A stretch of DNA of 64,000 bases from Flavobacteriaceae bacterium MAR_2010_72 (GTDB taxonomy: Bacteria; Bacteroidota; Bacteroidia; Flavobacteriales; Flavobacteriaceae), in the NCBI GenBank assembly GCA_003550275.1, contig QXCW01000002.1, positions 806,001 to 870,000 on the forward strand, given 5' to 3'. Positions within the stretch are counted from its first letter, which is position 1, and each line of letters starts with the position of its first letter. The notes under the pieces were generated by a model, which was not told the origin of the DNA, did not search any database, and was given only the letters and a program-made list of their open reading frames with translations. Below, one piece after another: positions 1-64,000 of this stretch. The position numbers and the translations under genes were made by a program.

Positions 1-1
1 C

Positions 2-3000
2 TGTGTAGGGTCTAACCCCGCTAATATTACTACTTCAATTGTAAATGGAAACCCACCATTTTCTTACCAATGGCAGTTAAATGGTTCTGATATTTTAGAT
101 GCTACTGATTCAAGCTATGACCCACCTGTCATAAATAGCGTTGGAATTCACCAGTACCGTGTTGTGGTTACCGATGTTTGTGGAAAATCGGCGACCTCTG
201 CTCCAAAAACCATTAATGTAAATCCAGACCCCTCAATTTCTGTAATTGCGGGTAATACCGAAATATGTAGTGGCTATACAGCCACCTTAGAAGTTTTAGG
301 AATTCCTGGTGCGGGTAATTGTAGTTATACGTGGCAAACAGGACCTTCTGTGTCTGGTCCTTGGACTAGCATTAATCCTGCAGAAAATAATGCACAGTAT
401 ACAACTCCATCATTAACTCAAACTTCTTATTACAGAGTGATATATAATTGTTCAGGAAGTGGTTGTGGTCAATCAACACAAGTTTTTACTGTCACAGTGA
501 AAAGTTTAATTGATTATGCAAACCTTCAATTTCCTGGTTCTGAAACCATATGCCCTGGTAATACTATTACGGCGTATGGTCAAGTGTTTGAAAATGGATT
601 AACTAATACTTCAAACAGCCTAGTAACTAGTATCAGTGCCCAATTTGCTTATCATACTAGTGATACGGATCCTTCGACTTGGCCAGAAGCCAATTGGACT
701 ACTGCTAATCCAACGCCTGGATATAATTTTGCTCAGAATAACGATGAATATTTCGCTACTTTTGGTGATGCACTTTCACCGGGTACTTATTATTATACAT
801 TCCGATATTCTTTAGAGGGTTGTGATTGGCAATATGGGGGTTATCCCAGTGGCTTCTGGAATGGAAATAACCAAAACAATGGGGTGCTTACGGTATTAGA
901 AGATCATACCTTAAGCTTATCATCTGCAAACAATAATCAAACAGTCTGTCCAAATACGGCAATCAACGACATCGTATATACATTCGGTGGTGGAGCGACC
1001 TCTGCATCGATTTCACCAGCACTGCCAGAAGGCTTGAACTTCAACCCTGCCACTGCAACCCTTAGTGGAACTCCAACGCAGCCTGGTATCTATAATTATA
1101 CAGTAACAACTGTTGGAAATAATTGTGAAACGCAGCAACTTCCAGGTTTAATTACCGTAAAAGAACTTCTAGATTATGTAAATCTTCAACATCCTGCTTC
1201 AGCAACCATTTGTGAAGGTGAAACTATAGATGTTTATGGTCAGGTTTACGAACCTGAATTGACAGAAGCCAATGGAGCAGGAAGCGGAATTGTAGCGCAG
1301 TTGGGATATGGAACGACTACAGATCCTACCTCTTGGACCAATTGGATTTCAACAGATTATTATGGTCAAGGTGGAATAAATAATAACAATGACGAATATA
1401 AAGCTACTTTCGGGGCTTCACTATCGCAAGGGACATATTATTATACTTTCCGTTATTCACTGAATAATTGTGAATGGCAGTATGGATTTTTTGTAGGGAC
1501 TTCTGATTTGGGTCAGCTTACTGTTAATTCAGTGCCAGTAATTACAACAACATATAATAATATTACTGCAGGTAACGATTCTGGACAATGTGGTGCTATA
1601 ATAATCTATGCAGACGCATCGGTTTCAGGAGTGCCAACGCCAAACATAACCTATTCACTGGCTTCAGGGTCATCTTTCCCTGTCGGTACAACTACAGTAA
1701 CTGTAACAGCTTCTAATAGTTGTGGAACAGATACAAAAACGTTTGATGTGACAGTTGAAGACAATGAAGCTCCTATTATCACTTGTGTTGCTAATAGCAT
1801 ACGAGATACTGATGCTGGACAATGTACGTATACCATTCAAGGAGCTGAATTTGATGCAACCTTCACCGACAACTGTGCTATTGGAAGTATTACAAACAAC
1901 TATACTAATAGTACATCTTTAGCCGGAGCAGTATTTCTAGAAGGTGCAACTACAGTTACTTGGACTGTTGATGATGGTCATGGTCAAACAGCAACTTGTA
2001 CAACTATTATTACTATAGAAGATAATGAAGCACCTGAATTAGCAGGCGTTCCTTCAGATGTTAATGCAGATTGTGATAATATCCCATTAGCAGCTTCGCC
2101 AACAGCGAGCGATAATTGTGACCCTTCACCTTCAATCGCACTAAATGAAGTAAGCACACAAGATCCTAATGCAGCAAATAGTGGTCATTACAACTATAGC
2201 ATCACTAGAACTTGGACCGCAACGGATGTGGCAGGAAACAGTAGTTCGGGTGTACAAGTGATAACGGTTCAGGATGTAACGCCACCAACGATTACGGATG
2301 TAGCAGACGTGACGGTCAACTGTGAGGACGATACCACTTCAGCGGCAACAGGTGTTGCCACAGGAAGTGACAACTGTTCGCCAGTGGCCATTACCCAAAG
2401 TGATGTTAGTACGCAAAACAATGACCCAAACACTGCAGGTCACTATAATTATACGATTACCAGAACCTGGAGAGCGACCGATGTTACGGGATTGTTCACG
2501 GAATCGACCCAAATCATCACGGTTCAGGATGTGACCCCACCAACGATTACGGATGTGGCAGATGTAACGGTCAACTGTGAGGACAATACCACTTCAGCGG
2601 CAACAGGTGTTGCCACAGGAAGTGACAACTGTTCGCCAGTGGCCATTACCCAAAGTGATGTCAGTACGCAAAACAATGATCCAAACACTGCGGGTCACTA
2701 CAATTATACGATTACCAGAACCTGGAGAGCGACCGATGTTACGGGATTGTTCACGGAATCGACCCAAATCATCACGGTTCAGGATGTGACCCCACCAACC
2801 ATTACTGATGTGGCAGATGTAACGGTCAACTGTGAGGACGATACCACTTCAGCGGCAACAGGTGTTGCCACAGGAAGTGACAACTGTTCGCCAGTGGCCA
2901 TTACCCAAAGTGATGTCAGTACGCAAAACAATGACCCAAACACTGCGGGTCACTATAATTACACGATTACCAGAACCTGGAGAGCGACCGATGTTACGGG

Positions 3001-6000
3001 ATTGTTCACGGAATCGACCCAAATCATCACGGTTCAGGATGTGACCCCACCAACGATTACGGATGTAGCAGACGTGACGGTCAACTGTGAAGACGATACC
3101 ACTTCAGCGGCAACAGGTGTTGCCACAGGAAGTGACAACTGTTCGCCAGTGGCCATTACCCAAAGTGATGTCAGTACGCAAAACAATGATCCAAACACTG
3201 CGGGTCACTACAATTATACGATTACCAGAACCTGGAGAGCGACCGATGTTACGGGATTGTTCACGGAATCGACCCAAATCATCACGGTTCAGGATGTGAC
3301 CCCACCAACGATTACGGATGTAGCAGACGTGACGGTCAACTGTGAGGACGATACCACTTCAGCGGCAACAGGAGTTGCCACAGGAAGTGACAACTGTTCA
3401 CCAGTGGCCATTACCCAAAGTGATGTCAGTACGCAAAACAATGACCCAAACACTGCAGGTCACTATAATTACACGATTACGAGAACCTGGAGAGCGACCG
3501 ATGTTACGGGATTGTTCACGGAATCGACCCAAATCATCTCGGTTCAGGATGTGACCCCACCAACGATTACGGATGTGGCAGATGTAACGGTCAACTGTGA
3601 GGACGATACCACTTCAGCGGCAACAGGAGTTGCCACAGGAAGTGACAACTGTTCACCAGTGGCCATTACCCAAAGTGATGTCAGTACGCAAAACAATGAT
3701 CCAAACCATGCAGGTCACTATAATTACACGATTACGAGAACCTGGAGAGCGACCGATGTTACGGGATTGTTCACGGAATCGACCCAAATCATCTCGGTTC
3801 AGGATGTGACCCCACCTATAGTAGATTGTGTTGGTTTAACTATTCAATTAAATGCTTCTGGAAATGCAACAATTACGGCAGACCAATTAAATAAGAATTC
3901 ATATGATAACTGTAGCCCAGTTAGTTTAAATGTCTCGCAAACAAGTTTTAGTTGTAGTGATATTGGAGGGGATTTGGATGAGCTAATCATTTCGGAATAT
4001 ATAAATGGTAGTAATGATAACAAAGCCATTGAGATTTTTAATGGAACTGGATTGCCAGTTGATCTATTAGCTGAAGGCTATACTTTGGAAATTTATCCAA
4101 ATGGAGGTGGTATAGTTCAAATTCCTTTGAATGGAACTATCAGTGATCGAGATGTTTTTGTTACAGCAAATAATTTTATTTCGTTCCCAATTGGTACTCG
4201 TTCACCAGTTGATTATTTAACCGATGACCTCTTTTTTGAAAGTAATGATGTTATTGCATTGTTGCATAATGGTCAAGTTGTAGATTATATCCCAGCCGCT
4301 GGATGGATGAATACTTTAGTAAGAAAAGACACGGTTTTAGGTGGAAATATCTCTGGAGATTTAACGGAATGGACTCAATATCCATTAAATACGTTTACTT
4401 TTCTCGGAAGTCACACAATTACCGTTATAGATAAAGGTAATAACGTACTTTTAACTGTAACCGATGTAAGTGGCAATTCAGCGACGTGTGAGGCTAAAGT
4501 TTATGTTGAAGACAATATTGATCCACATGTAGAATGTAACCCTATTACAATACAGTTAGATGCAACGGGGAACTATGTCTTAACACAAGCTGATTATAAT
4601 GCGGTTGGTCTTGGTAGTAGTGACGCCTGCGGTATTGCAAGTATGACCGTATTACCAAATGTATTTGACTGTACTAACGTAGGACCAAATCAGGTAACCT
4701 TAACAGTAACGGACAAAAATGGAAATTCTGACACTTGTACTACAACTATAACTGTTGAAGACAAGGTAAATCCTATAGCAGTTTGTCAAAGCATTACCAT
4801 TCAATTGGATGCTAATGGAAATGCCAGTATTGTTCCAGCCAATATTGATGGTGGTTCATCTGATGCTTGTGGATTTACATTGTCCGCAAGTCAAACGGTA
4901 TTTGATTGTTCTAATGTTGGAGCAAACACAGTGACATTAACGGTCACAGACGCTAATGGAAATACTGCTGAATGTGATGCAACAGTTACTGTTGAAGATA
5001 ATGTAGACCCAACGGCAATTTGTAAAGATATTACTGTTTATCTTGGTGCTGACGGGACAGTAACCATAGCTGAAGACGCAGTGAACAATGGTTCTAACGA
5101 TGCTTGTGGTGGATTGACTTATGATACTGATATCACGTCATTCACATGTGCAGATGTAAACAATCCAGTATCAGTAATGCTTACGGTAACTGACGCCAAT
5201 GGAAATAGTTCCAGCTGCTCGGCTACTGTAACGGTAATAGGCATCATACCAGACGTTTCTATATCGCAAGGGCCATTGCCAGAATTCTGTCAAGGTGCGT
5301 TTGACGTGTTGACTGTACAATTAGGTTCGGGCCAAACAGAAGACGATATTAGGTCGTATGCATGGTCCTATACAGGCGTTGATGCAGGATTCCCAATAGG
5401 AGAACCAACCAATGAAAATAGTATTAGGGTTAAAGGAAATGGCACCTATACCGTGGCTGTGACTTCAGAGACTAATTGTACGACAACGGTATCTTATACA
5501 GTTACTGGGTTTGATGCTACAGCATTAATCTCGTCCTATACCATTTTAGCGAAGAACGAGGTCTTCTTGCACGGCTCTAATATTGTACAGACCGGCGGGG
5601 TAGGAGCGACAGAACCAAATACAGGAACCATCAAGTTGCATCAGGCAAGTACCATTGTTGGCTTTGGTAAAGCACCATTATTTAACTTGAATCAAGGTAG
5701 CCAGATAAATGGAGGAACCATTAACCAACCAGCAAATCCGGTTATACCGCCGTTCCAATTCAATACGGTGTCAAATGCAAGTAGTCCTAACGTGGTTGTA
5801 ACGACCAATACAACGCTTTCAGGAGCTATTTATGGCACTGTAGAGGTTAGAGATGGTGCTACGGTAACCTTCTCTCAATCCAATATTTATATCAATAACT
5901 TGAAAACCTTCCAAGGCGCCAAAATAGAATTTACAGGATGTGCCAATGTGTATCTCAATGAAAAATTCATGTTGGCTCAAAATGGGGTTATTAATTCAGG

Positions 6001-6532
6001 TGGTGAAAATGTAGTGTTCTATGTCAATGAAGATGTTCAGATCGAAAAAGGATCTAATGTAAAAGCACGTATGCACTTAAATGGTCATGAGCTATTGGCA
6101 AAAGGTGAAGCTGGGAACAAAAATAAAGCTCCAGAGCCAACCTACATGACGGGACTGTTTATAGCGAACAGGGTACACGGTAGTATTAACGTGGTATGGA
6201 ATGCCGACGATGTATGTAGTCCTTGTCCAATTGAGGTGCCTGCAAGCTCAAGTGCTGCAAGGCCAGAACCAAGTATAGATAGTCTAGAGGAATTTGCCGT
6301 GGCATCATGGCCAAACCCTTCTAAAGCCAACTTTAGCTTGAAAGTCAAAACTCTGGATAGAACCAATCGCATTCAAATTCAGGTGTATGACATGAGCAAC
6401 AAATTGGTACACACTAAACAGTTTAATCCAGACGATGAGTACCGTTTTGGAAACGAATTGGAAGCAGGTGTGTATATGGTGAAAATTTCCCAAGGTGGGA
6501 AAGTAAAAACCGTCCGATTGGTTAAGTATTAA
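2..6532 (+). CDS. Giant secreted adhesin-like protein, T9SS substrate (5' end outside window)
   Basis: The frame is open from the window edge, so this is the last 2176 residues of a longer protein; a GTG at 164 is internal. In order: Ig/PKD-like beta-sandwich domains (to about 1530), HYR-type repeats with the DNC/DAC and EDN-P motifs (about 1550-2270), six near-identical 85-residue HYR-like units (2273-3802), an HYR unit interrupted by a lamin-tail-like domain (about 3967-4434), three more HYR units (about 4510-5240), an Ig-like stretch, a beta-helix-like region (about 5530-6200), and a C-terminal type A sorting domain beginning near 6313 (PNPS...LEAGVYMVKI...VRLVKY). The tail marks export by the type IX system and attachment to, or release from, the cell surface. 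Even spacing of cysteines in HYR units suggests disulfides. Likely adhesion or surface-layer role; the ligand is unknown. Domain names come from motif reading, not a profile search. Confidence 0.9.
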   Translation, partial: CVGSNPANITTSIVNGNPPFSYQWQLNGSDILDATDSSYDPPVINSVGIHQYRVVVTDVCGKSATSAPKTINVNPDPSISVIAGNTEICSGYTATLEVLGIPGAGNCSYTWQTGPSVSGPWTSINPAENNAQYTTPSLTQTSYYRVIYNCSGSGCGQSTQVFTVTVKSLIDYANLQFPGSETICPGNTITAYGQVFENGLTNTSNSLVTSISAQFAYHTSDTDPSTWPEANWTTANPTPGYNFAQNNDEYFATFGDALSPGTYYYTFRYSLEGCDWQYGGYPSGFWNGNNQNNGVLTVLEDHTLSLSSANNNQTVCPNTAINDIVYTFGGGATSASISPALPEGLNFNPATATLSGTPTQPGIYNYTVTTVGNNCETQQLPGLITVKELLDYVNLQHPASATICEGETIDVYGQVYEPELTEANGAGSGIVAQLGYGTTTDPTSWTNWISTDYYGQGGINNNNDEYKATFGASLSQGTYYYTFRYSLNNCEWQYGFFVGTSDLGQLTVNSVPVITTTYNNITAGNDSGQCGAIIIYADASVSGVPTPNITYSLASGSSFPVGTTTVTVTASNSCGTDTKTFDVTVEDNEAPIITCVANSIRDTDAGQCTYTIQGAEFDATFTDNCAIGSITNNYTNSTSLAGAVFLEGATTVTWTVDDGHGQTATCTTIITIEDNEAPELAGVPSDVNADCDNIPLAASPTASDNCDPSPSIALNEVSTQDPNAANSGHYNYSITRTWTATDVAGNSSSGVQVITVQDVTPPTITDVADVTVNCEDDTTSAATGVATGSDNCSPVAITQSDVSTQNNDPNTAGHYNYTITRTWRATDVTGLFTESTQIITVQDVTPPTITDVADVTVNCEDNTTSAATGVATGSDNCSPVAITQSDVSTQNNDPNTAGHYNYTITRTWRATDVTGLFTESTQIITVQDVTPPTITDVADVTVNCEDDTTSAATGVATGSDNCSPVAITQSDVSTQNNDPNTAGHYNYTITRTWRATDVTGLFTESTQIITVQDVTPPTITDVADVTVNCEDDTTSAATGVATGSDNCSPVAITQSDVSTQNNDPNTAGHYNYTITRTWRATDVTGLFTESTQIITVQDVTPPTITDVADVTVNCEDDTTSAATGVATGSDNCSPVAITQSDVSTQNNDPNTAGHYNYTITRTWRATDVTGLFTESTQIISVQDVTPPTITDVADVTVNCEDDTTSAATGVATGSDNCSPVAITQSDVSTQNNDPNHAGHYNYTITRTWRATDVTGLFTESTQIISVQDVTPPIVDCVGLTIQLNASGNATITADQLNKNSYDNCSPVSLNVSQTSFSCSDIGGDLDELIISEYINGSNDNKAIEIFNGTGLPVDLLAEGYTLEIYPNGGGIVQIPLNGTISDRDVFVTANNFISFPIGTRSPVDYLTDDLFFESNDVIALLHNGQVVDYIPAAGWMNTLVRKDTVLGGNISGDLTEWTQYPLNTFTFLGSHTITVIDKGNNVLLTVTDVSGNSATCEAKVYVEDNIDPHVECNPITIQLDATGNYVLTQADYNAVGLGSSDACGIASMTVLPNVFDCTNVGPNQVTLTVTDKNGNSDTCTTTITVEDKVNPIAVCQSITIQLDANGNASIVPANIDGGSSDACGFTLSASQTVFDCSNVGANTVTLTVTDANGNTAECDATVTVEDNVDPTAICKDITVYLGADGTVTIAEDAVNNGSNDACGGLTYDTDITSFTCADVNNPVSVMLTVTDANGNSSSCSATVTVIGIIPDVSISQGPLPEFCQGAFDVLTVQLGSGQTEDDIRSYAWSYTGVDAGFPIGEPTNENSIRVKGNGTYTVAVTSETNCTTTVSYTVTGFDATALISSYTILAKNEVFLHGSNIVQTGGVGATEPNTGTIKLHQASTIVGFGKAPLFNLNQGSQINGGTINQPANPVIPPFQFNTVSNASSPNVVVTTNTTLSGAIYGTVEVRDGATVTFSQSNIYINNLKTFQGAKIEFTGCANVYLNEKFMLAQNGVINSGGENVVFYVNEDVQIEKGSNVKARMHLNGHELLAKGEAGNKNKAPEPTYMTGLFIANRVHGSINVVWNADDVCSPCPIEVPASSSAARPEPSIDSLEEFAVASWPNPSKANFSLKVKTLDRTNRIQIQVYDMSNKLVHTKQFNPDDEYRFGNELEAGVYMVKISQGGKVKTVRLVKY
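2273..3802 (+). repeat. Six tandem 255-bp in-frame repeats
   Basis: Six head-to-tail units of exactly 255 bp (85 codons) start at 2273, 2528, 2783, 3038, 3293 and 3548. They differ at only a few bases each. A diverged seventh copy lies just upstream (about 2027-2272). Several variants alternate or pair: ACC versus ATC in the AATGAC/TCCAAAC segment reads C,T,C,T,C,T along the units, while units 5 and 6 share private changes (GGAGTT, ACGAGA, ATCTCG). This fits expansion by a 510-bp dimer plus gene conversion. Confidence 0.97.
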
Positions 6533-6553
6533 TCACTCATTAAAATCATAAAG

Positions 6554-6588
6554 AAAAAAGCCTCCTAGTTTATAGTGAGGCTTTTTTT
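6554..6588 (+). terminator. Rho-independent terminator after the adhesin gene
   Basis: GCCTC (6560-6564) pairs with GAGGC (6577-6581) around a 12-nt loop and is followed by seven T. It lies 28 bp after the adhesin stop codon. Confidence 0.85.
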
Positions 6589-6662
6589 ATGACAAGAGAT
6601 AAGGGGTGCTAACTTTATGAGTGCCTAATTAGAATCCTTTAAAGCTTCATGAGCTTTTCATA

Positions 6663-6896
6663 TTAATCTCTACTTCCGTCTTGAATGGGTTCAGTCCCAG
6701 GCATTAGCTTGTTAAGTATAAAATACACAGGACAGAATTTAGTGACCGGACTAATTATTTGAAGCGCAGCCACAGCACCAGCCATATACAGCCATTTAAT
6801 ATTAACCATAAAAGCCAGTACAACACTGGTGAGATAGAGCACGCCTACAATGGCATCATGAAGTCTGATTTTCGTTTGTGAATGTGTTGTTTTCAT
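6663..6896 (-). CDS. YgaP-like (DUF2892) small membrane protein
   Basis: A 77-residue protein with two hydrophobic segments (about residues 14-32 and 35-50) followed by a CPVYFILNKLMPGT motif. This matches the transmembrane part of the YgaP/DUF2892 family, where a conserved Cys-Pro follows the second helix. In other bacteria the domain occurs alone or fused to a rhodanese; here it stands alone, so no enzymatic activity is expected. It is monocistronic, convergent with the adhesin gene and divergent from the LuxR gene. Function of stand-alone members is not established. Confidence 0.8.
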   Translation of the reverse strand: MKTTHSQTKIRLHDAIVGVLYLTSVVLAFMVNIKWLYMAGAVAALQIISPVTKFCPVYFILNKLMPGTEPIQDGSRD

Positions 6897-7038
6897 CTGT
6901 AATTTGTTTTAAAGTGTTTATTGTTAGTGAGTTGCAAATAAAGTTACAAATTTATTCTTTTGAAATTCAAATTGGGGTTAAATAATAGTTCCTAGATTTA
7001 GGATTATTGGGTCTATAATTGTAGATTTAAGCTATTAG

Positions 7039-7830
7039 ATGAAAAGTAAACTCATACTCGACTTATACAGTTCTCATAGTAATTACTTGGCCCAAGAATC
7101 GATTACTAATTACAATGTCAATGTAAAAGCATTGTTGTCAAATTTGTTTAGCCCTGGACCAAGTTTTTATTATATCATCGATTCTCCTACGCTTACTGCA
7201 AAACTTTTGAGTCAAGGTATAGAAGATATCTTAAGTATTTCGAAACAAGAATTTTCAGTCGAAAAAATAATTGAACTCATTCACCCAGACGATTTTAATT
7301 GGTTTTTGCGGTGTGAGGATGTCGTAGCTTATTTTTTAAAAAATTGTGTTGCCCCCGAACAAATTGTTAATTATAAAATTAGCTATTGTTTGCGCTTGAA
7401 ATCAAAAAACAATGAGTACAAATTGTTTTTATTGCAAACACTTACACTTAAAACAACAGAAGATGGTGCGCTATTAAAAGTGTTTGGCTGTATCTCTGAT
7501 ATCAATCACATCACTACACATAATAATAGAAAATTGTCATTGATAGGATTAAACGGAGAGCCTTCATACCTAGAGTTGGATGCTTTTAATCACGAGTTAT
7601 TTAAAAACTTCAAGCCGTTTGTGAGCCTTACTGATGAAATTCCGTTTACTTCTCGCGAATTGGAAATTATTAAATTATTGGGTGAAGGATTAACCATGAA
7701 CGAAATTTCAGACCAATTAAACATCGCCTTTGGAACGGTGAATACACATCGAAAAAATATTTTAAAAAAATCGGATTGTAAGAATATCACGGAGCTTGTG
7801 GCCGACTGTATTAGGAAAGGTTATATTTAA
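7039..7830 (+). CDS. PAS-LuxR family transcriptional regulator
   Basis: 263 residues. Residues about 45-165 look like a PAS-type sensor (an IHPDDF motif near residue 77 and a strand pattern ending GCISDINHI), and residues about 200-263 form a LuxR-type helix-turn-helix (FTSRELEIIKLL...TVNTHRKNILKK). There is no receiver domain, so it probably senses a ligand or redox state directly, or acts with another sensor. It sits 111 bp upstream of the secreted multi-gene cluster on the same strand and is the obvious candidate regulator, though only by position. Confidence 0.85.
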   Translation: MKSKLILDLYSSHSNYLAQESITNYNVNVKALLSNLFSPGPSFYYIIDSPTLTAKLLSQGIEDILSISKQEFSVEKIIELIHPDDFNWFLRCEDVVAYFLKNCVAPEQIVNYKISYCLRLKSKNNEYKLFLLQTLTLKTTEDGALLKVFGCISDINHITTHNNRKLSLIGLNGEPSYLELDAFNHELFKNFKPFVSLTDEIPFTSRELEIIKLLGEGLTMNEISDQLNIAFGTVNTHRKNILKKSDCKNITELVADCIRKGYI

Positions 7831-7941
7831 TACCTTGAACACTTCGTGATTAATTTCGTGCAAAGTACCCTAATGTGGGTATTGACAGGTATAGGATTAT
7901 TTGCTTTTTTTGAAATGATAACTTTTTTGCCCTATAATACC

Positions 7942-9798
7942 ATGAAAAATTACATACTTATACTATTATGGATAAGTTCATTATCCTTAAATGCTCAACA
8001 AATAAATGGAGGCTATAGTCAAGGTCTAGTGGCTTTGGTGCCTAATAAATTTGAAGACACCCATGACTATAAAAATATTAGGCCTGATGTACATGCTGGA
8101 TTTTGGAAAATACGAGTTGCTCCCGCTAAGTGGGCATGGGAAGGATTGCAAGTAATTTTTGAAGTTGATATTAATCAACCAACATTGGTAAGAGGTGCAA
8201 ATGCAGAAGGTGGCGAACATGATTATGATATTTCCGAATTTAATTTAGCCATAACCGGTAGTATGGAATTTAGTATTGAGGGGGATTACACCAACCCAAA
8301 TACTCAAGAGAGAGTATCGTTTACAAAGAATGTCTACGTTCCAAACTTGGGATCTAATGCACTAACTGATAGCGAGCTGTTTGGGTATTCTGGAAATGTC
8401 ACTAATTTTAAAACTGTACAAGAGATCATTAATTACCTTAAAGTTGAGATTCGGTCAATTAAAGCCCTGAACAAATATATTAGTGGCTATCAAAGGATAG
8501 ATATCAATTTAGGACATATTCTTAAAGAAAAAAGGAATGATATTCAATTTAATAATCTTCTTGCTGATGCTAAAAATGCCGATGAACTTGGCCGAACCGA
8601 TGAAGCCATCGAAAAATACGAAGCCTTATACGCACTAAATAAAGATCCAAAAATAAAACAGCGCATTGAAGAGCTTAAAGCTTGGAAACAAAAACAGGAA
8701 GACGAGAAAAATGCGTTAGTGCAACCACAGGCAGAGAATAACAAGCAACCTAACGAAAAAGAAATTGAGGAAAGCTCTGATAGGAGACAAGGGGTTGTTG
8801 ATACCTTTGACCATACCATACCCAAACATGAGCTTACCACTACAACGCTAGATTTTTGGGGTAATCCCGTAGTTACACAAAATGCAGTAGGCGAAGCTAA
8901 AACCGTAAGTTATGCAGGTACTGTTGTAGAAAATAACAGCACATATCAACAACAAATGCAACTTCGGGAAGACAATGTTGCAAAAAAAGCAGCTTGGGAG
9001 CAAGAAGAGGCTTTAAAACGGCGAAGCGTAGATGATTATAATTCGAATTTGGTTGGGCAGAGTAATGATGTCTATCAACAATCTTTAAACATAGATAAGG
9101 ATATGAACGAAGCATTGGCCCAAATAAGCCCAGAAACCTATGGTGACCCTAAAGCAATGATACAAACAGGGATGAACCTTTTAAGTACCGCCAATGGCAA
9201 TTTAGGACAGGCATACACTGGAGCAGCTTTAGGTGGTGTTGGCCTTGCCACTGGTTTATTGAATGATTTAGCTAAAGCCAAGGCAAAAAAAGAAGCGGCT
9301 GCCGAACGTGCACGCATCCGTAAAGAAGCTGAAGCTAAAAAGAAGGCGATTAGGGAATCCATTAAAAAAGCAAGATTGGCAGTGTTTAAAGGTTACCCAC
9401 AAGGCGAATTACCTTTATCTTCAACAGCTTCAAAAGGCAATAATCTTTACTATTTTGTATATGCCTACAATCAAGACCAGTTATTACAGGATAGCCCAAA
9501 AGTTAAGACCACTAAAGTGTTCGCCATTGGCAAATATCCGGATGGTACCTGGCCTATGAAAACAAAAATTGAAGATGAGGTAAATAGCCTAACGCCACTT
9601 CAAGAAACCATTTGCGGTCCATTTTACAGCTTATCAGAAGCGAATTCGGTATATAATTCCTTTTTAAGTTATGTAGATAAAACCAATATGGGAATTGATG
9701 CCCTTACCTATGAAGGTTTTAATGCACATAGTGAAACCGAAAACCTTCAACAAACCGCTCCAAAAGTTGACTTTTGGGGAAATCCAATAAAAAATTAA
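7942..9798 (+). CDS. Secreted protein of unknown function, first gene of the modular cluster
   Basis: The ATG at 7942 is chosen because it starts a clean signal peptide (MKNYILILLWISSLSLNAQQ); the frame is open further upstream to 7846. The mature protein (about 600 residues) has an N-terminal beta-rich part, a TPR-like segment around residues 212-240 (NADELGRTDEAIEKYEALYALNKD), low-complexity Lys/Glu/Gln linkers, and an Ala/Lys/Glu/Arg-rich coiled coil around residues 430-475 after a Gly/Ala stretch. The motif DFWGNP occurs twice, mid-protein and at the extreme C-terminus (VDFWGNPIKN). I do not recognise a family. Its stop is 4 bp from the next gene, so it is probably the first gene of one operon with the FGE-like and LolA-like paralogues. 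It lacks a lipobox and a T9SS tail, so a periplasmic location is most likely. Confidence 0.8.
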   Translation: MKNYILILLWISSLSLNAQQINGGYSQGLVALVPNKFEDTHDYKNIRPDVHAGFWKIRVAPAKWAWEGLQVIFEVDINQPTLVRGANAEGGEHDYDISEFNLAITGSMEFSIEGDYTNPNTQERVSFTKNVYVPNLGSNALTDSELFGYSGNVTNFKTVQEIINYLKVEIRSIKALNKYISGYQRIDINLGHILKEKRNDIQFNNLLADAKNADELGRTDEAIEKYEALYALNKDPKIKQRIEELKAWKQKQEDEKNALVQPQAENNKQPNEKEIEESSDRRQGVVDTFDHTIPKHELTTTTLDFWGNPVVTQNAVGEAKTVSYAGTVVENNSTYQQQMQLREDNVAKKAAWEQEEALKRRSVDDYNSNLVGQSNDVYQQSLNIDKDMNEALAQISPETYGDPKAMIQTGMNLLSTANGNLGQAYTGAALGGVGLATGLLNDLAKAKAKKEAAAERARIRKEAEAKKKAIRESIKKARLAVFKGYPQGELPLSSTASKGNNLYYFVYAYNQDQLLQDSPKVKTTKVFAIGKYPDGTWPMKTKIEDEVNSLTPLQETICGPFYSLSEANSVYNSFLSYVDKTNMGIDALTYEGFNAHSETENLQQTAPKVDFWGNPIKN

Positions 9799-9802
9799 AT
9801 TT

Positions 9803-11041
9803 ATGAAATTACCTATTTTTCTCTTATTCATTATTACATTTTCAATACAAAGCAATGCCCAAAACACCGTAGCCAAATTTAAATACGAAGACGCCGAAAA
9901 AGCATTTTACGATAACAAATTTGAAGACTGTATTCAACTATTAACCGAAACGGAAGCCTTGTTAGGGCAATCAGCACCTAATATTTTACATCTGCGTATT
10001 TTGGCAGAACATAAGTTGCTAGAGCAAAACCCTTTGCACAGCTTTGTCTTAATAGAAAACTTAAGAAATCATTGTAATAGCTATTTGCAAAACTATGACA
10101 TTGCGGGCTTGGAAGAGAAATTTAGAGATGTGTATGAAATTAGCAATACATTAAACCAACACCCTGATACCAAGGAAGCTTTTGATGTTAAAGTAGCCGA
10201 AGTTGAGCACCATAAAAAAAGTATTATAACTCAAATACAGGAAAATATGGTGTTGATAGAAGGGGGTGTGTTTGTAATGGGCCATAAAAAAGCATATTAT
10301 ACCAATGAACAAAAAGAACACAAGGTAAGAGTCGGTGATTTTAAAATGGGTAAGTATGAGGTGACCTATGAACAGTATAAACTGTTCATAAATCAAACCG
10401 GTTATAAAGATGAGGGCGTCGTTTATAAGATAGGAGGCAAAGTAATAGTTGACCCTCTTAATTTAGATTGGAAATACGGTGAGGATAAATTACCAAGAAC
10501 ATCAGAGGATAATAATCTTCCAGTAATAAACGTATCTTGGAATGGTGCCATGGCCTTTTGCCAGTGGTTAAGTAAGGTGACTGGTGACTACTATCGCTTA
10601 CCTACTGAAGCCGAATGGGAATATGTAGCTAAAGATGACAATCCGTTCAATACAGGCAGATGGTATTGGGTAGATTATAATGGTTTTGGTTGGTTTGAGA
10701 GTAATTCTAATAAAAAAATACATCATGTTGGTCAAAAACAACCCAATTCAAAAGGGGTTTATGATCTTTTTGGAAATGCTATAGAATGGTGTTATGATTG
10801 GTATGGTAAAAATTACTATAATGTAAGTCCAGATTTAAACCCATCAGGACCAGCTTCAGGAAGTGAAAAGGTAACTAGGGGAGGTAATATTTATGGTAAG
10901 GCTAATTTCGATAAAACCAAAACCTATATGACCATACGATATACTGGTAGAATTAATGAAATAAGGAATGACGTACAGGGATTTCGTCTCGTGATGCCCT
11001 TAACAGACGAAGGAAAAGCAATAGGCAACTCTTTAAATTAA
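9803..11041 (+). CDS. Secreted FGE-sulfatase-domain protein, paralogue 1
   Basis: 412 residues: signal peptide (1-20), a module of about 110 residues shared with three neighbours (starts QNTVAKFKYEDAEKAF, ends DIAGLEEKFRDVYEI), a short linker, then an FGE-sulfatase/SUMF1-type domain from about residue 148. Domain hallmarks are MVLIEGGVFVMG, YEVTYEQYKLF, YYRLPTEAEWEY, GVYDLFGNAIEWC and the closing GFRLVMP. The cysteine pair that true formylglycine-generating enzymes carry after the RGG motif is absent (TRGGNIYGKANFDK), so sulfatase activation is unlikely; many such domains in Bacteroidota are structural or binding modules (GldJ and GldK, for example). It ends with the tail GKAIGNSLN, which reappears in the relic at 12139-12321. 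Gap to the next gene is 12 bp. Confidence 0.88.
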   Translation: MKLPIFLLFIITFSIQSNAQNTVAKFKYEDAEKAFYDNKFEDCIQLLTETEALLGQSAPNILHLRILAEHKLLEQNPLHSFVLIENLRNHCNSYLQNYDIAGLEEKFRDVYEISNTLNQHPDTKEAFDVKVAEVEHHKKSIITQIQENMVLIEGGVFVMGHKKAYYTNEQKEHKVRVGDFKMGKYEVTYEQYKLFINQTGYKDEGVVYKIGGKVIVDPLNLDWKYGEDKLPRTSEDNNLPVINVSWNGAMAFCQWLSKVTGDYYRLPTEAEWEYVAKDDNPFNTGRWYWVDYNGFGWFESNSNKKIHHVGQKQPNSKGVYDLFGNAIEWCYDWYGKNYYNVSPDLNPSGPASGSEKVTRGGNIYGKANFDKTKTYMTIRYTGRINEIRNDVQGFRLVMPLTDEGKAIGNSLN

Positions 11042-11092
11042 AACATTAATGATATGAAACGATTATTTTTTATTGGTGCCGTTTTAGTCTTT
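11012..11092 (+). repeat. 81-bp direct repeat, copy 1
   Basis: This block, spanning the 3' end of the FGE-like gene, the spacer and the first codons of the LolA-like gene, recurs at 12292-12372 with about two mismatches, 1280 bp away. It marks the boundary of a tandem segmental duplication. Confidence 0.95.
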
Positions 11093-12139
11093 ACGCTTAA
11101 TGTTAATTCGCAAAACACAGTCGCCAAATTTAAATTTGAAGACGCCGAAAAGGCCTATTATGAAAATAAATTTGAAGACTGCATTCAACTTTTAACCGAA
11201 ACAGAAGCCCTGTTGGGACAAACCGCTCCCAATATTTTGCATTTGGGCATTTTGGCTGAACACAAACTGTTGGAACAAAACCCCATGCACAGCTATGCCT
11301 TAATTGAAAACTTAAGAAACCATTGCAACACCTATTTGCAAGACTATGACATTGCCGGTTTGGAAGAAAAGTTTAGGGAAGTCTTTGAAGTAAGCAATGG
11401 ATTAAAAAAGTATCCTAACGATATACTAGAATTTAATGCGATTAAAGATTCCATTGCCCAAGTAAAAAAAGAAGCTTATGATAAGGTAGTGAGTATTATA
11501 GAAAATTATTTAAATGCAATTGGAGGTAAGGAAAAGCTCTCCCAAGTACGTTCTATTCATAAAATTATTACACTTAAGGGTGTTTCTTATGATACTCATG
11601 AGAAGTTTTTGTTTCCAGATAAGTTTGCTTTATTTGGATCTAGGTCTGAAACTGGAAATAAAAAGAAAGGACAGCAATATGTATATAATGGCAACGAATG
11701 TTACTATGAAATAAAAGGTGAAAAAGAAAATTTAACAGCTATGACATGTAAATCCTTTCAGAGTAATATAAACATGAATAGCTTCGCTGAACTACAATTT
11801 TTTAATGAAGGTTATGACCTTCAATATTATGGGGAAAATGAAAAAGGTCAAGCTGCCATATTGATTACTTATCCAGATGCCACTAAAGAGTGGCGCTATT
11901 ATAATTTAAAAACTCATTTATTAGAAACAATAATTTATAATGGAGGATATTATTGGAATTACTATCCCATAGTGCAAACTATAACCGATTTATCAGATTA
12001 TAGAGAGGTTGAAGGAGTAATACTTCCTTTTGTTTATGAGCATTCCATTTTTTTTGATAATCAAAAAGCTCGAAAGTTTGTTAGAGCTAGTAAAATTGTT
12101 TTTATTAATAAGAATGTTAACGTAGAAGATTTTAACTAA
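11054..12139 (+). CDS. Secreted LolA-like protein with the shared N-module, paralogue 2
   Basis: 361 residues: signal peptide (MKRLFFIGAVLVFTLNVNSQ), then the same roughly 110-residue helical module as its neighbours, then a C-terminal domain from about residue 138 starting IIENYLNAIGGKEKLSQVRSI. That opening and the following beta strands resemble the LolA/outer-membrane-lipoprotein-sorting-like fold, often found as secreted single-domain proteins in Bacteroidota; the resemblance is by eye. Such folds bind lipids or hydrophobic ligands. The gene follows paralogue 1 by 12 bp, and its stop overlaps the ATG of the gene relic (TAATG). Confidence 0.75.
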   Translation: MKRLFFIGAVLVFTLNVNSQNTVAKFKFEDAEKAYYENKFEDCIQLLTETEALLGQTAPNILHLGILAEHKLLEQNPMHSYALIENLRNHCNTYLQDYDIAGLEEKFREVFEVSNGLKKYPNDILEFNAIKDSIAQVKKEAYDKVVSIIENYLNAIGGKEKLSQVRSIHKIITLKGVSYDTHEKFLFPDKFALFGSRSETGNKKKGQQYVYNGNECYYEIKGEKENLTAMTCKSFQSNINMNSFAELQFFNEGYDLQYYGENEKGQAAILITYPDATKEWRYYNLKTHLLETIIYNGGYYWNYYPIVQTITDLSDYREVEGVILPFVYEHSIFFDNQKARKFVRASKIVFINKNVNVEDFN

Positions 12140-12321
12140 TGAAAACCCAAATTATTTTTGCTTTTTTTAAGTTTATTACCCATTCTGCATTTTGAACGAA
12201 ATTTGTCAGTTTGATTCCAATGAAGCACCCACACTCCCTCGTTTTTGTAAAATGGGAAACCAAAGCTTGGGTCGAAGTTCCTACGGATTATGGAAAAGCA
12301 ATTGGCAACTCTTTAAATTAA
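12139..12321 (+). pseudogene. Relic of a deleted FGE-type paralogue
   Basis: Two disconnected ends of one gene. At 12139 an ATG overlapping the previous stop opens an 18-residue signal-peptide-like reading (MKTQIIFAFFKF...) that stops at 12195. At the other end, 12220-12321 reads ...VEVPTDYGKAIGNSLN then stop, the same tail as the FGE-like paralogue 1. The middle is missing. The simplest reading is that an FGE-type gene stood between the two LolA-type genes and lost nearly all its body by internal deletion. Confidence 0.7.
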
Positions 12322-12372
12322 AATATTAATGATATGAAACGATTATTTTTTATTGGTGCCGTTTTAGTCTTT
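12292..12372 (+). repeat. 81-bp direct repeat, copy 2
   Basis: Near-identical to 11012-11092. It includes the relic tail codons, the AATGATATG start region and the signal-peptide codons of the next gene. Confidence 0.95.
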
Positions 12373-13539
12373 GCACTCAATGCTAATACGCAAAACACAG
12401 TCGCCAAATTTAAATACGAAGACGCCGAAAAGGCCTATTATGAGAATAAGTTTGAAGACTGCATTAAACTATTGACCGAAACGGAAGCCCTGTTGGGGCA
12501 AACCGCTCCCAATATTTTGCACTTGCGCATTTTGGCAGAGCACAAATTGTTGGAACAAAACCCCATGCACAGTTATACCATAATAGAAAATATAAGAAAC
12601 CATTGCGACACTTATTTGCAAGACTATGACATTGCTGGGCTCGAAGAGAAATATCGAGATGTGTACGAGATTCAAAATACATTAGGCCGATATCCTTCCA
12701 ATAAATCTGCATTTGACGAAAAAATTGCAGCAGTGGAAGCTTCTAAAATTAAAAACAGTTTAGAAGCCAAAAAGATTATTGAAAGATACCTCGAGGCCAT
12801 AGGAGGGAAAGATAAGGTAGCCAATGTAAAAACAATGTTTAGAAGTGGGGAAGTTTTCGGAGAGCCTTTTCCTTTATTGATTGAAGATAAAAAAATGGCA
12901 CCCAATAAATTTACCAGTAGTCGATATTTTAAAAACAGGAAGAAAAAAGGCGATTTAATTTATACAGATGTGTTTAATGGTGAAACTGGCCATAAACGAA
13001 ATAAAACAAGTAAAACGCCATTAACAGAAACCGAAATTTTAACTTTTAAAGAGCATGCCATATTCCCAGAGTTAAATTATCTCGCTTTACCTTATAAACT
13101 GCATATTGTAGATACTCTAAATTTGGCATCAGGTAAGGCGTATAAGCTGAAAATTGAAAGTCCTTTGGGTAAAGTTTTATTTAGATTTTATAATGTGTTG
13201 GATAACTTATTATATAAAATTGAGGTTAAAAATGAGGAGCCAAACACACAAGGAGAAATCATATTGAGTGATTATAAAGATGTAAACGGCATCCTGATGC
13301 CTTTTACCATACAATCAGGAAGCTCTGCTTTGGGCACCGTCACTTCTATATCAGGAGACCAAGAAGCATTAGAGAAATTGCAAAATAAGCAAGTGATGGC
13401 CATTGCTATAATGGGAAAAAATCAGATGTCATCAATTAAAGATATGAACACGACTAATGTGCCTAAAAAAACCATTACGGTTTGGTCTGAAATTAAAATT
13501 AATGAAGAAGTTACTGAAAGCGACTTCAAATTAGACTAA
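12334..13539 (+). CDS. Secreted LolA-like protein with the shared N-module, paralogue 3
   Basis: 401 residues: signal peptide almost identical at DNA level to paralogue 2 (MKRLFFIGAVLVFALNANTQ), the shared N-terminal module (about residues 20-120), then a LolA-like domain starting near residue 145 (IIERYLEAIGGKDKVANVKTM). The C-terminal domain is clearly diverged from paralogue 2, whereas the N-module is highly similar, so the two halves have evolved at different rates. The next gene starts 4 bp after its stop. Likely periplasmic; ligand unknown. Confidence 0.75.
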   Translation: MKRLFFIGAVLVFALNANTQNTVAKFKYEDAEKAYYENKFEDCIKLLTETEALLGQTAPNILHLRILAEHKLLEQNPMHSYTIIENIRNHCDTYLQDYDIAGLEEKYRDVYEIQNTLGRYPSNKSAFDEKIAAVEASKIKNSLEAKKIIERYLEAIGGKDKVANVKTMFRSGEVFGEPFPLLIEDKKMAPNKFTSSRYFKNRKKKGDLIYTDVFNGETGHKRNKTSKTPLTETEILTFKEHAIFPELNYLALPYKLHIVDTLNLASGKAYKLKIESPLGKVLFRFYNVLDNLLYKIEVKNEEPNTQGEIILSDYKDVNGILMPFTIQSGSSALGTVTSISGDQEALEKLQNKQVMAIAIMGKNQMSSIKDMNTTNVPKKTITVWSEIKINEEVTESDFKLD

Positions 13540-13543
13540 AAAA

Positions 13544-14722
13544 ATGAAACATATCTTAATTGGCCTTATTGTTCTTTTAGGTATATCAGCATCTGCCCAA
13601 AACACGGTAGCAAAATTCAAATACGAAGACGCCGAAAGAGCATTTTATGATAACAAATTTGAAGACTGTATTAAGCTATTAACCGAAACCGAAGCCCTGT
13701 TGGGGCAAACCGCTCCCAATATTTTGCACTTGCGTATTATGGCAGAGCATAAACTATTTAAAAGCAATCCTTATGAGAGTTTTGAAAAACTAGAACAAAT
13801 ACGAAACCATTGTACTACTTACCTTATCAATTATGATATAGCCGGTTTAGAAGAAAAATATCGAGATGTGTACAATATTCAAAACAGCTTAAATGAGTAC
13901 CCTCAAAGTAGAGCTTCCTTTGATGAAAAAGTAAACTTAATAAATAGAGAGGCTGATAAAAAAGCAGCTGAACAAGAAAAAGTATATGTCAAAAATAGGA
14001 TGTTTATCGATAGCTTATTACCTATGGTTTTGGTTGAAGGAGGAACATTTTTAATGGGTCTCAAAAATGAAAAAGAATTGAAATGGATTCATAGGTCACA
14101 ATCTCACCTTTATAAAGATGCCATGCCCCAACATCAAGTTACCATAAATGCCTTTAAAATAGCTATTTTGGAAACTACCAATCAGATTTGGAACTGGGTT
14201 TTTGATATTACAGAATCAATTAATGATGAGGATTCAAAAAAGCCTGTAGTGGCTTCATGGGATGTAACTCAAGAGTTCATATTAAAACTCAACATCCATA
14301 CTGGGAGAAACTATAGATTACCAACAGAGGCAGAATGGGAATACGCAGCTAGGGGAGGAAACAAAAGTAAGAACTATCAATTCAGTGGTTCAGATAATAA
14401 AAATGAAGTGAGTTGGAATGATGCAAATGCCTCTTTTTTTGAAACCAAGACCCCTAAAAGTCACAATGTTGGTCTAAAAGCAGCAAATGAATTAGGAATT
14501 TATGATATGACAGGAAATGTCTGGGAATGGTGTAGCGATTGGTATGCGGCCGACTATTATAATAATTCCCCTAGCAATAATCCATTAGGCCCTGACAATG
14601 GAAACCTACGTGTAGCGCGAGGAGGGTCTGTTCAATGCAATTTTGGTTGCTATACAGTTAATCGTACTTTGGGCTTTGATTTAGCAACAGGGTTTGTAGG
14701 CTTTAGATTGGTTATGGAGTAA
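13544..14722 (+). CDS. Secreted FGE-sulfatase-domain protein, paralogue 4
   Basis: 392 residues: signal peptide (MKHILIGLIVLLGISASAQ), the shared N-module (to about residue 118), a Lys/Glu-rich linker, and an FGE-sulfatase-type domain from about residue 160 (MVLVEGGTFLMG, YRLPTEAEWEYAARGG, GIYDMTGNVWEWCSDWY, GFRLVME). It is closer to canonical members than paralogue 1. After the ARGGS motif it carries two cysteines (QCNFGCY) spaced C-x3-C, near the C-x4-C redox/copper pair of true formylglycine-generating enzymes but one residue short. Activity is therefore uncertain. Last gene of the cluster; it lacks the GKAIGNSLN tail of paralogue 1. Confidence 0.87.
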   Translation: MKHILIGLIVLLGISASAQNTVAKFKYEDAERAFYDNKFEDCIKLLTETEALLGQTAPNILHLRIMAEHKLFKSNPYESFEKLEQIRNHCTTYLINYDIAGLEEKYRDVYNIQNSLNEYPQSRASFDEKVNLINREADKKAAEQEKVYVKNRMFIDSLLPMVLVEGGTFLMGLKNEKELKWIHRSQSHLYKDAMPQHQVTINAFKIAILETTNQIWNWVFDITESINDEDSKKPVVASWDVTQEFILKLNIHTGRNYRLPTEAEWEYAARGGNKSKNYQFSGSDNKNEVSWNDANASFFETKTPKSHNVGLKAANELGIYDMTGNVWEWCSDWYAADYYNNSPSNNPLGPDNGNLRVARGGSVQCNFGCYTVNRTLGFDLATGFVGFRLVME

Positions 14723-14817
14723 GATCCAATAAAACTCATGTGGACGCATAAATATTAAGAAGTCCGTAAATCAAATTATTGTGAATTAATGATTTTTTAT
14801 CAAGGTGAAGATCCATG

Positions 14818-16485
14818 TTAAAATAACCCTGTGATTTCACCATCATCACTAATGTCTATGCCTTCTGAAGAGGGATGAATAGGTAAACCTGGCATACGCA
14901 TAATATCACCTGTGATAGGAATCAAGAACCCTGCGCCAGCAGCAATTTCTATTTCTCTTACGGTAATTATAAAGTCTTTTGGCCGCCCTAATAGTTTGGG
15001 ATTATCTGAAAGTGATTTTTGAGTTTTTGCAATGCAAATAGGTAAGTGGTCCAAACCTAAATGTGAGATCTTTTTCAGGTCAGCTTTAGCTTTAGAAGTG
15101 TAATCAACATATTCAGCACCGTATATTTCGGTAGCAATAGTTTCTATTTTATCAGTAACACTAGAGTTCCAATCGTACAATGGTTTGAATTCTGAAGTAT
15201 TGGATTCAACAACATCAATCACACATTGCGCTAATTCAATAGCGCCTTCACCACCTTTTGCCCAAACATCAGCTAATGCTACCTTAACACCTTTAGATTT
15301 AGCAAAATCCAAGATGAATTCGATCTCCTCATCACTATCAGACAAAAATCGGTTGATGGCGATTACAGGTGCGACCTTAAATTTATAGATATTCTCAAGA
15401 TGCTTTTCTAAATTTGGCAGCCCATTTTTTAAGGCTTCCAGATCGGGTTCGGTTAGTGAATTTAAATCTGCTCCACCGTGATATTTTAAGGCACGAATGG
15501 TTGTAGTGAGTACAACAGCTTTTGGTTTAAGTCCAGCACTTTGACATTTAATATCGAAAAATTTTTCTGCCCCAAGATCAAATCCAAATCCCGCTTCTGT
15601 AACTGTATAGTCTGAATGTGACATAGCCATCAAAGTCGCAATAACCGAATTTGTTCCTTGTGCAATATTTGCAAAAGGTCCGCCGTGAATTATAGCTGGA
15701 TTCCCCTCAATGGTTTGAACTAAATTAGGTTTTATGGCCTCTTTCAGCAAAGCCGCCATAGCACCTTGCGCCTTTAAATCTTTGGCATAAATAGGATTTC
15801 TATCATAGGTATAGCCAATAAAGATATGGCCTAACCGGGTTTTAAGATCATTAAGGTTTTCGGCCAAACAGAGAATAGCCATGATTTCTGAAGCAGCAGT
15901 AATATCAAATCCAGTCTCTCGTGGCACACCCGAAGTTGTACCTCCCAAACCTACAATGATTCGCCTTAAGGCACGATCATTCATATCTATAACGCGTTTC
16001 CAACTAACCGTTCTGGGATCAATTTGTAGAGACGTGGTTTTACTTTGAATATTATTATCAATAATTGCAGATAATAAATTATGGGCCTTTTCAATGGCTG
16101 CAAAGTCACCCGTAAAATGAAGATTAATATCTTCCATAGGTAATACTTGCGAGAATCCACCACCAGTTGCACCGCCTTTAATACCAAAAACAGGACCCAA
16201 TGAAGGTTCTCTTAAAACCACTGTAGTTTTTTTGTTCAAGCGATTTAAGCCTTCAGATAAACCAATAGACATGGTAGTTTTTCCTTCACCTGCAGGTGTG
16301 GGAGAAATAGCAGATACCAAAATAAGATGGCTTTTATGAGCCTGTTCTTTGTTTATCGCTTTTAAAGGTAATTTGGCTTTATACTTACCATACATGTCAA
16401 TATGGTCTGAATCAATTCCAAATGTTTTGGCAATATCAATAATAGGTTTTAAGGTGATAGTTTTGGCAATTTGTAAATCAGTCAT
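14818..16485 (-). CDS. fhs: Formate-tetrahydrofolate ligase
   Basis: 555 residues, full length for the family. It makes 10-formyl-THF from formate, THF and ATP in the cytoplasm. The nucleotide-binding loop TPAGEGKTT is at about residues 63-71, followed by the family signature GPVFGIKGGATGGGFSQV. It is monocistronic, convergent with the secreted cluster and divergent from era. folD, the next enzyme of the one-carbon pathway, lies at 57090. Identification is secure from overall sequence. Confidence 0.97.
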   Translation of the reverse strand: MTDLQIAKTITLKPIIDIAKTFGIDSDHIDMYGKYKAKLPLKAINKEQAHKSHLILVSAISPTPAGEGKTTMSIGLSEGLNRLNKKTTVVLREPSLGPVFGIKGGATGGGFSQVLPMEDINLHFTGDFAAIEKAHNLLSAIIDNNIQSKTTSLQIDPRTVSWKRVIDMNDRALRRIIVGLGGTTSGVPRETGFDITAASEIMAILCLAENLNDLKTRLGHIFIGYTYDRNPIYAKDLKAQGAMAALLKEAIKPNLVQTIEGNPAIIHGGPFANIAQGTNSVIATLMAMSHSDYTVTEAGFGFDLGAEKFFDIKCQSAGLKPKAVVLTTTIRALKYHGGADLNSLTEPDLEALKNGLPNLEKHLENIYKFKVAPVIAINRFLSDSDEEIEFILDFAKSKGVKVALADVWAKGGEGAIELAQCVIDVVESNTSEFKPLYDWNSSVTDKIETIATEIYGAEYVDYTSKAKADLKKISHLGLDHLPICIAKTQKSLSDNPKLLGRPKDFIITVREIEIAAGAGFLIPITGDIMRMPGLPIHPSSEGIDISDDGEITGLF

Positions 16486-16594
16486 AATGCATGGATTTAG
16501 TTGGTGTCAGTAACGCTTCTTTAAAATTATAAATTTTAAATCCGATAACTACTGATTTTTATCATAATAAGTACCAATATTATGAGGTTTCAAC

Positions 16595-16623
16595 TTGAGT
16601 AAGCGTTAAAGGTTGTAACTTTG
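16595..16623 (+). promoter_or_regulatory. Bacteroidota-type promoter of era
   Basis: TTG at 16595-16597, an 18-bp spacer, and a perfect TAACTTTG (TAnnTTTG) at 16616-16623, 15 bp before the era ATG. Confidence 0.75.
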
Positions 16624-16638
16624 CAAAAATAATTTGAA

Positions 16639-17517
16639 ATGCACAAAGCAGGTTTTGTAAATATTATTGGAAATCCAAACGTAGGAAAGTCTACACTTAT
16701 GAATGCGTTTGTTGGCGAAAAATTATCGATCATTACCTCCAAGGCACAAACTACTAGACATCGTATTTTAGGAATTGTTAATGGGGACGATTTTCAAGTG
16801 ATTTTATCTGATACGCCCGGAATTATAAAACCAGCGTATGAGTTACAAGAATCCATGATGGATTTTGTGAAATCAGCCTTTGATGATGCCGATGTGCTGT
16901 TATATATGGTTGAAATTGGCGAACAGGAACTCAAGGATGAATCCTTTTTCAATAAGATTACCAATTCCAAAATTCCTGTGCTTTTATTACTTAATAAAAT
17001 AGACAAGTCAAACCAGGAACAATTGGAAGAACAGGTTCAATTGTGGTCAAAAAAAGTGCCCAATGCTCAAGTGATTCCAATTTCTGCATTAGAAGGGTTT
17101 CAAGTAAAAGAAGTGTTTGATCGCATTATTGAATTGTTGCCAGAATCACCACCTTTTTATCCAAAAGATCAGTTAACCGATAAGCCAGAGCGCTTTTTTG
17201 TCAATGAAACCATTCGGGAAAAAATCCTTATGCATTACAAAAAGGAAATTCCCTATGCTGTAGAAATTGATACGGAAGAGTTCTTTGAAGAAGAAGACAT
17301 CATCAGGATGCGTTCGGTCATCATGGTGGAGCGAGAGACCCAAAAGGGTATTATCATTGGCCATAAAGGTGCTGCGCTAAAACGTGTGGGTGTTGAGTCC
17401 AGAAAAGACCTCGAGAAATTCTTTGGCAAACAGATTCATTTAGAATTATATGTGAAAGTGAATAAGAATTGGCGCTCTAATCCAAATCAGCTTAAACGAT
17501 TTGGTTATAATCAGTAG
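16639..17517 (+). CDS. era: GTPase Era, 30S assembly factor
   Basis: 292 residues. G1 is GNPNVGKS (residues 11-18), G3 DTPG and G4 NKID, followed by a C-terminal KH domain with the GHKGAALKR motif. Era binds the 3' end of 16S rRNA and checks 30S maturation. der follows after 35 bp, but with its own promoter. Confidence 0.97.
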   Translation: MHKAGFVNIIGNPNVGKSTLMNAFVGEKLSIITSKAQTTRHRILGIVNGDDFQVILSDTPGIIKPAYELQESMMDFVKSAFDDADVLLYMVEIGEQELKDESFFNKITNSKIPVLLLLNKIDKSNQEQLEEQVQLWSKKVPNAQVIPISALEGFQVKEVFDRIIELLPESPPFYPKDQLTDKPERFFVNETIREKILMHYKKEIPYAVEIDTEEFFEEEDIIRMRSVIMVERETQKGIIIGHKGAALKRVGVESRKDLEKFFGKQIHLELYVKVNKNWRSNPNQLKRFGYNQ

Positions 17518-17533
17518 TAATATGATATCTTTG
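17501..17533 (+). promoter_or_regulatory. Bacteroidota-type promoter of der
   Basis: TTG at 17501-17503, inside the last codons of era, and TATCTTTG at 17526-17533 with a 22-bp spacer, 19 bp before the der ATG. Confidence 0.65.
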
Positions 17534-17552
17534 CACCCGCAAAACCATTAAT

Positions 17553-18857
17553 ATGAGTAGTATAGTAGCCATTGTAGGACGCCCAAATGTTGGGAAATCA
17601 ACGTTTTTTAATCGTTTGATCAAACGTAGGGAAGCCATCGTTGATGCCGTTAGTGGTGTTACTAGAGACCGCCATTATGGTAAAAGTGACTGGAATGGCA
17701 GGGATTTTACGCTTATCGATACAGGAGGTTATGTAAAGGGAAGTGATGATGTGTTTGAAGCTGAAATTGACAAGCAGGTAGAATTGGCCATTGATGAAGC
17801 CGATGTGATTGTGTTTATGGTTGATGTTGAGTCTGGAGTCACCGGAATGGATGAAGACGTAGCTAAATTACTTCGAAAGGTGGATAAGCCAGTGTTTTTG
17901 GCTGTGAATAAGGTAGATAATGCTAAACGTGCCCAAGATGCCGTTGAGTTTTATAGTTTGGGCTTGGGTGAGTATTACACCATTGCAAGTATCAATGGCA
18001 GTGGAACAGGAGATTTGCTTGATGCTCTAATTAAAGCGCTACCTGAAAAAGAAGATGTTGAAGAAGCCGAATTACCGCGCTTTGCCGTAGTGGGTCGACC
18101 CAACGCAGGTAAATCATCGTTCATTAATGCATTGATAGGTGAGGATCGCTACATAGTTACTGATATCGCAGGAACTACTCGTGATGCGATTGATACAAAA
18201 TATAATCGCTTTGGGTTTGAGTTTAATTTGGTGGATACTGCTGGGATTAGACGTAAATCGAAAGTAAAGGAAGATTTAGAGTTTTATTCGGTAATGCGAA
18301 GTATTCGTGCCATAGAGCATTGCGATGTGTGTTTAGTAGTACATGATGCAACACGAAGTTTTGACGGACAGGTTCAGAACATTTTTTGGCTTGCAGAGCG
18401 CAATAGAAAAGGCGTTGTTATTTTGGTGAATAAATGGGATTTGGTTGAAAAAGATACTAAAACGACCAAAGAATATGAAAAAGCTATTCGCAAAGAGTTG
18501 GAACCATTTACGGATGTGCCAATCGTATTTATTTCAGTATTGAACAAACAACGTATTTTTAAAGCTATTGAAACCGCAGTTGAAGTTTACAACAACCGTA
18601 CAAAGCGAATTAAAACCAGCGTTTTAAATGAGGTATTGCTGCCAATAATCGAACACAATCCACCGCCTGCAAACAAAGGAAAGTACGTTAAAATAAAATA
18701 TATCATGCAATTGCCAACGCCACAGCCGCAATTTGCATTTTTCTGTAATTTGCCCCAATACGTAAAAGAACCTTACAAGCGTTTCCTCGAAAACAAATTG
18801 CGTGAACAGTTTGATTTTCATGGTGTTCCTGTGAGTGTGTATATGCGAAAAAAATAG
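17553..18857 (+). CDS. der: GTPase Der (EngA), 50S assembly factor
   Basis: 434 residues with two consecutive G domains: GRPNVGKS at residues 9-16 and GRPNAGKS near 181-188, each with its DTxG (DTGG, DTAG) and NKxD motifs, then a KH-like C-terminal domain. It is required for 50S ribosomal subunit maturation. The era-der pairing puts two ribosome-assembly GTPases next to each other. Confidence 0.97.
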
Positions 18858-19070
18858 ATTAATCCTGTTTTATAAACTCATATTCACCTGAAGTGCCATA
18901 TGAATACTAACCATTTTAAGAAAATTTCACTTAAAACGTATCAAAAATAGTTTGTGAATTTGTTTTTGTCGGCGTGACTTCGCCTTATTTTAAGGAAGAA
19001 GACGATATTTATTTCTTGGCTTGGATCACAACATCAAAAGTGCTAAATACTTTAATTGTCAACTGCATAC

Positions 19071-19090
19071 AGTGACTGTTAACTGAAACT
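19071..19090 (+). repeat. GTGACTG-type repeat element near the TPM gene
   Basis: AGTGACTGTTAACTGAAACT, just past the stop of the glycine-rich TPM gene. Shares the GTGACTG...AACT skeleton with the elements at 56606 and 57063. Confidence 0.45.
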
Positions 19091-19904
19091 ACCAGCTGCC
19101 TCCAGCACCGCCGCCAGAGAATCCGCCACCACCGAAGCCGCCTCCAAAGCCACCACCGCCAAAGCTTCCACCACCGAAGCCGCCACTAGAGCGACCACCA
19201 AAACTCCCGCGACCCAAATTACTCAAGATAATGGCTTCCAGAATATCGACACCATCAGATCGATTACCTCGATTGCCACCTCGGCCACCACCACGTCTGT
19301 TCTTCGATATAGAAATTAAAATAACGATAAAGATGAAAAATAGAATAACAAGAACCCCAAACGGAAACACGTTTTTACCTGATGTCTTTCGCGTACCTTG
19401 GTAGCTTCCCTCTAAAATTTCAAAAATGGCATCACTGCCTTTATCTAAACCAGCGTAATAATCACCACGTTTAAACTCCGGTATAATAATATTTCGGGTG
19501 AGTTCCCCAACTATTCCGGCGGTAAGTTTGTTCTCAACACCATAGCCAGGCGCTATCCAAATATTGCGATCATCCTTGGCTAATAAAATAAATACGCCGT
19601 TATCTTCCTTGGCCTGTCCTACACCCCATTTATGTGCCCATTTAGGAGCCAATAAGCCAATATTCTCACCTTTGGTTGTACTGATTATGGCTACAACAAT
19701 TTGTGTTGAAGTAGTGTCTGAATATCTAATGAGCTTTTGTTCGAGATTGTTTTTTTGACTTGGGGTTAATAAGTTAATGTAGTCATACACACTGGTTTGT
19801 TCATCAGGAATAGGAGGAACTGTAAATTGAGCATAAGCTAAAGTGTTTATGCCTACACCAAAAAAGATTAGTAAGGCAACATATATGTGCTTTGATCTTT
19901 GCAT
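19089..19904 (-). CDS. TPM-domain membrane protein with glycine-rich tail
   Basis: 271 residues. The ATG at 19904 overlaps the stop of the preceding gene (TAATG) and gives a good signal peptide ending AYAQ. A TPM (YgcG) domain spans about residues 30-165 (SVYDYINLLTP...NGVFILLAKDDRNIWIAPGYG), followed by one transmembrane helix (about 180-200), an Arg/Gly linker and a C-terminal Gly/Phe/Ser-rich tail ending GGGAGGSW. TPM domains face the periplasm; in some homologues they act in photosystem repair or respiratory assembly, but the general role is open. Last gene of the M23-MerR-LemA-TPM-TPM run. Confidence 0.92.
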   Translation of the reverse strand: MQRSKHIYVALLIFFGVGINTLAYAQFTVPPIPDEQTSVYDYINLLTPSQKNNLEQKLIRYSDTTSTQIVVAIISTTKGENIGLLAPKWAHKWGVGQAKEDNGVFILLAKDDRNIWIAPGYGVENKLTAGIVGELTRNIIIPEFKRGDYYAGLDKGSDAIFEILEGSYQGTRKTSGKNVFPFGVLVILFFIFIVILISISKNRRGGGRGGNRGNRSDGVDILEAIILSNLGRGSFGGRSSGGFGGGSFGGGGFGGGFGGGGFSGGGAGGSW

Positions 19905-20341
19905 TACCCTTTTGAAATTGTATTTGGGAGTTCGTTTACATCGCCATGTTCCCAAGGAAAATGCTTTTGTAATTGTTCACCTGCTTTTTTAACACCTTCA
20001 ATGAGACCTTGTTTAAATTCGCCTTTCTTAAAATGAAGCTGCATAATGTCTTTTGTGCTATTCCAGAAATCAGCCGCAACTACATCATTAATGCCTTTAT
20101 CGCCATAAATAACAAAGGTTTTATCTTCAACAGCTACATAGATCAATACCCCATTTTGAAGTTTGGTTGTATCCATTTTTAATAAATGGAATAGTTCCAT
20201 CGCTCTATCAAAAGCATCAATTTTTGAAGTTTTTTCAATATGAATTCTAATTTCACCAGAGGTTAATTGCTCTGCTTCTCTAATGGCAGCAATGATCTCT
20301 TGTTCTTCACTTGCGGTTAAAAAATCTTCAATTTTGGACAT
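19904..20341 (-). CDS. Cytoplasmic TPM-domain protein
   Basis: 145 residues, no signal peptide. The TPM fold covers nearly all of it (LTSGEIRIHIEKTSK, NGVLIYVAVEDKTFVIYGDKGI). It is translationally coupled to the secreted TPM protein by a TAATG overlap and starts 5 bp after lemA. The pairing of one soluble and one anchored TPM protein with LemA recurs in Bacteroidota. Biochemical role unknown. Confidence 0.92.
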   Translation of the reverse strand: MSKIEDFLTASEEQEIIAAIREAEQLTSGEIRIHIEKTSKIDAFDRAMELFHLLKMDTTKLQNGVLIYVAVEDKTFVIYGDKGINDVVAADFWNSTKDIMQLHFKKGEFKQGLIEGVKKAGEQLQKHFPWEHGDVNELPNTISKG

Positions 20342-20346
20342 GGATT

Positions 20347-20955
20347 TTATTTAAAGTCGAACTCAACATCTACAGGTTGTTCCGCACCCGCTTCTGAATC
20401 AAAATACGGCTTGTCTTCAAAATCAAATAAACCAGCAAGCATTGAGTTTGGGAATTTCTTCACATGATTGTTATACGGGTTGATAGCCTCATTATAACGT
20501 GTTCTCGCCGTTTGAATGGTATTTTCTGTGCTGGTTAGCTCGTCCTGTAACTTCAAGAAGTTTTGGTTGGCCTTTAAATCTGGGTATCTTTCAACTACTA
20601 ATAGCAATCTTGAGAGTGCATTGCTTAAGCCACTTTGAGCGCTATTAAATTGTTGTAATTTTTCAGGCGTTAAATCATCAAGGTTATTAATATTGATCTC
20701 AGGTTTTGTAGCTTCAGACCTTGCTTTTACCACGGCCTCTAAAGTGCTTTTTTCAAAATCGGCCGCACCTTGAACGGTTTTTACCAAATTTCCAATGAGA
20801 TCATTTCGGCGTTGGTATGAAGTCTGAACATTTCCCCAAGCTTCGCTTACATTTTCATTAAGCTGTACGGTGGTATTATTAAATCCAACGGCCCAATTAT
20901 AGAGACCAAATGCAATAACTGCGATAACAATTACTGGAATTAACCATTTTTTCAT
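20347..20955 (-). CDS. LemA family protein
   Basis: 202 residues. One N-terminal transmembrane helix (about 5-25) is followed by the LemA helical domain with its NENVSEAWGNVQTSYQRRNDLI signature region (spread over residues 38-59) and the conserved YN..NPYNNHVKKFPNSMLA end. The bulk is expected to lie in the periplasm. Its genetic link to two TPM proteins supports a joint envelope function. Confidence 0.95.
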   Translation of the reverse strand: MKKWLIPVIVIAVIAFGLYNWAVGFNNTTVQLNENVSEAWGNVQTSYQRRNDLIGNLVKTVQGAADFEKSTLEAVVKARSEATKPEININNLDDLTPEKLQQFNSAQSGLSNALSRLLLVVERYPDLKANQNFLKLQDELTSTENTIQTARTRYNEAINPYNNHVKKFPNSMLAGLFDFEDKPYFDSEAGAEQPVDVEFDFK

Positions 20956-21031
20956 AGTATAAGAATTTTGAGTTAGTTTAAGATTTTAGCTGATTGTTTC
21001 TGTTTTATTAGTAATTGAACCTAACAGAATG

Positions 21032-21361
21032 TTACAGTTGCGTTTTAATTTTAATTAACTGTGCCTTCACATCCTCCAATTTGCTAATGATTTCGAAATT
21101 ATTCAAAGATTGCTTGCGTTCTTCTTTAAGATGGGTTTTAGCACCTTCTAATGTAAAGCCACGCTCTTTTACCAAGTGGTAAATAAATTTCAGATGTTTG
21201 ATGTCTTCAAGTGTAAATTTCCTGTTGCCTTTGGCGTTTTTTTTAGGCTTTAGAATATCAAACTCTTTTTCCCAAAATCTAATCAGAGAGGTATTTACAT
21301 CAAAAGCTTTAGCTACTTCGCCAATGCCATAATATCGTTTTTCAGGAAGTTCGACGTGCAT
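21032..21361 (-). CDS. MerR family transcriptional regulator
   Basis: 109 residues. An N-terminal winged helix (YYGIGEVAKAFDVNTSLIRFWEKE..., residues 10-78) is followed by a short helical C-terminus with no effector domain or metal-binding cysteines. It starts 4 bp after the M23 peptidase gene and so is cotranscribed with it. It probably controls this envelope cluster or other envelope genes; its target is not evident. Confidence 0.9.
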   Translation of the reverse strand: MHVELPEKRYYGIGEVAKAFDVNTSLIRFWEKEFDILKPKKNAKGNRKFTLEDIKHLKFIYHLVKERGFTLEGAKTHLKEERKQSLNNFEIISKLEDVKAQLIKIKTQL

Positions 21362-21365
21362 AGTA

Positions 21366-22337
21366 TTAATCTAATGATTGGTTTTCTAGTTGTGCTTTTT
21401 CAAGAAGCTTGCTGAATTCTTCAGCCGATAAATTACCATAATAGAAATTAATAGGGTTGATGCGCTCACCATCTTTAAATATTTCATAATGTAAATGTGG
21501 GGCTTCAGATCGACCTGTGCTTCCAACAAAACCAATGAGATCACCACGCTTTACCCGTTGATTATCTCTTACATTATACTTGTACAAATGGGCATAGAGG
21601 GACTCATATCCATAACCATGATCTATCACAATATGATTTCCATAACCTGCTGCTCTATTATCGGCTCTTGTTACAACACCATCACCTGAAGCGTAAATGG
21701 GTGTGCCCCTAGGAGCAGTGAAGTCCATACCAAAATGGAATTTACGCACTTTAGTAAAGGGATCAGTACGATAACCAAAACCTGAAGCCATTCGGGTTAG
21801 GTTTTCATTATTTATGGGTTGAATGGCTGGTATTGAGGCGAGAAATTTTTCTTTGTCTGCAGCCAATAAAGCAATTTCATCTAATGATCTCGATTGAACT
21901 ACGATAGCTTTTTGTAGCACATCCAAGCGTTTGTTGCTTTCTATAATAAGCTTGGAATTGTCATAGCCTTCAAACTTGCTGTATCGGTTAATTCCTCCAA
22001 AGCCAGCACGACGCTGCTCCTCTGGTATAGGATTGGCTTCAAAGTATAATCGATAAATGCCATTGTCGCGTTCCTCTACATTTTCTAAAGCTGCAAAAGC
22101 ATCATCAACACGTTTATTGAGTAATTTATATTGCAATTGCATATTTTGAAGTTCTCTTGCAAGGGCACGCTCTTTAGGTGATTTTACAAATTGGCTAGCT
22201 ATAAACACAAACAGAAACCCAAAAAGTGCAGAGGCTAACAAAAAAACGGCTGCATAAGTAATGGTGGTTCCTTTCTTGCGTTCAATCTTTCGATAGGACA
22301 GCGTCTCAGAATCGTAATAATATTTTACCTTACTCAT
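21366..22337 (-). CDS. M23 family metallopeptidase (peptidoglycan hydrolase)
   Basis: 323 residues: short cytoplasmic N-terminus, one transmembrane helix (about 27-48), a coiled coil, and a C-terminal LytM/M23 domain. The zinc ligands are visible as HFGMD near residue 200 and HLHYE near 280, so the enzyme looks active, in contrast to degenerate EnvC-type members. It should cut peptide cross-links of peptidoglycan in the periplasm. First gene of the run into MerR, LemA and TPM genes, and divergent from alaS. Confidence 0.93.
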   Translation of the reverse strand: MSKVKYYYDSETLSYRKIERKKGTTITYAAVFLLASALFGFLFVFIASQFVKSPKERALARELQNMQLQYKLLNKRVDDAFAALENVEERDNGIYRLYFEANPIPEEQRRAGFGGINRYSKFEGYDNSKLIIESNKRLDVLQKAIVVQSRSLDEIALLAADKEKFLASIPAIQPINNENLTRMASGFGYRTDPFTKVRKFHFGMDFTAPRGTPIYASGDGVVTRADNRAAGYGNHIVIDHGYGYESLYAHLYKYNVRDNQRVKRGDLIGFVGSTGRSEAPHLHYEIFKDGERINPINFYYGNLSAEEFSKLLEKAQLENQSLD

Positions 22338-22562
22338 GTCGCAATTTATACTATTTTTGCAGTTATAATAGACATTTTAATGTCTGTTCTATTGGTTGCT
22401 AAACGACCAAACTATCAAAAATAGTATTTCAATAGTTTTGGATATGGTTAATTTATCGGTTTAATCGCTCCTAAACACCATATGTTATCAACGATGGGGA
22501 GTAAAGATAAAAATTGTTTTGCAATTAATCATTTTTTAACAAAAAGACAAGAAAACTTATAA

Positions 22563-25175
22563 ATGAAGTCTCAAGAAATCCGCTCTAAATTTTTAAACTT
22601 TTTTAAGGATAAAGGTCATAGTATTGTTCCGTCTGCACCTATGGTGTTAAAGGATGATCCAACACTCATGTTTGTTAATTCGGGTATGGCTCCGTTTAAA
22701 GAGTTTTTTCTTGGCAACGGGCAACCAAAAAACAATAGGATTGCCGACACGCAAAAGTGTTTACGTGTTTCGGGTAAACATAATGATTTGGAAGAAGTCG
22801 GTTATGATACCTATCACCATACACTTTTTGAAATGTTGGGCAATTGGAGTTTTGGAGACTATTTTAAAAAAGAAGCTATTGCCTGGGCTTGGGAGTTATT
22901 GACCAAGGTTTATGGTATAGATAAAAACATTCTTTATGTTACCGTATTTGAAGGGAATGAAGAGGATCAACTGGATATGGATAGTGAAGCTTTTGAACTT
23001 TGGAAGCAATTTGTTCCTGAAGACCGGATTTTGATGGGAAATAAAAAGGACAACTTTTGGGAAATGGGCGACCAAGGGCCATGTGGACCATGTAGTGAAA
23101 TTCATGTGGATATTCGTTCGGCTGAAGAAAAAGCTAAAATTTCAGGAAGGGATTTGGTTAATAAAGATCATCCTCAAGTCGTCGAGATCTGGAATCTTGT
23201 ATTTATGCAATACAACAGAAAAGCCAACGGGTCTTTAGACGTTTTGCCTAACAAACATATTGATACAGGTATGGGATTTGAACGGTTGTGCATGGTATTG
23301 CAGGGCGTTCAATCTAACTACGATACTGATGTGTTTACACCAATTATTAGGGAAATTGAAACCATCACACAAACCAATTACAATAAGAACGAAAAGGTTG
23401 ATGTCGCTATACGTGTCATCGCCGATCATGTTCGTGCTGTAGCGTTTTCAATAGCCGACGGACAGTTGCCTAGCAATACGGGTGCAGGTTACGTGATTCG
23501 TAGAATTTTACGTCGTGCCATACGTTACGGGTTTACATTTTTAGATCAAAAACAGCCTTTTATTTTTAGGTTAGTTGAGGTTTTGAGTGAAAAGATGGGA
23601 ACCGCCTTTCCAGAATTAAAAATGCAAAAACAATTAATTGAGAATGTCATCAAAGAGGAAGAAGCATCATTCCTACGAACACTCGATCAGGGTTTATTAA
23701 TCCTTGACGGCATTGTTAAAAGCACAAAAGGAACCATGGTTTCGGGTGAAAAAGCATTTGAATTATACGACACTTATGGTTTTCCTATTGATCTAACAGC
23801 CTTAATTCTTCATGAAAAAGGATTGAATCTCGATGAAAAAGGCTTTAATGACGAGCTACAAAAACAAAAAAACAGATCGCGTGCAGCAAGTGAAATGAGC
23901 ACTGGAGACTGGACTGTTTTAATTGATGATAATGAACAAGAATTTATTGGATATGACGCTCTAGAAGCCAATGTTAAGATTACGAGATACAGAAAAGTAA
24001 CCTCAAAAAAGGATGGTGAAATTTATCAATTGGTCTTTAATTTGACCCCTTTTTATCCCGAAGGTGGTGGACAAGTAGGTGATAAAGGCTATCTGGAAGA
24101 TGTGCATGGTGATGTCGTTTATATTTTAGACACAAAAAAGGAAAATAACGTCATTATTCATTTTACAAAAAATTTACCTAAACATTTAGACGAAACTTTT
24201 AAGGCGGTTGTAGATGCGAAACAGCGTTATAGAACTGAATGTAACCACACCGCAACCCATTTATTGCATCAAGCATTGAGAGAGGTTTTAGGAGACCATG
24301 TAGAGCAAAAGGGTAGTGCAGTGCATTCAAAATATCTGCGTTTCGATTTTTCGCACTTTTCAAAATTAACGGTGGAAGAGTTAAGGGATGTCGAAAATTT
24401 TGTCAATGCACGTATAGAAGGAAAACTTCCAATTATTGAAAAGCGCAACATTTCTATGGAAGACGCTTTAAATGAGGGTGCCATGGCCTTATTTGGCGAG
24501 AAATATGGAGATACGGTGCGTGCGGTTCGTTTTGGTAAATCGATCGAACTTTGCGGTGGAACCCATGTCAAAAACACAGCAGATATTTGGCACTTCAAAA
24601 TTGTGTCTGAAGGTGCTGTTGCTGCAGGAATTAGACGTATTGAAGCCATTACCAACGATGCTGTTAAGGACTTTTATACAGAAAATAACCGACAGTTTTT
24701 TGAAATGAAAGACTTGTTGAACAATAGCAAAGACCCTGTAACAGCCCTTCAAACTTTGCAAGAAGAAAATGCGAACCTTAAAAAGCAGATTGAAAGCCTT
24801 CTGAAAGACAAAGCAAAAAATATTAAAGGGGACTTAAAGGCGGAACTGCAGGATATAAACGGGATCAAGTTTTTGGCTAAAGAATTGGATTTGGATGCAT
24901 CAGGAATTAAAGATGTTTCATTTGAACTAGGAAGTCAGTTTGATAATTTGTTCTTGTTATTCGGGACCTCTTCTGATGGTAAAGCATTATTGTCGTGTTA
25001 TATTTCCAAGGAATTGGTCGAAAGTAAGGGATTAAATGCTGGTCAAATTGTTAGGGATCTTGGTAAATATATTCAAGGCGGCGGCGGTGGACAACCATTT
25101 TTTGCAACAGCTGGTGGAAAACATCCTGCTGGGATTCAGGAAGCTTTGGTAAAAGTGAAGGATTATATTTCGTAA
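22563..25175 (+). CDS. alaS: Alanine-tRNA ligase
   Basis: 870 residues, full length. The class II catalytic core is N-terminal (motif [14 protein letters not shown], then GMGFERL), the editing domain carries HTATHLLH near residue 562 and CGGTHVKNT near 664, and the C-Ala domain ends with a glycine-rich [15 protein letters not shown] stretch. It charges tRNA-Ala and clears mischarged Ser/Gly. Followed 3 bp later by the GSCFA gene. Confidence 0.98.
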
Positions 25176-25178
25176 ACT

Positions 25179-26129
25179 TTGAAACTACAAACCGAAATAC
25201 CACTTCAAGCACAACCCAATAATCAAATTGATTATCACTCTAAAATTTGCTTGGTTGGTTCTTGTTTTGCCGAACATATTGGGCAAAAGCTGGATTATTT
25301 TAAGTTTCAGAATGACCTTAATCCGTTCGGGATTCTATTTCATCCTTTGGCTATTGAAAATTTAATTACGGTAGCCCTCAATGAAAAAGATTATACGGAA
25401 AAAGACATCTTTTTTCACAATGAACAGTGGCATTGTTACGAGGTTCATTCTAAATTGAGCAGTGCGTCAAAAGAAGAGTTGTTGAACACTTTAAATAACT
25501 GTGTGAAATTAACACATCAATATATTAAAGAAGCAACACATGTTATTCTCACCTTGGGAACTTCTTGGGTTTATCGTTATATTGAAACAGACACTATTGT
25601 AGCCAATTGTCATAAAATGCCTCAAAAAAAATTTACTAAAGAGCTTTTGACTGTCCCTGAGGTTTCAGAATCACTTGAAGCAACTATAAGTTTAATTAGG
25701 AGCATAAATGCTAATGCCACGATTATTTTTACAGTATCACCTGTGAGACATTTAAAAGATGGGTTTATTGAAAACACTCAAAGTAAGTCACATTTAATTG
25801 CTGCCATTCACGAGCATATCCAACCACGACAGCGAGTGCATTACTTTCCATCGTACGAAATTATGATGGACCAACTTCGGGATTATAGGTTTTATGCTGA
25901 AGATATGCTACATCCCAATCAAACCGCTATTGATTTTATATGGGAGCAATTTAAACAGGTTTGGATTGGCAAAGAAACCTCAAAATATATGGATGAAGTA
26001 GATACCATTCAAAAAGGAATGTTGCACAGACCTTTTCATCCAAATTCTGAAGCCCATCATCTATTTCTTCAAAATTTAGAACAAAAAAAACAGGATTTAA
26101 GCCGACAATTTCTTCAGATTAAGTTTTGA
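25179..26129 (+). CDS. GSCFA family protein
   Basis: 316 residues; named for the GSCFAEHIG motif near residue 27. Family members have an SGNH-hydrolase-like fold in which this motif holds the nucleophilic Ser, and the later HP of DMLHPNQTAIDFIW could supply a catalytic His, but the substrate is unknown. The start is a TTG at 25179: it lies 3 bp after alaS, reads MKLQTEIPL, and no upstream or nearby in-frame ATG exists. Likely cotranscribed with alaS. Confidence 0.9.
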   Translation: MKLQTEIPLQAQPNNQIDYHSKICLVGSCFAEHIGQKLDYFKFQNDLNPFGILFHPLAIENLITVALNEKDYTEKDIFFHNEQWHCYEVHSKLSSASKEELLNTLNNCVKLTHQYIKEATHVILTLGTSWVYRYIETDTIVANCHKMPQKKFTKELLTVPEVSESLEATISLIRSINANATIIFTVSPVRHLKDGFIENTQSKSHLIAAIHEHIQPRQRVHYFPSYEIMMDQLRDYRFYAEDMLHPNQTAIDFIWEQFKQVWIGKETSKYMDEVDTIQKGMLHRPFHPNSEAHHLFLQNLEQKKQDLSRQFLQIKF

Positions 26130-26143
26130 AAATTTCAAAACTT
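26121..26143. repeat. 23-nt palindrome over the GSCFA stop codon
   Basis: AAGTTTTGAAA / TTTCAAAACTT is a perfect inverted repeat with a single central A and includes the TGA stop. There is no T-run after it on the plus strand, so it is not a standard terminator. Confidence 0.6.
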
Positions 26144-26313
26144 AAAAAAGGGTTACTTTTCATCATCATTTAATGACGTTTAATCGAAAAAAAAAGTGTA
26201 AAGCCTTGATTATGTTTTATATTAGTAGTGCTATTAATCAATTTTTTAGAAAAGCGTCAATTCATTGTTTGTTAAAGACAAGTGTTGATGCTTTTTTGTG
26301 TTTATAAGGGCTA

Positions 26314-26769
26314 CTATTTAACACTAACGCTTTCAGGTACCAAGACCGAAAAGTCACCATTATTCCGGATGACATCCCTAACTATAGACGAAGAAATATA
26401 GGACGTTTGGGCAGCTGTTAGTAAAAACACGGTTTCTATTTTAGATAGTTTCCTGTTCGTATGTGCTATAGCTTTTTCAAATTCAAAATCGGCAGGGTTT
26501 CGTAAACCACGAAGAATAAATTGTGCATTTATAACTTTGCAAAAATCGATAGTTAAGCCTTCATAGGTCACAACTTTCACTTTGGGTTCATCTTTAAATG
26601 CCTCTTCAATAAAACCTTGCCGCTCTTTAAGTGAGAACATATAACTCTTTTCAGAATTGATACCTATGGCCACCACCACTTCATCAAATAGTTTTATACC
26701 TCGTTTGATGATGTCGTAATGCCCTAAAGTTATTGGGTCAAAGGAACCTGGAAAAAGTGCGCGTTTCAT
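26314..26769 (-). CDS. coaD: Phosphopantetheine adenylyltransferase
   Basis: 151 residues, normal length. The nucleotidyltransferase motif GSFDPITLGHYDII is at residues 8-21 and the ISSSIVRD motif near the C-terminus. It transfers AMP to 4'-phosphopantetheine in coenzyme A synthesis. A perfect minus-strand TAnnTTTG element (CAAATATA on the plus strand, 26816-26823) lies about 50 bp upstream and may be its own promoter. Confidence 0.97.
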   Translation of the reverse strand: MKRALFPGSFDPITLGHYDIIKRGIKLFDEVVVAIGINSEKSYMFSLKERQGFIEEAFKDEPKVKVVTYEGLTIDFCKVINAQFILRGLRNPADFEFEKAIAHTNRKLSKIETVFLLTAAQTSYISSSIVRDVIRNNGDFSVLVPESVSVK

Positions 26770-26861
26770 AGATGCTTTCCTTGAAAGTGGAAATTGAATT
26801 AAAATTTATATAAATCAAATATAACTAATAATTATTAGTACTAAACAGTCGTTATTAGTCA

Positions 26862-27842
26862 TTAATCAGTCGCAAGCGCTTCTTCAATAGCATTTTCAAA
26901 TAATTCGGATAAACTAATTCCAGCCGCTGCGGCTTGTTGAGGCAAAATGCTGGCTTTGGTTAATCCAGGAACTGTATTCACTTCTAGTAAATGGGGTTCG
27001 CCATCCTTAAAAATGTATTCACTTCGGCTAAAACCTTTCATTCGCAAAACTTCATACACTTGTTTTGCCACTTTATTAACTTTTCCTTCTTGCTCTTTTG
27101 TCAATCTTGCGGGTGTGATTTCTTGTGATTCACCCAAATATTTGGCCTTGTAATCAAAAAAATCGTTGTTACTTACAATTTCAGTTATAGGCAAAACTTT
27201 AATTTCACCTTTGTAGGTAATAACACCAACAGAAACTTCGGTACCGTCTAAATAAGATTCGATAATCACTTCGTCGTCTTCTTTAAAAGCGATCTCAAGT
27301 GCTTGTGTGATGTCTTCCTTTTTATACACTTTTGTAATGCCAAAGCTACTCCCTGCGCGATTAGCTTTCACAAAACAAGGCAAGCCAACCTTAGCAATGA
27401 TTTTGTCTTCATCAACAGCATCACCTTGATTGATGTAATATGATGTTGCTGTTTTAATTCCATAAGGCTTAAGCGTACTCAAACAATCCCTTTTATTAAA
27501 GGTCAATGCGGCCTGATACATACTACAACTGGTATGTGGTATGTTGAGTAAATCAAGATACCCTTGCATAAATCCATCTTCACCAGGCGTACCATGTATA
27601 GCATTAAATACGCAATCAAAATTTATTTTCTTGGAATTAATGGTAACGGAGAAATCATTTCTGTCGACCGGGAATTCATTATTATCATTATCAACGTAGA
27701 CCCATATATTTTTAAATATATGAATACGATACGCCGTATAACGCTCTGGGTTAAGGGTTTCAAAAACCACCTGACCACTTTTTAAGGAAATTTCATATTC
27801 ACTTGAATATCCTCCCATAATTATGGCTATATTCTTTTTCAT
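26862..27842 (-). CDS. ddl: D-alanine-D-alanine ligase
   Basis: 326 residues. ATP-grasp enzyme with the N-terminal GGYSSEYEISLKSG motif, GTPGEDGFMQGYLD, and the C-terminal EVNTVPGLT metal-binding segment. It joins two D-Ala for peptidoglycan precursors in the cytoplasm. It is divergent from the PASTA protein gene and upstream of coaD on the same strand. Confidence 0.97.
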   Translation of the reverse strand: MKKNIAIIMGGYSSEYEISLKSGQVVFETLNPERYTAYRIHIFKNIWVYVDNDNNEFPVDRNDFSVTINSKKINFDCVFNAIHGTPGEDGFMQGYLDLLNIPHTSCSMYQAALTFNKRDCLSTLKPYGIKTATSYYINQGDAVDEDKIIAKVGLPCFVKANRAGSSFGITKVYKKEDITQALEIAFKEDDEVIIESYLDGTEVSVGVITYKGEIKVLPITEIVSNNDFFDYKAKYLGESQEITPARLTKEQEGKVNKVAKQVYEVLRMKGFSRSEYIFKDGEPHLLEVNTVPGLTKASILPQQAAAAGISLSELFENAIEEALATD

Positions 27843-27974
27843 ACTATTTTATTCAAAACCATATTACTTTATAATTAAATACCTTGGTAAACTAAAACGA
27901 ACAATAAAACGTAAGTATTATTAGTTAAGCTAAAATACGCATATAAAGCAAAACAAAAAACGCTTGTGTTTTTA

Positions 27975-27982
27975 TATATTTG
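27975..27982 (+). promoter_or_regulatory. -7 element before the PASTA gene
   Basis: TATATTTG matches TAnnTTTG exactly, 20 bp before the ATG at 28003. No TTG is correctly spaced upstream, so only the -7 half is supported. Confidence 0.45.
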
Positions 27983-28002
27983 CCTAATTGAACATTCTAT
28001 TC

Positions 28003-28557
28003 ATGAGCCTAGTAAAATTTCTCACCAGTAAAGTATTTTTAAAACAAATTGTTATAGCATTTGTAGCTATAGTTATTATTAGTTTCCTTGCGATGCAATG
28101 GTTGAAAGTATCTACTAACCATGGTGAGTTTGTATCGGTACCTGATTTAAAGGGAAAAACTTTAGAAGTTGTTGAGATTGAATTAGATGATGCCGACTTG
28201 CGTATGGAAATTCAAGATTCGGCAAATTACAATCCTAAATACCCAAAATTTTCTGTGATTGAACAATATCCTCTTGCTGGAGCTAAAGTTAAGGAAGACC
28301 GAAAAATATATGTCATTCTTAATCCGTCAGGTTACAGAAAAGTTGCGGTTCCCAATATTGTAAGACGTACGTTCAGGCAGGCCAAACCAACTTTAGAAGC
28401 ATTGGGCTTTGAAGTAGGTAAAATTACCTATAGTAACGATATTGGTAAGGATGAGGTTCTTGCCATGAAGTTTGAAGGAAAAACTCTAGAGGAAGGCGAA
28501 ATGCTTCCTATTACATCTAAAATTGATTTGGTTTTGGGTAACGGTAATAGAAATTAA
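28003..28557 (+). CDS. PASTA-domain membrane protein
   Basis: 184 residues from the ATG at 28003; a TTG five codons earlier is less likely. One transmembrane helix (about 15-35) is followed by two PASTA domains (about 45-108 and 112-182; SVPDLKGKTLEVVEIEL and AVPNIVRRTFRQAKPTLEALG). PASTA domains bind peptidoglycan or beta-lactam-like ligands outside the membrane, but here there is no kinase or transpeptidase attached. The gene lies between ddl and rluD, 9 bp ahead of rluD, which fits a cell-wall role. Confidence 0.92.
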   Translation: MSLVKFLTSKVFLKQIVIAFVAIVIISFLAMQWLKVSTNHGEFVSVPDLKGKTLEVVEIELDDADLRMEIQDSANYNPKYPKFSVIEQYPLAGAKVKEDRKIYVILNPSGYRKVAVPNIVRRTFRQAKPTLEALGFEVGKITYSNDIGKDEVLAMKFEGKTLEEGEMLPITSKIDLVLGNGNRN

Positions 28558-28566
28558 AACGAATCC

Positions 28567-29613
28567 ATGACCGAAACTTCTACTCCCATAGACGATAATG
28601 ACGATGAGCTCTATGAGCATTATGCGTTTACAGCTGAAAAAGGTCAACAGCCTTTGCGTATCGATAAATATTTGATGAATTTTATTGAAAATGCGACACG
28701 TAATAAAATTCAAGCTGCGGCAAAAAACGGCAGTATTTATGTTAATGATACTCCTGTAAAATCGAATTACAAAGTAAAACCTTTTGATCAAATTCGCGTT
28801 CTTTTTGAACATCCGCCTTATGAGTATTTATTGACACCAGAAAATATCCCATTGGATATAGTATATGAAGATGATGCGCTTTTAGTGGTCAATAAATCAG
28901 CAGGAATGGTGGTGCATCCTGGTCATGGTAATTATTCTGGCACTTTAATAAATGCGTTGACCTATCATTTTGATAATTTACCAAATAATTCAAGTAACAG
29001 ACCAGGTTTGGTGCATAGAATTGATAAGGACACCAGCGGGCTTTTAGTGGTTGCCAAAACCGAAGAGGCAATGGCCCACTTGTCAAAACAATTTTTTGAT
29101 AAAACCAGTGAGCGGGAATATGTTGCATTGGTCTGGGGAAATGTTGAAGCGGACCAAGGAACTGTTGAGGGTAATATTGGTCGACATCCCAAAAACAGAC
29201 TTCAAAACACGGTTTTTGAAGGTGATGATGATTACAAAGGAAAACCAGCTGTTACCCATTACTCCGTGTTGGAGCGACTGGGTTATGTCACATTGGTTTC
29301 GTGTAAGTTGGAAACTGGTAGGACCCACCAGATTAGAGTACATATGAAACATATAGGTCATACACTGTTTAATGATGAGCGCTATGGTGGTGAACGCATT
29401 TTAAAAGGCACTACATTTTCAAAATATAAACAGTTTGTTGAAAATTGTTTCAAGATTTTACCAAGGCAGGCACTACATGCTAAAACACTTGGTTTTAAAC
29501 ATCCAAAAACGGGAGAGTTTTTAAGTTTTTCTACTGAAATCCCACAGGATATGCAGGATTGTATCGAAAAATGGCGTCATTATGCCAAACATCAGGATAT
29601 GGATTCGGATTAA
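28567..29613 (+). CDS. rluD: RluA-family 23S rRNA pseudouridine synthase (RluD-like)
   Basis: 348 residues. An N-terminal S4 RNA-binding domain (about 20-85) precedes the catalytic domain with the HRIDKDTSG motif; the catalytic aspartate is residue 153. The later GRTHQIRVHM motif is typical of RluA/RluD. RluD modifies helix 69 of 23S rRNA. The exact target within the RluA family is inferred from the S4 domain and length. Confidence 0.93.
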   Translation: MTETSTPIDDNDDELYEHYAFTAEKGQQPLRIDKYLMNFIENATRNKIQAAAKNGSIYVNDTPVKSNYKVKPFDQIRVLFEHPPYEYLLTPENIPLDIVYEDDALLVVNKSAGMVVHPGHGNYSGTLINALTYHFDNLPNNSSNRPGLVHRIDKDTSGLLVVAKTEEAMAHLSKQFFDKTSEREYVALVWGNVEADQGTVEGNIGRHPKNRLQNTVFEGDDDYKGKPAVTHYSVLERLGYVTLVSCKLETGRTHQIRVHMKHIGHTLFNDERYGGERILKGTTFSKYKQFVENCFKILPRQALHAKTLGFKHPKTGEFLSFSTEIPQDMQDCIEKWRHYAKHQDMDSD

Positions 29614-29652
29614 TTTTTCCAATGTAGTCATAGAAAATATAAAATCTCAACC

Positions 29653-29683
29653 TTGACATTTTACGTAGGTAGTTGTACTTTTG
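29653..29683 (+). promoter_or_regulatory. Bacteroidota-type promoter of yaaA
   Basis: TTG at 29653-29655, exactly 20 bp, then TACTTTTG (TAnnTTTG) at 29676-29683; 41 bp before the ATG. The best-spaced promoter in the window. Confidence 0.8.
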
Positions 29684-29724
29684 AGTAATCAATAACTATT
29701 TAATTATAGATACCATTAAAGCTT

Positions 29725-30483
29725 ATGAAATTAGTATTGTCACCGGCCAAATCTTTAGATTATGAGAGTAAGTTGCCTACAGCCAAATGGTCAGAGGCCT
29801 GTTTTTTGAATGAAGCCGAACGTCTTAATAAATTGCTTAAAAAGAAATCAGCCAGAAGTTTGTCAAAACTTATGGGGATTTCACCAAATTTAGGACAACT
29901 TAATTATGAACGCAATCAGGAATGGTCTTTGCCGTTTACAAATGACAATGCTCGTCAGGCTATTTACGCGTTTAGTGGCGATGTTTACAGAGGTTTGGAT
30001 GCCTATACCATTGATGTCAAAAAACTAGATAAACTTCAGGATACGGTTCGAATTATTTCAGGACTATATGGCATTTTAAAACCATTAGATTTAGTACAAC
30101 CTTATCGCTTAGAAATGGGTACTAAATTTCCAGTAGGGAAAAATAAAAATCTGTATGAATTTTGGCAAAAACAGATAACCCAGGCACTTAATGATGAACT
30201 AGAAGACGGTGAACTATTTTTGAACTTGGCCAGTAATGAATATTTTAAAGCTATTGATACAAAGGCACTTAAAGTTCCTGTGGTTACCGCAACGTTCAAA
30301 GATTTCAAAAATGGAGAGTACAAGGCAATTATGACCTATGCTAAACTGGCTAGAGGTTATATGACCCGCTTTATTATTGATACTAATGCCCAAACTTTAG
30401 ACGATGTAAAAGCCTTTAATTATGAAGGGTATGGGTATAGCGAGCCTATGTCCAGCGATACTGAACTGGTGTTTATAAGATAA
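29725..30483 (+). CDS. yaaA: Peroxide stress protein YaaA (UPF0246)
   Basis: 252 residues, typical length, with the N-terminal LVLSPAKSLDYES and the central FSGDVYRGLDA motif. In E. coli YaaA lowers intracellular free iron under peroxide stress and binds DNA. Single gene with its own promoter, and convergent with the THX gene 1 bp away. Confidence 0.95.
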   Translation: MKLVLSPAKSLDYESKLPTAKWSEACFLNEAERLNKLLKKKSARSLSKLMGISPNLGQLNYERNQEWSLPFTNDNARQAIYAFSGDVYRGLDAYTIDVKKLDKLQDTVRIISGLYGILKPLDLVQPYRLEMGTKFPVGKNKNLYEFWQKQITQALNDELEDGELFLNLASNEYFKAIDTKALKVPVVTATFKDFKNGEYKAIMTYAKLARGYMTRFIIDTNAQTLDDVKAFNYEGYGYSEPMSSDTELVFIR

Positions 30484-30484
30484 T

Positions 30485-30616
30485 TTAAGCCTTGGATTTT
30501 TTGTCAATGCTAATTTTTTCCAAAGTAGTTGGGCGTTTCTTTATTCTTGGACGTCTCGCCCCATAACTGCCGTTTGCAATTTTTCCTCTACGTGTTTTTT
30601 TATCACCTTTTCCCAT
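30485..30616 (-). CDS. 30S ribosomal protein THX
   Basis: 43 residues from the ATG at 30616 (MGKGDKKTRRGKIANGSYGA...), strongly basic. Matches the bTHX family, which inserts in the head of the 30S subunit in Thermus and occurs widely in Bacteroidota. An in-frame upstream extension to 30670 is AT-rich and not protein-like. Confidence 0.93.
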   Translation of the reverse strand: MGKGDKKTRRGKIANGSYGARRPRIKKRPTTLEKISIDKKSKA

Positions 30617-30679
30617 AGTTTTATGTATTTTGTTGAACTTTAAAATACAAATTTTATAATTAAAAATCAAGATAATCTA

Positions 30680-31357
30680 GTGTTTAAACATGAACACCCA
30701 TATCCGCCTTTCATCCATAATGACACTACCAAACTTATTGTAGGCACTTTACCACCGCCAAGATTTTCAACGGGTGAACTCTTGGAGAAGGATGTGGATT
30801 TTTGCTATGGAAGTTATTACAACTCACTTTGGCTTTATATTGATAAGATTCATAATTTAAATCTGCGCTACGACAATTCAAAGGAAGCTATTGATGAACG
30901 CAAACGGTTTTTGATTGATCATAACATTGGAGTTTGTGACATTGTTGAAAGTGCCGAACGCGATAATATTGATGCCTCAGATTTGGGAATGACCAATATC
31001 AAACTTCGTGATTTGATAGGCTGTTTAAAGCAGTATCCAAATATTGATACACTGTTGTTTACGGGTGGTAACAGTAAAAACGGCCCTGAATATTTTTTTA
31101 GACAGCACATCAAACCTTATGGTCTTGAATTAAAACGGATTAGTAATGACATACCGAGAATCCATGAATTTGTGCTTCCTAATGAAACAACTACTACTAT
31201 TGCTGACCGCAACATAAAAACCGTTTCTCTCACATCAGCCTCCGGATCGGCTAATAGGGCAATTGGTAGTATGTCTTCATATCAACGAATAAAAGCCAAA
31301 CACCCTGAATTCAATACATTTGATTTCAGGGTGATGCAATATAGTGCTTACTTTTAA
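30680..31357 (+). CDS. Uracil-DNA glycosylase-superfamily protein
   Basis: 225 residues from a GTG at 30680; no better in-frame ATG exists. The LIVGTLPPPRFSTG segment near residue 20 resembles motif A of the uracil-DNA glycosylase superfamily (GxxPG/GINPG), and LLFTGGNSKNG near residue 130 sits where a central strand would be. The catalytic Asp/Asn of canonical UDGs is not obvious, so the substrate is uncertain. It may be a mismatch-type or a non-catalytic member. Confidence 0.6.
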   Translation: MFKHEHPYPPFIHNDTTKLIVGTLPPPRFSTGELLEKDVDFCYGSYYNSLWLYIDKIHNLNLRYDNSKEAIDERKRFLIDHNIGVCDIVESAERDNIDASDLGMTNIKLRDLIGCLKQYPNIDTLLFTGGNSKNGPEYFFRQHIKPYGLELKRISNDIPRIHEFVLPNETTTTIADRNIKTVSLTSASGSANRAIGSMSSYQRIKAKHPEFNTFDFRVMQYSAYF

Positions 31358-31360
31358 TGA

Positions 31361-33097
31361 CTAATTGACAATACGATATACAGGATATTGCAAATGGGCG
31401 TTTTCATAATGTTCACTTTGCTTATAAATCCAATCTAGTTGTGCATACCAGTTGTTGGCGAAGGCTTCATCAGATGATTTTTTATAATTAAAGGCCTTCA
31501 ATACTTCTGGGTGACTATTTAAAACAGCTTTGGCCTTGTCTTCCCAAACATAAGGCGAAAAACCTTCTTTTTGTTGTAAAATAGTATCAAAAAAATTCCA
31601 ATTGAAAAAAGAATCTGGATCTTGAGGCTCCAAGGTTTCTAAAAGATAACGTAAGCCTTTTTGTTGTGTACTAACAATATAATCTCCCTTAAAAAATGTT
31701 ATTTGTTTTGTAGAAGTTTCCAATTGTGTGGCATAATGTTGGTAATGTCCTTCATAGGCTTGTGTTCTGGTTTTGTAATTAGCAATTTTATACGACTCTA
31801 CAGTTAGGGTTGAATCGGTTTTTAACACCTCCATTTGAATTTTATTCTGTTTTAAGAGATCGATAATAGTCCACCAACCTTGCGGAATAACATAAGCTCT
31901 AGGAATGGTAACACTCAAACTTGGTTCAAAATAGTTCTGGTAAGTTACTTTTTTAGTGAAGGGTTGGTTGCGATCATATTTTAAACGTTGTGCTCCAGTA
32001 ATTTCACTAGGAATCTTCTCACCTTCAAACCCTTTGAATGATAAGGTTGAGGTTAAAGTCGTATCGATTTGCCAATCTAAAGTATAGTTGGTTTGGGTTA
32101 ACTGCTTTTCAAATTGGGTTCTTCTTAATTGAGAAATAGTTTCTCCATGTTCTTCAATAATATCTATCATACTTCTCATAAGCTCATAAGTGCCTTCAAC
32201 GCGTGGTTTATAGGGTTTAAGCATATGCGTTTCCACCATCATACCTAACGTATTCCAAAGCGTTGTGTATCCCGTAGAATAACGTGGGTAATCCATAAAT
32301 TGACTAAAACCCGCTTCAGGAACTTGATTAAAAACGTTCACATAAGGCGTGATATCCCAAGATTTTTCTTCTAGTCGATGTTCTAATTCAGGCATCATTG
32401 TATTATGTATGAATGCTCCCAGATCACCACCCAATTTATTGTGTTGTGTAAATAAATGGGTTAGCGTATATTGGTAGTCTGCCCCATTACTCACATGATT
32501 ATCGATAAAAGCATCGGGTTGAACCAAATGAAAAATTTGAGCAAAGGTTCTGGCATTTTTAGTGTCACTTTTTATAAAATCCCTATTGAGATCGTAATTT
32601 CTGGCATTTCCTCTAAAACCATATGCCTTTGGGCCATTTTGATTGGTACGTGAAGCTGAGTTTCTATTTAAACTGCCACCTATATTATAAATAGGAATAG
32701 TGACCAAAACTGTTTTCTTCGGCTTTTCTATTTTGCCTTGGGCCAAATCCCGAAACAAGAGCATAGTGGCATCGATACCATCAGACTCTCCAGGATGAAT
32801 ACCGTTATTGATTAACAGGATGCGTTTATTTGTTCGTAAAGTTTCAAAATCAAATAGTTTATCAGGGTTGAAGGTTACAATGTGTAATGGATAACCTGAA
32901 TCGGTTTCTCCTACAGCCTGTATTGAAATTTCGGGATAAGCTTCGGCCAAATTGGTATAGAATTCTATAGTTTCGTTATAGGTTGCGGTTTGTGTTCCTT
33001 CGCTTTTTTCAAAAGTGGTGGTAAAATCATAGGTCTTAGAGGTTTTATTGGAATCGCAGGATACGATAACAAAAAATAGAATAAAAAGTTGTTTCAT
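31361..33097 (-). CDS. M14 zinc carboxypeptidase, lipoprotein
   Basis: 578 residues. A lipobox-type signal (LFFVIVSC, Cys14) suggests anchoring in the envelope. The M14 zinc site is seen as H101 and E104 in the NNGIHPGESDG motif, and a distal ETHMLKPYKPR segment may supply the general base region. It should trim amino acids from peptides, possibly peptidoglycan-derived, outside the cytoplasm. It is divergent from ctlX with about 65 bp between the starts; a minus-strand -7 match (CAAACTTA on plus, 33115-33122) fits its promoter. Confidence 0.9.
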   Translation of the reverse strand: MKQLFILFFVIVSCDSNKTSKTYDFTTTFEKSEGTQTATYNETIEFYTNLAEAYPEISIQAVGETDSGYPLHIVTFNPDKLFDFETLRTNKRILLINNGIHPGESDGIDATMLLFRDLAQGKIEKPKKTVLVTIPIYNIGGSLNRNSASRTNQNGPKAYGFRGNARNYDLNRDFIKSDTKNARTFAQIFHLVQPDAFIDNHVSNGADYQYTLTHLFTQHNKLGGDLGAFIHNTMMPELEHRLEEKSWDITPYVNVFNQVPEAGFSQFMDYPRYSTGYTTLWNTLGMMVETHMLKPYKPRVEGTYELMRSMIDIIEEHGETISQLRRTQFEKQLTQTNYTLDWQIDTTLTSTLSFKGFEGEKIPSEITGAQRLKYDRNQPFTKKVTYQNYFEPSLSVTIPRAYVIPQGWWTIIDLLKQNKIQMEVLKTDSTLTVESYKIANYKTRTQAYEGHYQHYATQLETSTKQITFFKGDYIVSTQQKGLRYLLETLEPQDPDSFFNWNFFDTILQQKEGFSPYVWEDKAKAVLNSHPEVLKAFNYKKSSDEAFANNWYAQLDWIYKQSEHYENAHLQYPVYRIVN

Positions 33098-33134
33098 TTA
33101 GACCGATTTATAGCCAAACTTAATCAATTTAAAC

Positions 33135-33142
33135 TAATTTTG
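33135..33142 (+). promoter_or_regulatory. -7 element before ctlX
   Basis: TAATTTTG fits TAnnTTTG, 20 bp before the ATG at 33162. A matching element for the divergent M14 gene lies 12 bp away on the other strand, so the two promoters are back to back. Confidence 0.5.
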
Positions 33143-33161
33143 TACTACCATAATTTACATC

Positions 33162-34094
33162 ATGCAACAAACAACAGATACCATTTTAATGATTCGCCCT
33201 GTAGGATTTAGAATGAACGAACAGACGGCGGTCAACAACTACTTTCAAGAAGATCTGGATTTAAAAAATAATGAGATCAATGCGAAAGCACAAGAAGAGT
33301 TTGATGCTTTTGTGTCGAAACTTAGAAGTGTTGGCGTGAATGTTATTGTCGCAAATGATGATAAAGAAATGGATACGCCGGATTCAATTTTCCCTAATAA
33401 TTGGGTGAGTTTTCATGAAAATGGTGATGTGGCTTTATATCCCATGTTTGCTGAAAATCGTCGCCGCGAACGGAGGGAGGAAGTACTTGAGTTGATAGAA
33501 GGACACGGCTTTGTAATTAATAACATTGTAGATTATACCAGTGCCGAAGATGAAGGCTATTTTTTAGAAGGTACGGGTAGTATTTTATTGGATAGGGTAA
33601 ACGGTAAAGCCTACTGCGCACTTTCACCTCGTGCCGACGAAGATCTTTTTATTGAGTTTTGTGAAGATTTTGAATACACTCCAATTGTGTTTTCTGCCAA
33701 CCAAACTGTTGATGGACAGCGACTTCCTATTTATCACACTAATGTAATGATGTGTTTAGGTGAACGTTTGGCAGTAATATGTTTGGATAGTATTGATGAT
33801 AAAAAAGAACGCAAAACCGTTATAAAGCATTTAAAGCAGGATGGAAAAGAAATCATTGCCATAAATGAAAAACAAATGCATCAATTTGCAGGTAATATGC
33901 TGCAAGTAAAAGGTTTTGGAAATAAACCCTATCTCGTCATGAGCAAAGCGGCACATGATAGTCTTTCAGCTTCTCAAATCTCTAGTATTGAAAAGCATTG
34001 TGATATTTTGTCTAGCTCCTTGGAAACTATTGAAACCTGTGGTGGTGGAAGTGCACGATGCATGATGGCCGAAGTGTTTTTGCCAAAGCAGTAA
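33162..34094 (+). CDS. ctlX: Citrulline utilization hydrolase CtlX (arginine-deiminase superfamily)
   Basis: 310 residues. Guanidino-group-modifying fold with FPNNWVSFHENGDVALYPM near residue 77, a conserved HTNVMMCLG (His of the triad), and the nucleophile Cys300 in GGGSARCMMAE. CtlX hydrolyses the ureido group of citrulline to ornithine in Francisella; flavobacterial homologues are annotated likewise, but arginine or dimethylarginine remain possible substrates. Its stop abuts the kinase stop with no base between. Confidence 0.88.
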   Translation: MQQTTDTILMIRPVGFRMNEQTAVNNYFQEDLDLKNNEINAKAQEEFDAFVSKLRSVGVNVIVANDDKEMDTPDSIFPNNWVSFHENGDVALYPMFAENRRRERREEVLELIEGHGFVINNIVDYTSAEDEGYFLEGTGSILLDRVNGKAYCALSPRADEDLFIEFCEDFEYTPIVFSANQTVDGQRLPIYHTNVMMCLGERLAVICLDSIDDKKERKTVIKHLKQDGKEIIAINEKQMHQFAGNMLQVKGFGNKPYLVMSKAAHDSLSASQISSIEKHCDILSSSLETIETCGGGSARCMMAEVFLPKQ

Positions 34095-36122
34095 TTACGA
34101 TTTTGGAAGCTCTACAAAGAATTTAGTTCCAACGTTTACAGTACTTTCTACCCAAATACGTCCTTGGTTGAGTTCCACCAGTTCTTTACAGATGGAAAGC
34201 CCTAAACCTGTTCCTTTTTCATTTTTGGTACCAACCGTAGTAAAGGCGTTATTCTTGAATAATTTTTCAAGGTTTTCTTTTGCAATTCCTACACCCGTGT
34301 CTTCAACGCAAATAATCGTTTTACCATTTTGTGGTCTATTAGAAACGGTAATAACATCCCCAACACGACTGAACTTAACTGCATTGGTTAATAAGTTTTG
34401 AATTACGATCTCGATCATGCTTTTATCGGCATAAATGAGTTCATGTTGCGATTCATCAATAAGTACAATGCGTTTTTGTTCTACTTTTTGTTCTATTAAA
34501 TTCATTTTTGTTTGGAACACTTCCTGAATATTGAAACGCGTCGGATTAGGTTCCAGATTTTGCATTTGGGTCTTGGACCAATTCAATAAATTGAATAGCA
34601 GTAAGGAGGCGTTGTCAGCATTTTCACTTAATTCAGGGATCAATTCATAAAACTCTTCCCGTGAAATTCCTTCTTCTCGTAAAAGATCAATAAACCCTTT
34701 AATTGAAGAAATTGAATCTTTTAAGTCATGTGATACTATAGAAAATAAACGATCCTTAACTTTATTGATCTCCTCTAGATCTGCAATTTGTTTTAAAATA
34801 GTTTCATTTTGAAGTTGAACCTGCTTGTTTTCATGTGACAGTGCATCCACTAACTTGTGGTTGCTATTTCTTTTGGTATACGATAAGATTAAAAACGTTA
34901 AGCTAATTAAAAGTGCCGCTATTAATGCATAAAGGAGGTATTTTGACATTGGTGATGAGGTACTGACTGAATCTGTGTCATTCGAAATAGGCTCAATAGT
35001 TTCTAAAGGATTAGTTGAACTTAAAGAATTGGATTGTAGTGGTTGTCGCTGTTCACTTTTCTCCATTTGATTTTTTAAATCGTAATATCTGCTTTGCCAA
35101 ATAAAAGCGCTCTCAAATGCACCTCTGGTCGAATCTACTTCTTTTTGAAGTCTATAATTTTTTAAAAGTTCTTTAGAATTGTCAGAAGTTCTTGCCAAAT
35201 CATAAGCCTCATTTAATTGCTGTTCGGCTAATCTAATATCCTTTAATTTTAAATTGAGATTGGCAATAGCGTTTAACGATTGAATGATACCATCTTTATT
35301 ATTGGTGCTGCGGTTTAATTGTAGTCCTTCAAGCAAATATTGTGCGGCACTATCATAATCATTAAACTGAAGATACTCTTCTCCAATACTTGGTAATATT
35401 TCACCTTTTAGGGCAGCATCTTTTTCACTTTCGAGTAAATTCAATAGCTTTTGATAAAATTCAATAGCTTTTCTGTGTTCTCGGCGCTGGGAATATAATT
35501 GAGCAATGGTTTGGGTTGAAGCTTTAATTCCTTCCTGATCCTGCAATTGTTCTCTAACGCCCAAAGCCTTAAAGTTGAACTCTAAAGCCTTTTCAATTTG
35601 ATTGGTATTTAAATAGGCTTCAGCCAAATTGTTATAGGCTTTGCTTAATTCTTGCCGCAGTTGGCGTTCTTCAAATATTTTGATGGCCGAGAGCGACAGA
35701 TTCAATCCAGAGATGTAATTACCACGTCTAATTTCCAATAGACCAACATTGTTGTTCACTTTGGCAATTCCTAAAGCATTATTGAGTTGTTCGTAATATC
35801 TTTTGGCTTTGTTATAGTTATCGATGGCGTTGTAATAGTCATCTTTTTCGGTATAAATTAAGGCCTTGTAATAGTTAGCGTCGGCAGAGCCTTGAATAAA
35901 ACCCAAATTTTTTGACAACTGTTCGGTTTGGTCAATATATAGTAGCGCCTTTTTGTAGTCTTTGACTTGGTAAAGTGCTTTAATGAGTCTAACGGATGTT
36001 TTTACTTTGACAGTGTCCTGTTTTTGATAAGCTAATTGTATAGCGAGACTATCTATCTCATGTGTTTGTGAAAAACATACGAGAACAGATAAAAAAGCAG
36101 TTAAAGTAATTAACTGTTTCAT
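34095..36122 (-). CDS. TPR-containing sensor histidine kinase
   Basis: 675 residues: signal peptide (ends CFSQ), about seven TPR-like repeats (residues 30-330; the consensus A..YYNAIDNYNKA is easy to see), one transmembrane helix (about 394-414), a short coiled coil, then a HisKA-like helix with H465 in FSIVSHDLKDS and a HATPase_c domain (N box, GVGIAKENLEKLF, GTGLGLSICKELV). The periplasmic TPR sensor with a cytoplasmic kinase is a common flavobacterial design. No response regulator is adjacent, so it signals to a partner elsewhere. Its ATG overlaps the stop of an upstream 41-codon ORF (ATGA). Confidence 0.95.
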   Translation of the reverse strand: MKQLITLTAFLSVLVCFSQTHEIDSLAIQLAYQKQDTVKVKTSVRLIKALYQVKDYKKALLYIDQTEQLSKNLGFIQGSADANYYKALIYTEKDDYYNAIDNYNKAKRYYEQLNNALGIAKVNNNVGLLEIRRGNYISGLNLSLSAIKIFEERQLRQELSKAYNNLAEAYLNTNQIEKALEFNFKALGVREQLQDQEGIKASTQTIAQLYSQRREHRKAIEFYQKLLNLLESEKDAALKGEILPSIGEEYLQFNDYDSAAQYLLEGLQLNRSTNNKDGIIQSLNAIANLNLKLKDIRLAEQQLNEAYDLARTSDNSKELLKNYRLQKEVDSTRGAFESAFIWQSRYYDLKNQMEKSEQRQPLQSNSLSSTNPLETIEPISNDTDSVSTSSPMSKYLLYALIAALLISLTFLILSYTKRNSNHKLVDALSHENKQVQLQNETILKQIADLEEINKVKDRLFSIVSHDLKDSISSIKGFIDLLREEGISREEFYELIPELSENADNASLLLFNLLNWSKTQMQNLEPNPTRFNIQEVFQTKMNLIEQKVEQKRIVLIDESQHELIYADKSMIEIVIQNLLTNAVKFSRVGDVITVSNRPQNGKTIICVEDTGVGIAKENLEKLFKNNAFTTVGTKNEKGTGLGLSICKELVELNQGRIWVESTVNVGTKFFVELPKS

Positions 36123-36244
36123 CTTGTTAGATAGGGTTTTACAGTTGTTTTTTTGTTATTAAACAAACTTGCCTTGAGGGAGAGGATAAGCATAAACACT
36201 ACTGACAACAATAATCCTAATACTGGTTGAATAACATGTACCAT
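36119..36244 (-). CDS. Possible 41-aa single-pass membrane protein coupled to the kinase
   Basis: Minus-strand ORF from ATG at 36244 (reads MVHVIQPVLGLLLSVVFMLI, then a basic tail KASLFNNKKTTVKPYLTR). It has one clear hydrophobic helix followed by a positively charged end, and its TGA overlaps the kinase ATG as ATGA, the usual mark of translational coupling. No family is recognised. It could be a small regulator or anchor for the TPR kinase, or a chance ORF; the overlap is the main argument. Confidence 0.5.
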   Translation of the reverse strand: MVHVIQPVLGLLLSVVFMLILSLKASLFNNKKTTVKPYLTR

Positions 36245-36543
36245 CAATATTTGGGACTTTGATTAATAGCTTACCAAAAATCACGAAACAACCATTAAAA
36301 AGCTAATTTTCGGGTTTTAATGCTTAAAAATTAGATAAAGTGAGCGATGAACTCGATAAAAAAAAAACGATATCGATGAATGGTCAAAATCATAGAAAAA
36401 CTACATAATTATCGACGAAATGGACTTTAATTTTTGGTTTAAAATGAATTCAATATAAATAAATGACATTCAAGTATTTACAATTAAATTTTATTTGAAA
36501 AAATAATTTGATTATCTTCCAACATAACTATAAACTAACACAA
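36245..36543. other. Non-coding AT-rich spacer
   Basis: About 300 bp between the 41-codon ORF (minus) and the small membrane protein gene (plus). No convincing ORF, RNA fold or full promoter is visible; a CGATATCGAT palindrome at about 36369 is too short to interpret. Confidence 0.6.
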
Positions 36544-36747
36544 ATGAACAAAACAGTTAAAATGATCCTTTTAGTGGTAGGCCTTGGACTAGTAGGATAC
36601 GGGATTTACACCTTGATTTCTCCTGAAGCTTCCGTTGATCTGGGTGTGGTCGAAGCAGAAGTACAAGATAATAACAATGCTTACATAACCATTGGTTTAG
36701 GTCTGGCATCGGTAGTTTTAAGTATGCTTGGAGGAAAAAAGGCCTGA
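36544..36747 (+). CDS. Small two-helix membrane protein
   Basis: 67 residues from the ATG at 36544 (MNKTVKMILLVVGLGLVGYG...). Two transmembrane helices (about 6-25 and 46-62) flank an acidic loop containing VDLGVVEAEVQDNNN. Similar small proteins are frequent in flavobacteria but have no assigned role. Followed by a strong terminator, so it is a stand-alone gene. Confidence 0.8.
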   Translation: MNKTVKMILLVVGLGLVGYGIYTLISPEASVDLGVVEAEVQDNNNAYITIGLGLASVVLSMLGGKKA

Positions 36748-36770
36748 TCGAGGAATAAAATAAAAGCTGA

Positions 36771-36802
36771 AAGCTCAATAGCCATGGTTATTGAGCTTTT
36801 TT
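36771..36802 (+). terminator. Terminator after the small membrane protein
   Basis: AAGCTCAATA pairs with TATTGAGCTT across a short loop (GCCATGGT region) and is followed by T-rich sequence. It separates this gene from argS. Confidence 0.8.
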
Positions 36803-36825
36803 ACTTTAAATCATCTCAAATGTTT

Positions 36826-36833
36826 TATCTTTG
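36826..36833 (+). promoter_or_regulatory. -7 element before argS
   Basis: TATCTTTG, a perfect TAnnTTTG, 22 bp before the argS ATG. The nearest upstream TTG (36791) is too far, so the -33 half is not assigned. Confidence 0.5.
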
Positions 36834-36855
36834 CGAACTTAAAATTGAGCTTTAA

Positions 36856-38631
36856 ATGAATTTTCAAAAAATCTTATCCAGCCATGTAATTCAAGCAGTA
36901 AAAACGATTTTTAATGCAGAAATAGATGGGGTTGAATTTCAAGCCACCCGTAAAGAATTTGCAGGTGATATCACACTTGTAGTCTTTTCTCTTCTAAAGG
37001 TTGTAAAAGGTAATCCGGTTCAAATTGGAGAACAAATAGGTCAATATTTAGTTGATCATGTTAATGATGTTAAGGCTTTTAACGTGGTTAAGGGATTTTT
37101 GAACATAGAAATATCAGATGCTTATTATTTTAAGGCTTTTAATGCCATGAAGGCTGATGATCCTTACGGATTTGTCTCTCCAAACCCAAAAGATAAAGCC
37201 ATAATGGTTGAGTATTCTTCCCCAAACACTAACAAACCCTTGCATCTTGGTCATATCAGAAATAATTTGTTAGGCTATAGTGTTGCCGAAATTTTAAAGG
37301 CTTCGGGTAAAAAAGTCTATAAAACTCAAATCATTAACGATCGAGGTATTCACATTTGTAAAAGTATGTTGGCCTGGAAACGTTTTGGAAATGGTGAAAC
37401 TCCTGAAAATACAGGGTTAAAAGGCGACAAGTTGGTTGGTAACTATTATGTGAAGTTTGATCAAGAATATAAAAAAGAAATCAATCATTTAGTTGCTAAT
37501 GGAGTAAATGAGGAAGATGCTAAAAAACAAGCACCAATTTTAATTGAAGCTCAAAATATGCTCCAAAAGTGGGAAGCAGGTGATGAAGAAGTGGTTGCCC
37601 TTTGGAAAACAATGAATAGTTGGGTGTATGAAGGTTTCAATAAAACCTATAAAAATTTAGGTGCTGATTTTGATGTGCTTTATTACGAAAGTGACACCTA
37701 TTTATTGGGCAAGGAATTTGTTGCTGAAGGTTTAAAGTCGGGTGTATTCTTAAAAAAGGACGATGGCTCTGTGTGGTGCGATCTCACCAGCGATGGATTG
37801 GACGAAAAAATAGTACAGCGATCGGACGGTACTGCAGTTTACATGACCCAGGATATTGGTACAGCCATTCAGCGTATAAAAGATTATCCAGATGTTGGCG
37901 GTATGGTTTACACCGTTGGTAATGAGCAGGATTATCATTTTAAGGTCTTGTTTTTGATCCTAAAAAAACTGGGCTTTGAATGGGCCAAAAATCTTTACCA
38001 TTTAAGCTATGGTATGGTAGATTTGCCAAGCGGAAAAATGAAGAGTCGAGAAGGCACCGTTGTAGATGCCGATGATCTCATCATTGAAATGACAAGTACA
38101 GCACAAGAGATTTCAGAAGAATTGGGTAAACTGGATGGCTATTCAGAGGATGAAAAACAAGAGCTTTATAAAACGATTGGTCTTGGTGCACTTAAATATT
38201 ATATTTTAAAAGTAGATCCACGTAAGCGTATTTTGTTCGACCCTAAAGAATCTATTGATTTTCAAGGGAATACAGGCCCATTTATACAATATACTTACGC
38301 CAGAATACAATCCATACTTCGTAAGGCTGATATTGATCTTAACCAAACCGTTGAGCTTTCACTTCATGAAAAAGAAAAAGAATTGTTGAAACAAATTCAG
38401 CTATTTCCTGAAGTTATTCAAAATGCGGCAGAAAGCCATAGCCCAGCATTAATTGCCAACTATACCTATGATTTAGTAAAAGAATTCAATTCGTTTTACC
38501 AAAATGTATCCATTCTTGGTGCTGATACACAAGTAGAAAAGGTTTTTAGAGTGCAGTTATCCAATGCAGTGGCGACCATTATTAAAAATGCGTTTGGCCT
38601 TTTGGGAATCCATGTCCCTAAACGGATGTAG
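36856..38631 (+). CDS. argS: Arginine-tRNA ligase
   Basis: 591 residues, class I synthetase. The HIGH-type motif is in SSPNTNKPLHLGHIRN (about residues 120-135) and a KMSKS-like loop in SGKMKSREG (about residue 394). The DALR anticodon-binding domain is C-terminal (IQYTYARIQSILRKA onward). Cytoplasmic; charges tRNA-Arg. Full length, own promoter. Confidence 0.98.
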   Translation: MNFQKILSSHVIQAVKTIFNAEIDGVEFQATRKEFAGDITLVVFSLLKVVKGNPVQIGEQIGQYLVDHVNDVKAFNVVKGFLNIEISDAYYFKAFNAMKADDPYGFVSPNPKDKAIMVEYSSPNTNKPLHLGHIRNNLLGYSVAEILKASGKKVYKTQIINDRGIHICKSMLAWKRFGNGETPENTGLKGDKLVGNYYVKFDQEYKKEINHLVANGVNEEDAKKQAPILIEAQNMLQKWEAGDEEVVALWKTMNSWVYEGFNKTYKNLGADFDVLYYESDTYLLGKEFVAEGLKSGVFLKKDDGSVWCDLTSDGLDEKIVQRSDGTAVYMTQDIGTAIQRIKDYPDVGGMVYTVGNEQDYHFKVLFLILKKLGFEWAKNLYHLSYGMVDLPSGKMKSREGTVVDADDLIIEMTSTAQEISEELGKLDGYSEDEKQELYKTIGLGALKYYILKVDPRKRILFDPKESIDFQGNTGPFIQYTYARIQSILRKADIDLNQTVELSLHEKEKELLKQIQLFPEVIQNAAESHSPALIANYTYDLVKEFNSFYQNVSILGADTQVEKVFRVQLSNAVATIIKNAFGLLGIHVPKRM

Positions 38632-38843
38632 TATTGCAAATCAATCCTAACTTGTTTTAAAAAAATGGGCATAGTTTTATCTTCATTTTCTTTATCTTCT
38701 TTTTTATCCACCATCTCAATGAGATGTTTAGGTAATTTATCTTTTGTGTAAAATCGTATAGGCACTGGCAAAACAGAGGATAGTAAAATTAATGACACTA
38801 AAGCCAAGAACCTAAATATGCGCCAATAGGTGTGGCGACTTGC
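38632..38843 (-). pseudogene. Possible remnant of a membrane-protein gene
   Basis: A minus-strand frame, open from 38843 to 38496, has a protein-like first half: YWRIFRFLALVSLILLSS, then a Pro-rich turn and an acidic/basic tail (DKKEDKENEDK). The rest runs antisense into the end of argS and is not credible as protein. No ATG starts it. It reads like the surviving piece of a larger gene; a chance ORF is the alternative. Confidence 0.3.
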
Positions 38844-39000
38844 TTAATTTGAATTAATGGTGATGCTTCTTAAGGCTAAAAGAAGCTGGGTGATGTTAGA
38901 TCATCAAATTTAAATGGGACAAGAAGGAAGTTATATATTTGGAAATCAGGCAAATTCTAATATGTTGTAATGGAATGAATCTATCTTCAAAGTCTTTAAG

Positions 39001-39260
39001 CTACGTAAACTCTAAAATGTCTTTATAATTTAAAAGGAGGGTTAGGTTTTGGTTATAGAAACCCTTATAATAATTTCTTTCATTATGGATTAAATCCGAG
39101 TAGAGAATAAAAGAAACTCGGTCACTACCTGCTATGAATATGACTAATTCGGTAGCATTTTTTTGTATGTTACTGTTTGCGCAGTTCCCGAAAAAGATGC
39201 AACACCTACTAAAAGAGTAGTAAGGAAAAGTAGTTTATTTAACCTTTTAAGAACCTTCAT
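39001..39260 (-). pseudogene. Frameshifted small secreted-protein gene
   Basis: From ATG 39260 the frame reads a good signal peptide (MKVLKRLNKLLFLTTLLVGV...GTAQ) and TVTYKK, then meets a stop four codons later. The break is at a run of seven A (plus-strand T7 at 39158-39164). With one more A the reading continues as NATELVIFIAGSDRVSFILY... to a stop at 39001, giving a protein of about 85 residues. No family recognised. It is a recent frameshift, a slippage-switchable gene, or a sequencing error. Confidence 0.55.
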
Positions 39261-39411
39261 GATTTAAAGATACAAAACGTGTTGAGTTAATAAAATATTT
39301 AAATTTTTTCGTAACGTAAACAAGCTCAAGATTTTTCTGCTTAAAATCATTAAAAATTCGTAACTTTAGTAGACGTTTTCCCGTATTATTTATAACTAAA
39401 AAATTGAAGTC

Positions 39412-40680
39412 ATGAAAGCTGTTGCTCATCAAGGTTTTTTCTCAAAGCTGTTGTGTTGTTCCATGGTTCTGATGTCATATGTTGTATTGGCACAGGACGG
39501 ATATGCTGAATATAAAGGTATTGTTATTGATTCCGAATCAAAAAAACCTTTGGAGGCCGTAATGCTGAATATCAAAAACACGAATATTGCTACGGTGACT
39601 AATGTGGATGGTCAGTTTGTTTTAAAAGTAACTGAAGCTACTAAAGAACGCAAAGTTGTATTTTCTATTTTGGGTTACCAAACAAAGGAAGTGGATTTGA
39701 GTGATCTAATTGATCAAGATACAGAAATAGCGCTTAAACCATCACTAACTGAACTTTCGCAAGTTAATGTTACCAATTTCAAAAATGCTGAAGCATTAGT
39801 TCGTAAAGTTTTTGAGAATAAATCCAAGAATAACCTGGATAAACCAGTATTAATGACAGCTTTTTATCGTGAAACCATTAAAAAGCGAAATCGTGATGTG
39901 TCTTTAACAGAAGCGGTTGTTAATCTCTATAAACAACCCTATACTAACAATGCAAGAGACGTAATGGCGCTTCATAAAGCCAGAAAAAGTACTGATTATA
40001 AAATTTTGGATACTCTAGCCTTTAAATTACAGGGCGGTCCGTTTTCAACGCTTTATTTGGATATCATGAAATATCCAGAATATATTTTTTCAAATGAAAC
40101 TATAGGCGATTATAACTACAGTTTTGAACCACCATCTACAGTTAACGACAAGTTGGTTTATGTGGTGAAGTTTAATAAAAAGGATGACGGGACACCTTTA
40201 GGTTATAGAGGAAAACTCTATATAGACGCAAATTCATTAGCATTAACCAGCGCCACTTACGCACTTAATATTGAAGACAAGCGAAGCGCCAGTGAGTACT
40301 TTGTAAGAAAAAAACCCAGAGATGTAGTTACTTATCCAACTGAAGCTTCGTATAAAGTGAATTATCAGGAAAAAGAAGGTAAATGGTACTATAGTTACGG
40401 TAGTGTTAATCTAACTTTTAAGGTTAATAAAAAACGAAAACTGTTCAATTCGGTGTATTCCATAGCCAGCGAGATGGCCGTAACCGATTGGGAAACGGCG
40501 TACTCAACGGATGTGGTTTCCATTCCTAAAGATCGCATACGCCCGAACATCATTATAAGTGATGCCATTTCGGGGTTTTCAGATCCTGACTTTTGGGGTG
40601 CATACAATCTTATTGAACCTGATAAATCAATAGAATCAGCCATCGACAAAATTCGAAGAAAATTAAGACGTGAAGATTAG
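39412..40680 (+). CDS. Secreted carboxypeptidase-regulatory-like domain protein
   Basis: 422 residues: signal peptide (about 1-28, ending VVLAQ), a CarboxypepD_reg-like beta-sandwich (about 32-110; YKGIVIDSESKKPLEAVMLNI, FSILGYQTKEVDL), then a roughly 300-residue domain of mixed strands without a recognised name. This architecture is widespread in Bacteroidota, related to the N-terminal part of TonB-dependent receptors but with no barrel. Periplasmic or outer-membrane-associated. Ends with a basic helix. Monocistronic; convergent with the DinB gene. Confidence 0.85.
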   Translation: MKAVAHQGFFSKLLCCSMVLMSYVVLAQDGYAEYKGIVIDSESKKPLEAVMLNIKNTNIATVTNVDGQFVLKVTEATKERKVVFSILGYQTKEVDLSDLIDQDTEIALKPSLTELSQVNVTNFKNAEALVRKVFENKSKNNLDKPVLMTAFYRETIKKRNRDVSLTEAVVNLYKQPYTNNARDVMALHKARKSTDYKILDTLAFKLQGGPFSTLYLDIMKYPEYIFSNETIGDYNYSFEPPSTVNDKLVYVVKFNKKDDGTPLGYRGKLYIDANSLALTSATYALNIEDKRSASEYFVRKKPRDVVTYPTEASYKVNYQEKEGKWYYSYGSVNLTFKVNKKRKLFNSVYSIASEMAVTDWETAYSTDVVSIPKDRIRPNIIISDAISGFSDPDFWGAYNLIEPDKSIESAIDKIRRKLRRED

Positions 40681-40715
40681 CGCTTCAAACGCATTAATGA
40701 ATTTTGGGTTACAGT

Positions 40716-41261
40716 TCAAAATTTACCTTTGTGATTGAGTGCCTGCCTGATATGTGCCAAATGGTGGCGACTATGCCAAGCATAAATACAAATAGTTTGT
40801 TCTAAATTAAATCGCTTACCGTGTTCAGGGTGAATATAGTCGCGTTTCAGATCATCAGCACTTAAACTGCGCAATACTAGTGTGAGTTTTGCATGCAATC
40901 CTTTTAAAAGCATTAGGGAGTTTTTAAGATCATTTGTATTGCCATCAACAAGTTTTGCCCATCGATCTTCAAAATAAGGTTTAATAGTTGGCGTATCTTC
41001 CGTAAGGGCTAGTTTAAAGCGAATAATACTGTTCATATGACTGTCAGAGCAGTGATGCACCACTTGTTTTATAGTCCAACCATCAGGACGGTAAACCCAA
41101 TTGAGTTGTTCGTTTGACAAATCTCGGGTTAAGGATTCAACAGCTTCTGGAAATTGTTCAATGGTAGTTATCCAATCCGAAATTTGAGCCTTGCTAATGG
41201 TATCCGAAATTTCTAGCTCACCAATCGGGTGTTTTAATAGGTGTAATTCTTCACGAGTCAT
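40716..41261 (-). CDS. DinB/YfiT family metal-dependent transferase
   Basis: 181 residues, a four-helix DinB fold. The three metal-binding histidines appear in VVHHCSDSHMN (about residues 66-76) and HSRHHLAHI near the C-terminus. Close in length and motif to the YfiT group, which includes bacillithiol-dependent transferases; the thiol used here is unknown. Confidence 0.88.
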   Translation of the reverse strand: MTREELHLLKHPIGELEISDTISKAQISDWITTIEQFPEAVESLTRDLSNEQLNWVYRPDGWTIKQVVHHCSDSHMNSIIRFKLALTEDTPTIKPYFEDRWAKLVDGNTNDLKNSLMLLKGLHAKLTLVLRSLSADDLKRDYIHPEHGKRFNLEQTICIYAWHSRHHLAHIRQALNHKGKF

Positions 41262-41308
41262 GTTCTGAAAATTTTCTAATAAAGGTATGTTATTTTCAGA
41301 TTTAAACT

Positions 41309-43852
41309 TTAAAAGTTAATTCTTAAACTAAAATTTGGGGTTAAACCAAGTGAAGTATTGTTAATCTCTATGGCTTCATTTGAGTTATTAGGATTTACTT
41401 CGTAATACCGGTTAATATTATTTTTTCGATCAGTTAGATTGATAACACCAGCTCTTAATGAAGCTTTTATAGCTTCTGAAAACGCAAAACTATAGTTCAC
41501 AGACGCATCCAGTCGTAAAAACTCATCCAATCGTTCGCTGTTTGGCGTGTCATAGTTCACAAAGATTGAATTTCCGTTTTGTACAGTTTCATTGCCTTCA
41601 ACAGGTTTTGTATAAGGTTTTCCAGTTCGCCAAATACCACCAAGAGATACTTGCAAATCATCCAGAAGATCATAGTTAAATGCTAGTGAAAGTGAATGCC
41701 TAATGTCTACATTATTAGGGAATTTTGAAGGCGTAAAGGTCTCGAATTCGTAATCGTTGGTGCTGTAGGTATAACTTAACCACGTACTGTAAACATCAGC
41801 CGTTTTATTGGCTAGGAATTCTATGCCTTTTGCTGTATAGCTTCCAGAAGCATTTACATATTGAAAGTTATTGTAAAACCCTTGATTAGAAGCTGTGATA
41901 CCGTCAACTAACTTGTAAAATGAAGTGACTTCAATATTTAAATTGTTTTGGTTGAATTCCACTCCAAACGATCCTTGTTTACTTGTTGCAATTGGAATTG
42001 AACCATTGTCTGCCAATACCCATCTGCGGTTTTCAACACCAAGGAAGTCTTCCTGAAAATCGACTTTCTGTGTAGCAGATTGGTTTTTAAACTCACCTTC
42101 CAATTTCAAAGCCAATCTATTGGATAGCTTTTGCCTAATGTTTAGTCGTGGCTCAATTAAAAGTTTGTCAAATTTCTGAAAGTAATTAACGCGTACTCCA
42201 GCTCTAAAATACGTTTTGTTTTTTCTGTACTCAACTTCAGAGAATAGGGCATGATTAATAAGTACATCTTTTTTGGTAAGTTCGTATTCAGGAGAACTCA
42301 CGGTGGTTTCATTCAAAATACCTGTTTCATTGAGCTGATAGCCTGATAACACATTCAAATTTGGATCAAGGGTTAAGGTGGAATTGATTTTGATTCCAGT
42401 ATCAAGCACTTCATTGCTTTGGGTTAAACGTTGGTCTGTTTCAACTCTGTAGTCTGTTGCATCCACATTATATTTTGAATAATACCCAGTAAGTTGTGTG
42501 CTAAAATTGTCGGTCCATTGTCCGTTCCATTGTAACCCATAGCCTAAATTAGTTTGCGATAAGTTGCTGGTCTTGGATTCTGTGGTATTTTCTGAAGTTG
42601 TAAAACTTTCGGCATAGTCTAAATTATTAGTGATACCGATAAGGTTTGCCCTAAAGCTGTGATTATCGTTTAGATCTACAAGTAATTTAGCGGTGTAATC
42701 ATAAAACATAAAATCTGATGAGGTTTCAGCATTTGCATTATTGTCTGAAGGCGTATTGATTTCACTGTCTTGAAAACTTCTATTAAAGTAATTATCATAG
42801 GTAGGCGTGCTAAACACATCTGTAAATGAACGTCGACCAGAAATGTGAAAAGCCACATTCTTGGTGATTGGGACTTCTAAAAAAGCGTCGGTACTAATTA
42901 AGTTTAATCCAGTACCTCCATTTATTTTTGAGTTGATCTTATCTTTAGTGAAAATATTGATAGTACTCGATACGCCGTCACTATATTGGGTACTAGTACC
43001 GTTTTTTGTAACGATAACTTTGTCGGTTAAGTACGGATTATAGGCTGATATCAACCCGAAAAAATGCCCAGAATGGTACATTTTAATGCCATCCCAAAGT
43101 ACAAGGTTTTGATCATTGGTGCCACCTCTAACATTGATATTGGCTATACTTTCGTCCACGCTTTCTACACCTGGAAGTGCCTGTATGGATTGTAAAATAT
43201 CAGGCTCTATTAAACCGGGTAAAATCCCAAAAGCTTCAGTATTTAAAACTGTACTTCCATCAATTAATTTTTGGAGTCCTGTGGTTAAGAATTTGGTGAT
43301 AAGCACCCGGTTTAAGGTTTCACGTACTTCTCCCAACAAAATACGTTTACAAGTACTATCGGGCGAAAACAATTGTTTAGCATCAACTTGTTTGGTCTCA
43401 AATCCTAAAAAGGAGATGGTCAAGACAGAATTGGCAGAAATGTTCTCGAGTTTGAATAGGCCTTCAGTATTGGCTATGGCGCCTGTATAGGTGTTATTAA
43501 CCGCTATAGTAGCTCCAAATAGAGGTGTGGCATTTTCTAAACTAATTACATACCCACAAATATTGATTTGCTTATCAATGACCGAAACAGTAATATATCT
43601 ATCATCTAATAATTTAAAATTGAGTAATGTTTTAGAATTTAAGTAGGTAATGGTTTCCTGTAAAGTTAAAGAAGGATCAGGCTTTTCAATAAAAATATCC
43701 TTGACATCATTAACGGCATAAGATACCTTGACATCAAATTGGGTTTCTAAAACAGTAATCACCTCTTCTAACGGAATGGTTGGAGTATTGGTTTGAGCCA
43801 TTCCTAGGCTTGAAACTGAAAGCAAAATGTATAAAAAACACCTATTTACCAT
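41309..43852 (-). CDS. TonB-dependent receptor with STN and regulatory domains (cassette A)
   Basis: 847 residues from the ATG at 43852, chosen because it starts the signal peptide (MVNRCFLYILLSVSSLGMAQ) with a short overlap of fecR; an ATG at 43882 is possible. Domains: STN signalling domain (about 22-95), CarboxypepD_reg sandwich (about 100-180), plug (about 205-320; VRGGTNDQNLVLWDGIKMYHSGHFFG), then a 22-strand-type barrel ending in an aromatic residue (FSLRINF). The STN domain contacts FecR across the periplasm and marks this as a signal-transducing receptor. It is paralogous to the receptor of cassette B. Ligand unknown. Confidence 0.93.
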   Translation of the reverse strand: MVNRCFLYILLSVSSLGMAQTNTPTIPLEEVITVLETQFDVKVSYAVNDVKDIFIEKPDPSLTLQETITYLNSKTLLNFKLLDDRYITVSVIDKQINICGYVISLENATPLFGATIAVNNTYTGAIANTEGLFKLENISANSVLTISFLGFETKQVDAKQLFSPDSTCKRILLGEVRETLNRVLITKFLTTGLQKLIDGSTVLNTEAFGILPGLIEPDILQSIQALPGVESVDESIANINVRGGTNDQNLVLWDGIKMYHSGHFFGLISAYNPYLTDKVIVTKNGTSTQYSDGVSSTINIFTKDKINSKINGGTGLNLISTDAFLEVPITKNVAFHISGRRSFTDVFSTPTYDNYFNRSFQDSEINTPSDNNANAETSSDFMFYDYTAKLLVDLNDNHSFRANLIGITNNLDYAESFTTSENTTESKTSNLSQTNLGYGLQWNGQWTDNFSTQLTGYYSKYNVDATDYRVETDQRLTQSNEVLDTGIKINSTLTLDPNLNVLSGYQLNETGILNETTVSSPEYELTKKDVLINHALFSEVEYRKNKTYFRAGVRVNYFQKFDKLLIEPRLNIRQKLSNRLALKLEGEFKNQSATQKVDFQEDFLGVENRRWVLADNGSIPIATSKQGSFGVEFNQNNLNIEVTSFYKLVDGITASNQGFYNNFQYVNASGSYTAKGIEFLANKTADVYSTWLSYTYSTNDYEFETFTPSKFPNNVDIRHSLSLAFNYDLLDDLQVSLGGIWRTGKPYTKPVEGNETVQNGNSIFVNYDTPNSERLDEFLRLDASVNYSFAFSEAIKASLRAGVINLTDRKNNINRYYEVNPNNSNEAIEINNTSLGLTPNFSLRINF

Positions 43853-44753
43853 TGTACTGATAGAATATAACATTTTTTCCATCCAATTTATAGCTTAATT
43901 TTAGGGGAATTGTCACAGATTCTAGAGCAGTGGCTTTGTTGTCATGTGTAAATGTTCCCGTATATAATTGGTTGGTATCAATACCATCAATTTGTATGTT
44001 TATGTCGTATTGCCGCTCGAGTTCATCAATAACTTGTGCTAAAGGTACTCTATTAAAACTTGATTCAGACTGCATCCACGAAGGTTTTAAAGAAGAAACG
44101 TCCTTAAAATGCTCGATAGTTCCATTGATGACCCTAAAAATGTTTCCTTTAGAAAGTTTAACTGTTTCATTGTTGTAAGTAACACTAACCAATCCTTCAT
44201 AACAATGCACTTCAAAATAGTTATCGCGTTCTTTTACATTGAATTGTGTCCCTAAAACCTTAACAATACCGGCAGTGGTGTTTACGCTAAAAGTTTGTCC
44301 TTTACTCACTTTAAAAAAGGCTTCACCATCCAGATCCAGATCTCTTTTATTTTGCCAAGTTTTTTTATTGAAACTCAAAACAGATTCGGCATTTAAAATT
44401 ACTTCAGAATTGTCAGGTAAACTTAATAGTCGAGTTTCTGCAAGTTCTGTTTTAAAGGTCTGTTGTGTGTTAAAAAACAAAAAGTAGGATGAGGTTAATA
44501 ATATTGCTATTACAGCAGCAACCTTCATGATGGATTTATAATTGAAGTGGATGACTTTACCTGCTTTTTTAGTATGCTTGGCCTTAAATGCTTCAAGAGC
44601 TTTTTGAGCATCTAATTTTGGGGCTTCCAATTGAGATGCGTAATAGCCAATCTTTTCTAAAGCTTTAAAATCATCAGACTGTTTTAAGTCCTTTAATTCG
44701 GCCTCTGAAAGTTCGTTATCAAACCATTTTAATATGTCTTTTTCGCTATTCAT
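43842..44753 (-). CDS. FecR-type anti-sigma factor (cassette A)
   Basis: 303 residues: cytoplasmic N-terminus that should hold the sigma factor, one transmembrane helix (about 76-94), a periplasmic FecR domain (LDLDGEAFFKVSKG, VKVLGTQFNVKERDNYFEVHCYEG) and a C-terminal DUF4974-type STN-like domain. It overlaps the receptor gene by about 11 bp. A GGGTA motif about 40 bp upstream probably marks an ECF-dependent promoter. Confidence 0.95.
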   Translation of the reverse strand: MNSEKDILKWFDNELSEAELKDLKQSDDFKALEKIGYYASQLEAPKLDAQKALEAFKAKHTKKAGKVIHFNYKSIMKVAAVIAILLTSSYFLFFNTQQTFKTELAETRLLSLPDNSEVILNAESVLSFNKKTWQNKRDLDLDGEAFFKVSKGQTFSVNTTAGIVKVLGTQFNVKERDNYFEVHCYEGLVSVTYNNETVKLSKGNIFRVINGTIEHFKDVSSLKPSWMQSESSFNRVPLAQVIDELERQYDINIQIDGIDTNQLYTGTFTHDNKATALESVTIPLKLSYKLDGKNVIFYQYNGK

Positions 44754-44784
44754 CGTTTACTATTCTGTAAATAAGACAACTATT

Positions 44785-44803
44785 GTTTTTTTTACCCTAC
44801 GGA
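44785..44803 (-). promoter_or_regulatory. GGGTA motif before fecR of cassette A
   Basis: On the minus strand reads CCGTAGGGTAAAAAAAAC, with GGGTA at 44797-44793, 40 bp before the fecR ATG. The same motif at the same distance precedes fecR of cassette B, so it is a candidate recognition or start element for the ECF sigma factors. Confidence 0.55.
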
Positions 44804-44816
44804 AAAGTTTAACTTT

Positions 44817-45332
44817 TTATAAATTTTTTATTTGTCGCCTTAAAATTTGCAATGCACCAGACATTCTCTTTTCTACCGTTTTTTGCGATATGCCTAAAAT
44901 TTCGGCAATTTCCCTGTATTTTTTTCCATCAATCCGATTCATTAAAAAAACTTCACGTTGATCTTCACTTAAATCCGAAATGGCATTTTGGAGCTTTTGC
45001 TTAAACTCCTCTTCTTCCATAATATATTCAGGACTCTGATTGTCTTTATCCTTATATGGTGAAGCTTTTGCATATTTTAAAACCACCTTTTGGTGTTTAA
45101 CCGTATTTAAGAATAAATTATTAACGGTAGTAAATAAATAGGTTTTGGCTTTGTTTACATCTATTTTTGAGCAATTTTCCCAAATTTTGGCAAAAGCCTC
45201 TTGAACTAAATCTAATGCCGCATCGCTATTACCACATTTATAAAACGCAAAATTACTTGCAGATTGTAAATGCTTGACATAAAAATCGTTGAAATATGAA
45301 TCATTACATAGATTGTGTTCAGAGTTGTTCAT
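44817..45332 (-). CDS. ECF sigma factor (cassette A)
   Basis: 171 residues with sigma region 2 (about 20-90; ALDLVQEAFAKIWENC) and region 4 (about 115-168; LSEDQREVFLMNRIDGKKYREIAEILGIS). No extra domains. Expected to be held by the FecR protein encoded 63 bp downstream and released when the receptor is loaded. It is divergent from the cassette A lipoprotein. Confidence 0.95.
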   Translation of the reverse strand: MNNSEHNLCNDSYFNDFYVKHLQSASNFAFYKCGNSDAALDLVQEAFAKIWENCSKIDVNKAKTYLFTTVNNLFLNTVKHQKVVLKYAKASPYKDKDNQSPEYIMEEEEFKQKLQNAISDLSEDQREVFLMNRIDGKKYREIAEILGISQKTVEKRMSGALQILRRQIKNL

Positions 45333-45597
45333 ATACTACTTTGGGATATTTTTACCATTGCAATATTATAACAATTTAAGATAATTAGACAGTGCTATAT
45401 GATTAAAATTAGTATCAAATCAAAGTGCTGTTGTTTTTTGTTTAATTTAAATCACAGATTATCAAATACTTATATATTAATATCAAAAAAAGTCAAAAAA
45501 GTATAGGGAAAAATAGAAGATGGTTGTCTTACTAATAGAACGGCAAAATAAATTGCTGTGAAAAAGAAAAATAACCCAAATTATAAAAATTAGAATT

Positions 45598-46650
45598 ATG
45601 AAAACGATCAAAAGTATTTTAGGAATTAGTTTAATAGCTTTATTGAGTTTTACGTCCTGTCAAGACGAAATTGACAATCAAATTGGGGAAAACCCAAACA
45701 CCAATGATGCCAATTCGGTAGCCGCCAGTAATTACAAACGTACCGCGATGCACGATGGTTCATTTGATGATTTTTTAGATGGCAACTCTTGTTCATCTAT
45801 ATTATTGCCTGTGATTGCAACCGTAAATGGAACCCAAGTTTCTGTTATAAGTCAATCAGATTATCAACAAGTTCTAAATATTTTAGGACAGTTTAATACC
45901 GATGATGATCAGGTGACTTTACAATTTCCTTTTACAGTGAGATTGAGCAATTATACTGAAGTTTTAGTGACATCTCAAGGAGAATACGATGCTATTATAA
46001 GCGCATGTGAAGCTGCTGAAGCTGAAGGAAAAGATGCCATTTCATGTCTGGACATTGAATTTCCAATTACCATTTTGACCTATAATTTAAATTTTGAGCA
46101 AACAGGTAGTTTAGTCATCCAGTCTGAACAACAATTATTCGCTTATATGGACAATTTAGGTAATGATGAATTATTTTCAATCAGTTATCCAATTAGCATC
46201 ATGTTCAGTAACGGAACTTCTGCAAGTGTAGACAGTGATGCTAGTTTACAATCAAGTATTAATGATTGTTTAGAAGAGCAAGATGCCGAAGAAGAAGCTG
46301 AAGAACGTGCTGATGCTCTTGAACAAATATTAGTTGACGGTACGTTTAAAGTACAGTCGTTTGTAAATTCAGGAGTTGAATCTGCTAATAATTATGCAGA
46401 GTTTACTATCGATTTTGCTAATGACTTAACGGTCAAGGCCGACAATGTAGTGAATGCTCTAGTTGCTGATGTTGAAGGAACTTACGCAGTAACTTCACAA
46501 ACTGAAGTGTTCTTAAGTTTGAACTTTAGTGGTTCAACATCATTTAACCTCTTAAATCATACTTGGGAAGTAACCAGTTTTAGTAGCACATCAATTTCAT
46601 TGAAGAGTACTACAAATGCTGCAGTGACTTTAGTTTTGACACAGATTTAA
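45598..46650 (+). CDS. Lipoprotein of the cassette-linked family, short form (cassette A)
   Basis: 350 residues. Lipobox at SFTSC (Cys20). The N-terminal two thirds match the cassette B lipoprotein: DGSFDDFLDGNSC, LPVIATVNGTQVSV, FPFTVRLSNYTEVLV, CLDIEFPITILTYNLNF, SISYPISIMFSNGT. Three similar FP-I-T strands suggest a repeated beta domain. One C-terminal beta module of about 105 residues follows (GTFKVQSF...), resembling the lipocalin-like repeats of the B protein. No known family is recognised. Divergent position next to sigma suggests it is the partner or target of this signalling system. Confidence 0.8.
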   Translation: MKTIKSILGISLIALLSFTSCQDEIDNQIGENPNTNDANSVAASNYKRTAMHDGSFDDFLDGNSCSSILLPVIATVNGTQVSVISQSDYQQVLNILGQFNTDDDQVTLQFPFTVRLSNYTEVLVTSQGEYDAIISACEAAEAEGKDAISCLDIEFPITILTYNLNFEQTGSLVIQSEQQLFAYMDNLGNDELFSISYPISIMFSNGTSASVDSDASLQSSINDCLEEQDAEEEAEERADALEQILVDGTFKVQSFVNSGVESANNYAEFTIDFANDLTVKADNVVNALVADVEGTYAVTSQTEVFLSLNFSGSTSFNLLNHTWEVTSFSSTSISLKSTTNAAVTLVLTQI

Positions 46651-46691
46651 TACCTATTTAGTTAGTTGGTTAGTTAGCCACATGTTATGGG

Positions 46692-46722
46692 AAACAGCTG
46701 TCGGACGATCTGGCAGCTGTTT
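46692..46722 (+). terminator. Hairpin after the cassette A lipoprotein
   Basis: AAACAGCTG (46692-46700) and CAGCTGTTT (46714-46722) form a perfect 9-bp stem. The following T-run is weak, so it could also be an mRNA-stabilising hairpin. Confidence 0.6.
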
Positions 46723-46759
46723 AATTTGAAATTTAATATTAAAATAAAAGTAAATTATT

Positions 46760-47344
46760 ATGAAAACTCAATTGATAACTTTAGTAATATGTTTTGTTTC
46801 TTTATTTGGAATTCAGGCTCAAGATAGTCCGAGTAGAACTTCTAGTGCTGGTATAAAGGGAGGATACAATTTAGCCGCCGTAAGTTTTGATGGTGAAGGG
46901 GAGACCAAGCAGCGACATGGTTTTCATATTGGTATTTACGGAGAATCATTTTTGAATGCCAATATTTCAATACAACCAGAGCTGTTGTATTCTCAACAGG
47001 GTTATGAAGTTAGAAGTGGTGGAGGCACGTATACTCAAAAACTGAATTATATAAACATGCCTCTAATGTTTAAAGCCTACCCAGGAGAAAGCTTCTTTTT
47101 GGAAGTTGGCCCACAAATTGGTTTAGCAATTTCACACAAGGAAGAATTTGAAGGTGGTGTTTTTGATTCAACCCAAGAGTATGACCCCAGTAATTTTGAT
47201 TGGGGAATGAACTTTGGAGCTGGTTTTAAAACCGATTCTGGCGTTAGTTTAGGTGCTCGTTACCATCTAGGGCTAGGAGATATTTATGATGAAGGAAACC
47301 CTAAAAACAGAGTTTGGCAATTTTACATCGGATTTGATTTTTAA
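46760..47344 (+). CDS. Outer-membrane beta-barrel protein (PorT-like)
   Basis: 194 residues: signal peptide (ends IQAQ), then an 8-strand-type barrel with alternating hydrophobic strands (GIKGGYNLAAVSFDGEG, ISIQPELLYSQQGYEV, FFLEVGPQIGLAI, LGARYHLGLGD) and a C-terminal Phe (FYIGFDF), the usual barrel assembly signal. Family: outer membrane protein beta-barrel (OMP_b-brl_2/PorT-like). It lies between cassette A and the protease gene; role not known. Confidence 0.9.
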   Translation: MKTQLITLVICFVSLFGIQAQDSPSRTSSAGIKGGYNLAAVSFDGEGETKQRHGFHIGIYGESFLNANISIQPELLYSQQGYEVRSGGGTYTQKLNYINMPLMFKAYPGESFFLEVGPQIGLAISHKEEFEGGVFDSTQEYDPSNFDWGMNFGAGFKTDSGVSLGARYHLGLGDIYDEGNPKNRVWQFYIGFDF

Positions 47345-47360
47345 AAGAGTATAGCAAAAT

Positions 47361-47400
47361 TGCCCGTTGCATTTATTTTTCATGTAATGGGCAGTTTTTA
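47361..47400 (+). terminator. Terminator after the barrel protein
   Basis: TGCCCGTTGCAT pairs with ATGTAATGGGCA (12 bp, two G-U pairs) around a 9-nt loop and is followed by GTTTTT. Confidence 0.85.
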
Positions 47401-47518
47401 TATATTGCAAACCAGAAAACACATAATTACGTATATTTAAATCCAAATCAGTAAACAATAATTTTCAAGTCATTAAGTTTTAATAACGTTACTTGACCTA
47501 AAACCTACTTTAAACATC

Positions 47519-48292
47519 ATGAAAAAATTATTAGCACTTTTCCTTTTTATTTCAATAGCTGTATCATGTTCAAAAGATGATACACCTGGTGATAATGGAG
47601 GGAATAATGGAAATAATATAACCGCAAACCTCCAGCCTACAGGAAGTTCATCAAACGACTTGCTCTCTGATAATACATTTACTAGTTTGGTAATTGAGTT
47701 GGTTTATGTTGAGGGAAACCAGCCTACGCAAGCAGCTGTGAATAGTTTAGTGTCCTTTATAGGGGCTAGAACCTACAAGCCAGGAGGTATTACTGTGCAA
47801 TCCAGGTCAATCCCATCTCCAGGACTTTCACCTTATACAACACAAGAAATTGCAGATATCGAATCTGTCAACAGAACCCTTTATAATACCTCTAATACCA
47901 TTGCAGTTTGGGCCTTTTTTGCCGATGGAAAAGCAGAAGGCGACACCAGTACCGAAGTAACTTTAGGTACTGCGTATCGCAACACATCGTTTGTGATCTA
48001 TGAAGCCACTATAAAATCGTTAAGTGGCGGCCCTTTTGAACCAAGCACTTCTATTTTAGAATCTGCCGTCATACAACACGAATTTTGTCATATTTTGGGT
48101 TTGACCAATCTTGGAGCTCCTATGCAATCAGCACATGAGGATCCAAATCACTCAAAACATTGTGATGTTGAAAGTTGCTTAATGTATTATGCCGCTGCAA
48201 CCGGAGAAGGGATTTCCATGGTTTCAGGTGGCTCTGTCCCAGAATTAGATGCGCAATGTATTGCGGACCTACAAGCTAATGGGGGTAAATAG
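47519..48292 (+). CDS. Archaemetzincin-like zinc metalloprotease, lipoprotein
   Basis: 257 residues. Lipobox at AVSC (Cys17), an acidic Gly/Asn linker, then a zincin domain. The zinc helix is HEFCHILGLTN, and 17 residues later HCDVESCLM follows. HExxHxxG plus HCx4CxM is the archaemetzincin signature, here split by an insertion. Flavobacterial homologues are usually called membrane metalloprotease. Expected on the outer membrane, facing either side. Substrate unknown. Confidence 0.82.
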   Translation: MKKLLALFLFISIAVSCSKDDTPGDNGGNNGNNITANLQPTGSSSNDLLSDNTFTSLVIELVYVEGNQPTQAAVNSLVSFIGARTYKPGGITVQSRSIPSPGLSPYTTQEIADIESVNRTLYNTSNTIAVWAFFADGKAEGDTSTEVTLGTAYRNTSFVIYEATIKSLSGGPFEPSTSILESAVIQHEFCHILGLTNLGAPMQSAHEDPNHSKHCDVESCLMYYAAATGEGISMVSGGSVPELDAQCIADLQANGGK

Positions 48293-48301
48293 GTTTGAAA
48301 A

Positions 48302-49273
48302 TTATTGAGAACTACTAGTTACTTCAAATACTTTTAGCATATTTTTTCCAGCAGCATTTGGTACTTCAGCAATTAGTGCATATTTACCCGGTCCTAAAGT
48401 TGCATTAAAATACCCTGTATCTCCAGCCAACATATTGTTAACACCACCTAAAAAGGTAATTCCTTGAGGAGCGGGTTCAATTAATCCTTTAGGGTCAGCC
48501 CAATTCATCCAGTTATTAAGTTCGTCCATATTAGCTGTGTCGTCTAGCTTTGCAAGGTTGACATCGTGGCCAAGAAAATGTTCGTGAACGATTTGATCTT
48601 TGAAAAACACAGAAAAAGTATGATTTCCTTCAGTTACCGTTCCATCAAAAACAATACCGTCAGTACTAGAAATTTCTATGGCATAGTCAGCTTCTGGTTC
48701 TTCATTTCCAGAATCTGTTGTTGAGACAACGACCTCTTTTGCCATCCCCATCGAGGTATGAAATACGCCATTACTCATTTTGACATAACACTCAAAAATA
48801 TAAAAACCAGGCTCTAATTTCATAGTTGTATGAGCAACACGTTCAGGTGAAATTAATCCAGTACCACCTATAAATTTAACATCGCCAAACCATATTGGAA
48901 GTTTGCCAAAAGCTGCAAATCCTTCTTCTGGTTTACCTTCATTGATGAGTTTCATGCCTTCATCAAAAACAGGAGCTACAGCGGTTAAAACCGTGTCGAT
49001 GGTTTTGCCTTCAGGGTATTTGTCAATAAGTATAAAGTGCGTTTGTGGTGATGCGTTTTTATAGCGAAATGTCGTCCATCCAGATGGGATGGTGTCTGCC
49101 ATTTGAAAGTCCATGTTTTCCGTTAGGACATCAACAACAGTTTCCTTTTCAACTTCTTCAGTTATGGCTTCTTTTTTATCGGATTTACAAGACTGAAAAA
49201 CGATGGTTAACGTTAAAAAGCTAAATACAATAGTTAAAAATTTGGAGGGATTTGAAATTAGAGAAGTCTTCAT
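48302..49273 (-). CDS. Cupredoxin-like envelope lipoprotein
   Basis: 323 residues. Lipobox at FQSC (Cys29). A first domain (about 45-200) reads IPSGWTTFRYKNASPQTHFILI, then a long helical insert and ECYVKMSNGVFHTSMGM, with the His/Met pattern of a cupredoxin-like copper site. A second half (about 210-320) has a similar strand pattern (HTFSVFF...HEHFLGHDVNLA). Whether copper is bound cannot be told. Convergent with the protease gene, 9 bp apart. Confidence 0.65.
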   Translation of the reverse strand: MKTSLISNPSKFLTIVFSFLTLTIVFQSCKSDKKEAITEEVEKETVVDVLTENMDFQMADTIPSGWTTFRYKNASPQTHFILIDKYPEGKTIDTVLTAVAPVFDEGMKLINEGKPEEGFAAFGKLPIWFGDVKFIGGTGLISPERVAHTTMKLEPGFYIFECYVKMSNGVFHTSMGMAKEVVVSTTDSGNEEPEADYAIEISSTDGIVFDGTVTEGNHTFSVFFKDQIVHEHFLGHDVNLAKLDDTANMDELNNWMNWADPKGLIEPAPQGITFLGGVNNMLAGDTGYFNATLGPGKYALIAEVPNAAGKNMLKVFEVTSSSQ

Positions 49274-49337
49274 AATAAATGGATTGGTTATTAATTATAA
49301 ATGTTAACTTCATAAAAATAAGCATTTTATAATACAT

Positions 49338-51707
49338 TTAAAAATGAACACGTAAACTTACGTTAGGTGTAATCCCCAAAGATTGATTTTCAATGGTCGC
49401 AATGTTGTTGTCAGCATCCAAGGTATAATACGTATTGATAATATTTTTTTGATTGAGAAGGTTCCAAATGGAAGCACCGATAACGGCATTGGTTTTTGGA
49501 CTTAAATCAAACGTGTAGGTAGTTGAAAAATCAGCACGGATATAATCATCTAAACGTGTACTATTAGGTAAAGCGTATTCAATGCGGTCATTAGTGTCAT
49601 CTTGAACAGTACTTGGCAATGTAGATGGTTTGCCAGAATGCCAATTGGCCCCTAAAGCCAATTTAAAATTGTTAAATGCATAAGTGCCTGCGAAGGTGGC
49701 TACATGTCTAATGTCTAGGTTGTTAGGGAACGGGTCGCCATTGTTGAGTGTTTTAAATGTATAATCATTTTTACTGAAGGAATAACTTAACCAAGTACTA
49801 AAGGCGTTGAACTGTTTGTTGATTAAAAAATCTATGCCTTTTGCTCTATAATTTCCAATGGCATTCACAAATTGATATTGGTTTTGGAAGCCTTGACTTC
49901 GAGTAGTAATACCTTTTACATCTTTAATGAAAGCTTCAGCGCTGATCAGTAATTTATTTTTACTATAATGGATTCCAGCAGATAATTGCTTGCTTTTTAT
50001 AATAGGTATTGGAACAATCGAAGGGATTCTGCTTGCATCGGAGGAGTCAGTAGGTTCTGATTTGTTATTTGACAGTACCCATCTTCGATTCTCAACCCCT
50101 AAAAAGTCGTTTTGCAGATCAATAATTTGTGACGTTGTTTGGCTTTTAAATTCTCCCAAAATTTCAAATCTGAAATAGTTTAAGAAACGTTGGTTGAAAC
50201 TTAAGCGTGGCTCTACCAACACCTTATCGAATTTTTTAATGTAGTTGAATCTCGTCCCAAATCTTAAGCTAGTATTGTTGTTATTTGAGCTGTATTTCCC
50301 TTCAATATATAGTGAATTGCTCCTGATAACCTCTTTTATATAACTCCTGAACTCTGGGTTATTAACATCTTCTAAATTGCTGATACCGGTTTCAAAAAAA
50401 TGATAGCCTCCAGAAAGTTTAAGGTTGGAATCTATCGTGTAATCCAAGTCTAGTTTAAAGGCACTATCATACACTTCATTTTCCTGAATTAAACGCTGGT
50501 TATTGGTGAGATCAAAATTTGTGGCATCAAGATTATAATTAGAAAGATAAACTTGCGCGGAGCTCAAAAATTTATCAGACCAATCTCTCGTATATGAAAT
50601 TCCAGTGGCTAAATTACGTTGTAATAAACTACTGTTTAAAACTTCATCAACATTATTGACTCTAGACTGTTCTTCGTAGTTGAGGTTGTTGTAAATAGTT
50701 AAAAAATTGAATCGCAATTTATCTCTTTCTGATAGATCATATAGAAGTTTTGACGTGATATCATAAAAGTAAAATGTTTCATTTTTTGAAATAGAACCAC
50801 TGTTTTGACCTTGATTATTGGTAAGGTCAGAATCCTGAAAAACACGTTTAAAATACTGGTCATAGGTTGGCGTAATAATGAGGTCTGTAACCGAGCGTCG
50901 AGAAGATACTTGTAATTCCATCTTTTTTGAGAGCGGAATCTTTGCAAAACCATCAATATTGATTAAGTTAAATCCAGCGCCAGCTTCAAACTTAGATTCT
51001 ATGTCATTGGATAGCTGCATGTCTAAAATACTCGAAACCCCATCACCAAATTGAGCACTGGTTCCATTTTTGTAGACATTGACCTTTTCTGTTAAGTAAG
51101 GATTGTAAGCCGAAATTAAGCCAAAGAAATGCCCAGATTGGAACATTTTTATACCATCCCAAAGCAGTAAATTTTGATCGTGGGTTCCGCCTCGCACATT
51201 AATATTTGAAACGGTTTCATCCGTACTTAAAACGCCGGGAAGTGCCTGTACGGCCTGTAAAATATCGGGTTCAATCAAACCAGGAAGGATGCCAAACGAT
51301 TTGGGTTTTATGACCACAGTACCATTATTCGTCTTAATAATTCCTGAAGTAAGATAATTATTAATGACAATTTCGGGCAACTGTTCTACCTTATTTTTTC
51401 TTTGGGAAACGTTTGGGGTTTTGATGACTACAAAACGATTATCGAGAACTTCAAAGTCCAATTGAGAGTTCACCTTTAAATAATCTATGGTTTCTAAAAG
51501 TGACCATTCTGGGTTTGGCGGTAAAAGTGTTTTATCCTTTATGGTCTCGTCTGCATACGAAAAAGTAATATCGAACCGTGATTCAATGTCTCTTAAAATT
51601 ATTACAAGCGGTTGCTCTTCTTTTTGAACATTTTGACCCGAAAGGCTAATAAAACAGTTCAGAAAAAAAAAGAATATAAAAAGATATAGAACATCTTTTT
51701 TAGTCAC
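49338..51707 (-). CDS. TonB-dependent receptor with STN domain (cassette B)
   Basis: 789 residues from a GTG start at 51707, which overlaps fecR by 8 bp and leads directly into a signal peptide (LFIFFFFLNCFISLSGQ). STN domain (about 28-105), plug (about 130-245; VRGGTHDQNLLLWDGIKMFQSGHFFG), and barrel ending VSLRVHF. Compared with the cassette A receptor it lacks the CarboxypepD_reg sandwich between STN and plug. The two are clearly paralogous through plug and barrel. Confidence 0.93.
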   Translation of the reverse strand: MTKKDVLYLFIFFFFLNCFISLSGQNVQKEEQPLVIILRDIESRFDITFSYADETIKDKTLLPPNPEWSLLETIDYLKVNSQLDFEVLDNRFVVIKTPNVSQRKNKVEQLPEIVINNYLTSGIIKTNNGTVVIKPKSFGILPGLIEPDILQAVQALPGVLSTDETVSNINVRGGTHDQNLLLWDGIKMFQSGHFFGLISAYNPYLTEKVNVYKNGTSAQFGDGVSSILDMQLSNDIESKFEAGAGFNLINIDGFAKIPLSKKMELQVSSRRSVTDLIITPTYDQYFKRVFQDSDLTNNQGQNSGSISKNETFYFYDITSKLLYDLSERDKLRFNFLTIYNNLNYEEQSRVNNVDEVLNSSLLQRNLATGISYTRDWSDKFLSSAQVYLSNYNLDATNFDLTNNQRLIQENEVYDSAFKLDLDYTIDSNLKLSGGYHFFETGISNLEDVNNPEFRSYIKEVIRSNSLYIEGKYSSNNNNTSLRFGTRFNYIKKFDKVLVEPRLSFNQRFLNYFRFEILGEFKSQTTSQIIDLQNDFLGVENRRWVLSNNKSEPTDSSDASRIPSIVPIPIIKSKQLSAGIHYSKNKLLISAEAFIKDVKGITTRSQGFQNQYQFVNAIGNYRAKGIDFLINKQFNAFSTWLSYSFSKNDYTFKTLNNGDPFPNNLDIRHVATFAGTYAFNNFKLALGANWHSGKPSTLPSTVQDDTNDRIEYALPNSTRLDDYIRADFSTTYTFDLSPKTNAVIGASIWNLLNQKNIINTYYTLDADNNIATIENQSLGITPNVSLRVHF

Positions 51708-52602
51708 GCTTTAAGGTAATTGTTGTATTTGTTTTGTTGTACGTAATATGTAAAGGTAATGTAATTGCCTTTAAAGCGAGGTCTATATTTGAGTGAGAGA
51801 AACCTCCAGTAAACAATTGCGTAGTGTCTATATGGCTTGAATTGATTTTTACATCAAACTGACGTTCAAATTCATCGAGAACCAGTTTATAGGGCATACT
51901 CATAAACTGACTTTCGTTATTAAGCCACGAAGGGGTTGCAAGTTTTTCTTTTTCTTTAGCAATCAATTTCCCATCAATGAATAAAAAGCTGTCTCCAGCC
52001 AATAAGATTGTTTGGTGTTTTTGAAAGTTAACTCCAACTTTCCCTTCGTAGCATATGACTTCAAAATAATTATCACGTTGTTTTACATTAAATTGTGTTC
52101 CCAGAACTGTAACAGTTCCATGTTTTGTAACCACCTCAAACTTGGAGCCTTTGGCTACTTTGAAAAACGCTTCACCTTGAAGGTTAACCTTCCTTTTTTT
52201 GTTCCAATTATGATTGTTAAAAGTTACAGAGGATAATGCATTTAAAGATACAGTTGAGGCATCGGGCAATTCTATATTATTTTCTTTATTAGAGGCTAAG
52301 GTTGAGAAAGTTGTATCTAAGGTGACTGAATAATACACGCTAAAACAAACCACAACAACTGCTGCAATACGTATAGCGGTTCGTACCCAGTTTTGTGGTT
52401 TTGTTTTAGTGGTTTTAATTTGCTTTAGCACATTATCAAGCTCACTAGAACTATCATATTCTGGAGCTTTATAGGCTAGCAAATGACTGTTCATGTTCAT
52501 CAATGCGTCATAATCCTCAAGGTTTTTGAACGCCTCAAGTTCTTCAGCATTAAGCTCATGGTTTAACCATTTTTGTATTAATTCGTCTCGTTTCATCATC
52601 AT
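51700..52602 (-). CDS. FecR-type anti-sigma factor (cassette B)
   Basis: 300 residues; three ATGs in a row (52602, 52599, 52596) can serve as start. Layout as in cassette A: N-terminal sigma-binding part, transmembrane helix (about 85-103), FecR domain (VNLQGEAFFKVAKG, VTVLGTQFNVKQRDNYFEVICYEG) and DUF4974-type C-terminus. Translationally coupled to the receptor. Confidence 0.95.
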   Translation of the reverse strand: MMMKRDELIQKWLNHELNAEELEAFKNLEDYDALMNMNSHLLAYKAPEYDSSSELDNVLKQIKTTKTKPQNWVRTAIRIAAVVVVCFSVYYSVTLDTTFSTLASNKENNIELPDASTVSLNALSSVTFNNHNWNKKRKVNLQGEAFFKVAKGSKFEVVTKHGTVTVLGTQFNVKQRDNYFEVICYEGKVGVNFQKHQTILLAGDSFLFIDGKLIAKEKEKLATPSWLNNESQFMSMPYKLVLDEFERQFDVKINSSHIDTTQLFTGGFSHSNIDLALKAITLPLHITYNKTNTTITLKRD

Positions 52603-52632
52603 GTTTATTATCTATATAACAAGTAAGTTTAA

Positions 52633-52651
52633 TTTTTTCCTACCCTGACTT
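52633..52651 (-). promoter_or_regulatory. GGGTA motif before fecR of cassette B
   Basis: Minus strand reads AAGTCAGGGTAGGAAAAAA, with GGGTA at 52645-52641, 39 bp before the fecR ATG, matching the position in cassette A. Confidence 0.55.
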
Positions 52652-52730
52652 TAAAAAAAAATTCAAAATCAAATTCCAAAGTCTAAAAATTAATGACCTT
52701 AAACAGCGAATGAACACCATAAGCTAATTA

Positions 52731-53246
52731 TCAAAGTCCGTCAATATCTTTCCTCAATTTATCTAATGCGCCATAAATGCGTTTTTCAACAGCTTTGGTC
52801 GAAATGTCCAAAAGACTTGCAATTTCCTTAAATTTTTTCCCTTCAACTCGGTTCATTAAAAAGGCGGTGCGTTGTGCTTCGGTTAAATTTTCTAATGATT
52901 TCTGTAATTTTTCACCGTATTCATTTTCTCGCATTATGAATTCGGGCGTCTCATTAGTATAGTGTTTGGGTTTGGTTTGAGCATATTTTAACTTTACTTT
53001 TTGGTGCGCCGCTTCGTTGAGCATTAAATTATTGGCCGTGGTAAACACAAAACTTTTGGCCTTATCAGGAGGAATCTTACTACAGTTCTCCCAGAGCTTA
53101 ATAAAAGCTTCCTGAACTTTGTCTTTTGGGTTAAATAACTCGCCAAACTTATAATATAAGAAGTCATGTAGATCTTTAGAATAGGTATTGAATATGGACG
53201 AAAATAATCGTTCCTCACAGATGTTATCATAAAGATTCTTACTCAT
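52731..53246 (-). CDS. ECF sigma factor (cassette B)
   Basis: 171 residues, the same length as the cassette A sigma and similar throughout (region 2: QEAFIKLWENCSKI; region 4: LTEAQRTAFLMNRVEGKKFKEIASLLDIS). Region 4.2, which reads the -35 box, differs modestly between the two, so cross-recognition of promoters is possible. Confidence 0.95.
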   Translation of the reverse strand: MSKNLYDNICEERLFSSIFNTYSKDLHDFLYYKFGELFNPKDKVQEAFIKLWENCSKIPPDKAKSFVFTTANNLMLNEAAHQKVKLKYAQTKPKHYTNETPEFIMRENEYGEKLQKSLENLTEAQRTAFLMNRVEGKKFKEIASLLDISTKAVEKRIYGALDKLRKDIDGL

Positions 53247-53287
53247 AAATGGTGGGTTAGGTTGGGCTAATTTAAAAAAAATTAATC

Positions 53288-53302
53288 CGCAAGGGTAGGA
53301 AT
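53288..53302 (+). promoter_or_regulatory. GGGTA motif before the cassette B lipoprotein
   Basis: Plus strand reads CGCAAGGGTAGGAATT with GGGTA at 53293-53297, 63 bp before the lipoprotein ATG. The core GGGTAGGAA is shared with the motif before fecR of the same cassette. A weaker GGGAA (45506-45510) precedes the cassette A lipoprotein. Confidence 0.45.
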
Positions 53303-53360
53303 TTTACAAGTTATCCTGTTCTATACTAAAATTGCAATGTCAAACTTAAACACCTACATT

Positions 53361-55103
53361 ATGAAAACAAAACTTAATTTACTTTTCGTACTTCCTTTTT
53401 TTGCCCTTACAATGTTTACATCCTGCCAGGATGAAGTCATTGAAATTACCGAACCAGATGCACAGGAAACTTTTGTTGCCGAATCTAATGTTGCCAATTT
53501 AATGGCTAGGACATCTACAAATGATGGTTCTTATGACAATATAATAGACGGTTCTCAGGAGTTTTCTGTGAATCTACCAATTACAGTTATTGTAAATGGA
53601 ATGGAGCTTACTATAAATTCAGAAGATGATTTTGAACGTATTGAAGAGATTTTTGATGAATATGAAGACGATGAAGACAGTTTAGAGATCGTTTTTCCTA
53701 TTACCGTAACCTTAAGAGATTATACCGAAGTTGTGGTCAACAGCCGATCAGAGTTGGATGCGCTTAGACACAGTACACCTAATGAAGAAGATGATGATAT
53801 TGAATGTATTGATTTTAAATACCCTTTAACAATTTCAGTATACAATGCTAATTTTCAGGTCATAGATGTGGTCACTATTGAAAATGATAGAGCTTTATTT
53901 AGATTTATTAGAAACTTACCGGGTGGCGTATTAGCTAGTTTAAACTTCCCAGTGACCATGATATATCACGATGGGTCTACAGTTGAAGTTCATAATAACC
54001 AAGAACTTGAGGCTGTTATAACCGCCGCTAAAGATGAATGTGATGAGGATGATGATAACGATTATAATGATGACGACTTTACAAAAGAACGTTTAGATAA
54101 TCTTTTAACCTCTTGTCCATGGATAGTTCATGACATTAGAAGAAACAACACCGATCTAGCGCATGACTATAGAGAATATCTTATGGTATTTAGAGAAGAT
54201 GGAGTGGTTAAAGTAAGAGCTAGAAATGGTGACATGTTAACTGGTACTTGGTCTACTCGAGTTACAAATCATGGCGCTAAAATAACTTTAGATTTTGATA
54301 CCCTTGTTGACTTTACTTTAGAATGGTTTGTTTATGAAATTAGACCTGGTAAGATCAAATTGTTTACCGAAGGCGGAAACAGAATTATCTTGGAGAAAAC
54401 CTGTGATACGGTTGTGGATCAAACTATTGAGCGTATCGAAAACATTCTTAAAGAGTGTTTATGGAGAGTGCATAGACTACATGTAAATGGAAGTGATAAT
54501 GAAGCACAATATATCGGTACACCTTTGAAATTTTTTGCTGATGGTGTTGTGAAAATCAGAATCGATGGTGAATTTGTATCAGGCACTTGGGATGTATTAG
54601 CTTATAACGCAGGCTTTGTGTTGCAAATCAATTTAGAAGGTCGCCCAGATCTGCAGTTAGAATGGTTAATTACCTTCTTAGAGCCTAATTTGATCAAGCT
54701 AGAATCTCAAAATAGCATTATGGTTTTAAAGCAACATTGCCCTGATGGCGATGATGATGTAGACTTTATTAGGGATGTTTTGAATGATGGTCTTTGGAAA
54801 GTAGCCATGTATCAAGATGCAGCTAATCCTCAAAATCAGGATTACAGCATATACAGATTCGACTTTTTGGAAAACGGAGGAATCAAGGTTTTAAACCCTA
54901 ACAATGTCATTGTTGATTTTGGTTCGTGGTTACCATATCGATATGAAGGATTAAATCTTGGATTAAATTTTGGTTCTGAAGCTACATTCAATGAGTTCAA
55001 TCATAGATGGAAAATCAAGGATATTTCTGAAACCAGAATCGAATTGAAAGATTATAGTGCTAACGGAACCGTTGAACGTATATTGGTTTTTGAAAGACTT
55101 TAA
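53361..55103 (+). CDS. Lipoprotein of the cassette-linked family, long form (cassette B)
   Basis: 580 residues from the ATG at 53361, which begins the lipoprotein signal (MKTKLNLLFVLPFFALTMFTSC). The N-terminal part is homologous to the cassette A lipoprotein (DGSYDNIIDGS, LPITVIVNGMELTI, FPITVTLRDYTEVVV, CIDFKYPLTISVYNANF). After an acidic linker rich in Asp come three lipocalin-like repeats of about 100 residues, each opening CPWIVHDI / CLWRVHRL / GLWKVAMY and containing a G-V-x-KVR...GTW pattern. The A protein has one such module, so the family varies in repeat number. Ends with a strong terminator. Confidence 0.82.
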   Translation: MKTKLNLLFVLPFFALTMFTSCQDEVIEITEPDAQETFVAESNVANLMARTSTNDGSYDNIIDGSQEFSVNLPITVIVNGMELTINSEDDFERIEEIFDEYEDDEDSLEIVFPITVTLRDYTEVVVNSRSELDALRHSTPNEEDDDIECIDFKYPLTISVYNANFQVIDVVTIENDRALFRFIRNLPGGVLASLNFPVTMIYHDGSTVEVHNNQELEAVITAAKDECDEDDDNDYNDDDFTKERLDNLLTSCPWIVHDIRRNNTDLAHDYREYLMVFREDGVVKVRARNGDMLTGTWSTRVTNHGAKITLDFDTLVDFTLEWFVYEIRPGKIKLFTEGGNRIILEKTCDTVVDQTIERIENILKECLWRVHRLHVNGSDNEAQYIGTPLKFFADGVVKIRIDGEFVSGTWDVLAYNAGFVLQINLEGRPDLQLEWLITFLEPNLIKLESQNSIMVLKQHCPDGDDDVDFIRDVLNDGLWKVAMYQDAANPQNQDYSIYRFDFLENGGIKVLNPNNVIVDFGSWLPYRYEGLNLGLNFGSEATFNEFNHRWKIKDISETRIELKDYSANGTVERILVFERL

Positions 55104-55163
55104 AATAGAGTTTTAGGTTAACGATGAAGAATCCATCTTCAGGTTAGTTTTATTTAGTTGGTT

Positions 55164-55197
55164 AAAAGGACTGCTTATTTAAGCGGTCCTTTTTTTA
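55164..55197 (+). terminator. Terminator after the cassette B lipoprotein
   Basis: AGGACTGCTT pairs with AAGCGGTCCT (one G-U pair) around a 4-nt loop, followed by seven or more T. Confidence 0.9.
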
Positions 55198-55206
55198 TGC
55201 CTTCAA

Positions 55207-55241
55207 TTGCTTTATAAATACATCACAAATCCTTAAATTTG
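55207..55241 (+). promoter_or_regulatory. Bacteroidota-type promoter of ffh
   Basis: TTG at 55207-55209 and TAAATTTG at 55234-55241. The 24-bp spacer is slightly long. Ends 25 bp before the ATG. Confidence 0.55.
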
Positions 55242-55266
55242 CATCTTTCAAATTAGAAGCAAAACT

Positions 55267-56595
55267 ATGTTTAATAATTTAAGCGAAAAGTTAGATAAAG
55301 CCTTACACGTTCTAAAAGGACACGGAAGCATTACCGAAGTGAACGTTGCCGAAACCTTAAAGGAAGTAAGACGAGCCCTATTAGATGCCGATGTTAATTT
55401 TAAAATAGCTAAAGAATTTACCAATACTGTAAAGGAAAAAGCGCTAGGTCAAAACGTATTGACTACGTTGCAGCCTGGGCAGCTAATGGTAAAATTGGTA
55501 AAAGATGAATTGACCCAATTAATGGGGGGTGATGCCGAAGGTATTAATCTCTCTGGAAATCCGAGTGTGATTTTAATGTCCGGTTTACAGGGTTCTGGTA
55601 AAACTACATTTTCTGGAAAGCTTGCCAATTACCTTAAAAATAAGAAAACAAAACGCCCTTTATTGGTGGCTTGTGACGTGTATCGTCCAGCTGCGATAGA
55701 TCAGTTACACATTGTTGGAGAACAGATAAACGTTGAGGTGTACAGTGATAAAGGCAATACAGATCCAGTTGCCATTGCCAAGGCTGGTATAGTACATGCT
55801 AAAGCCAATGGATATAATGTGGTGATTATAGATACCGCAGGTCGTTTGGCGGTTGATGAAGCCATGATGACCGAAATATCTAACATCCACAAAGCGATTC
55901 AACCACAAGAAACTTTGTTTGTTGTAGATTCTATGACAGGTCAAGATGCTGTAAACACGGCAAAAGCTTTTAACGATATCTTAAATTTTGATGGTGTTAT
56001 TTTAACTAAACTTGATGGTGATACGCGTGGTGGAGCAGCGATTTCTATCAAATCTGTGGTCAATAAACCTATCAAGTTTATTGGTACAGGTGAGAAAATG
56101 GATGCCATAGACGTATTCTATCCATCTCGTATGGCCGACCGTATTTTGGGTATGGGTGATGTGGTGTCGTTAGTAGAACGTGCTCAAGAACAATATGACG
56201 AAGAAGAAGCCCGAAAACTTCAAAAGAAGATAGCCAAAAACCAGTTTGGATTTGATGATTTCTTAAAGCAAATACAGCAGATTAAGAAAATGGGAAGCAT
56301 GAAGGATTTGATGGGAATGATTCCTGGTGCTGGAAAAATGATGAAAAATATAGATATCGATGACGATGCCTTTAAAGGTATTGAGGCCATAATTCATTCT
56401 ATGACTCCTGATGAACGCTCAAACCCTTCAATAATTAACTCAAGTAGAAAGCAACGTATTGGTAAAGGATCGGGAACATCGGTTCAAGAAGTTAACCAAT
56501 TGCTTAAGCAGTTCAACCAAATGAGTAAAATGATGAAGATGATGCAAGGCGGAAAAGGCAAAGCCATGATGCAGGCAATGAAAAATATGAGATAG
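55267..56595 (+). CDS. ffh: Signal recognition particle protein Ffh
   Basis: 442 residues: N domain, G domain with GLQGSGKTT (about residues 105-113), DVYRPAAIDQL, DTAGR and TKLDGDTRGG, then the Met-rich M domain that binds 4.5S RNA and signal peptides. Delivers nascent membrane proteins to FtsY and the Sec channel. Full length. Confidence 0.98.
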   Translation: MFNNLSEKLDKALHVLKGHGSITEVNVAETLKEVRRALLDADVNFKIAKEFTNTVKEKALGQNVLTTLQPGQLMVKLVKDELTQLMGGDAEGINLSGNPSVILMSGLQGSGKTTFSGKLANYLKNKKTKRPLLVACDVYRPAAIDQLHIVGEQINVEVYSDKGNTDPVAIAKAGIVHAKANGYNVVIIDTAGRLAVDEAMMTEISNIHKAIQPQETLFVVDSMTGQDAVNTAKAFNDILNFDGVILTKLDGDTRGGAAISIKSVVNKPIKFIGTGEKMDAIDVFYPSRMADRILGMGDVVSLVERAQEQYDEEEARKLQKKIAKNQFGFDDFLKQIQQIKKMGSMKDLMGMIPGAGKMMKNIDIDDDAFKGIEAIIHSMTPDERSNPSIINSSRKQRIGKGSGTSVQEVNQLLKQFNQMSKMMKMMQGGKGKAMMQAMKNMR

Positions 56596-56605
56596 TTTAT
56601 TTTAT

Positions 56606-56619
56606 AGTTTTCAGTCACA
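56606..56619 (-). repeat. GTGACTG-type repeat element, left of the S23 gene
   Basis: On the minus strand TGTGACTGAAAACT. A related element in the opposite orientation lies at 57063-57082 and a third at 19071-19090. Confidence 0.5.
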
Positions 56620-56665
56620 TTTAGCAGTATTCAATGGGTTGCTATCGTTTAAAGAATAAAAGAAC

Positions 56666-57037
56666 ATGGATTTTAAAAAATTATTGGCTTATCAGAAATC
56701 ATTTGATTTAGCTATGGAAATTTTTGAAATTTCGAAGACCTTTCCAAAAGAGGAAACTTATTCTTTAACCGATCAAGTCAGAAGAAGTTCCCGATCTGTT
56801 TCTGCTAATATTTCAGAATCTTACAGAAAAAGGTTGTATCCAAGACATTTTATAAGCAAACTTTCTGACGCTGATGCTGAAAACTCTGAAACCCATACTT
56901 GGTTAGAATTTGCTTTAGCTTGTAACTATATCGATAAATCCACTTTTGATGTATTGAATGGTAAATCTTTGGAAGTTGGAAAACTGATAAACTATATGAT
57001 TAATAACCCAGACAAATTCGGAGTGAATCCAGACTGA
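56666..57037 (+). CDS. Four-helix-bundle (S23 / 23S rRNA IVS-type) protein
   Basis: 123 residues, the full family length, with the signature FDLAMEIFEISKTFPKEETYSLTDQVRRSSRSV near residues 13-45 and the later DADAENSETHTWLEFAL. The family was first found inside 23S rRNA intervening sequences of Leptospira and relatives, and also occurs alone in many Bacteroidota. The pentameric helical bundle carries a positive surface and may bind nucleic acid. It sits between two housekeeping genes (ffh, folD) and is flanked by inverted GTGACTG elements, which suggests insertion. Confidence 0.92.
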   Translation: MDFKKLLAYQKSFDLAMEIFEISKTFPKEETYSLTDQVRRSSRSVSANISESYRKRLYPRHFISKLSDADAENSETHTWLEFALACNYIDKSTFDVLNGKSLEVGKLINYMINNPDKFGVNPD

Positions 57038-57062
57038 TTTTTTTTAAAATGCATCTGAAAAC

Positions 57063-57082
57063 TGTGACTGCGACTGTAAACT
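57063..57082 (+). repeat. GTGACTG-type repeat element, right of the S23 gene
   Basis: TGTGACTGCGACTGTAAACT, related to the inverted copy at 56606-56619 and to AGTGACTGTTAACTGAAACT at 19071-19090. Confidence 0.5.
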
Positions 57083-57089
57083 AAACAAC

Positions 57090-57965
57090 ATGACAATTTT
57101 AGACGGACGAAAAATAAGCAATGACATTAAAAATGAAATTGCCGAGCAGGTCAAAAAAATGAAGGCCAAGGGTGAAAAAGTACCACATTTAGCCGCTGTA
57201 ATCGTGGGTAATGATGGTGCCAGTTTAACCTATGTAGCCAGTAAAGTAAAGGCTTGTGAGCGTGTGGGTTTCGAATCGACCATGGTGCGTATGTCTAATA
57301 CCACTAGTGAAATTGAATTGTTGGATAAAATTGAAGAGCTTAACGAAAATCCCGATATAGACGGTTTCATTATACAATTACCATTGCCACCGCAAATCAA
57401 TACCCAAAAGGTGTTGATGGCTGTCAATCCAGATAAAGATGTTGACGGATTTCATCCCATGAACTTTGGTAAAATGGCTTTGGATATGTCCACTTTCATA
57501 CCTGCAACACCCTTTGGTATATTGGAGTTGTTGGATCGTTATGGTGTTCAAACCAAAGGTAAGCATACCGTTGTTATTGGTCGTTCGCATATCGTGGGTC
57601 GCCCTATGAGTATTTTAATGGGACGAAAAGGATTTCCAGGAAATTCAACGGTAACCTTAACCCATAGCCACACTAAAAATATTACCCAAATCACTTCACA
57701 AGCAGATATCATTATTTCGGCTTTGGGTGTTCCTAACTTTTTAAAGGCTGAAATGGTTAAAGACGATGCTGTAATAATTGATGTTGGAATTACCCGTGTT
57801 GCTGACGAATCGTCTCCTAAAGGCTACAGAATTACCGGTGATGTTGACTTTGAGAATGTTAGTAAAAAAGCCAGCTTTATAACTCCTGTCCCTGGAGGTG
57901 TTGGCCCAATGACTATTGCCATGCTCCTAAAAAACACCCTATTGGCGAGAGAACTTCATCACTAA
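57090..57965 (+). CDS. folD: Methylenetetrahydrofolate dehydrogenase / cyclohydrolase
   Basis: 291 residues, bifunctional. Active-site Tyr/Lys in SLTYVASKVKACERVG, then DGFIIQLPLPP, the dinucleotide-binding VIGRSHIVGRPM, and PVPGGVGPMT. It interconverts methylene-THF, methenyl-THF and 10-formyl-THF, the pool also fed by Fhs (14818-16485). Confidence 0.97.
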   Translation: MTILDGRKISNDIKNEIAEQVKKMKAKGEKVPHLAAVIVGNDGASLTYVASKVKACERVGFESTMVRMSNTTSEIELLDKIEELNENPDIDGFIIQLPLPPQINTQKVLMAVNPDKDVDGFHPMNFGKMALDMSTFIPATPFGILELLDRYGVQTKGKHTVVIGRSHIVGRPMSILMGRKGFPGNSTVTLTHSHTKNITQITSQADIIISALGVPNFLKAEMVKDDAVIIDVGITRVADESSPKGYRITGDVDFENVSKKASFITPVPGGVGPMTIAMLLKNTLLARELHH

Positions 57966-58040
57966 CAAAAGATATTTTCAGGACTAAAAACACTTTTTAT
58001 TTTAAATAATTGAGTACCTTTTCAGGAAATTTGTATCCTT

Positions 58041-59780
58041 ATGAAAGTACTTCAATCGCTTGGTTATTTGCTACTTTTAGTTGTTTTAAGTTGTGATTCA
58101 AAATACACCGAAACCATTCACAAAGCTACTGTAGAAATAGCTTTTGCCGATACGGCAAACTCTGGTCCATTAGACGGACGTCTTATTTTAATTTTTGCGG
58201 AGAATGACGAGTCTGAACCACGTTTTCAGGTGAGTGAAGGCTTAAAGGCACAACCCGTTTTCGGTTTAAATGTAGATGGATTGAAACCCAATACAAAGGT
58301 AACCTTTGATGATTCCGTATTTGGATTCCCATATGAAAGCTTACAAAAAATCAAGCCAGGCGAGTATTTTGTTCAGGCCGTTCTTCATGTTTACGAAACC
58401 TTTAATTTGTCGACTGGTCATATCGTTAAATTACCGATGGATAATGGTGAAGGCCAGCATTGGAATACATCTCCAGGTAACCTTTATAGTACGCCCGTAA
58501 AGGTAAAAGTCACTCAAAAAGGCTTTGAACCGGTCAATATTATGCTAGATCAGGTTATTCCAGAAATTGTTCCTCCTGAAGATACCGAATGGATCAAGCA
58601 TATTAAAATGAAATCAGACCTGCTTTCAAAATTTTGGGGGCGTGATATGTATTTGGGAGCACATGTTTTATTGCCCAAAGGGTTTAATGAACATCCTGAA
58701 GCCAAATATCCATTAATGATTTTTCATGGACATTTTCCAGATGATTTTGGGGGATTCCGTACCATACCTCCAGATACTAACTTAAAACCCGATTTTTCAG
58801 CACGCTTTAATGTGGAAGGCTATAATATTCTACAACAGCAAGAAGCTTATGATTTTTATAAACGTTGGAACGAACCCGATTTCCCACGGTTTTTAATTAT
58901 TGAAATTCAGCATCCAACACCATATTATGACGATTCATATGCGGTGAATTCGGCCAGTCAAGGACCCTACGGTGATGCGATTACATATGAATTGATTCCG
59001 CATATAGAAAAGCTATTTCGTGGGCAGGGGGAAGGCTGGTCCCGATTTTTGTATGGTGGTTCAACAGGAGGCTGGGAAGCCTTGGCAGTGCAAGTGAAGT
59101 ATCCAGAGGAATATAATGGTTGTTTTGCGGCCTGTCCGGATCCGATTGATTTTAGAGCCTATTGCTTAAACAATATTTATGAAGATAAAAACGCTTATTA
59201 TGTTGAAAGTAATCATAAAACTTTAGAGATTCCGGGGCATCGGGATTATTTAGGCAATGTGAGTGCTACCGTAAAAGATTTTAATCATTTAGAATTAGTG
59301 CTAGGGGATAAGTCGCGCTCTGGTGGGCAGTACGATATTTGGGAAGCAACGTATTCCCCGCAAGGTGAGGATGGTTACCCAGTTCGATTGTGGGACAAAT
59401 ATACTGGCGACATTGACCATAAGGTTGCCGAATTTTGGAAAGAAAATTACGATCTACGTTATATACTTGAACGTGATTGGGATAAATTAGGCAAAAAGTT
59501 AAAGGGCAAAATCCATATCTATTGCGGTGACATGGATAATTATTATTTAAACAACGCCGTATACCTCATGGAAGACTTTTTAGAAAATACCACAGACCCT
59601 TATTATGATGGCGAGGTAGATTATGGAGACCGTGCGGAGCATTGCTGGAATGGTGACCAGGACAACCCTAACCACATTTCTAGATTGCGCTACAATAGTA
59701 TGTATGTGCCGAAAATCATGAAACGAATATTGGAATCTGCTCCCGAAGGTGCTGATTTAACGAGTTGGAGGTATAAGTAG
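58041..59780 (+). CDS. Lipoprotein esterase, alpha/beta-hydrolase fold
   Basis: 579 residues. Lipobox LVVLSC (Cys19). An N-terminal beta-rich part (about 25-190) precedes an esterase-D-like domain with PLMIFHGHFPDD, the nucleophile Ser341 in GGSTGGWEA and a likely catalytic His in AEHCWNGDQDNPN near the C-terminus. Probably cleaves ester bonds of sugar or lipid derivatives at the cell surface; substrate unknown. Single gene, no polysaccharide-utilisation genes nearby. Confidence 0.82.
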   Translation: MKVLQSLGYLLLLVVLSCDSKYTETIHKATVEIAFADTANSGPLDGRLILIFAENDESEPRFQVSEGLKAQPVFGLNVDGLKPNTKVTFDDSVFGFPYESLQKIKPGEYFVQAVLHVYETFNLSTGHIVKLPMDNGEGQHWNTSPGNLYSTPVKVKVTQKGFEPVNIMLDQVIPEIVPPEDTEWIKHIKMKSDLLSKFWGRDMYLGAHVLLPKGFNEHPEAKYPLMIFHGHFPDDFGGFRTIPPDTNLKPDFSARFNVEGYNILQQQEAYDFYKRWNEPDFPRFLIIEIQHPTPYYDDSYAVNSASQGPYGDAITYELIPHIEKLFRGQGEGWSRFLYGGSTGGWEALAVQVKYPEEYNGCFAACPDPIDFRAYCLNNIYEDKNAYYVESNHKTLEIPGHRDYLGNVSATVKDFNHLELVLGDKSRSGGQYDIWEATYSPQGEDGYPVRLWDKYTGDIDHKVAEFWKENYDLRYILERDWDKLGKKLKGKIHIYCGDMDNYYLNNAVYLMEDFLENTTDPYYDGEVDYGDRAEHCWNGDQDNPNHISRLRYNSMYVPKIMKRILESAPEGADLTSWRYK

Positions 59781-59893
59781 GATGAAAACTTACTCGAGAA
59801 ATTATATTATTTTTCTGGAAACTAAATTATAGGCAATTATATGGGCACTGATTTCACAGATGAATAACACTTATTTAATGTATTTCTGTATAT

Positions 59894-60358
59894 TCATTTG
59901 TTTTTTTTAAGCCTTTCATCAATTGGCAATTCAATAAATTCAATAATATTTACTTTCCCAAATTCTTTAAATAAAGGATTTAAGATAATATTTGATTCTA
60001 ATCCAACAATTGCTGAAGGTACTCGTAATGCAAAAACATTTGGGTCTTTTGATAGATGAGTAAAAATTTCAGTTGTTTTAGATGAATAAGGGTATTGATT
60101 CCATCTTTCTGGAAGTTCTTTTAATTCTCTTATGGCAAAATCATCCGGAAATTGAATTTTAGCAATTAGTATTTTTTTTGGTAGATACGCAATGTTTTCG
60201 GAATGAACATAATACTCTAGCAAGGCCAATGAAATATTTTCTGAACAGTAAACAGCCCGTGTTCCAACTTTGTTCCATCGTCCTCCAGTCTTTTCAGCCC
60301 CAATCCCTGAAAGTGTTAAATCTTTATATTTAACATGAGCAACTCGATAGACAATCAT
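59894..60358 (-). CDS. RES-domain toxin
   Basis: 154 residues, the compact RES fold. Family residues are visible: Arg27 in GGRWNKVGTR, Ser39 in YCSENISLALLE with Glu48, and the ALRVPSAIVGLESNIILNP segment. Characterised RES toxins (ParT, MbcT) destroy NAD+ or modify metabolic enzymes. Its start overlaps the antitoxin stop (TAATG), so the two are made together. Confidence 0.93.
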   Translation of the reverse strand: MIVYRVAHVKYKDLTLSGIGAEKTGGRWNKVGTRAVYCSENISLALLEYYVHSENIAYLPKKILIAKIQFPDDFAIRELKELPERWNQYPYSSKTTEIFTHLSKDPNVFALRVPSAIVGLESNIILNPLFKEFGKVNIIEFIELPIDERLKKNK

Positions 60359-60849
60359 TAACTATAAACATTGTATTGAATTCTGATAATTTCGTTTTCA
60401 ACCATTTCAAAACCGAAGCTGCTATCAAGTAATTCAAAAGGGATTTTATTTCCAAGAGTTCTAGATGGTGTCATTAGCCATTTCTTAAAGTCTTCTTTAG
60501 AATCAAAGACCTCATAACCTAATCCAAATAATCTTGCTAACTCATAGATTCGTTCTGAAGTTTCTTTTCCATAAACAGTTTTCTTTTGCATACTACTAAT
60601 GGATGCTGGAAGTATATGTTCAAACTCTTTTTCAGTTGAGCCTGTAAAATGTATTAACTGTTTCCAGTCCGACTTTTTTACACCTTCTCTGATACGGTCT
60701 ATTAATTCCAATTTAAAACCTGGCGCATCTTTAGCATGCTCAACAACCCAAGAAGGTGAAAATTTAGTAGGACTAATCGGGTTCCTTCCTTTTTTTGCTT
60801 CCTTCGTTTTTGTTGAACCTTTCTTTTTGTGAGAGATATCTGATTCCAT
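60358..60849 (-). CDS. Xre/MbcA/ParS-family antitoxin
   Basis: 163 residues. A basic low-complexity N-terminus is followed by an Xre-like helix-turn-helix segment (about 55-100) and the C-terminal toxin-binding DUF2384 domain (DSKEDFKKWLMTPSRTLGNKIPFELLDSSFG...IQYNVYS). It should neutralise the RES protein and repress the operon through the inverted repeat just upstream. The order antitoxin then toxin is usual. Confidence 0.93.
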   Translation of the reverse strand: MESDISHKKKGSTKTKEAKKGRNPISPTKFSPSWVVEHAKDAPGFKLELIDRIREGVKKSDWKQLIHFTGSTEKEFEHILPASISSMQKKTVYGKETSERIYELARLFGLGYEVFDSKEDFKKWLMTPSRTLGNKIPFELLDSSFGFEMVENEIIRIQYNVYS

Positions 60850-60855
60850 CTTGAT

Positions 60856-60907
60856 AATAATTATTGTATATTTACGCTTTAATGATAGTAAATATACAAT
60901 AATTATT
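60856..60907. promoter_or_regulatory. Perfect inverted repeat, likely operator of the RES/Xre operon
   Basis: AATAATTATTGTATATTTAC (60856-60875) is the exact reverse complement of 60888-60907, separated by 12 bp. It lies 7-58 bp before the antitoxin ATG. Each arm contains AATAATTATT, itself a palindrome, so two dimer sites may be present. Confidence 0.8.
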
Positions 60908-60982
60908 TGTATGTTCTAACTTAATTGCTCAATTTTTTTGCTAATTGGTTACGCGTGTTTGTAACTATAATATATAAATAGG

Positions 60983-61405
60983 TTACTTCGCAAACAGCTG
61001 CCCTAAATCCTTAAAGGCTTTAAATTCTAGGGCGTTACCAGCAGGGTCGTAAAAAAACATGGTAGCCTGTTCGCCTACTTGGCCTTCAAAACGAATGTAA
61101 GGTTCGATCACAAAGGAGATGCCTTTCTGTTTTAGGCCTTCAGCAAAAGTTTGAAATGTATCCCATGCTAACACGACCCCATAATGCGGTACAGGAACAG
61201 ATTTACCATCCACAGGATTGGTGTGCAAGTCGACTTCGGTTTTTGGTTTGTAATGAATCACCAACTGATGCCCAAAAAAATTAAAATCAACCCAATGGTC
61301 ACTGCTTCGGCCTTCTTCACAATTTAAAACATCACGATAAAACGTTCTACATTCATCAAGATTATGAACAGGTATGGCAATATGAAATGGTGACAATGTT
61401 GACAT
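60983..61405 (-). CDS. VOC (glyoxalase/dioxygenase superfamily) protein
   Basis: 140 residues with two beta-alpha-beta-beta-beta modules ([24 protein letters not shown] at the start, [15 protein letters not shown] at the end). Conserved His8 and the final Glu fit the usual metal site. Enzyme class cannot be specified. Precedes nothing on its strand, and starts 5 bp after rluF. Confidence 0.88.
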
Positions 61406-61410
61406 GCTAA

Positions 61411-62160
61411 TTAGGTTTTAGTTGTTCTTTTAGGTTTAAATGTGTTTGTGGAATGCTCTAGTAATTTTTCAAGCTCTTTAAATTCTGCACTAGTGAGTTC
61501 ACGATATTGACCAACAGGCATATCCAGCTCAATATTCATAATGCGTACACGCTTTAAGGTCTGTACTTCATAATCTAGATATTCACACATGCGGCGTATT
61601 TGTCGGTTAAGGCCTTGGGTGAGTATAATTTTAAATGCATTTGAGCCTAATTTTTCAACAGTGCAAGGTTTGGTTACCGTATCTAAAACAGGAACCCCTT
61701 TGGACATCCGTTCTAAAAAGGTTTGCGAAATGGGTTTGTCTACCGTAACGATATATTCTTTTTCGTGATTGTTGCTGGCGCGTAGTATTTTGTTAACGAT
61801 ATCGCCATCATCCGTTAGTAAAATCAAGCCTTCACTAGGTTTGTCAAGTCTTCCGATAGGGAAAATACGTTTAGGATAGTTTATGAAATCAATAATATTA
61901 TCCTTTTCAACGCGTGTATCTGTCGTACACACAATACCAACGGGCTTGTTAAACGCCAAATACACAAAATCTTGTTTGGTGTTTGTAATTAATTTACCAT
62001 CAACATGAATTTCATCTTCTGGAGTTACTTTGGTTCCCATTTCTGGTACAGTTCCGTTAATGGTAACGCGTCCTTGTTCAATAAGTTTGTCTGCTGCACG
62101 ACGTGAGCAGTAGCCAGCTTCACTTAAATATTTATTGAGTCGTGTGAGTTGCTCTTCCAT
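61411..62160 (-). CDS. rluF: RsuA-family pseudouridine synthase, RluF-like
   Basis: 249 residues from the ATG at 62160 ([21 protein letters not shown]...). N-terminal S4 domain (about 4-60) and a catalytic domain with [18 protein letters not shown], where the Asp is the nucleophile. RluF modifies U2604 of 23S rRNA in E. coli; target assigned by similarity in the N-terminus. Confidence 0.88.
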
Positions 62161-62177
62161 AGTGCAAAGATACAAGT

Positions 62178-63005
62178 TTATGCCTCTATAAAATCAGAAA
62201 TATAGCCTGCAACAGTTTCATTATTTAAGGAATGTCCCAAGCCTTTAGTCGTAATTAGTTTACTATTCTTAAAGCTTTGGTTGATTTGTATGGCATCGTT
62301 ATACGGAATAACATCATCATCTTCATCATGAATAATCAGGCCTTTTGAGTGGATGGTTTCCAGATATTTTGCCGTTGAAAAACTGTTGGGCTCATTACCA
62401 AAACGTTCAATGATAATTGAGTTAAGTTCATTGATGATACGTTGGTTGTATCCCAGCATATCGGTATAACGTTTAAGGACATTCTTAAATTCTGAAGGTA
62501 CACCTAGCAAGATTAACTTTTGAATGCTTTTTAGTCGATATTTATTTTGACAAAAAACAGCAGCCATGCCGCCAACAGAATGCCCCACAACAATATCGGG
62601 CTGAAAGCGTTGTGCTACCACATTTATATATTCAGAATATAATACGGCATTAAATGAATTGCTTTTGGAATAGCCATGTGCTGGAGCATCCAAAGCAATA
62701 ATATTGTAATCATTACTTTTTAATTTTAAAATAAGGGACCTCCAACGTGCCGAATTACTTTCCCAACCATGCCCTAATAAAATAGTTTCTTTTTTTCCCA
62801 ACCAACGGTAGGTCATGATGGGTTTATTTTCAAATTGAAGCTCTTCTTGGAACGCAGTGCCTAAAAATTCGTTTTGCTCTTCAGTAATTCGTCCTTTTCG
62901 CGGCTTGGTAAACAAACCAATGGCTTTATTGGCTGCATAGGTTTTTGAAATATAGCTTACCGCATTGTAGAATTTCCCTATGGTATGTACTAAAAATTTT
63001 TCCAT
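62178..63005 (-). CDS. Alpha/beta hydrolase
   Basis: 275 residues. The ATG at 63005 overlaps the cupin stop (TAATG). Catalytic triad visible: nucleophile in VGHSVGGMAA, Asp in IIHDEDDDVIPY, His in GLGHSLNN. The LLGHGWESNSARW oxyanion segment is typical. Cytoplasmic, substrate unknown. Confidence 0.9.
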   Translation of the reverse strand: MEKFLVHTIGKFYNAVSYISKTYAANKAIGLFTKPRKGRITEEQNEFLGTAFQEELQFENKPIMTYRWLGKKETILLGHGWESNSARWRSLILKLKSNDYNIIALDAPAHGYSKSNSFNAVLYSEYINVVAQRFQPDIVVGHSVGGMAAVFCQNKYRLKSIQKLILLGVPSEFKNVLKRYTDMLGYNQRIINELNSIIIERFGNEPNSFSTAKYLETIHSKGLIIHDEDDDVIPYNDAIQINQSFKNSKLITTKGLGHSLNNETVAGYISDFIEA

Positions 63006-63373
63006 TAGGGCTCTCTGTTTACAAGGTCCATAGAAAATGCAGGGGTGCAAATGGAGAGATATTCACAAGGTTCAGTAAACGGATTTGAATATTGAACTCG
63101 TGTATTCTTTTCAATTTTAATAGATTGTCCTGCCTCTAAAACAATGGTTTCACCTTCAATTATAAATTGCTTTTTGCCTTTAATGACAAAAGTGAACTCG
63201 TCAAATTCTGGCGTTTGAAATGGTTCGCTCCAACCAGCAGGTGCAACCATATGCGCAATACTGATTTTTGAATTACCATCGGTAGCCAATCCAAAATGTT
63301 CCTTAATGATCTTTCCGTCAGTGGTTGGAACTATAAAAGGTGAATTTTGGACGCTATATTGTTTCTGTTTCAT
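63005..63373 (-). CDS. Cupin-domain protein
   Basis: 122 residues, a single cupin barrel (EFDEFTFVIKGKKQFIIEGE and LEAGQSIKIEKNTRVQYSNP). The usual HxH metal ligands of motif 1 are replaced (PEFDEF), so metal binding is doubtful. Translationally coupled to the hydrolase gene. It could bind a small molecule for that enzyme. Confidence 0.85.
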   Translation of the reverse strand: MKQKQYSVQNSPFIVPTTDGKIIKEHFGLATDGNSKISIAHMVAPAGWSEPFQTPEFDEFTFVIKGKKQFIIEGETIVLEAGQSIKIEKNTRVQYSNPFTEPCEYLSICTPAFSMDLVNREP

Positions 63374-63385
63374 TAATTGTAATTT

Positions 63386-64000
63386 CTATTTTAAAGGCTT
63401 CTTTTTAATCATACCGCCTCTTAAATCCTTTACAAGTCCCATAATAATAAATGCGCTTTTGTCAATTTTATCAATTTCAGTATGGAGTTTTGCTAATTCC
63501 AATCGTGTGACCACTGTATAAATAATGTCTTTGTCATAGCTTTTCCCTCTATTTCCATAACCGCCTTTACCTGCATAAATAGTGCAGGCACGCTGTAATC
63601 TTTCGATAATCATAATTCTAATATCCTCATGTCTTTCTGAAATAATGGTAACTCCTACATACTCTTCTACACCATCAACTACAAAATCCACCGTTTTTGC
63701 TGCAGCTAAATAGGTGAGTATCGCATACAAGGCTATTTCAACAGACAAAACATAAGCACCAAACGAAAAGATTAAAATGTTGATGAGCAATAATACATCG
63801 CCCACAGTAATGGATAATTTTCGGCTTAAAAAGATGGCGAGTACTTCGGTGCCATCAATAACGCTGCCGCCACGCATGGCCATACCAATTCCCAATCCTA
63901 AAAAGAAACCACCAAAAACCGCTATCAGCAACTTGTCGTCCGTAATGGTTGGGTATTCCACATAATGCACAACAATGGCTAAAAAAGCAATGGCAATAAT
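63386..64000 (-). CDS. YitT-family membrane protein (5' end outside window)
   Basis: The frame is open to the window end, giving the last 204 residues; a GTG at 63970 is internal. Several transmembrane helices (LLIAVFGGFFLGLGIGMAMRGG..., LLLINILIFSFGAYVL, ALYAILTYLAAAKTVDFVVDG) precede a cytoplasmic DUF2179 domain (GVTIISERHEDIRIMIIERL...TVVTRLELAKLHTEI). Matches the YitT/DUF161 family. Transported substrate, if any, unknown. Confidence 0.92.
   Translation of the reverse strand: MIAIAFLAIVVHYVEYPTITDDKLLIAVFGGFFLGLGIGMAMRGGSVIDGTEVLAIFLSRKLSITVGDVLLLINILIFSFGAYVLSVEIALYAILTYLAAAKTVDFVVDGVEEYVGVTIISERHEDIRIMIIERLQRACTIYAGKGGYGNRGKSYDKDIIYTVVTRLELAKLHTEIDKIDKSAFIIMGLVKDLRGGMIKKKPLK

Follow-up and report, generated by a model that had tools for sequence, protein, structure and literature searches.

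In the cellulosome, a single scaffoldin offers repeated docking sites to exchangeable heads that have one common docking module, the dockerin. Small TPR domains, such as those of Sgt2, Tah1, FKBP38, and Sec72, read a C-terminal motif of a partner. Among Bacteroidota envelope proteins, PorK has the fold of formylglycine-generating enzyme (FGE) without its two catalytic cysteines and acts as a docking hub in the T9SS ring (PMC12421860), LolA/LolB proteins adopt a half-barrel (PMC11885536; P. gingivalis LolA3, 9tp6), and TANFOR polymorphic toxins join a constant N-terminal module to swapped C-terminal domains (PMC7073777). Here, we describe a gene cassette of Bacteroidota in which a secreted, scaffold-like protein is followed by proteins that fuse one N-terminal module to differing C-terminal domains (heads). 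Its existence as a conserved unit is close to certain, and neither the motif nor the domain combination was found described in the open-access literature searched.

The cassette was recognized in a 64,000-nucleotide stretch of Flavobacteriaceae bacterium MAR_2010_72 (the window; Table 1). A sequence-only reading had proposed four consecutive genes with a common signal peptide and a helical module of ∼110 residues, headed by a 618-aa secreted protein at 4-bp spacing, and the open reading frames bear out both points: gaps from the 618-aa gene through the four module genes are 4, 12, 194, and 4 bp, the first ∼130 residues of the module genes align end to end while the remainder does not, and the mature N-modules, which constitute one direct-repeat family of four copies, exhibit 67 to 81% protein identity. 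The products carry a hydrophobic Sec-type signal with the cleavage region ...AQ-N and no lipobox Cys. The proposed head order (FGE, LolA, LolA, FGE) was also correct, except that the “deleted FGE” placed between the second and third genes proved to be just a 42-nt duplicate of the 3′ terminus of gene 1 (the first FGE gene) and the spacer behind it (40/42 nt identical). No FGE-like DNA was found upstream of this block in a DNA-level comparison, which favors the left end of a copied tract over a decayed gene. The LuxR/GerE assignment of the upstream “PAS-LuxR” gene was confirmed, while its PAS_3 match stayed below threshold (E = 0.075). Elsewhere in the window, positions 164 to 6532 encode a 2122-aa secreted protein with a C-terminal T9SS type A sorting domain (TIGR04183, 39.5 bits); its gene contains a 255-bp tandem array (2264–3816; 6.1 copies, 96% identical) that is translated into 85-aa repeats of nearly identical sequence.

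Table 1 Features of the cassette and its upstream regulator in the window
Feature	Position	Strand	Basis or remark
PAS-like LuxR-family regulator, 263 aa	7039–7830	+	GerE, E = 1.7e-14; only copy in genome
Scaffold-like secreted protein, 618 aa	7942–9798	+	ORF, structure prediction, motif search
Scaffold conserved C-terminal domain (profile A4)	9376–9756	+	Without database match
C-terminal tail motif DFWGNPIKN, coding region	9769–9795	+	Motif search
Gene 1: N-module and FGE-fold head, 412 aa, without catalytic Cys pair	9803–11041	+	ORF, Pfam
Gene 2: N-module and LolA-like head, 361 aa	11054–12139	+	ORF, alignment, predicted structure
42-nt copy of gene 1 3′ end and spacer (11012–11053)	12292–12333	+	DNA comparison
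Gene 3: N-module and LolA-like head, 401 aa	12334–13539	+	ORF, predicted structure
Gene 4: N-module and FGE-fold head, 392 aa, C-x3-C not C-x4-C	13544–14722	+	ORF, Pfam

AlphaFold2 predicts the N-module as five helices and a long capping helix (pLDDT >90 over most of residues 21–160), i.e., a predicted TPR-like solenoid of antiparallel helix pairs directly behind the signal peptide. In a structure search, the model matched TPR chains at Z of about 9 to 11, among them the peptide-bound TPRs of Sgt2 (5lyn), Sec72 (5l0y), Tah1 (4cgu, Z 10.3), and FKBP38 (5mgx); BamD and designed TPRs score like these peptide binders, and Z values in this range fit any small TPR. The window modules had no match to a Pfam TPR profile above the cut-off. 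The heads of genes 1 and 4 match the FGE family (PF03781, E = 1e-46 and 3e-39). However, the catalytic C-x4-C pair expected after the RGGS region was absent from the FGE heads read, and a catalytic FGE was rejected on this ground; binding or docking is more likely, and “cargo handling,” as proposed in the sequence-only reading, is not supported as such. The heads of genes 2 and 3 had no Pfam or NCBIfam match. An AlphaFold2 model of the gene 3 head (pLDDT about 40–90) matched a LolA-superfamily structure, 3buu (Foldseek E = 7e-5; VIA Z = 12.7 over 164 residues), and the gene 2 head aligns with the gene 3 head at about 30%, supporting a modeled LolA-type half-barrel fold for both. Most likely, the heads are ligand- or partner-binding domains, one kind a catalysis-less FGE fold and the other a lipid- or acyl-binding half-barrel of the LolA type.

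Twelve distinct cassettes were found across several Bacteroidota orders in distantly related hosts: the window, MAG Ww86 (L019), Sinomicrobium (L020), Flagellimonas amoyensis (L026), Sphingobacterium alkalisoli (L027), Sphingobacterium sp. SGG-5 (L028), Parapedobacter composti (L029), Flavobacterium rakeshii/beibuense (L030/L032, counted once), Filimonas zeae (L031), L071, L072, and L073. In all 12, the scaffold gene comes first and is followed directly by one to several module genes; Sinomicrobium, Flagellimonas, SGG-5, and Flavobacterium (L030) have a single, likewise conserved, module. Outside the window, the module is fused to FGE, FKBP, Sel1, and unassigned C-terminal domains, and relatives of the 618-aa protein always adjoin it. 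Two doubts had been attached to the locus beforehand, that the module might be local or free of constant neighbors and that it might be of TPR type; the 12 cassettes dispose of the former, and the latter agrees with the predicted fold of the module. In the family sample, the module profile matched 3/299 genomes and the 618-aa protein, as an independent query, the same three; in the phylum sample, the scaffold C-domain profile matched 4/395 genomes, with strong, adjacent module matches in the same four, low frequencies that both include the source genome itself. Because the loci underlying profile A4 had been located by means of the module, the independent tests of co-occurrence are the single 618-aa query and the two genomes (G885 and G996) first reached in the phylum sample via A4 alone. 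Contig profile searches with window modules only returned no loci, and those with a seven-member alignment returned nine; since the module search scores only the ∼10 top candidates of each genome, it may overlook diverged modules. Carriage by plasmids, phages, or viruses was rejected, the scaffold C-domain being absent from the plasmids and viral contigs searched and the N-module having no match among the phages searched. An anti-phage defense system was also rejected, as the PADLOC match was only of the LuxR HTH to part of a CARF model.

Heads vary considerably among these cassettes. FGE heads number two in the window, one in Flagellimonas, three in Sphingobacterium, and two intact plus one split in Parapedobacter, where the third module gene (L029:5275–7615) is interrupted by an insertion sequence (transposase 6248–7099). 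The Sinomicrobium head is a degenerate FGE, and that of Flavobacterium is FGE followed by FKBP. Filimonas has three heads with Sel1 repeats and the MAG two LolA-like heads (by similarity), neither cassette containing any FGE head; the heads of L071 to L073 had no domain assigned. Several neighboring genes were also observed. Immediately downstream of the S. alkalisoli and P. composti cassettes lie related secreted proteins of 432 aa (L027:11108–12406 and L029:7757–9055), which may be outer-membrane barrels and have no Pfam match; the Filimonas cassette is directly preceded by an MscS-type mechanosensitive channel that has a large additional N-terminal region (L031:1941–4439); and a sulfatase gene occurs near L029 only. 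In another genome (G038; L010:197–1498 and 1501–2451, with L021 covering the same place), three DFWxG-like repeats occur in a secreted protein whose gene directly precedes that of a TPR protein; the latter is weakly module-like and ends in a different C-terminal domain, and the pair is possibly a distant relative of the cassette.

The window scaffold consists of a signal peptide, an N-terminal beta domain (∼54–181), TPR-like helices (∼183–265), a first DFWGNP motif (304), long helices, a conserved domain (∼490–590), and the tail DFWGNPIKN (610–618). The AlphaFold2 model reproduces the beta domain, the TPR-like and long helices, and a beta-alpha C-domain, at a mean pLDDT of 68 and pTM of 0.36, values at which the relative arrangement of domains is not readable. 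When the complete 618-aa model was searched with Foldseek and VIA, no match was confident (E >0.06, best Z 6.5), and the list covered mostly the beta domain. The C-domain had no Pfam or PDB sequence match. Its order of helices and strands hints at SPOR, an identity to which neither sequence nor fold searches added support, the fold list being filled by the N-terminal domain. In 11 of the 12 scaffolds, the D[FY][WF] motif occurs two to three times, often with K/T/Q-rich linkers between the copies, and one copy always falls within the last 12 residues; the L073 scaffold has a repeated YGTLIK-like tail and no DFW motif. In the 3.4-Mb source genome, the D[FY]WGNP DNA pattern occurs twice, both times in the scaffold gene. 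Copy number of the motif does not track the number of heads. Its three classes (DFWGNP, DYWGNP, and DFWNN) each form one group on both the scaffold tree and the module tree, and they cut across host families: Sinomicrobium and Flavobacterium have DYWGNP, and other Flavobacteriaceae, Sphingobacterium, and Parapedobacter have DFWGNP. Distances on the two trees are correlated (r = 0.78, Mantel p = 0.0004), indicating co-inheritance as a unit, which is compatible with contact and expected even without it.

In three genomes, module DNA is homogenized by gene conversion and the heads have diverged to saturation. The two MAG genes are 97% identical over the module (82% at 4-fold sites), as compared to 43% over the signal peptides and 66% over the heads (4-fold, 40%). 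The Parapedobacter pair is 90% identical over the module (4-fold, 83%) and 52% over the head (4-fold, 27%). In window genes 2 and 3, the similar tract begins 42 nt before the start codon and ends at about codon 100, with heads at 47%. Among codons for the same residue, identical codons were more frequent in module than in head by Fisher test for the MAG pair (92% versus 57%, p = 2e-9), the Parapedobacter pair (89% versus 37%, p = 1e-13), and window genes 2 and 3 (74% versus 44%, p = 2e-4); homogenization of the Sphingobacterium pair was not significant (p = 0.07). Between-genome controls exhibited no significant difference between module and head (p = 0.74, 0.09, and 0.23), arguing against codon-level constraint. 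A head clade of Flagellimonas, Sphingobacterium b, and Parapedobacter 3 spans three genera (support 97/94), whereas modules group by genome; AU tests gave p = 0.011 for heads, 0.053 for module protein, and 0.037 for module DNA, the tested groups having been selected post hoc from the tree.

A LuxR-family regulator adjoins four cassettes (window, Sinomicrobium, SGG-5, and Parapedobacter), the homologs differing in position and orientation. S. alkalisoli and Flavobacterium have a divergently oriented 7TMR-DISMED2 histidine kinase instead, and in Flagellimonas and G130, strong regulator orthologs lie apart from a cassette, near other secreted FGE proteins. The cassette may be switched by the adjacent PAS-like LuxR regulator or, elsewhere, by a 7TMR-DISM-type histidine kinase. 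This regulator is also linked to another type of cluster, seen at L075:8990–15415 and L076:8542–13461, where close orthologs lie near secreted FGE-domain proteins and a common ∼143-aa protein, with neither module nor scaffold; the 143-aa proteins were considered and rejected as free-standing relatives of the scaffold C-domain (hhalign probability about 1%). In S. alkalisoli, a LuxR-PAS paralog follows a 456-aa secreted protein whose general layout is like that of the L073 scaffold (L078:5631–7966).

The sequence-only reading had suggested a common docking partner of the N-modules, perhaps the first protein. Synteny, mirrored trees, and a TPR-type module opposite a conserved C-terminal motif favor such docking, and it is from these that we infer the binding itself. 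The cassette products would form a modular assembly, periplasmic or otherwise exported, in which the TPR module reads one or more C-terminal motifs of the scaffold and different heads are thereby mounted on one scaffold; gene conversion of the module would keep paralogs compatible with the same motif and leave the heads free to diversify. That a periplasmic scaffold docks interchangeable proteins headed by the TPR-like module through its tail motif, with conversion maintaining a compatible dock, is in our estimate an evenly balanced proposition. A cellulosome-like, mix-and-match envelope assembly of Bacteroidota, built on a DFW-repeat scaffold, swappable heads, and module-confined gene conversion, is put forward as a tentative reading that falls somewhat short of an even chance. 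The products could instead form one complex in which the N-module contacts the beta domain, the TPR-like stretch, or the C-domain of the scaffold, or itself, with the DFW tail serving another partner, for example an outer-membrane protein. The conserved C-domain and the scaffold's own TPR-like stretch are possible contact sites, and the 432-aa protein that follows two cassettes is a possible tail partner; however, the other cassettes lack this protein, and no short feature is as constant as the tail motif, which is repeated and falls into classes that track module class. We consider such an arrangement unlikely, though worth keeping in view.

Constancy of the module would say little about docking if it served mainly as a recombination platform for exchange and diversification of heads, as in polymorphic toxins or shufflons. 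In several genomes, homology blocks cover the module and give way to divergent flanks; together with the incongruence between head and module trees and the 42-nt tract end in the window, this is consistent with such a role. The heads, however, do not resemble toxins and are not followed by small immunity-like genes, no silent store of head fragments was seen, and the module is conserved in single-module cassettes as well, leaving recombination as the main role quite improbable. Membership in a noncatalytic branch of the gliding/T9SS FGE machinery (GldK/PorK/GldJ) is suggested by GldK being the best NCBIfam match of both FGE heads and by the reuse of the FGE fold as a docking hub in PorK (PMC12421860). 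Yet the scores (76 and 84 bits) fall far short of the 350 bits required by the GldK model (TIGR03525), the window products are not lipoproteins and have an extra TPR module, and the MAG and Filimonas cassettes have no FGE head, making this origin very unlikely. The tandem paralogs could also be explained if a TPR-fusion gene lacking any dedicated partner had simply been duplicated in place, given that TPR domains are common and that weak TPR matches occur without a scaffold (L011). Such a lone local duplication is refuted by the co-occurrence of scaffold and module, strictly adjacent in 12 cassettes across the phylum and with matching profile results, and it retains next to no probability.

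Were docking through the tail motif true, the cassette would be a simple plug-in system in which a constant, gene-converted connector is split from freely diversifying heads, and the DFWGNP, DYWGNP, and DFWNN classes would constitute a naturally occurring set of motif-TPR pairs. The FGE fold without catalysis and the LolA fold, usually encountered in T9SS and lipoprotein transport, would then appear in a new common setting. Two short constructs would suffice to test the prediction.

The described systems resemble this arrangement in different respects. TANFOR toxins likewise combine a constant N-terminal module with swapped C-terminal domains, but the cassette module is TPR-like, its heads are FGE, LolA, Sel1, and FKBP rather than toxin-like domains, and immunity genes are lacking, with no small gene of this type between the window units in the ORF list. 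In contrast to the cellulosome, the cassette contains no cohesin or dockerin by Pfam, its docking is proposed from the evidence above, and its heads are not known enzymes. The TPR co-chaperones offer the same mode of recognition as proposed here, and the FKBP-TPR combination recurs; unlike them, the cassette proteins are bacterial and exported, and the motif is DFWGNPIK-like rather than EEVD; common ancestry is not claimed. Bacteroidota LolA/LolB share a half-barrel with the predicted heads of genes 2 and 3 (Z 9–13), which differ in being fused behind a TPR module, tied to a scaffold, and similar only beyond the reach of Pfam. PorK/GldK and the window FGE heads are alike in belonging to Bacteroidota envelope proteins and in having an FGE fold without the catalytic cysteine pair; however, PorK/GldK is a ring-forming lipoprotein without a TPR N-module, whereas the FGE heads of the cassette are interchangeable with non-FGE heads.

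Follow-up and report, generated by a model that had tools for sequence, protein, structure and literature searches.

Systems composed of an ECF sigma factor, a FecR anti-sigma factor and a TonB receptor are abundant in marine Bacteroidota; to our knowledge, ligands or regulons are known for few of them. The DNA analysed here (the window: 64,000 nt, positions 806,001-870,000 of the forward strand of contig QXCW01000002.1 from Flavobacteriaceae bacterium MAR_2010_72, GCA_003550275.1) carries two such cassettes, A and B, each with a divergent lipoprotein gene encoding LpA or LpB, and this raises the question of whether the lipoprotein is a working part of the signalling system. The twin cassettes proposed in the first-pass annotation proved to be real: all of their sigma, FecR and receptor genes were located and confirmed by Pfam (Table 1), with profile search exceeding the cut-offs for sigma regions r2 and r4_2 and for FecR and FecR_C in both cassettes, and plug and barrel domains being confirmed in both receptors. 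The cassette A sigma factor scored 126.7 bits against NCBIfam TIGR02985 (cut-off 126.4). The overlaps, in contrast, are not identical as had been claimed, with FecR and receptor genes sharing 41 nt in A and 8 nt in B. The gap between sigma and lipoprotein genes is 265 nt in cassette A versus 90 nt in cassette B, and the additional CarbopepD_reg_2 domain is present in receptor A only. LpA and LpB differ in size because LpB exhibits three C-terminal barrels and LpA one; for LpB, the second ATG at 53361 is the more likely start over 53337, due to the length of the signal peptide and the position of the promoter-like site.

Table 1. Features of the two cassettes, numbered from the first letter of the window.
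Feature	Position	Strand	Domains and matches
Cassette A TonB receptor, 857 aa	41309..43882	-	Candidate FecR_C/STN-like N-domain (FecR_C match under cut-off); CarbopepD_reg_2; plug and barrel
Cassette A FecR anti-sigma, 303 aa	43842..44753	-	PF04773 4e-17; PF16344 FecR_C 3e-10
Promoter-like AGG-N17-TGTCTTA, cassette A sigma-fecR gap, into fecR-receptor	44772..44798	-	
Cassette A ECF sigma, 171 aa	44817..45332	-	Pfam Sigma70_r2 + r4_2; NCBIfam TIGR02985
Promoter-like AGG-N17-TGTCTTA, upstream of LpA	45505..45531	+	
LpA lipoprotein, 350 aa	45598..46650	+	Four beta-beta-beta-alpha repeats, one lipocalin-like barrel
Cassette B TonB receptor, 789 aa, GTG start	49338..51707	-	Plug, barrel; CarbopepD_reg absent
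Cassette B FecR anti-sigma, 300 aa	51700..52602	-	Pfam FecR + FecR_C
Promoter-like AGG-N17-TGTTATA, cassette B sigma-fecR gap, into fecR-receptor	52615..52641	-	
Cassette B ECF sigma, 171 aa	52731..53246	-	Pfam r2 + r4_2
Promoter-like AGG-N17-TGTTCTA, upstream of LpB	53297..53323	+	
LpB lipoprotein, 588 aa	53337..55103	+	Repeats, three lipocalin-like barrels

The pairing of lipoprotein and cassette had been described as constant, which holds from the lipoprotein to the cassette but not in the reverse direction. In a set made up mostly of the best-scoring relatives from one bacterial family, 200 of 212 lipoprotein ORFs had an ECF sigma gene as their divergent neighbour less than 1 kb away (median gap 113 bp), and both FecR and receptor were present in all 130 divergent loci having more than 6.5 kb of upstream DNA. 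Of the 12 ORFs without a divergent sigma neighbour, six precede a sigma gene that reads in the same direction, three lie at the end of a contig, one is a fragment, one is the second copy of a tandem pair and one has no sigma gene nearby. In a second sample of 26 relatives, not selected by score, 16 of 17 full-length lipoprotein matches lay within ~3 kb of FecR, the 17th being on a short contig; homologues are thus not found mostly away from such cassettes. Viewed from the FecR side in the same 26 relatives, a lipoprotein was encoded within ~3 kb of 16 of the 27 short-frame FecR genes (<335 aa) and of none of the 43 longer ones (Fisher p=5e-9), leaving 11 short-frame and all 43 long-frame genes without one. 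The genome of the window itself contains four FecR genes in total: a third cassette, far from the window, also exhibits a divergent lipoprotein of the LpA/LpB family, while the fourth has none, and a search for a lipoprotein remnant there with three related proteins found none. Mirror-tree correlations (lipoprotein-receptor r=0.84; receptor-FecR 0.94) were not used as evidence, because they mostly reflect shared inheritance. The gene context of one further hit, at L258, is unclear.

LpA and LpB had also been said to share an N-terminal domain of three-strand motifs, and here sequence and predicted structure agree: BLASTP relates the two proteins at 138 bits (E=1e-40, 29% identity over 346 columns), and in the AlphaFold models the N-domain of LpA consists of four E-E-E-H repeats, with that of LpB being about equal. 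The N-domain is covered by no family in Pfam or NCBIfam; neither lipoprotein matched a Pfam family at E up to 0.001, and the sole match at E up to 10 was a sub-threshold, unrelated one in LpA. No sequence relatives of the N-domain were found in the PDB, and structure comparison gave no PDB match to it among the matches listed; these lists were filled by one domain type, and the missing match therefore does not equate to a new fold. The C-terminal modules differ among relatives (lipocalin-like, Laminin_G_3 and, below the cut-off, Lcl_C). In the window they are lipocalin-like beta-barrels: LpA residues 243-350 aligned with 4qrl (Z 12.1) and the LpB barrels with 8u2f (Z 11.7) and 8ehc (Z 10.5), a fold that does not prove ligand binding. 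The likeness to the lipocalin-like Bacteroides lipoproteins (4qrl; DUF4847 4zgf) and to potempin E is one of C-terminal fold (Z 10-12): the aligned ranges cover the barrels alone, the repeat domain lies outside them and sequence identity is just 12-22%. Several other identities were rejected, namely SusD-like (the Pfam SusD domain was not detected in LpA or LpB), NPC1_N and Ca_tandemer (scores under cut-offs) and a likeness of LpB to TbpB, where a Foldseek E of ~2e-5 was followed by Z 3.1-3.2 with a second aligner, on one barrel only.

The element AGG-N17-TGTYNTA occurs four times in the 64 kb of the window, and all four matches are at the predicted places. Among 166 cassettes, in which orthologous loci are not independent, 133 have a copy between the sigma and fecR genes (0.4 expected from shuffling, none on the opposite strand) and 118 have one on the side of the divergent gene (0.45 expected from shuffling, two on the opposite strand), the lipoprotein-side copy being the one that had served to find the pattern. 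The N17 spacer is specific, barring a shifted N21 echo. The two copies co-vary inside each cassette, with 6.87 of 9 discriminator matches within a cassette versus 4.92 ± 0.13 upon shuffling (98 pairs), and the fourth cassette of the genome exhibits an identical 27-mer at both places. The whole-genome motif count (42 hits versus 30 for the backward control) was uninformative on its own. From these promoter-like sequences it appears likely that one sigma factor turns on both the lipoprotein and fecR-receptor: the co-regulation on which the first-pass annotation had made its proposal depend thus stands as a prediction. The AGG-N17-TGTYNTA pair is new here; a literature search found no paper on the lipoprotein family or the promoter pair, which does not in itself prove that there is none.

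The export signal of the lipoproteins is also conserved. Residue +2 after the lipobox Cys is Q/R in 113 of 117 family lipoproteins versus 2 of 83 other flank lipoproteins, and residue +4 is D/E in 116 of 117 versus 55 of 83. PMC5080379 defines the lipoprotein export signal (LES) as K-(D/E)2 or Q-A-(D/E)2, and its feature of a polar/basic residue followed by acidic residues after the lipobox Cys is present in the family, which suggests that the lipoprotein is exposed at the surface. On the receptor side, the N-domains of all four receptors of the genome match FecR_C, with one passing the curated cut-off of 24.4 bits: receptor A scored 21.1 bits (E=3e-4), receptor B 19.2 bits and the receptor of the fourth cassette 30.6 bits. 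The cassettes resemble FecI-FecR-FecA of E. coli in having an ECF sigma factor, a FecR with FecR_C and a TonB receptor whose N-terminal domain is a candidate STN/FecR_C-like one, the receptor being predicted to be sigma-controlled. E. coli fecIR is described as not autoregulated (PMC9249621); unlike in that system, fecR here appears downstream of a predicted sigma-dependent promoter and the lipoprotein gene is a second predicted sigma target.

On balance, we consider it probable that each cassette serves signalling at the cell surface and has a lipoprotein dedicated to it. As judged from sequence and the named protein families, the ECF sigma gene would probably be expressed from ordinary primary promoters and the sigma factor held by inner-membrane FecR, to which the TonB receptor would signal via its STN/FecR_C-like N-terminal domain. 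The freed sigma factor would then transcribe fecR-receptor and the divergent lipoprotein from the near-identical AGG-N17-TGTYNTA promoters, and the LES-type signal would send the lipoprotein to the cell surface beside the receptor. There, we infer, the constant repeat domain may dock at the receptor mouth, and a ligand may be captured or recognised by the C-terminal modules, which vary from lipocalin-like barrels to, in some members, a lectin-like or different domain. The fourth cassette, which has both promoter copies yet no lipoprotein, is a point against a dedicated lipoprotein. A surface-type lipoprotein gene beside that of a TonB receptor, its likely partner, is also found in the SusC-SusD and BtuB-BtuG (PMC10404256) systems of Bacteroidota; LpA and LpB differ in belonging to neither SusD nor another Pfam family and in their divergent gene order. 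With its predicted two-unit core regulon, a promoter code that can be read and a lipoprotein of its own, this circuit is directly testable and gives access to the question of what the receptors sense.

Three other explanations have to be weighed. The pairing could be a by-product of a vertically inherited gene block without a functional link: nearly all carriers of the lipoprotein fall in a single bacterial family (35 of the 38 genomes that were positive in a phylum sample), and B-type lipoproteins are syntenic with ffh as well (76 of 148 downstream ORFs). However, three paralogous cassettes keep the pairing, of which one is located far from the two in the window, distant members in other families do likewise (L151, L152, L311, L312) or retain it in a rearranged, co-directional form (L153), and inheritance would not need matched promoters; we thus regard this explanation as highly improbable. 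More weight is due to the idea that the lipoprotein is a mere effector of the sigma regulon (an adhesin, scavenger or protease inhibitor), co-induced and never touching the receptor. Co-regulation alone explains the pairing and matched promoters, the C-terminal modules vary among adhesin-like types, and the gene of an HExxH lipoprotein follows some A-type lipoproteins (10 loci). Nevertheless, the N-domain is conserved in proteins whose remaining parts vary, and it is seen again beside a different barrel signalling module of the ECF21/Dma-like type, which is more easily explained by an action of the N-domain on signalling barrels; an effector role is hence rather unlikely, though to be taken seriously.

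This recurrence bears equally on the suggestion that the lipoprotein acts as a co-sensor, either negative or positive, in which the repeats would gate the barrel and the variable domains read the stimulus, providing signal input instead of nutrient capture. The domain is found with two different ECF modules that are both predicted to have an outer-membrane barrel linked to the anti-sigma, an anatomy reported for Dma in PMC13088901. However, the Dma-like case consists of a handful of weak relatives, and the regulatory effect is a putative one; we estimate this role to be quite improbable. Returning to the dedicated lipoprotein, a tentative extension, which we rate as doubtful, is that the four-repeat domain may be a general adaptor of Bacteroidota signalling barrels, both FecR-linked TonB receptors and Dma-type, with interchangeable C-terminal modules on a surface lipoprotein setting what is sensed. 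If true, ECF signalling would gain a new co-sensor class, and one lipoprotein domain tied to two barrel-based sigma systems would be a candidate input for Dma anti-sigmas. The window cassettes differ from the Dma/ECF21 systems of Bacteroides in having FecR and a TonB receptor and no Dma protein, and the NigD families of the Dma1 regulon gave no match to LpA or LpB. The few weak relatives of the repeat domain seen in operons with ECF21/Dma-like modules (L156-L158, L160, L161, L314) are encoded directly upstream of these modules. The Dma-like proteins matched OMP_b-brl weakly and below the cut-off in two of three scanned, and exhibit an N-terminal region, a transmembrane stretch and a low-complexity tether, the latter two being recognised by eye.

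Pfam recognises sigma, FecR/FecR_C, plug and barrel domains in both cassettes of the window, and LpA and LpB, the lipoproteins divergent from the sigma genes of cassettes A and B, are homologous (E=1e-40): the twin sigma/FecR/receptor cassettes with divergent lipoproteins of one family, as described in the first-pass annotation, are thus confirmed. The genome holds four FecR genes and three strong-scoring copies of the N-terminal domain (N-domain) of these lipoproteins, namely LpA, LpB and a lipoprotein of the same family divergent from the sigma gene of a third sigma-FecR-receptor cassette (locus L006). On the divergent side of the fourth cassette (locus L005), a DUF6438 gene is found instead of the lipoprotein. 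A gene similar to the HExxH-type one downstream of LpA follows the A-type lipoprotein in 10 loci.

Features of the two cassettes and neighbouring genes in the window
Feature	Position	Strand	Basis
Cassette A: ECF sigma / FecR / TonB receptor	41309-45332	minus	Pfam
LpA gene, back to back with cassette A sigma gene	45598-46650	plus	
HExxH-type lipoprotein gene, downstream of LpA	47519-48292		
Lipoprotein-like gene, co-directional, directly downstream of receptor B	48302-49273		
Cassette B: ECF sigma / FecR / TonB receptor	49338-53246	minus	Pfam
LpB gene, back to back with cassette B sigma gene	53337-55103	plus	

Searched against Pfam (E up to 0.001) and NCBIfam (family cut-offs), neither LpA nor LpB matched any family. 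In their AlphaFold models (pLDDT 82.8 and 81.5, respectively) four repeats, each of three strands and a helix, precede a C-terminal barrel (LpA) or three of them (LpB); the "three-strand motif" ascribed earlier to the N-domain was therefore right. The LpA barrel resembles the solved lipocalin-like protein 4qrl (Z 12.1) and those of LpB resemble 8u2f (Z 11.7) and 4qrl (Z 11.5); barrel matches filled the lists, and among the matches listed none was centred on the repeat domain. Relative L031 carries Laminin_G_3 as an alternative C-terminal module, L157 and L158 show a sub-cut-off Lcl_C match there, and L311 and L313 consist of repeats only. The repeat-domain lipoprotein at L320 (4469-5965) displays, by eye, several Cys-rich Kazal-like segments without a Pfam match. 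Position +2 after the lipobox Cys is Q or R in 113/117 family members versus 2/83 other lipoproteins in the flanks, and position +4 is acidic in 116/117 versus 55/83: as the acidic residue is common in the background too, more weight falls on the +2 residue. These residues resemble K-(D/E)2 / Q-A-(D/E)2, the signal for lipoprotein export given in PMC5080379.

Within the same bacterial family, 203 of 299 genomes contain the N-domain (E<=1e-6); a phylum sample of 395 genomes yielded it in 38 (E<=1e-5), 35 of which belong to that family. Neighbourhoods were taken from 100 places picked from genome match lists and 80 named loci; over all loci collected there are 212 distinct lipoprotein ORFs, of which 200 have a divergent sigma gene no more than 1 kb away (median gap 113 bp), and FecR and receptor accompany all 130 of these 200 that have more than 6.5 kb upstream. 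Of the remaining 12, L071 is a fragment, L083 and two ORFs in L126 are contig-end cases, and one ORF at L145 is a second tandem copy; six (L153, L156, L157, L158, L160, L161) lie upstream of a sigma gene and point the same way as it, and one (L155) has no sigma gene nearby. Since the listed matches were the best-scoring ones, we added a sample drawn irrespective of score (26 relatives, 70 FecR genes, 20 N-domain matches): by coordinates, about 3 kb or less separates FecR from 16 of 17 full-length matches, the remaining one sits on a 4.4 kb contig, and none of three weak partial matches is near FecR. Viewed from FecR, the lipoprotein accompanies 16 of 27 FecR genes with open frames under 335 aa versus 0 of 43 longer ones (p=5e-9); another two of the 27 are near a more distantly related repeat protein, adjacent at L320 and about 1.3 kb off with one gene between at L321. 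Thus, the association is strong in the direction from lipoprotein to cassette and limited to one cassette class, and the expectation that homologues always lie beside such cassettes held for the great majority, with the 12 ORFs placed otherwise. The lipoprotein gene occurs as two tandem copies at L126 (505-2832) and L145 (5057-8763). Among co-directional ORFs just downstream of the lipoprotein, 36 of 148 form one cluster (median 162 aa, median gap 29 nt), of which an example (L081, 5766-6239) looks like a single lipocalin-type lipoprotein.

Alignment of the lipoprotein-sigma intergenic regions revealed a conserved AGG, 17 bases and TGT..TA, oriented towards the lipoprotein; AGG-N17-TG[TC] occurs in 42/53 short, 9/9 middle and 105/115 long lipoprotein loci. 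A search of the own genome uncovered second copies between sigma and fecR. Among 166 cassettes, AGG-N17-TGTYNTA is found in this gap in 133 (0.4 expected from mononucleotide shuffles; 0 on the opposite strand), on the divergent side in 118 (0.45; 2) and at both places in 101. The pattern was defined with help from the lipoprotein-side copies; an independent test comes from the gap copies. As the sequences are related, these counts do not represent independent events. With spacers of 13-16 or 18-20 the numbers fall to 0 or 1, and with N21 they are 37 and 24, which we interpret as a register echo caused by a repeated AGG. Variable positions around the boxes agree more within cassettes (6.87 of 9; 98 pairs) than between them (4.92 +/- 0.13). 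Of 11 cassettes for which a lipoprotein was not detected, five encode a sigma of 196-203 aa, and these five lack the element. The window contains exactly four matches, all at the expected places; four or more anywhere occurred in 5 of 100 shuffled windows. The fourth cassette carries the same 27-mer at both places, the divergent copy (L005, 6464-6490) pointing to the DUF6438 gene (5795-6187) about 280 bp away. An A-type match also lies about 45 bp before the gene of a 146-aa secreted His/Tyr-rich protein (L269, 1501-2012), a possible extra regulon member, and at L317 a DUF4382 lipoprotein gene (6815-7588) stands between sigma and the repeat lipoprotein, each lipoprotein gene having its own promoter-like element.

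TAnnTTTG, the primary-promoter box that PMC9723704 gives for Flavobacterium, is present upstream of sigma in 61 of 155 cassettes, compared with 20 after shuffling and 11 on the opposite strand, so the sigma gene may itself rely on ordinary transcription. What we observed is gene order, domain anatomy and promoter-like elements; beyond these, we infer as the simplest circuit that the receptor would sense or bind a ligand, FecR would release sigma, sigma would raise fecR-receptor and lipoprotein together, and the surface lipoprotein would assist the receptor. This would differ from E. coli Fec: fecR is here predicted to be under sigma, whereas E. coli fecIR is not autoregulated according to PMC9249621, and such placement would provide negative feedback. 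The proposal that the lipoprotein is a working part of signalling is partly supported, by the pairing and the paired promoter-like elements, but the pairing is limited to one cassette class. Our reading is of a predicted signalling unit of the FecR/TonB-receptor kind that has its own dedicated lipoprotein and a putative paired promoter, these two being what is new relative to known FecR/TonB-receptor signalling.

A half-domain profile also retrieved members outside the family, in f8, f5 and f17 genomes, and these again adjoin sigma-FecR-receptor (L151-L153, L311, L312). A few weak relatives (L156, L157, L158, L160, L161, L314) precede a different sigma, either directly or at close range, with one small gene between at L156. 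Where read (L156, L157, L158, L314), the downstream protein combines a transmembrane stretch with a long tether and a barrel-like end, with the Pfam barrel match below cut-off in two of three scanned; these tethered proteins appear similar to the Dma anti-sigmas of Bacteroides described in PMC13088901.
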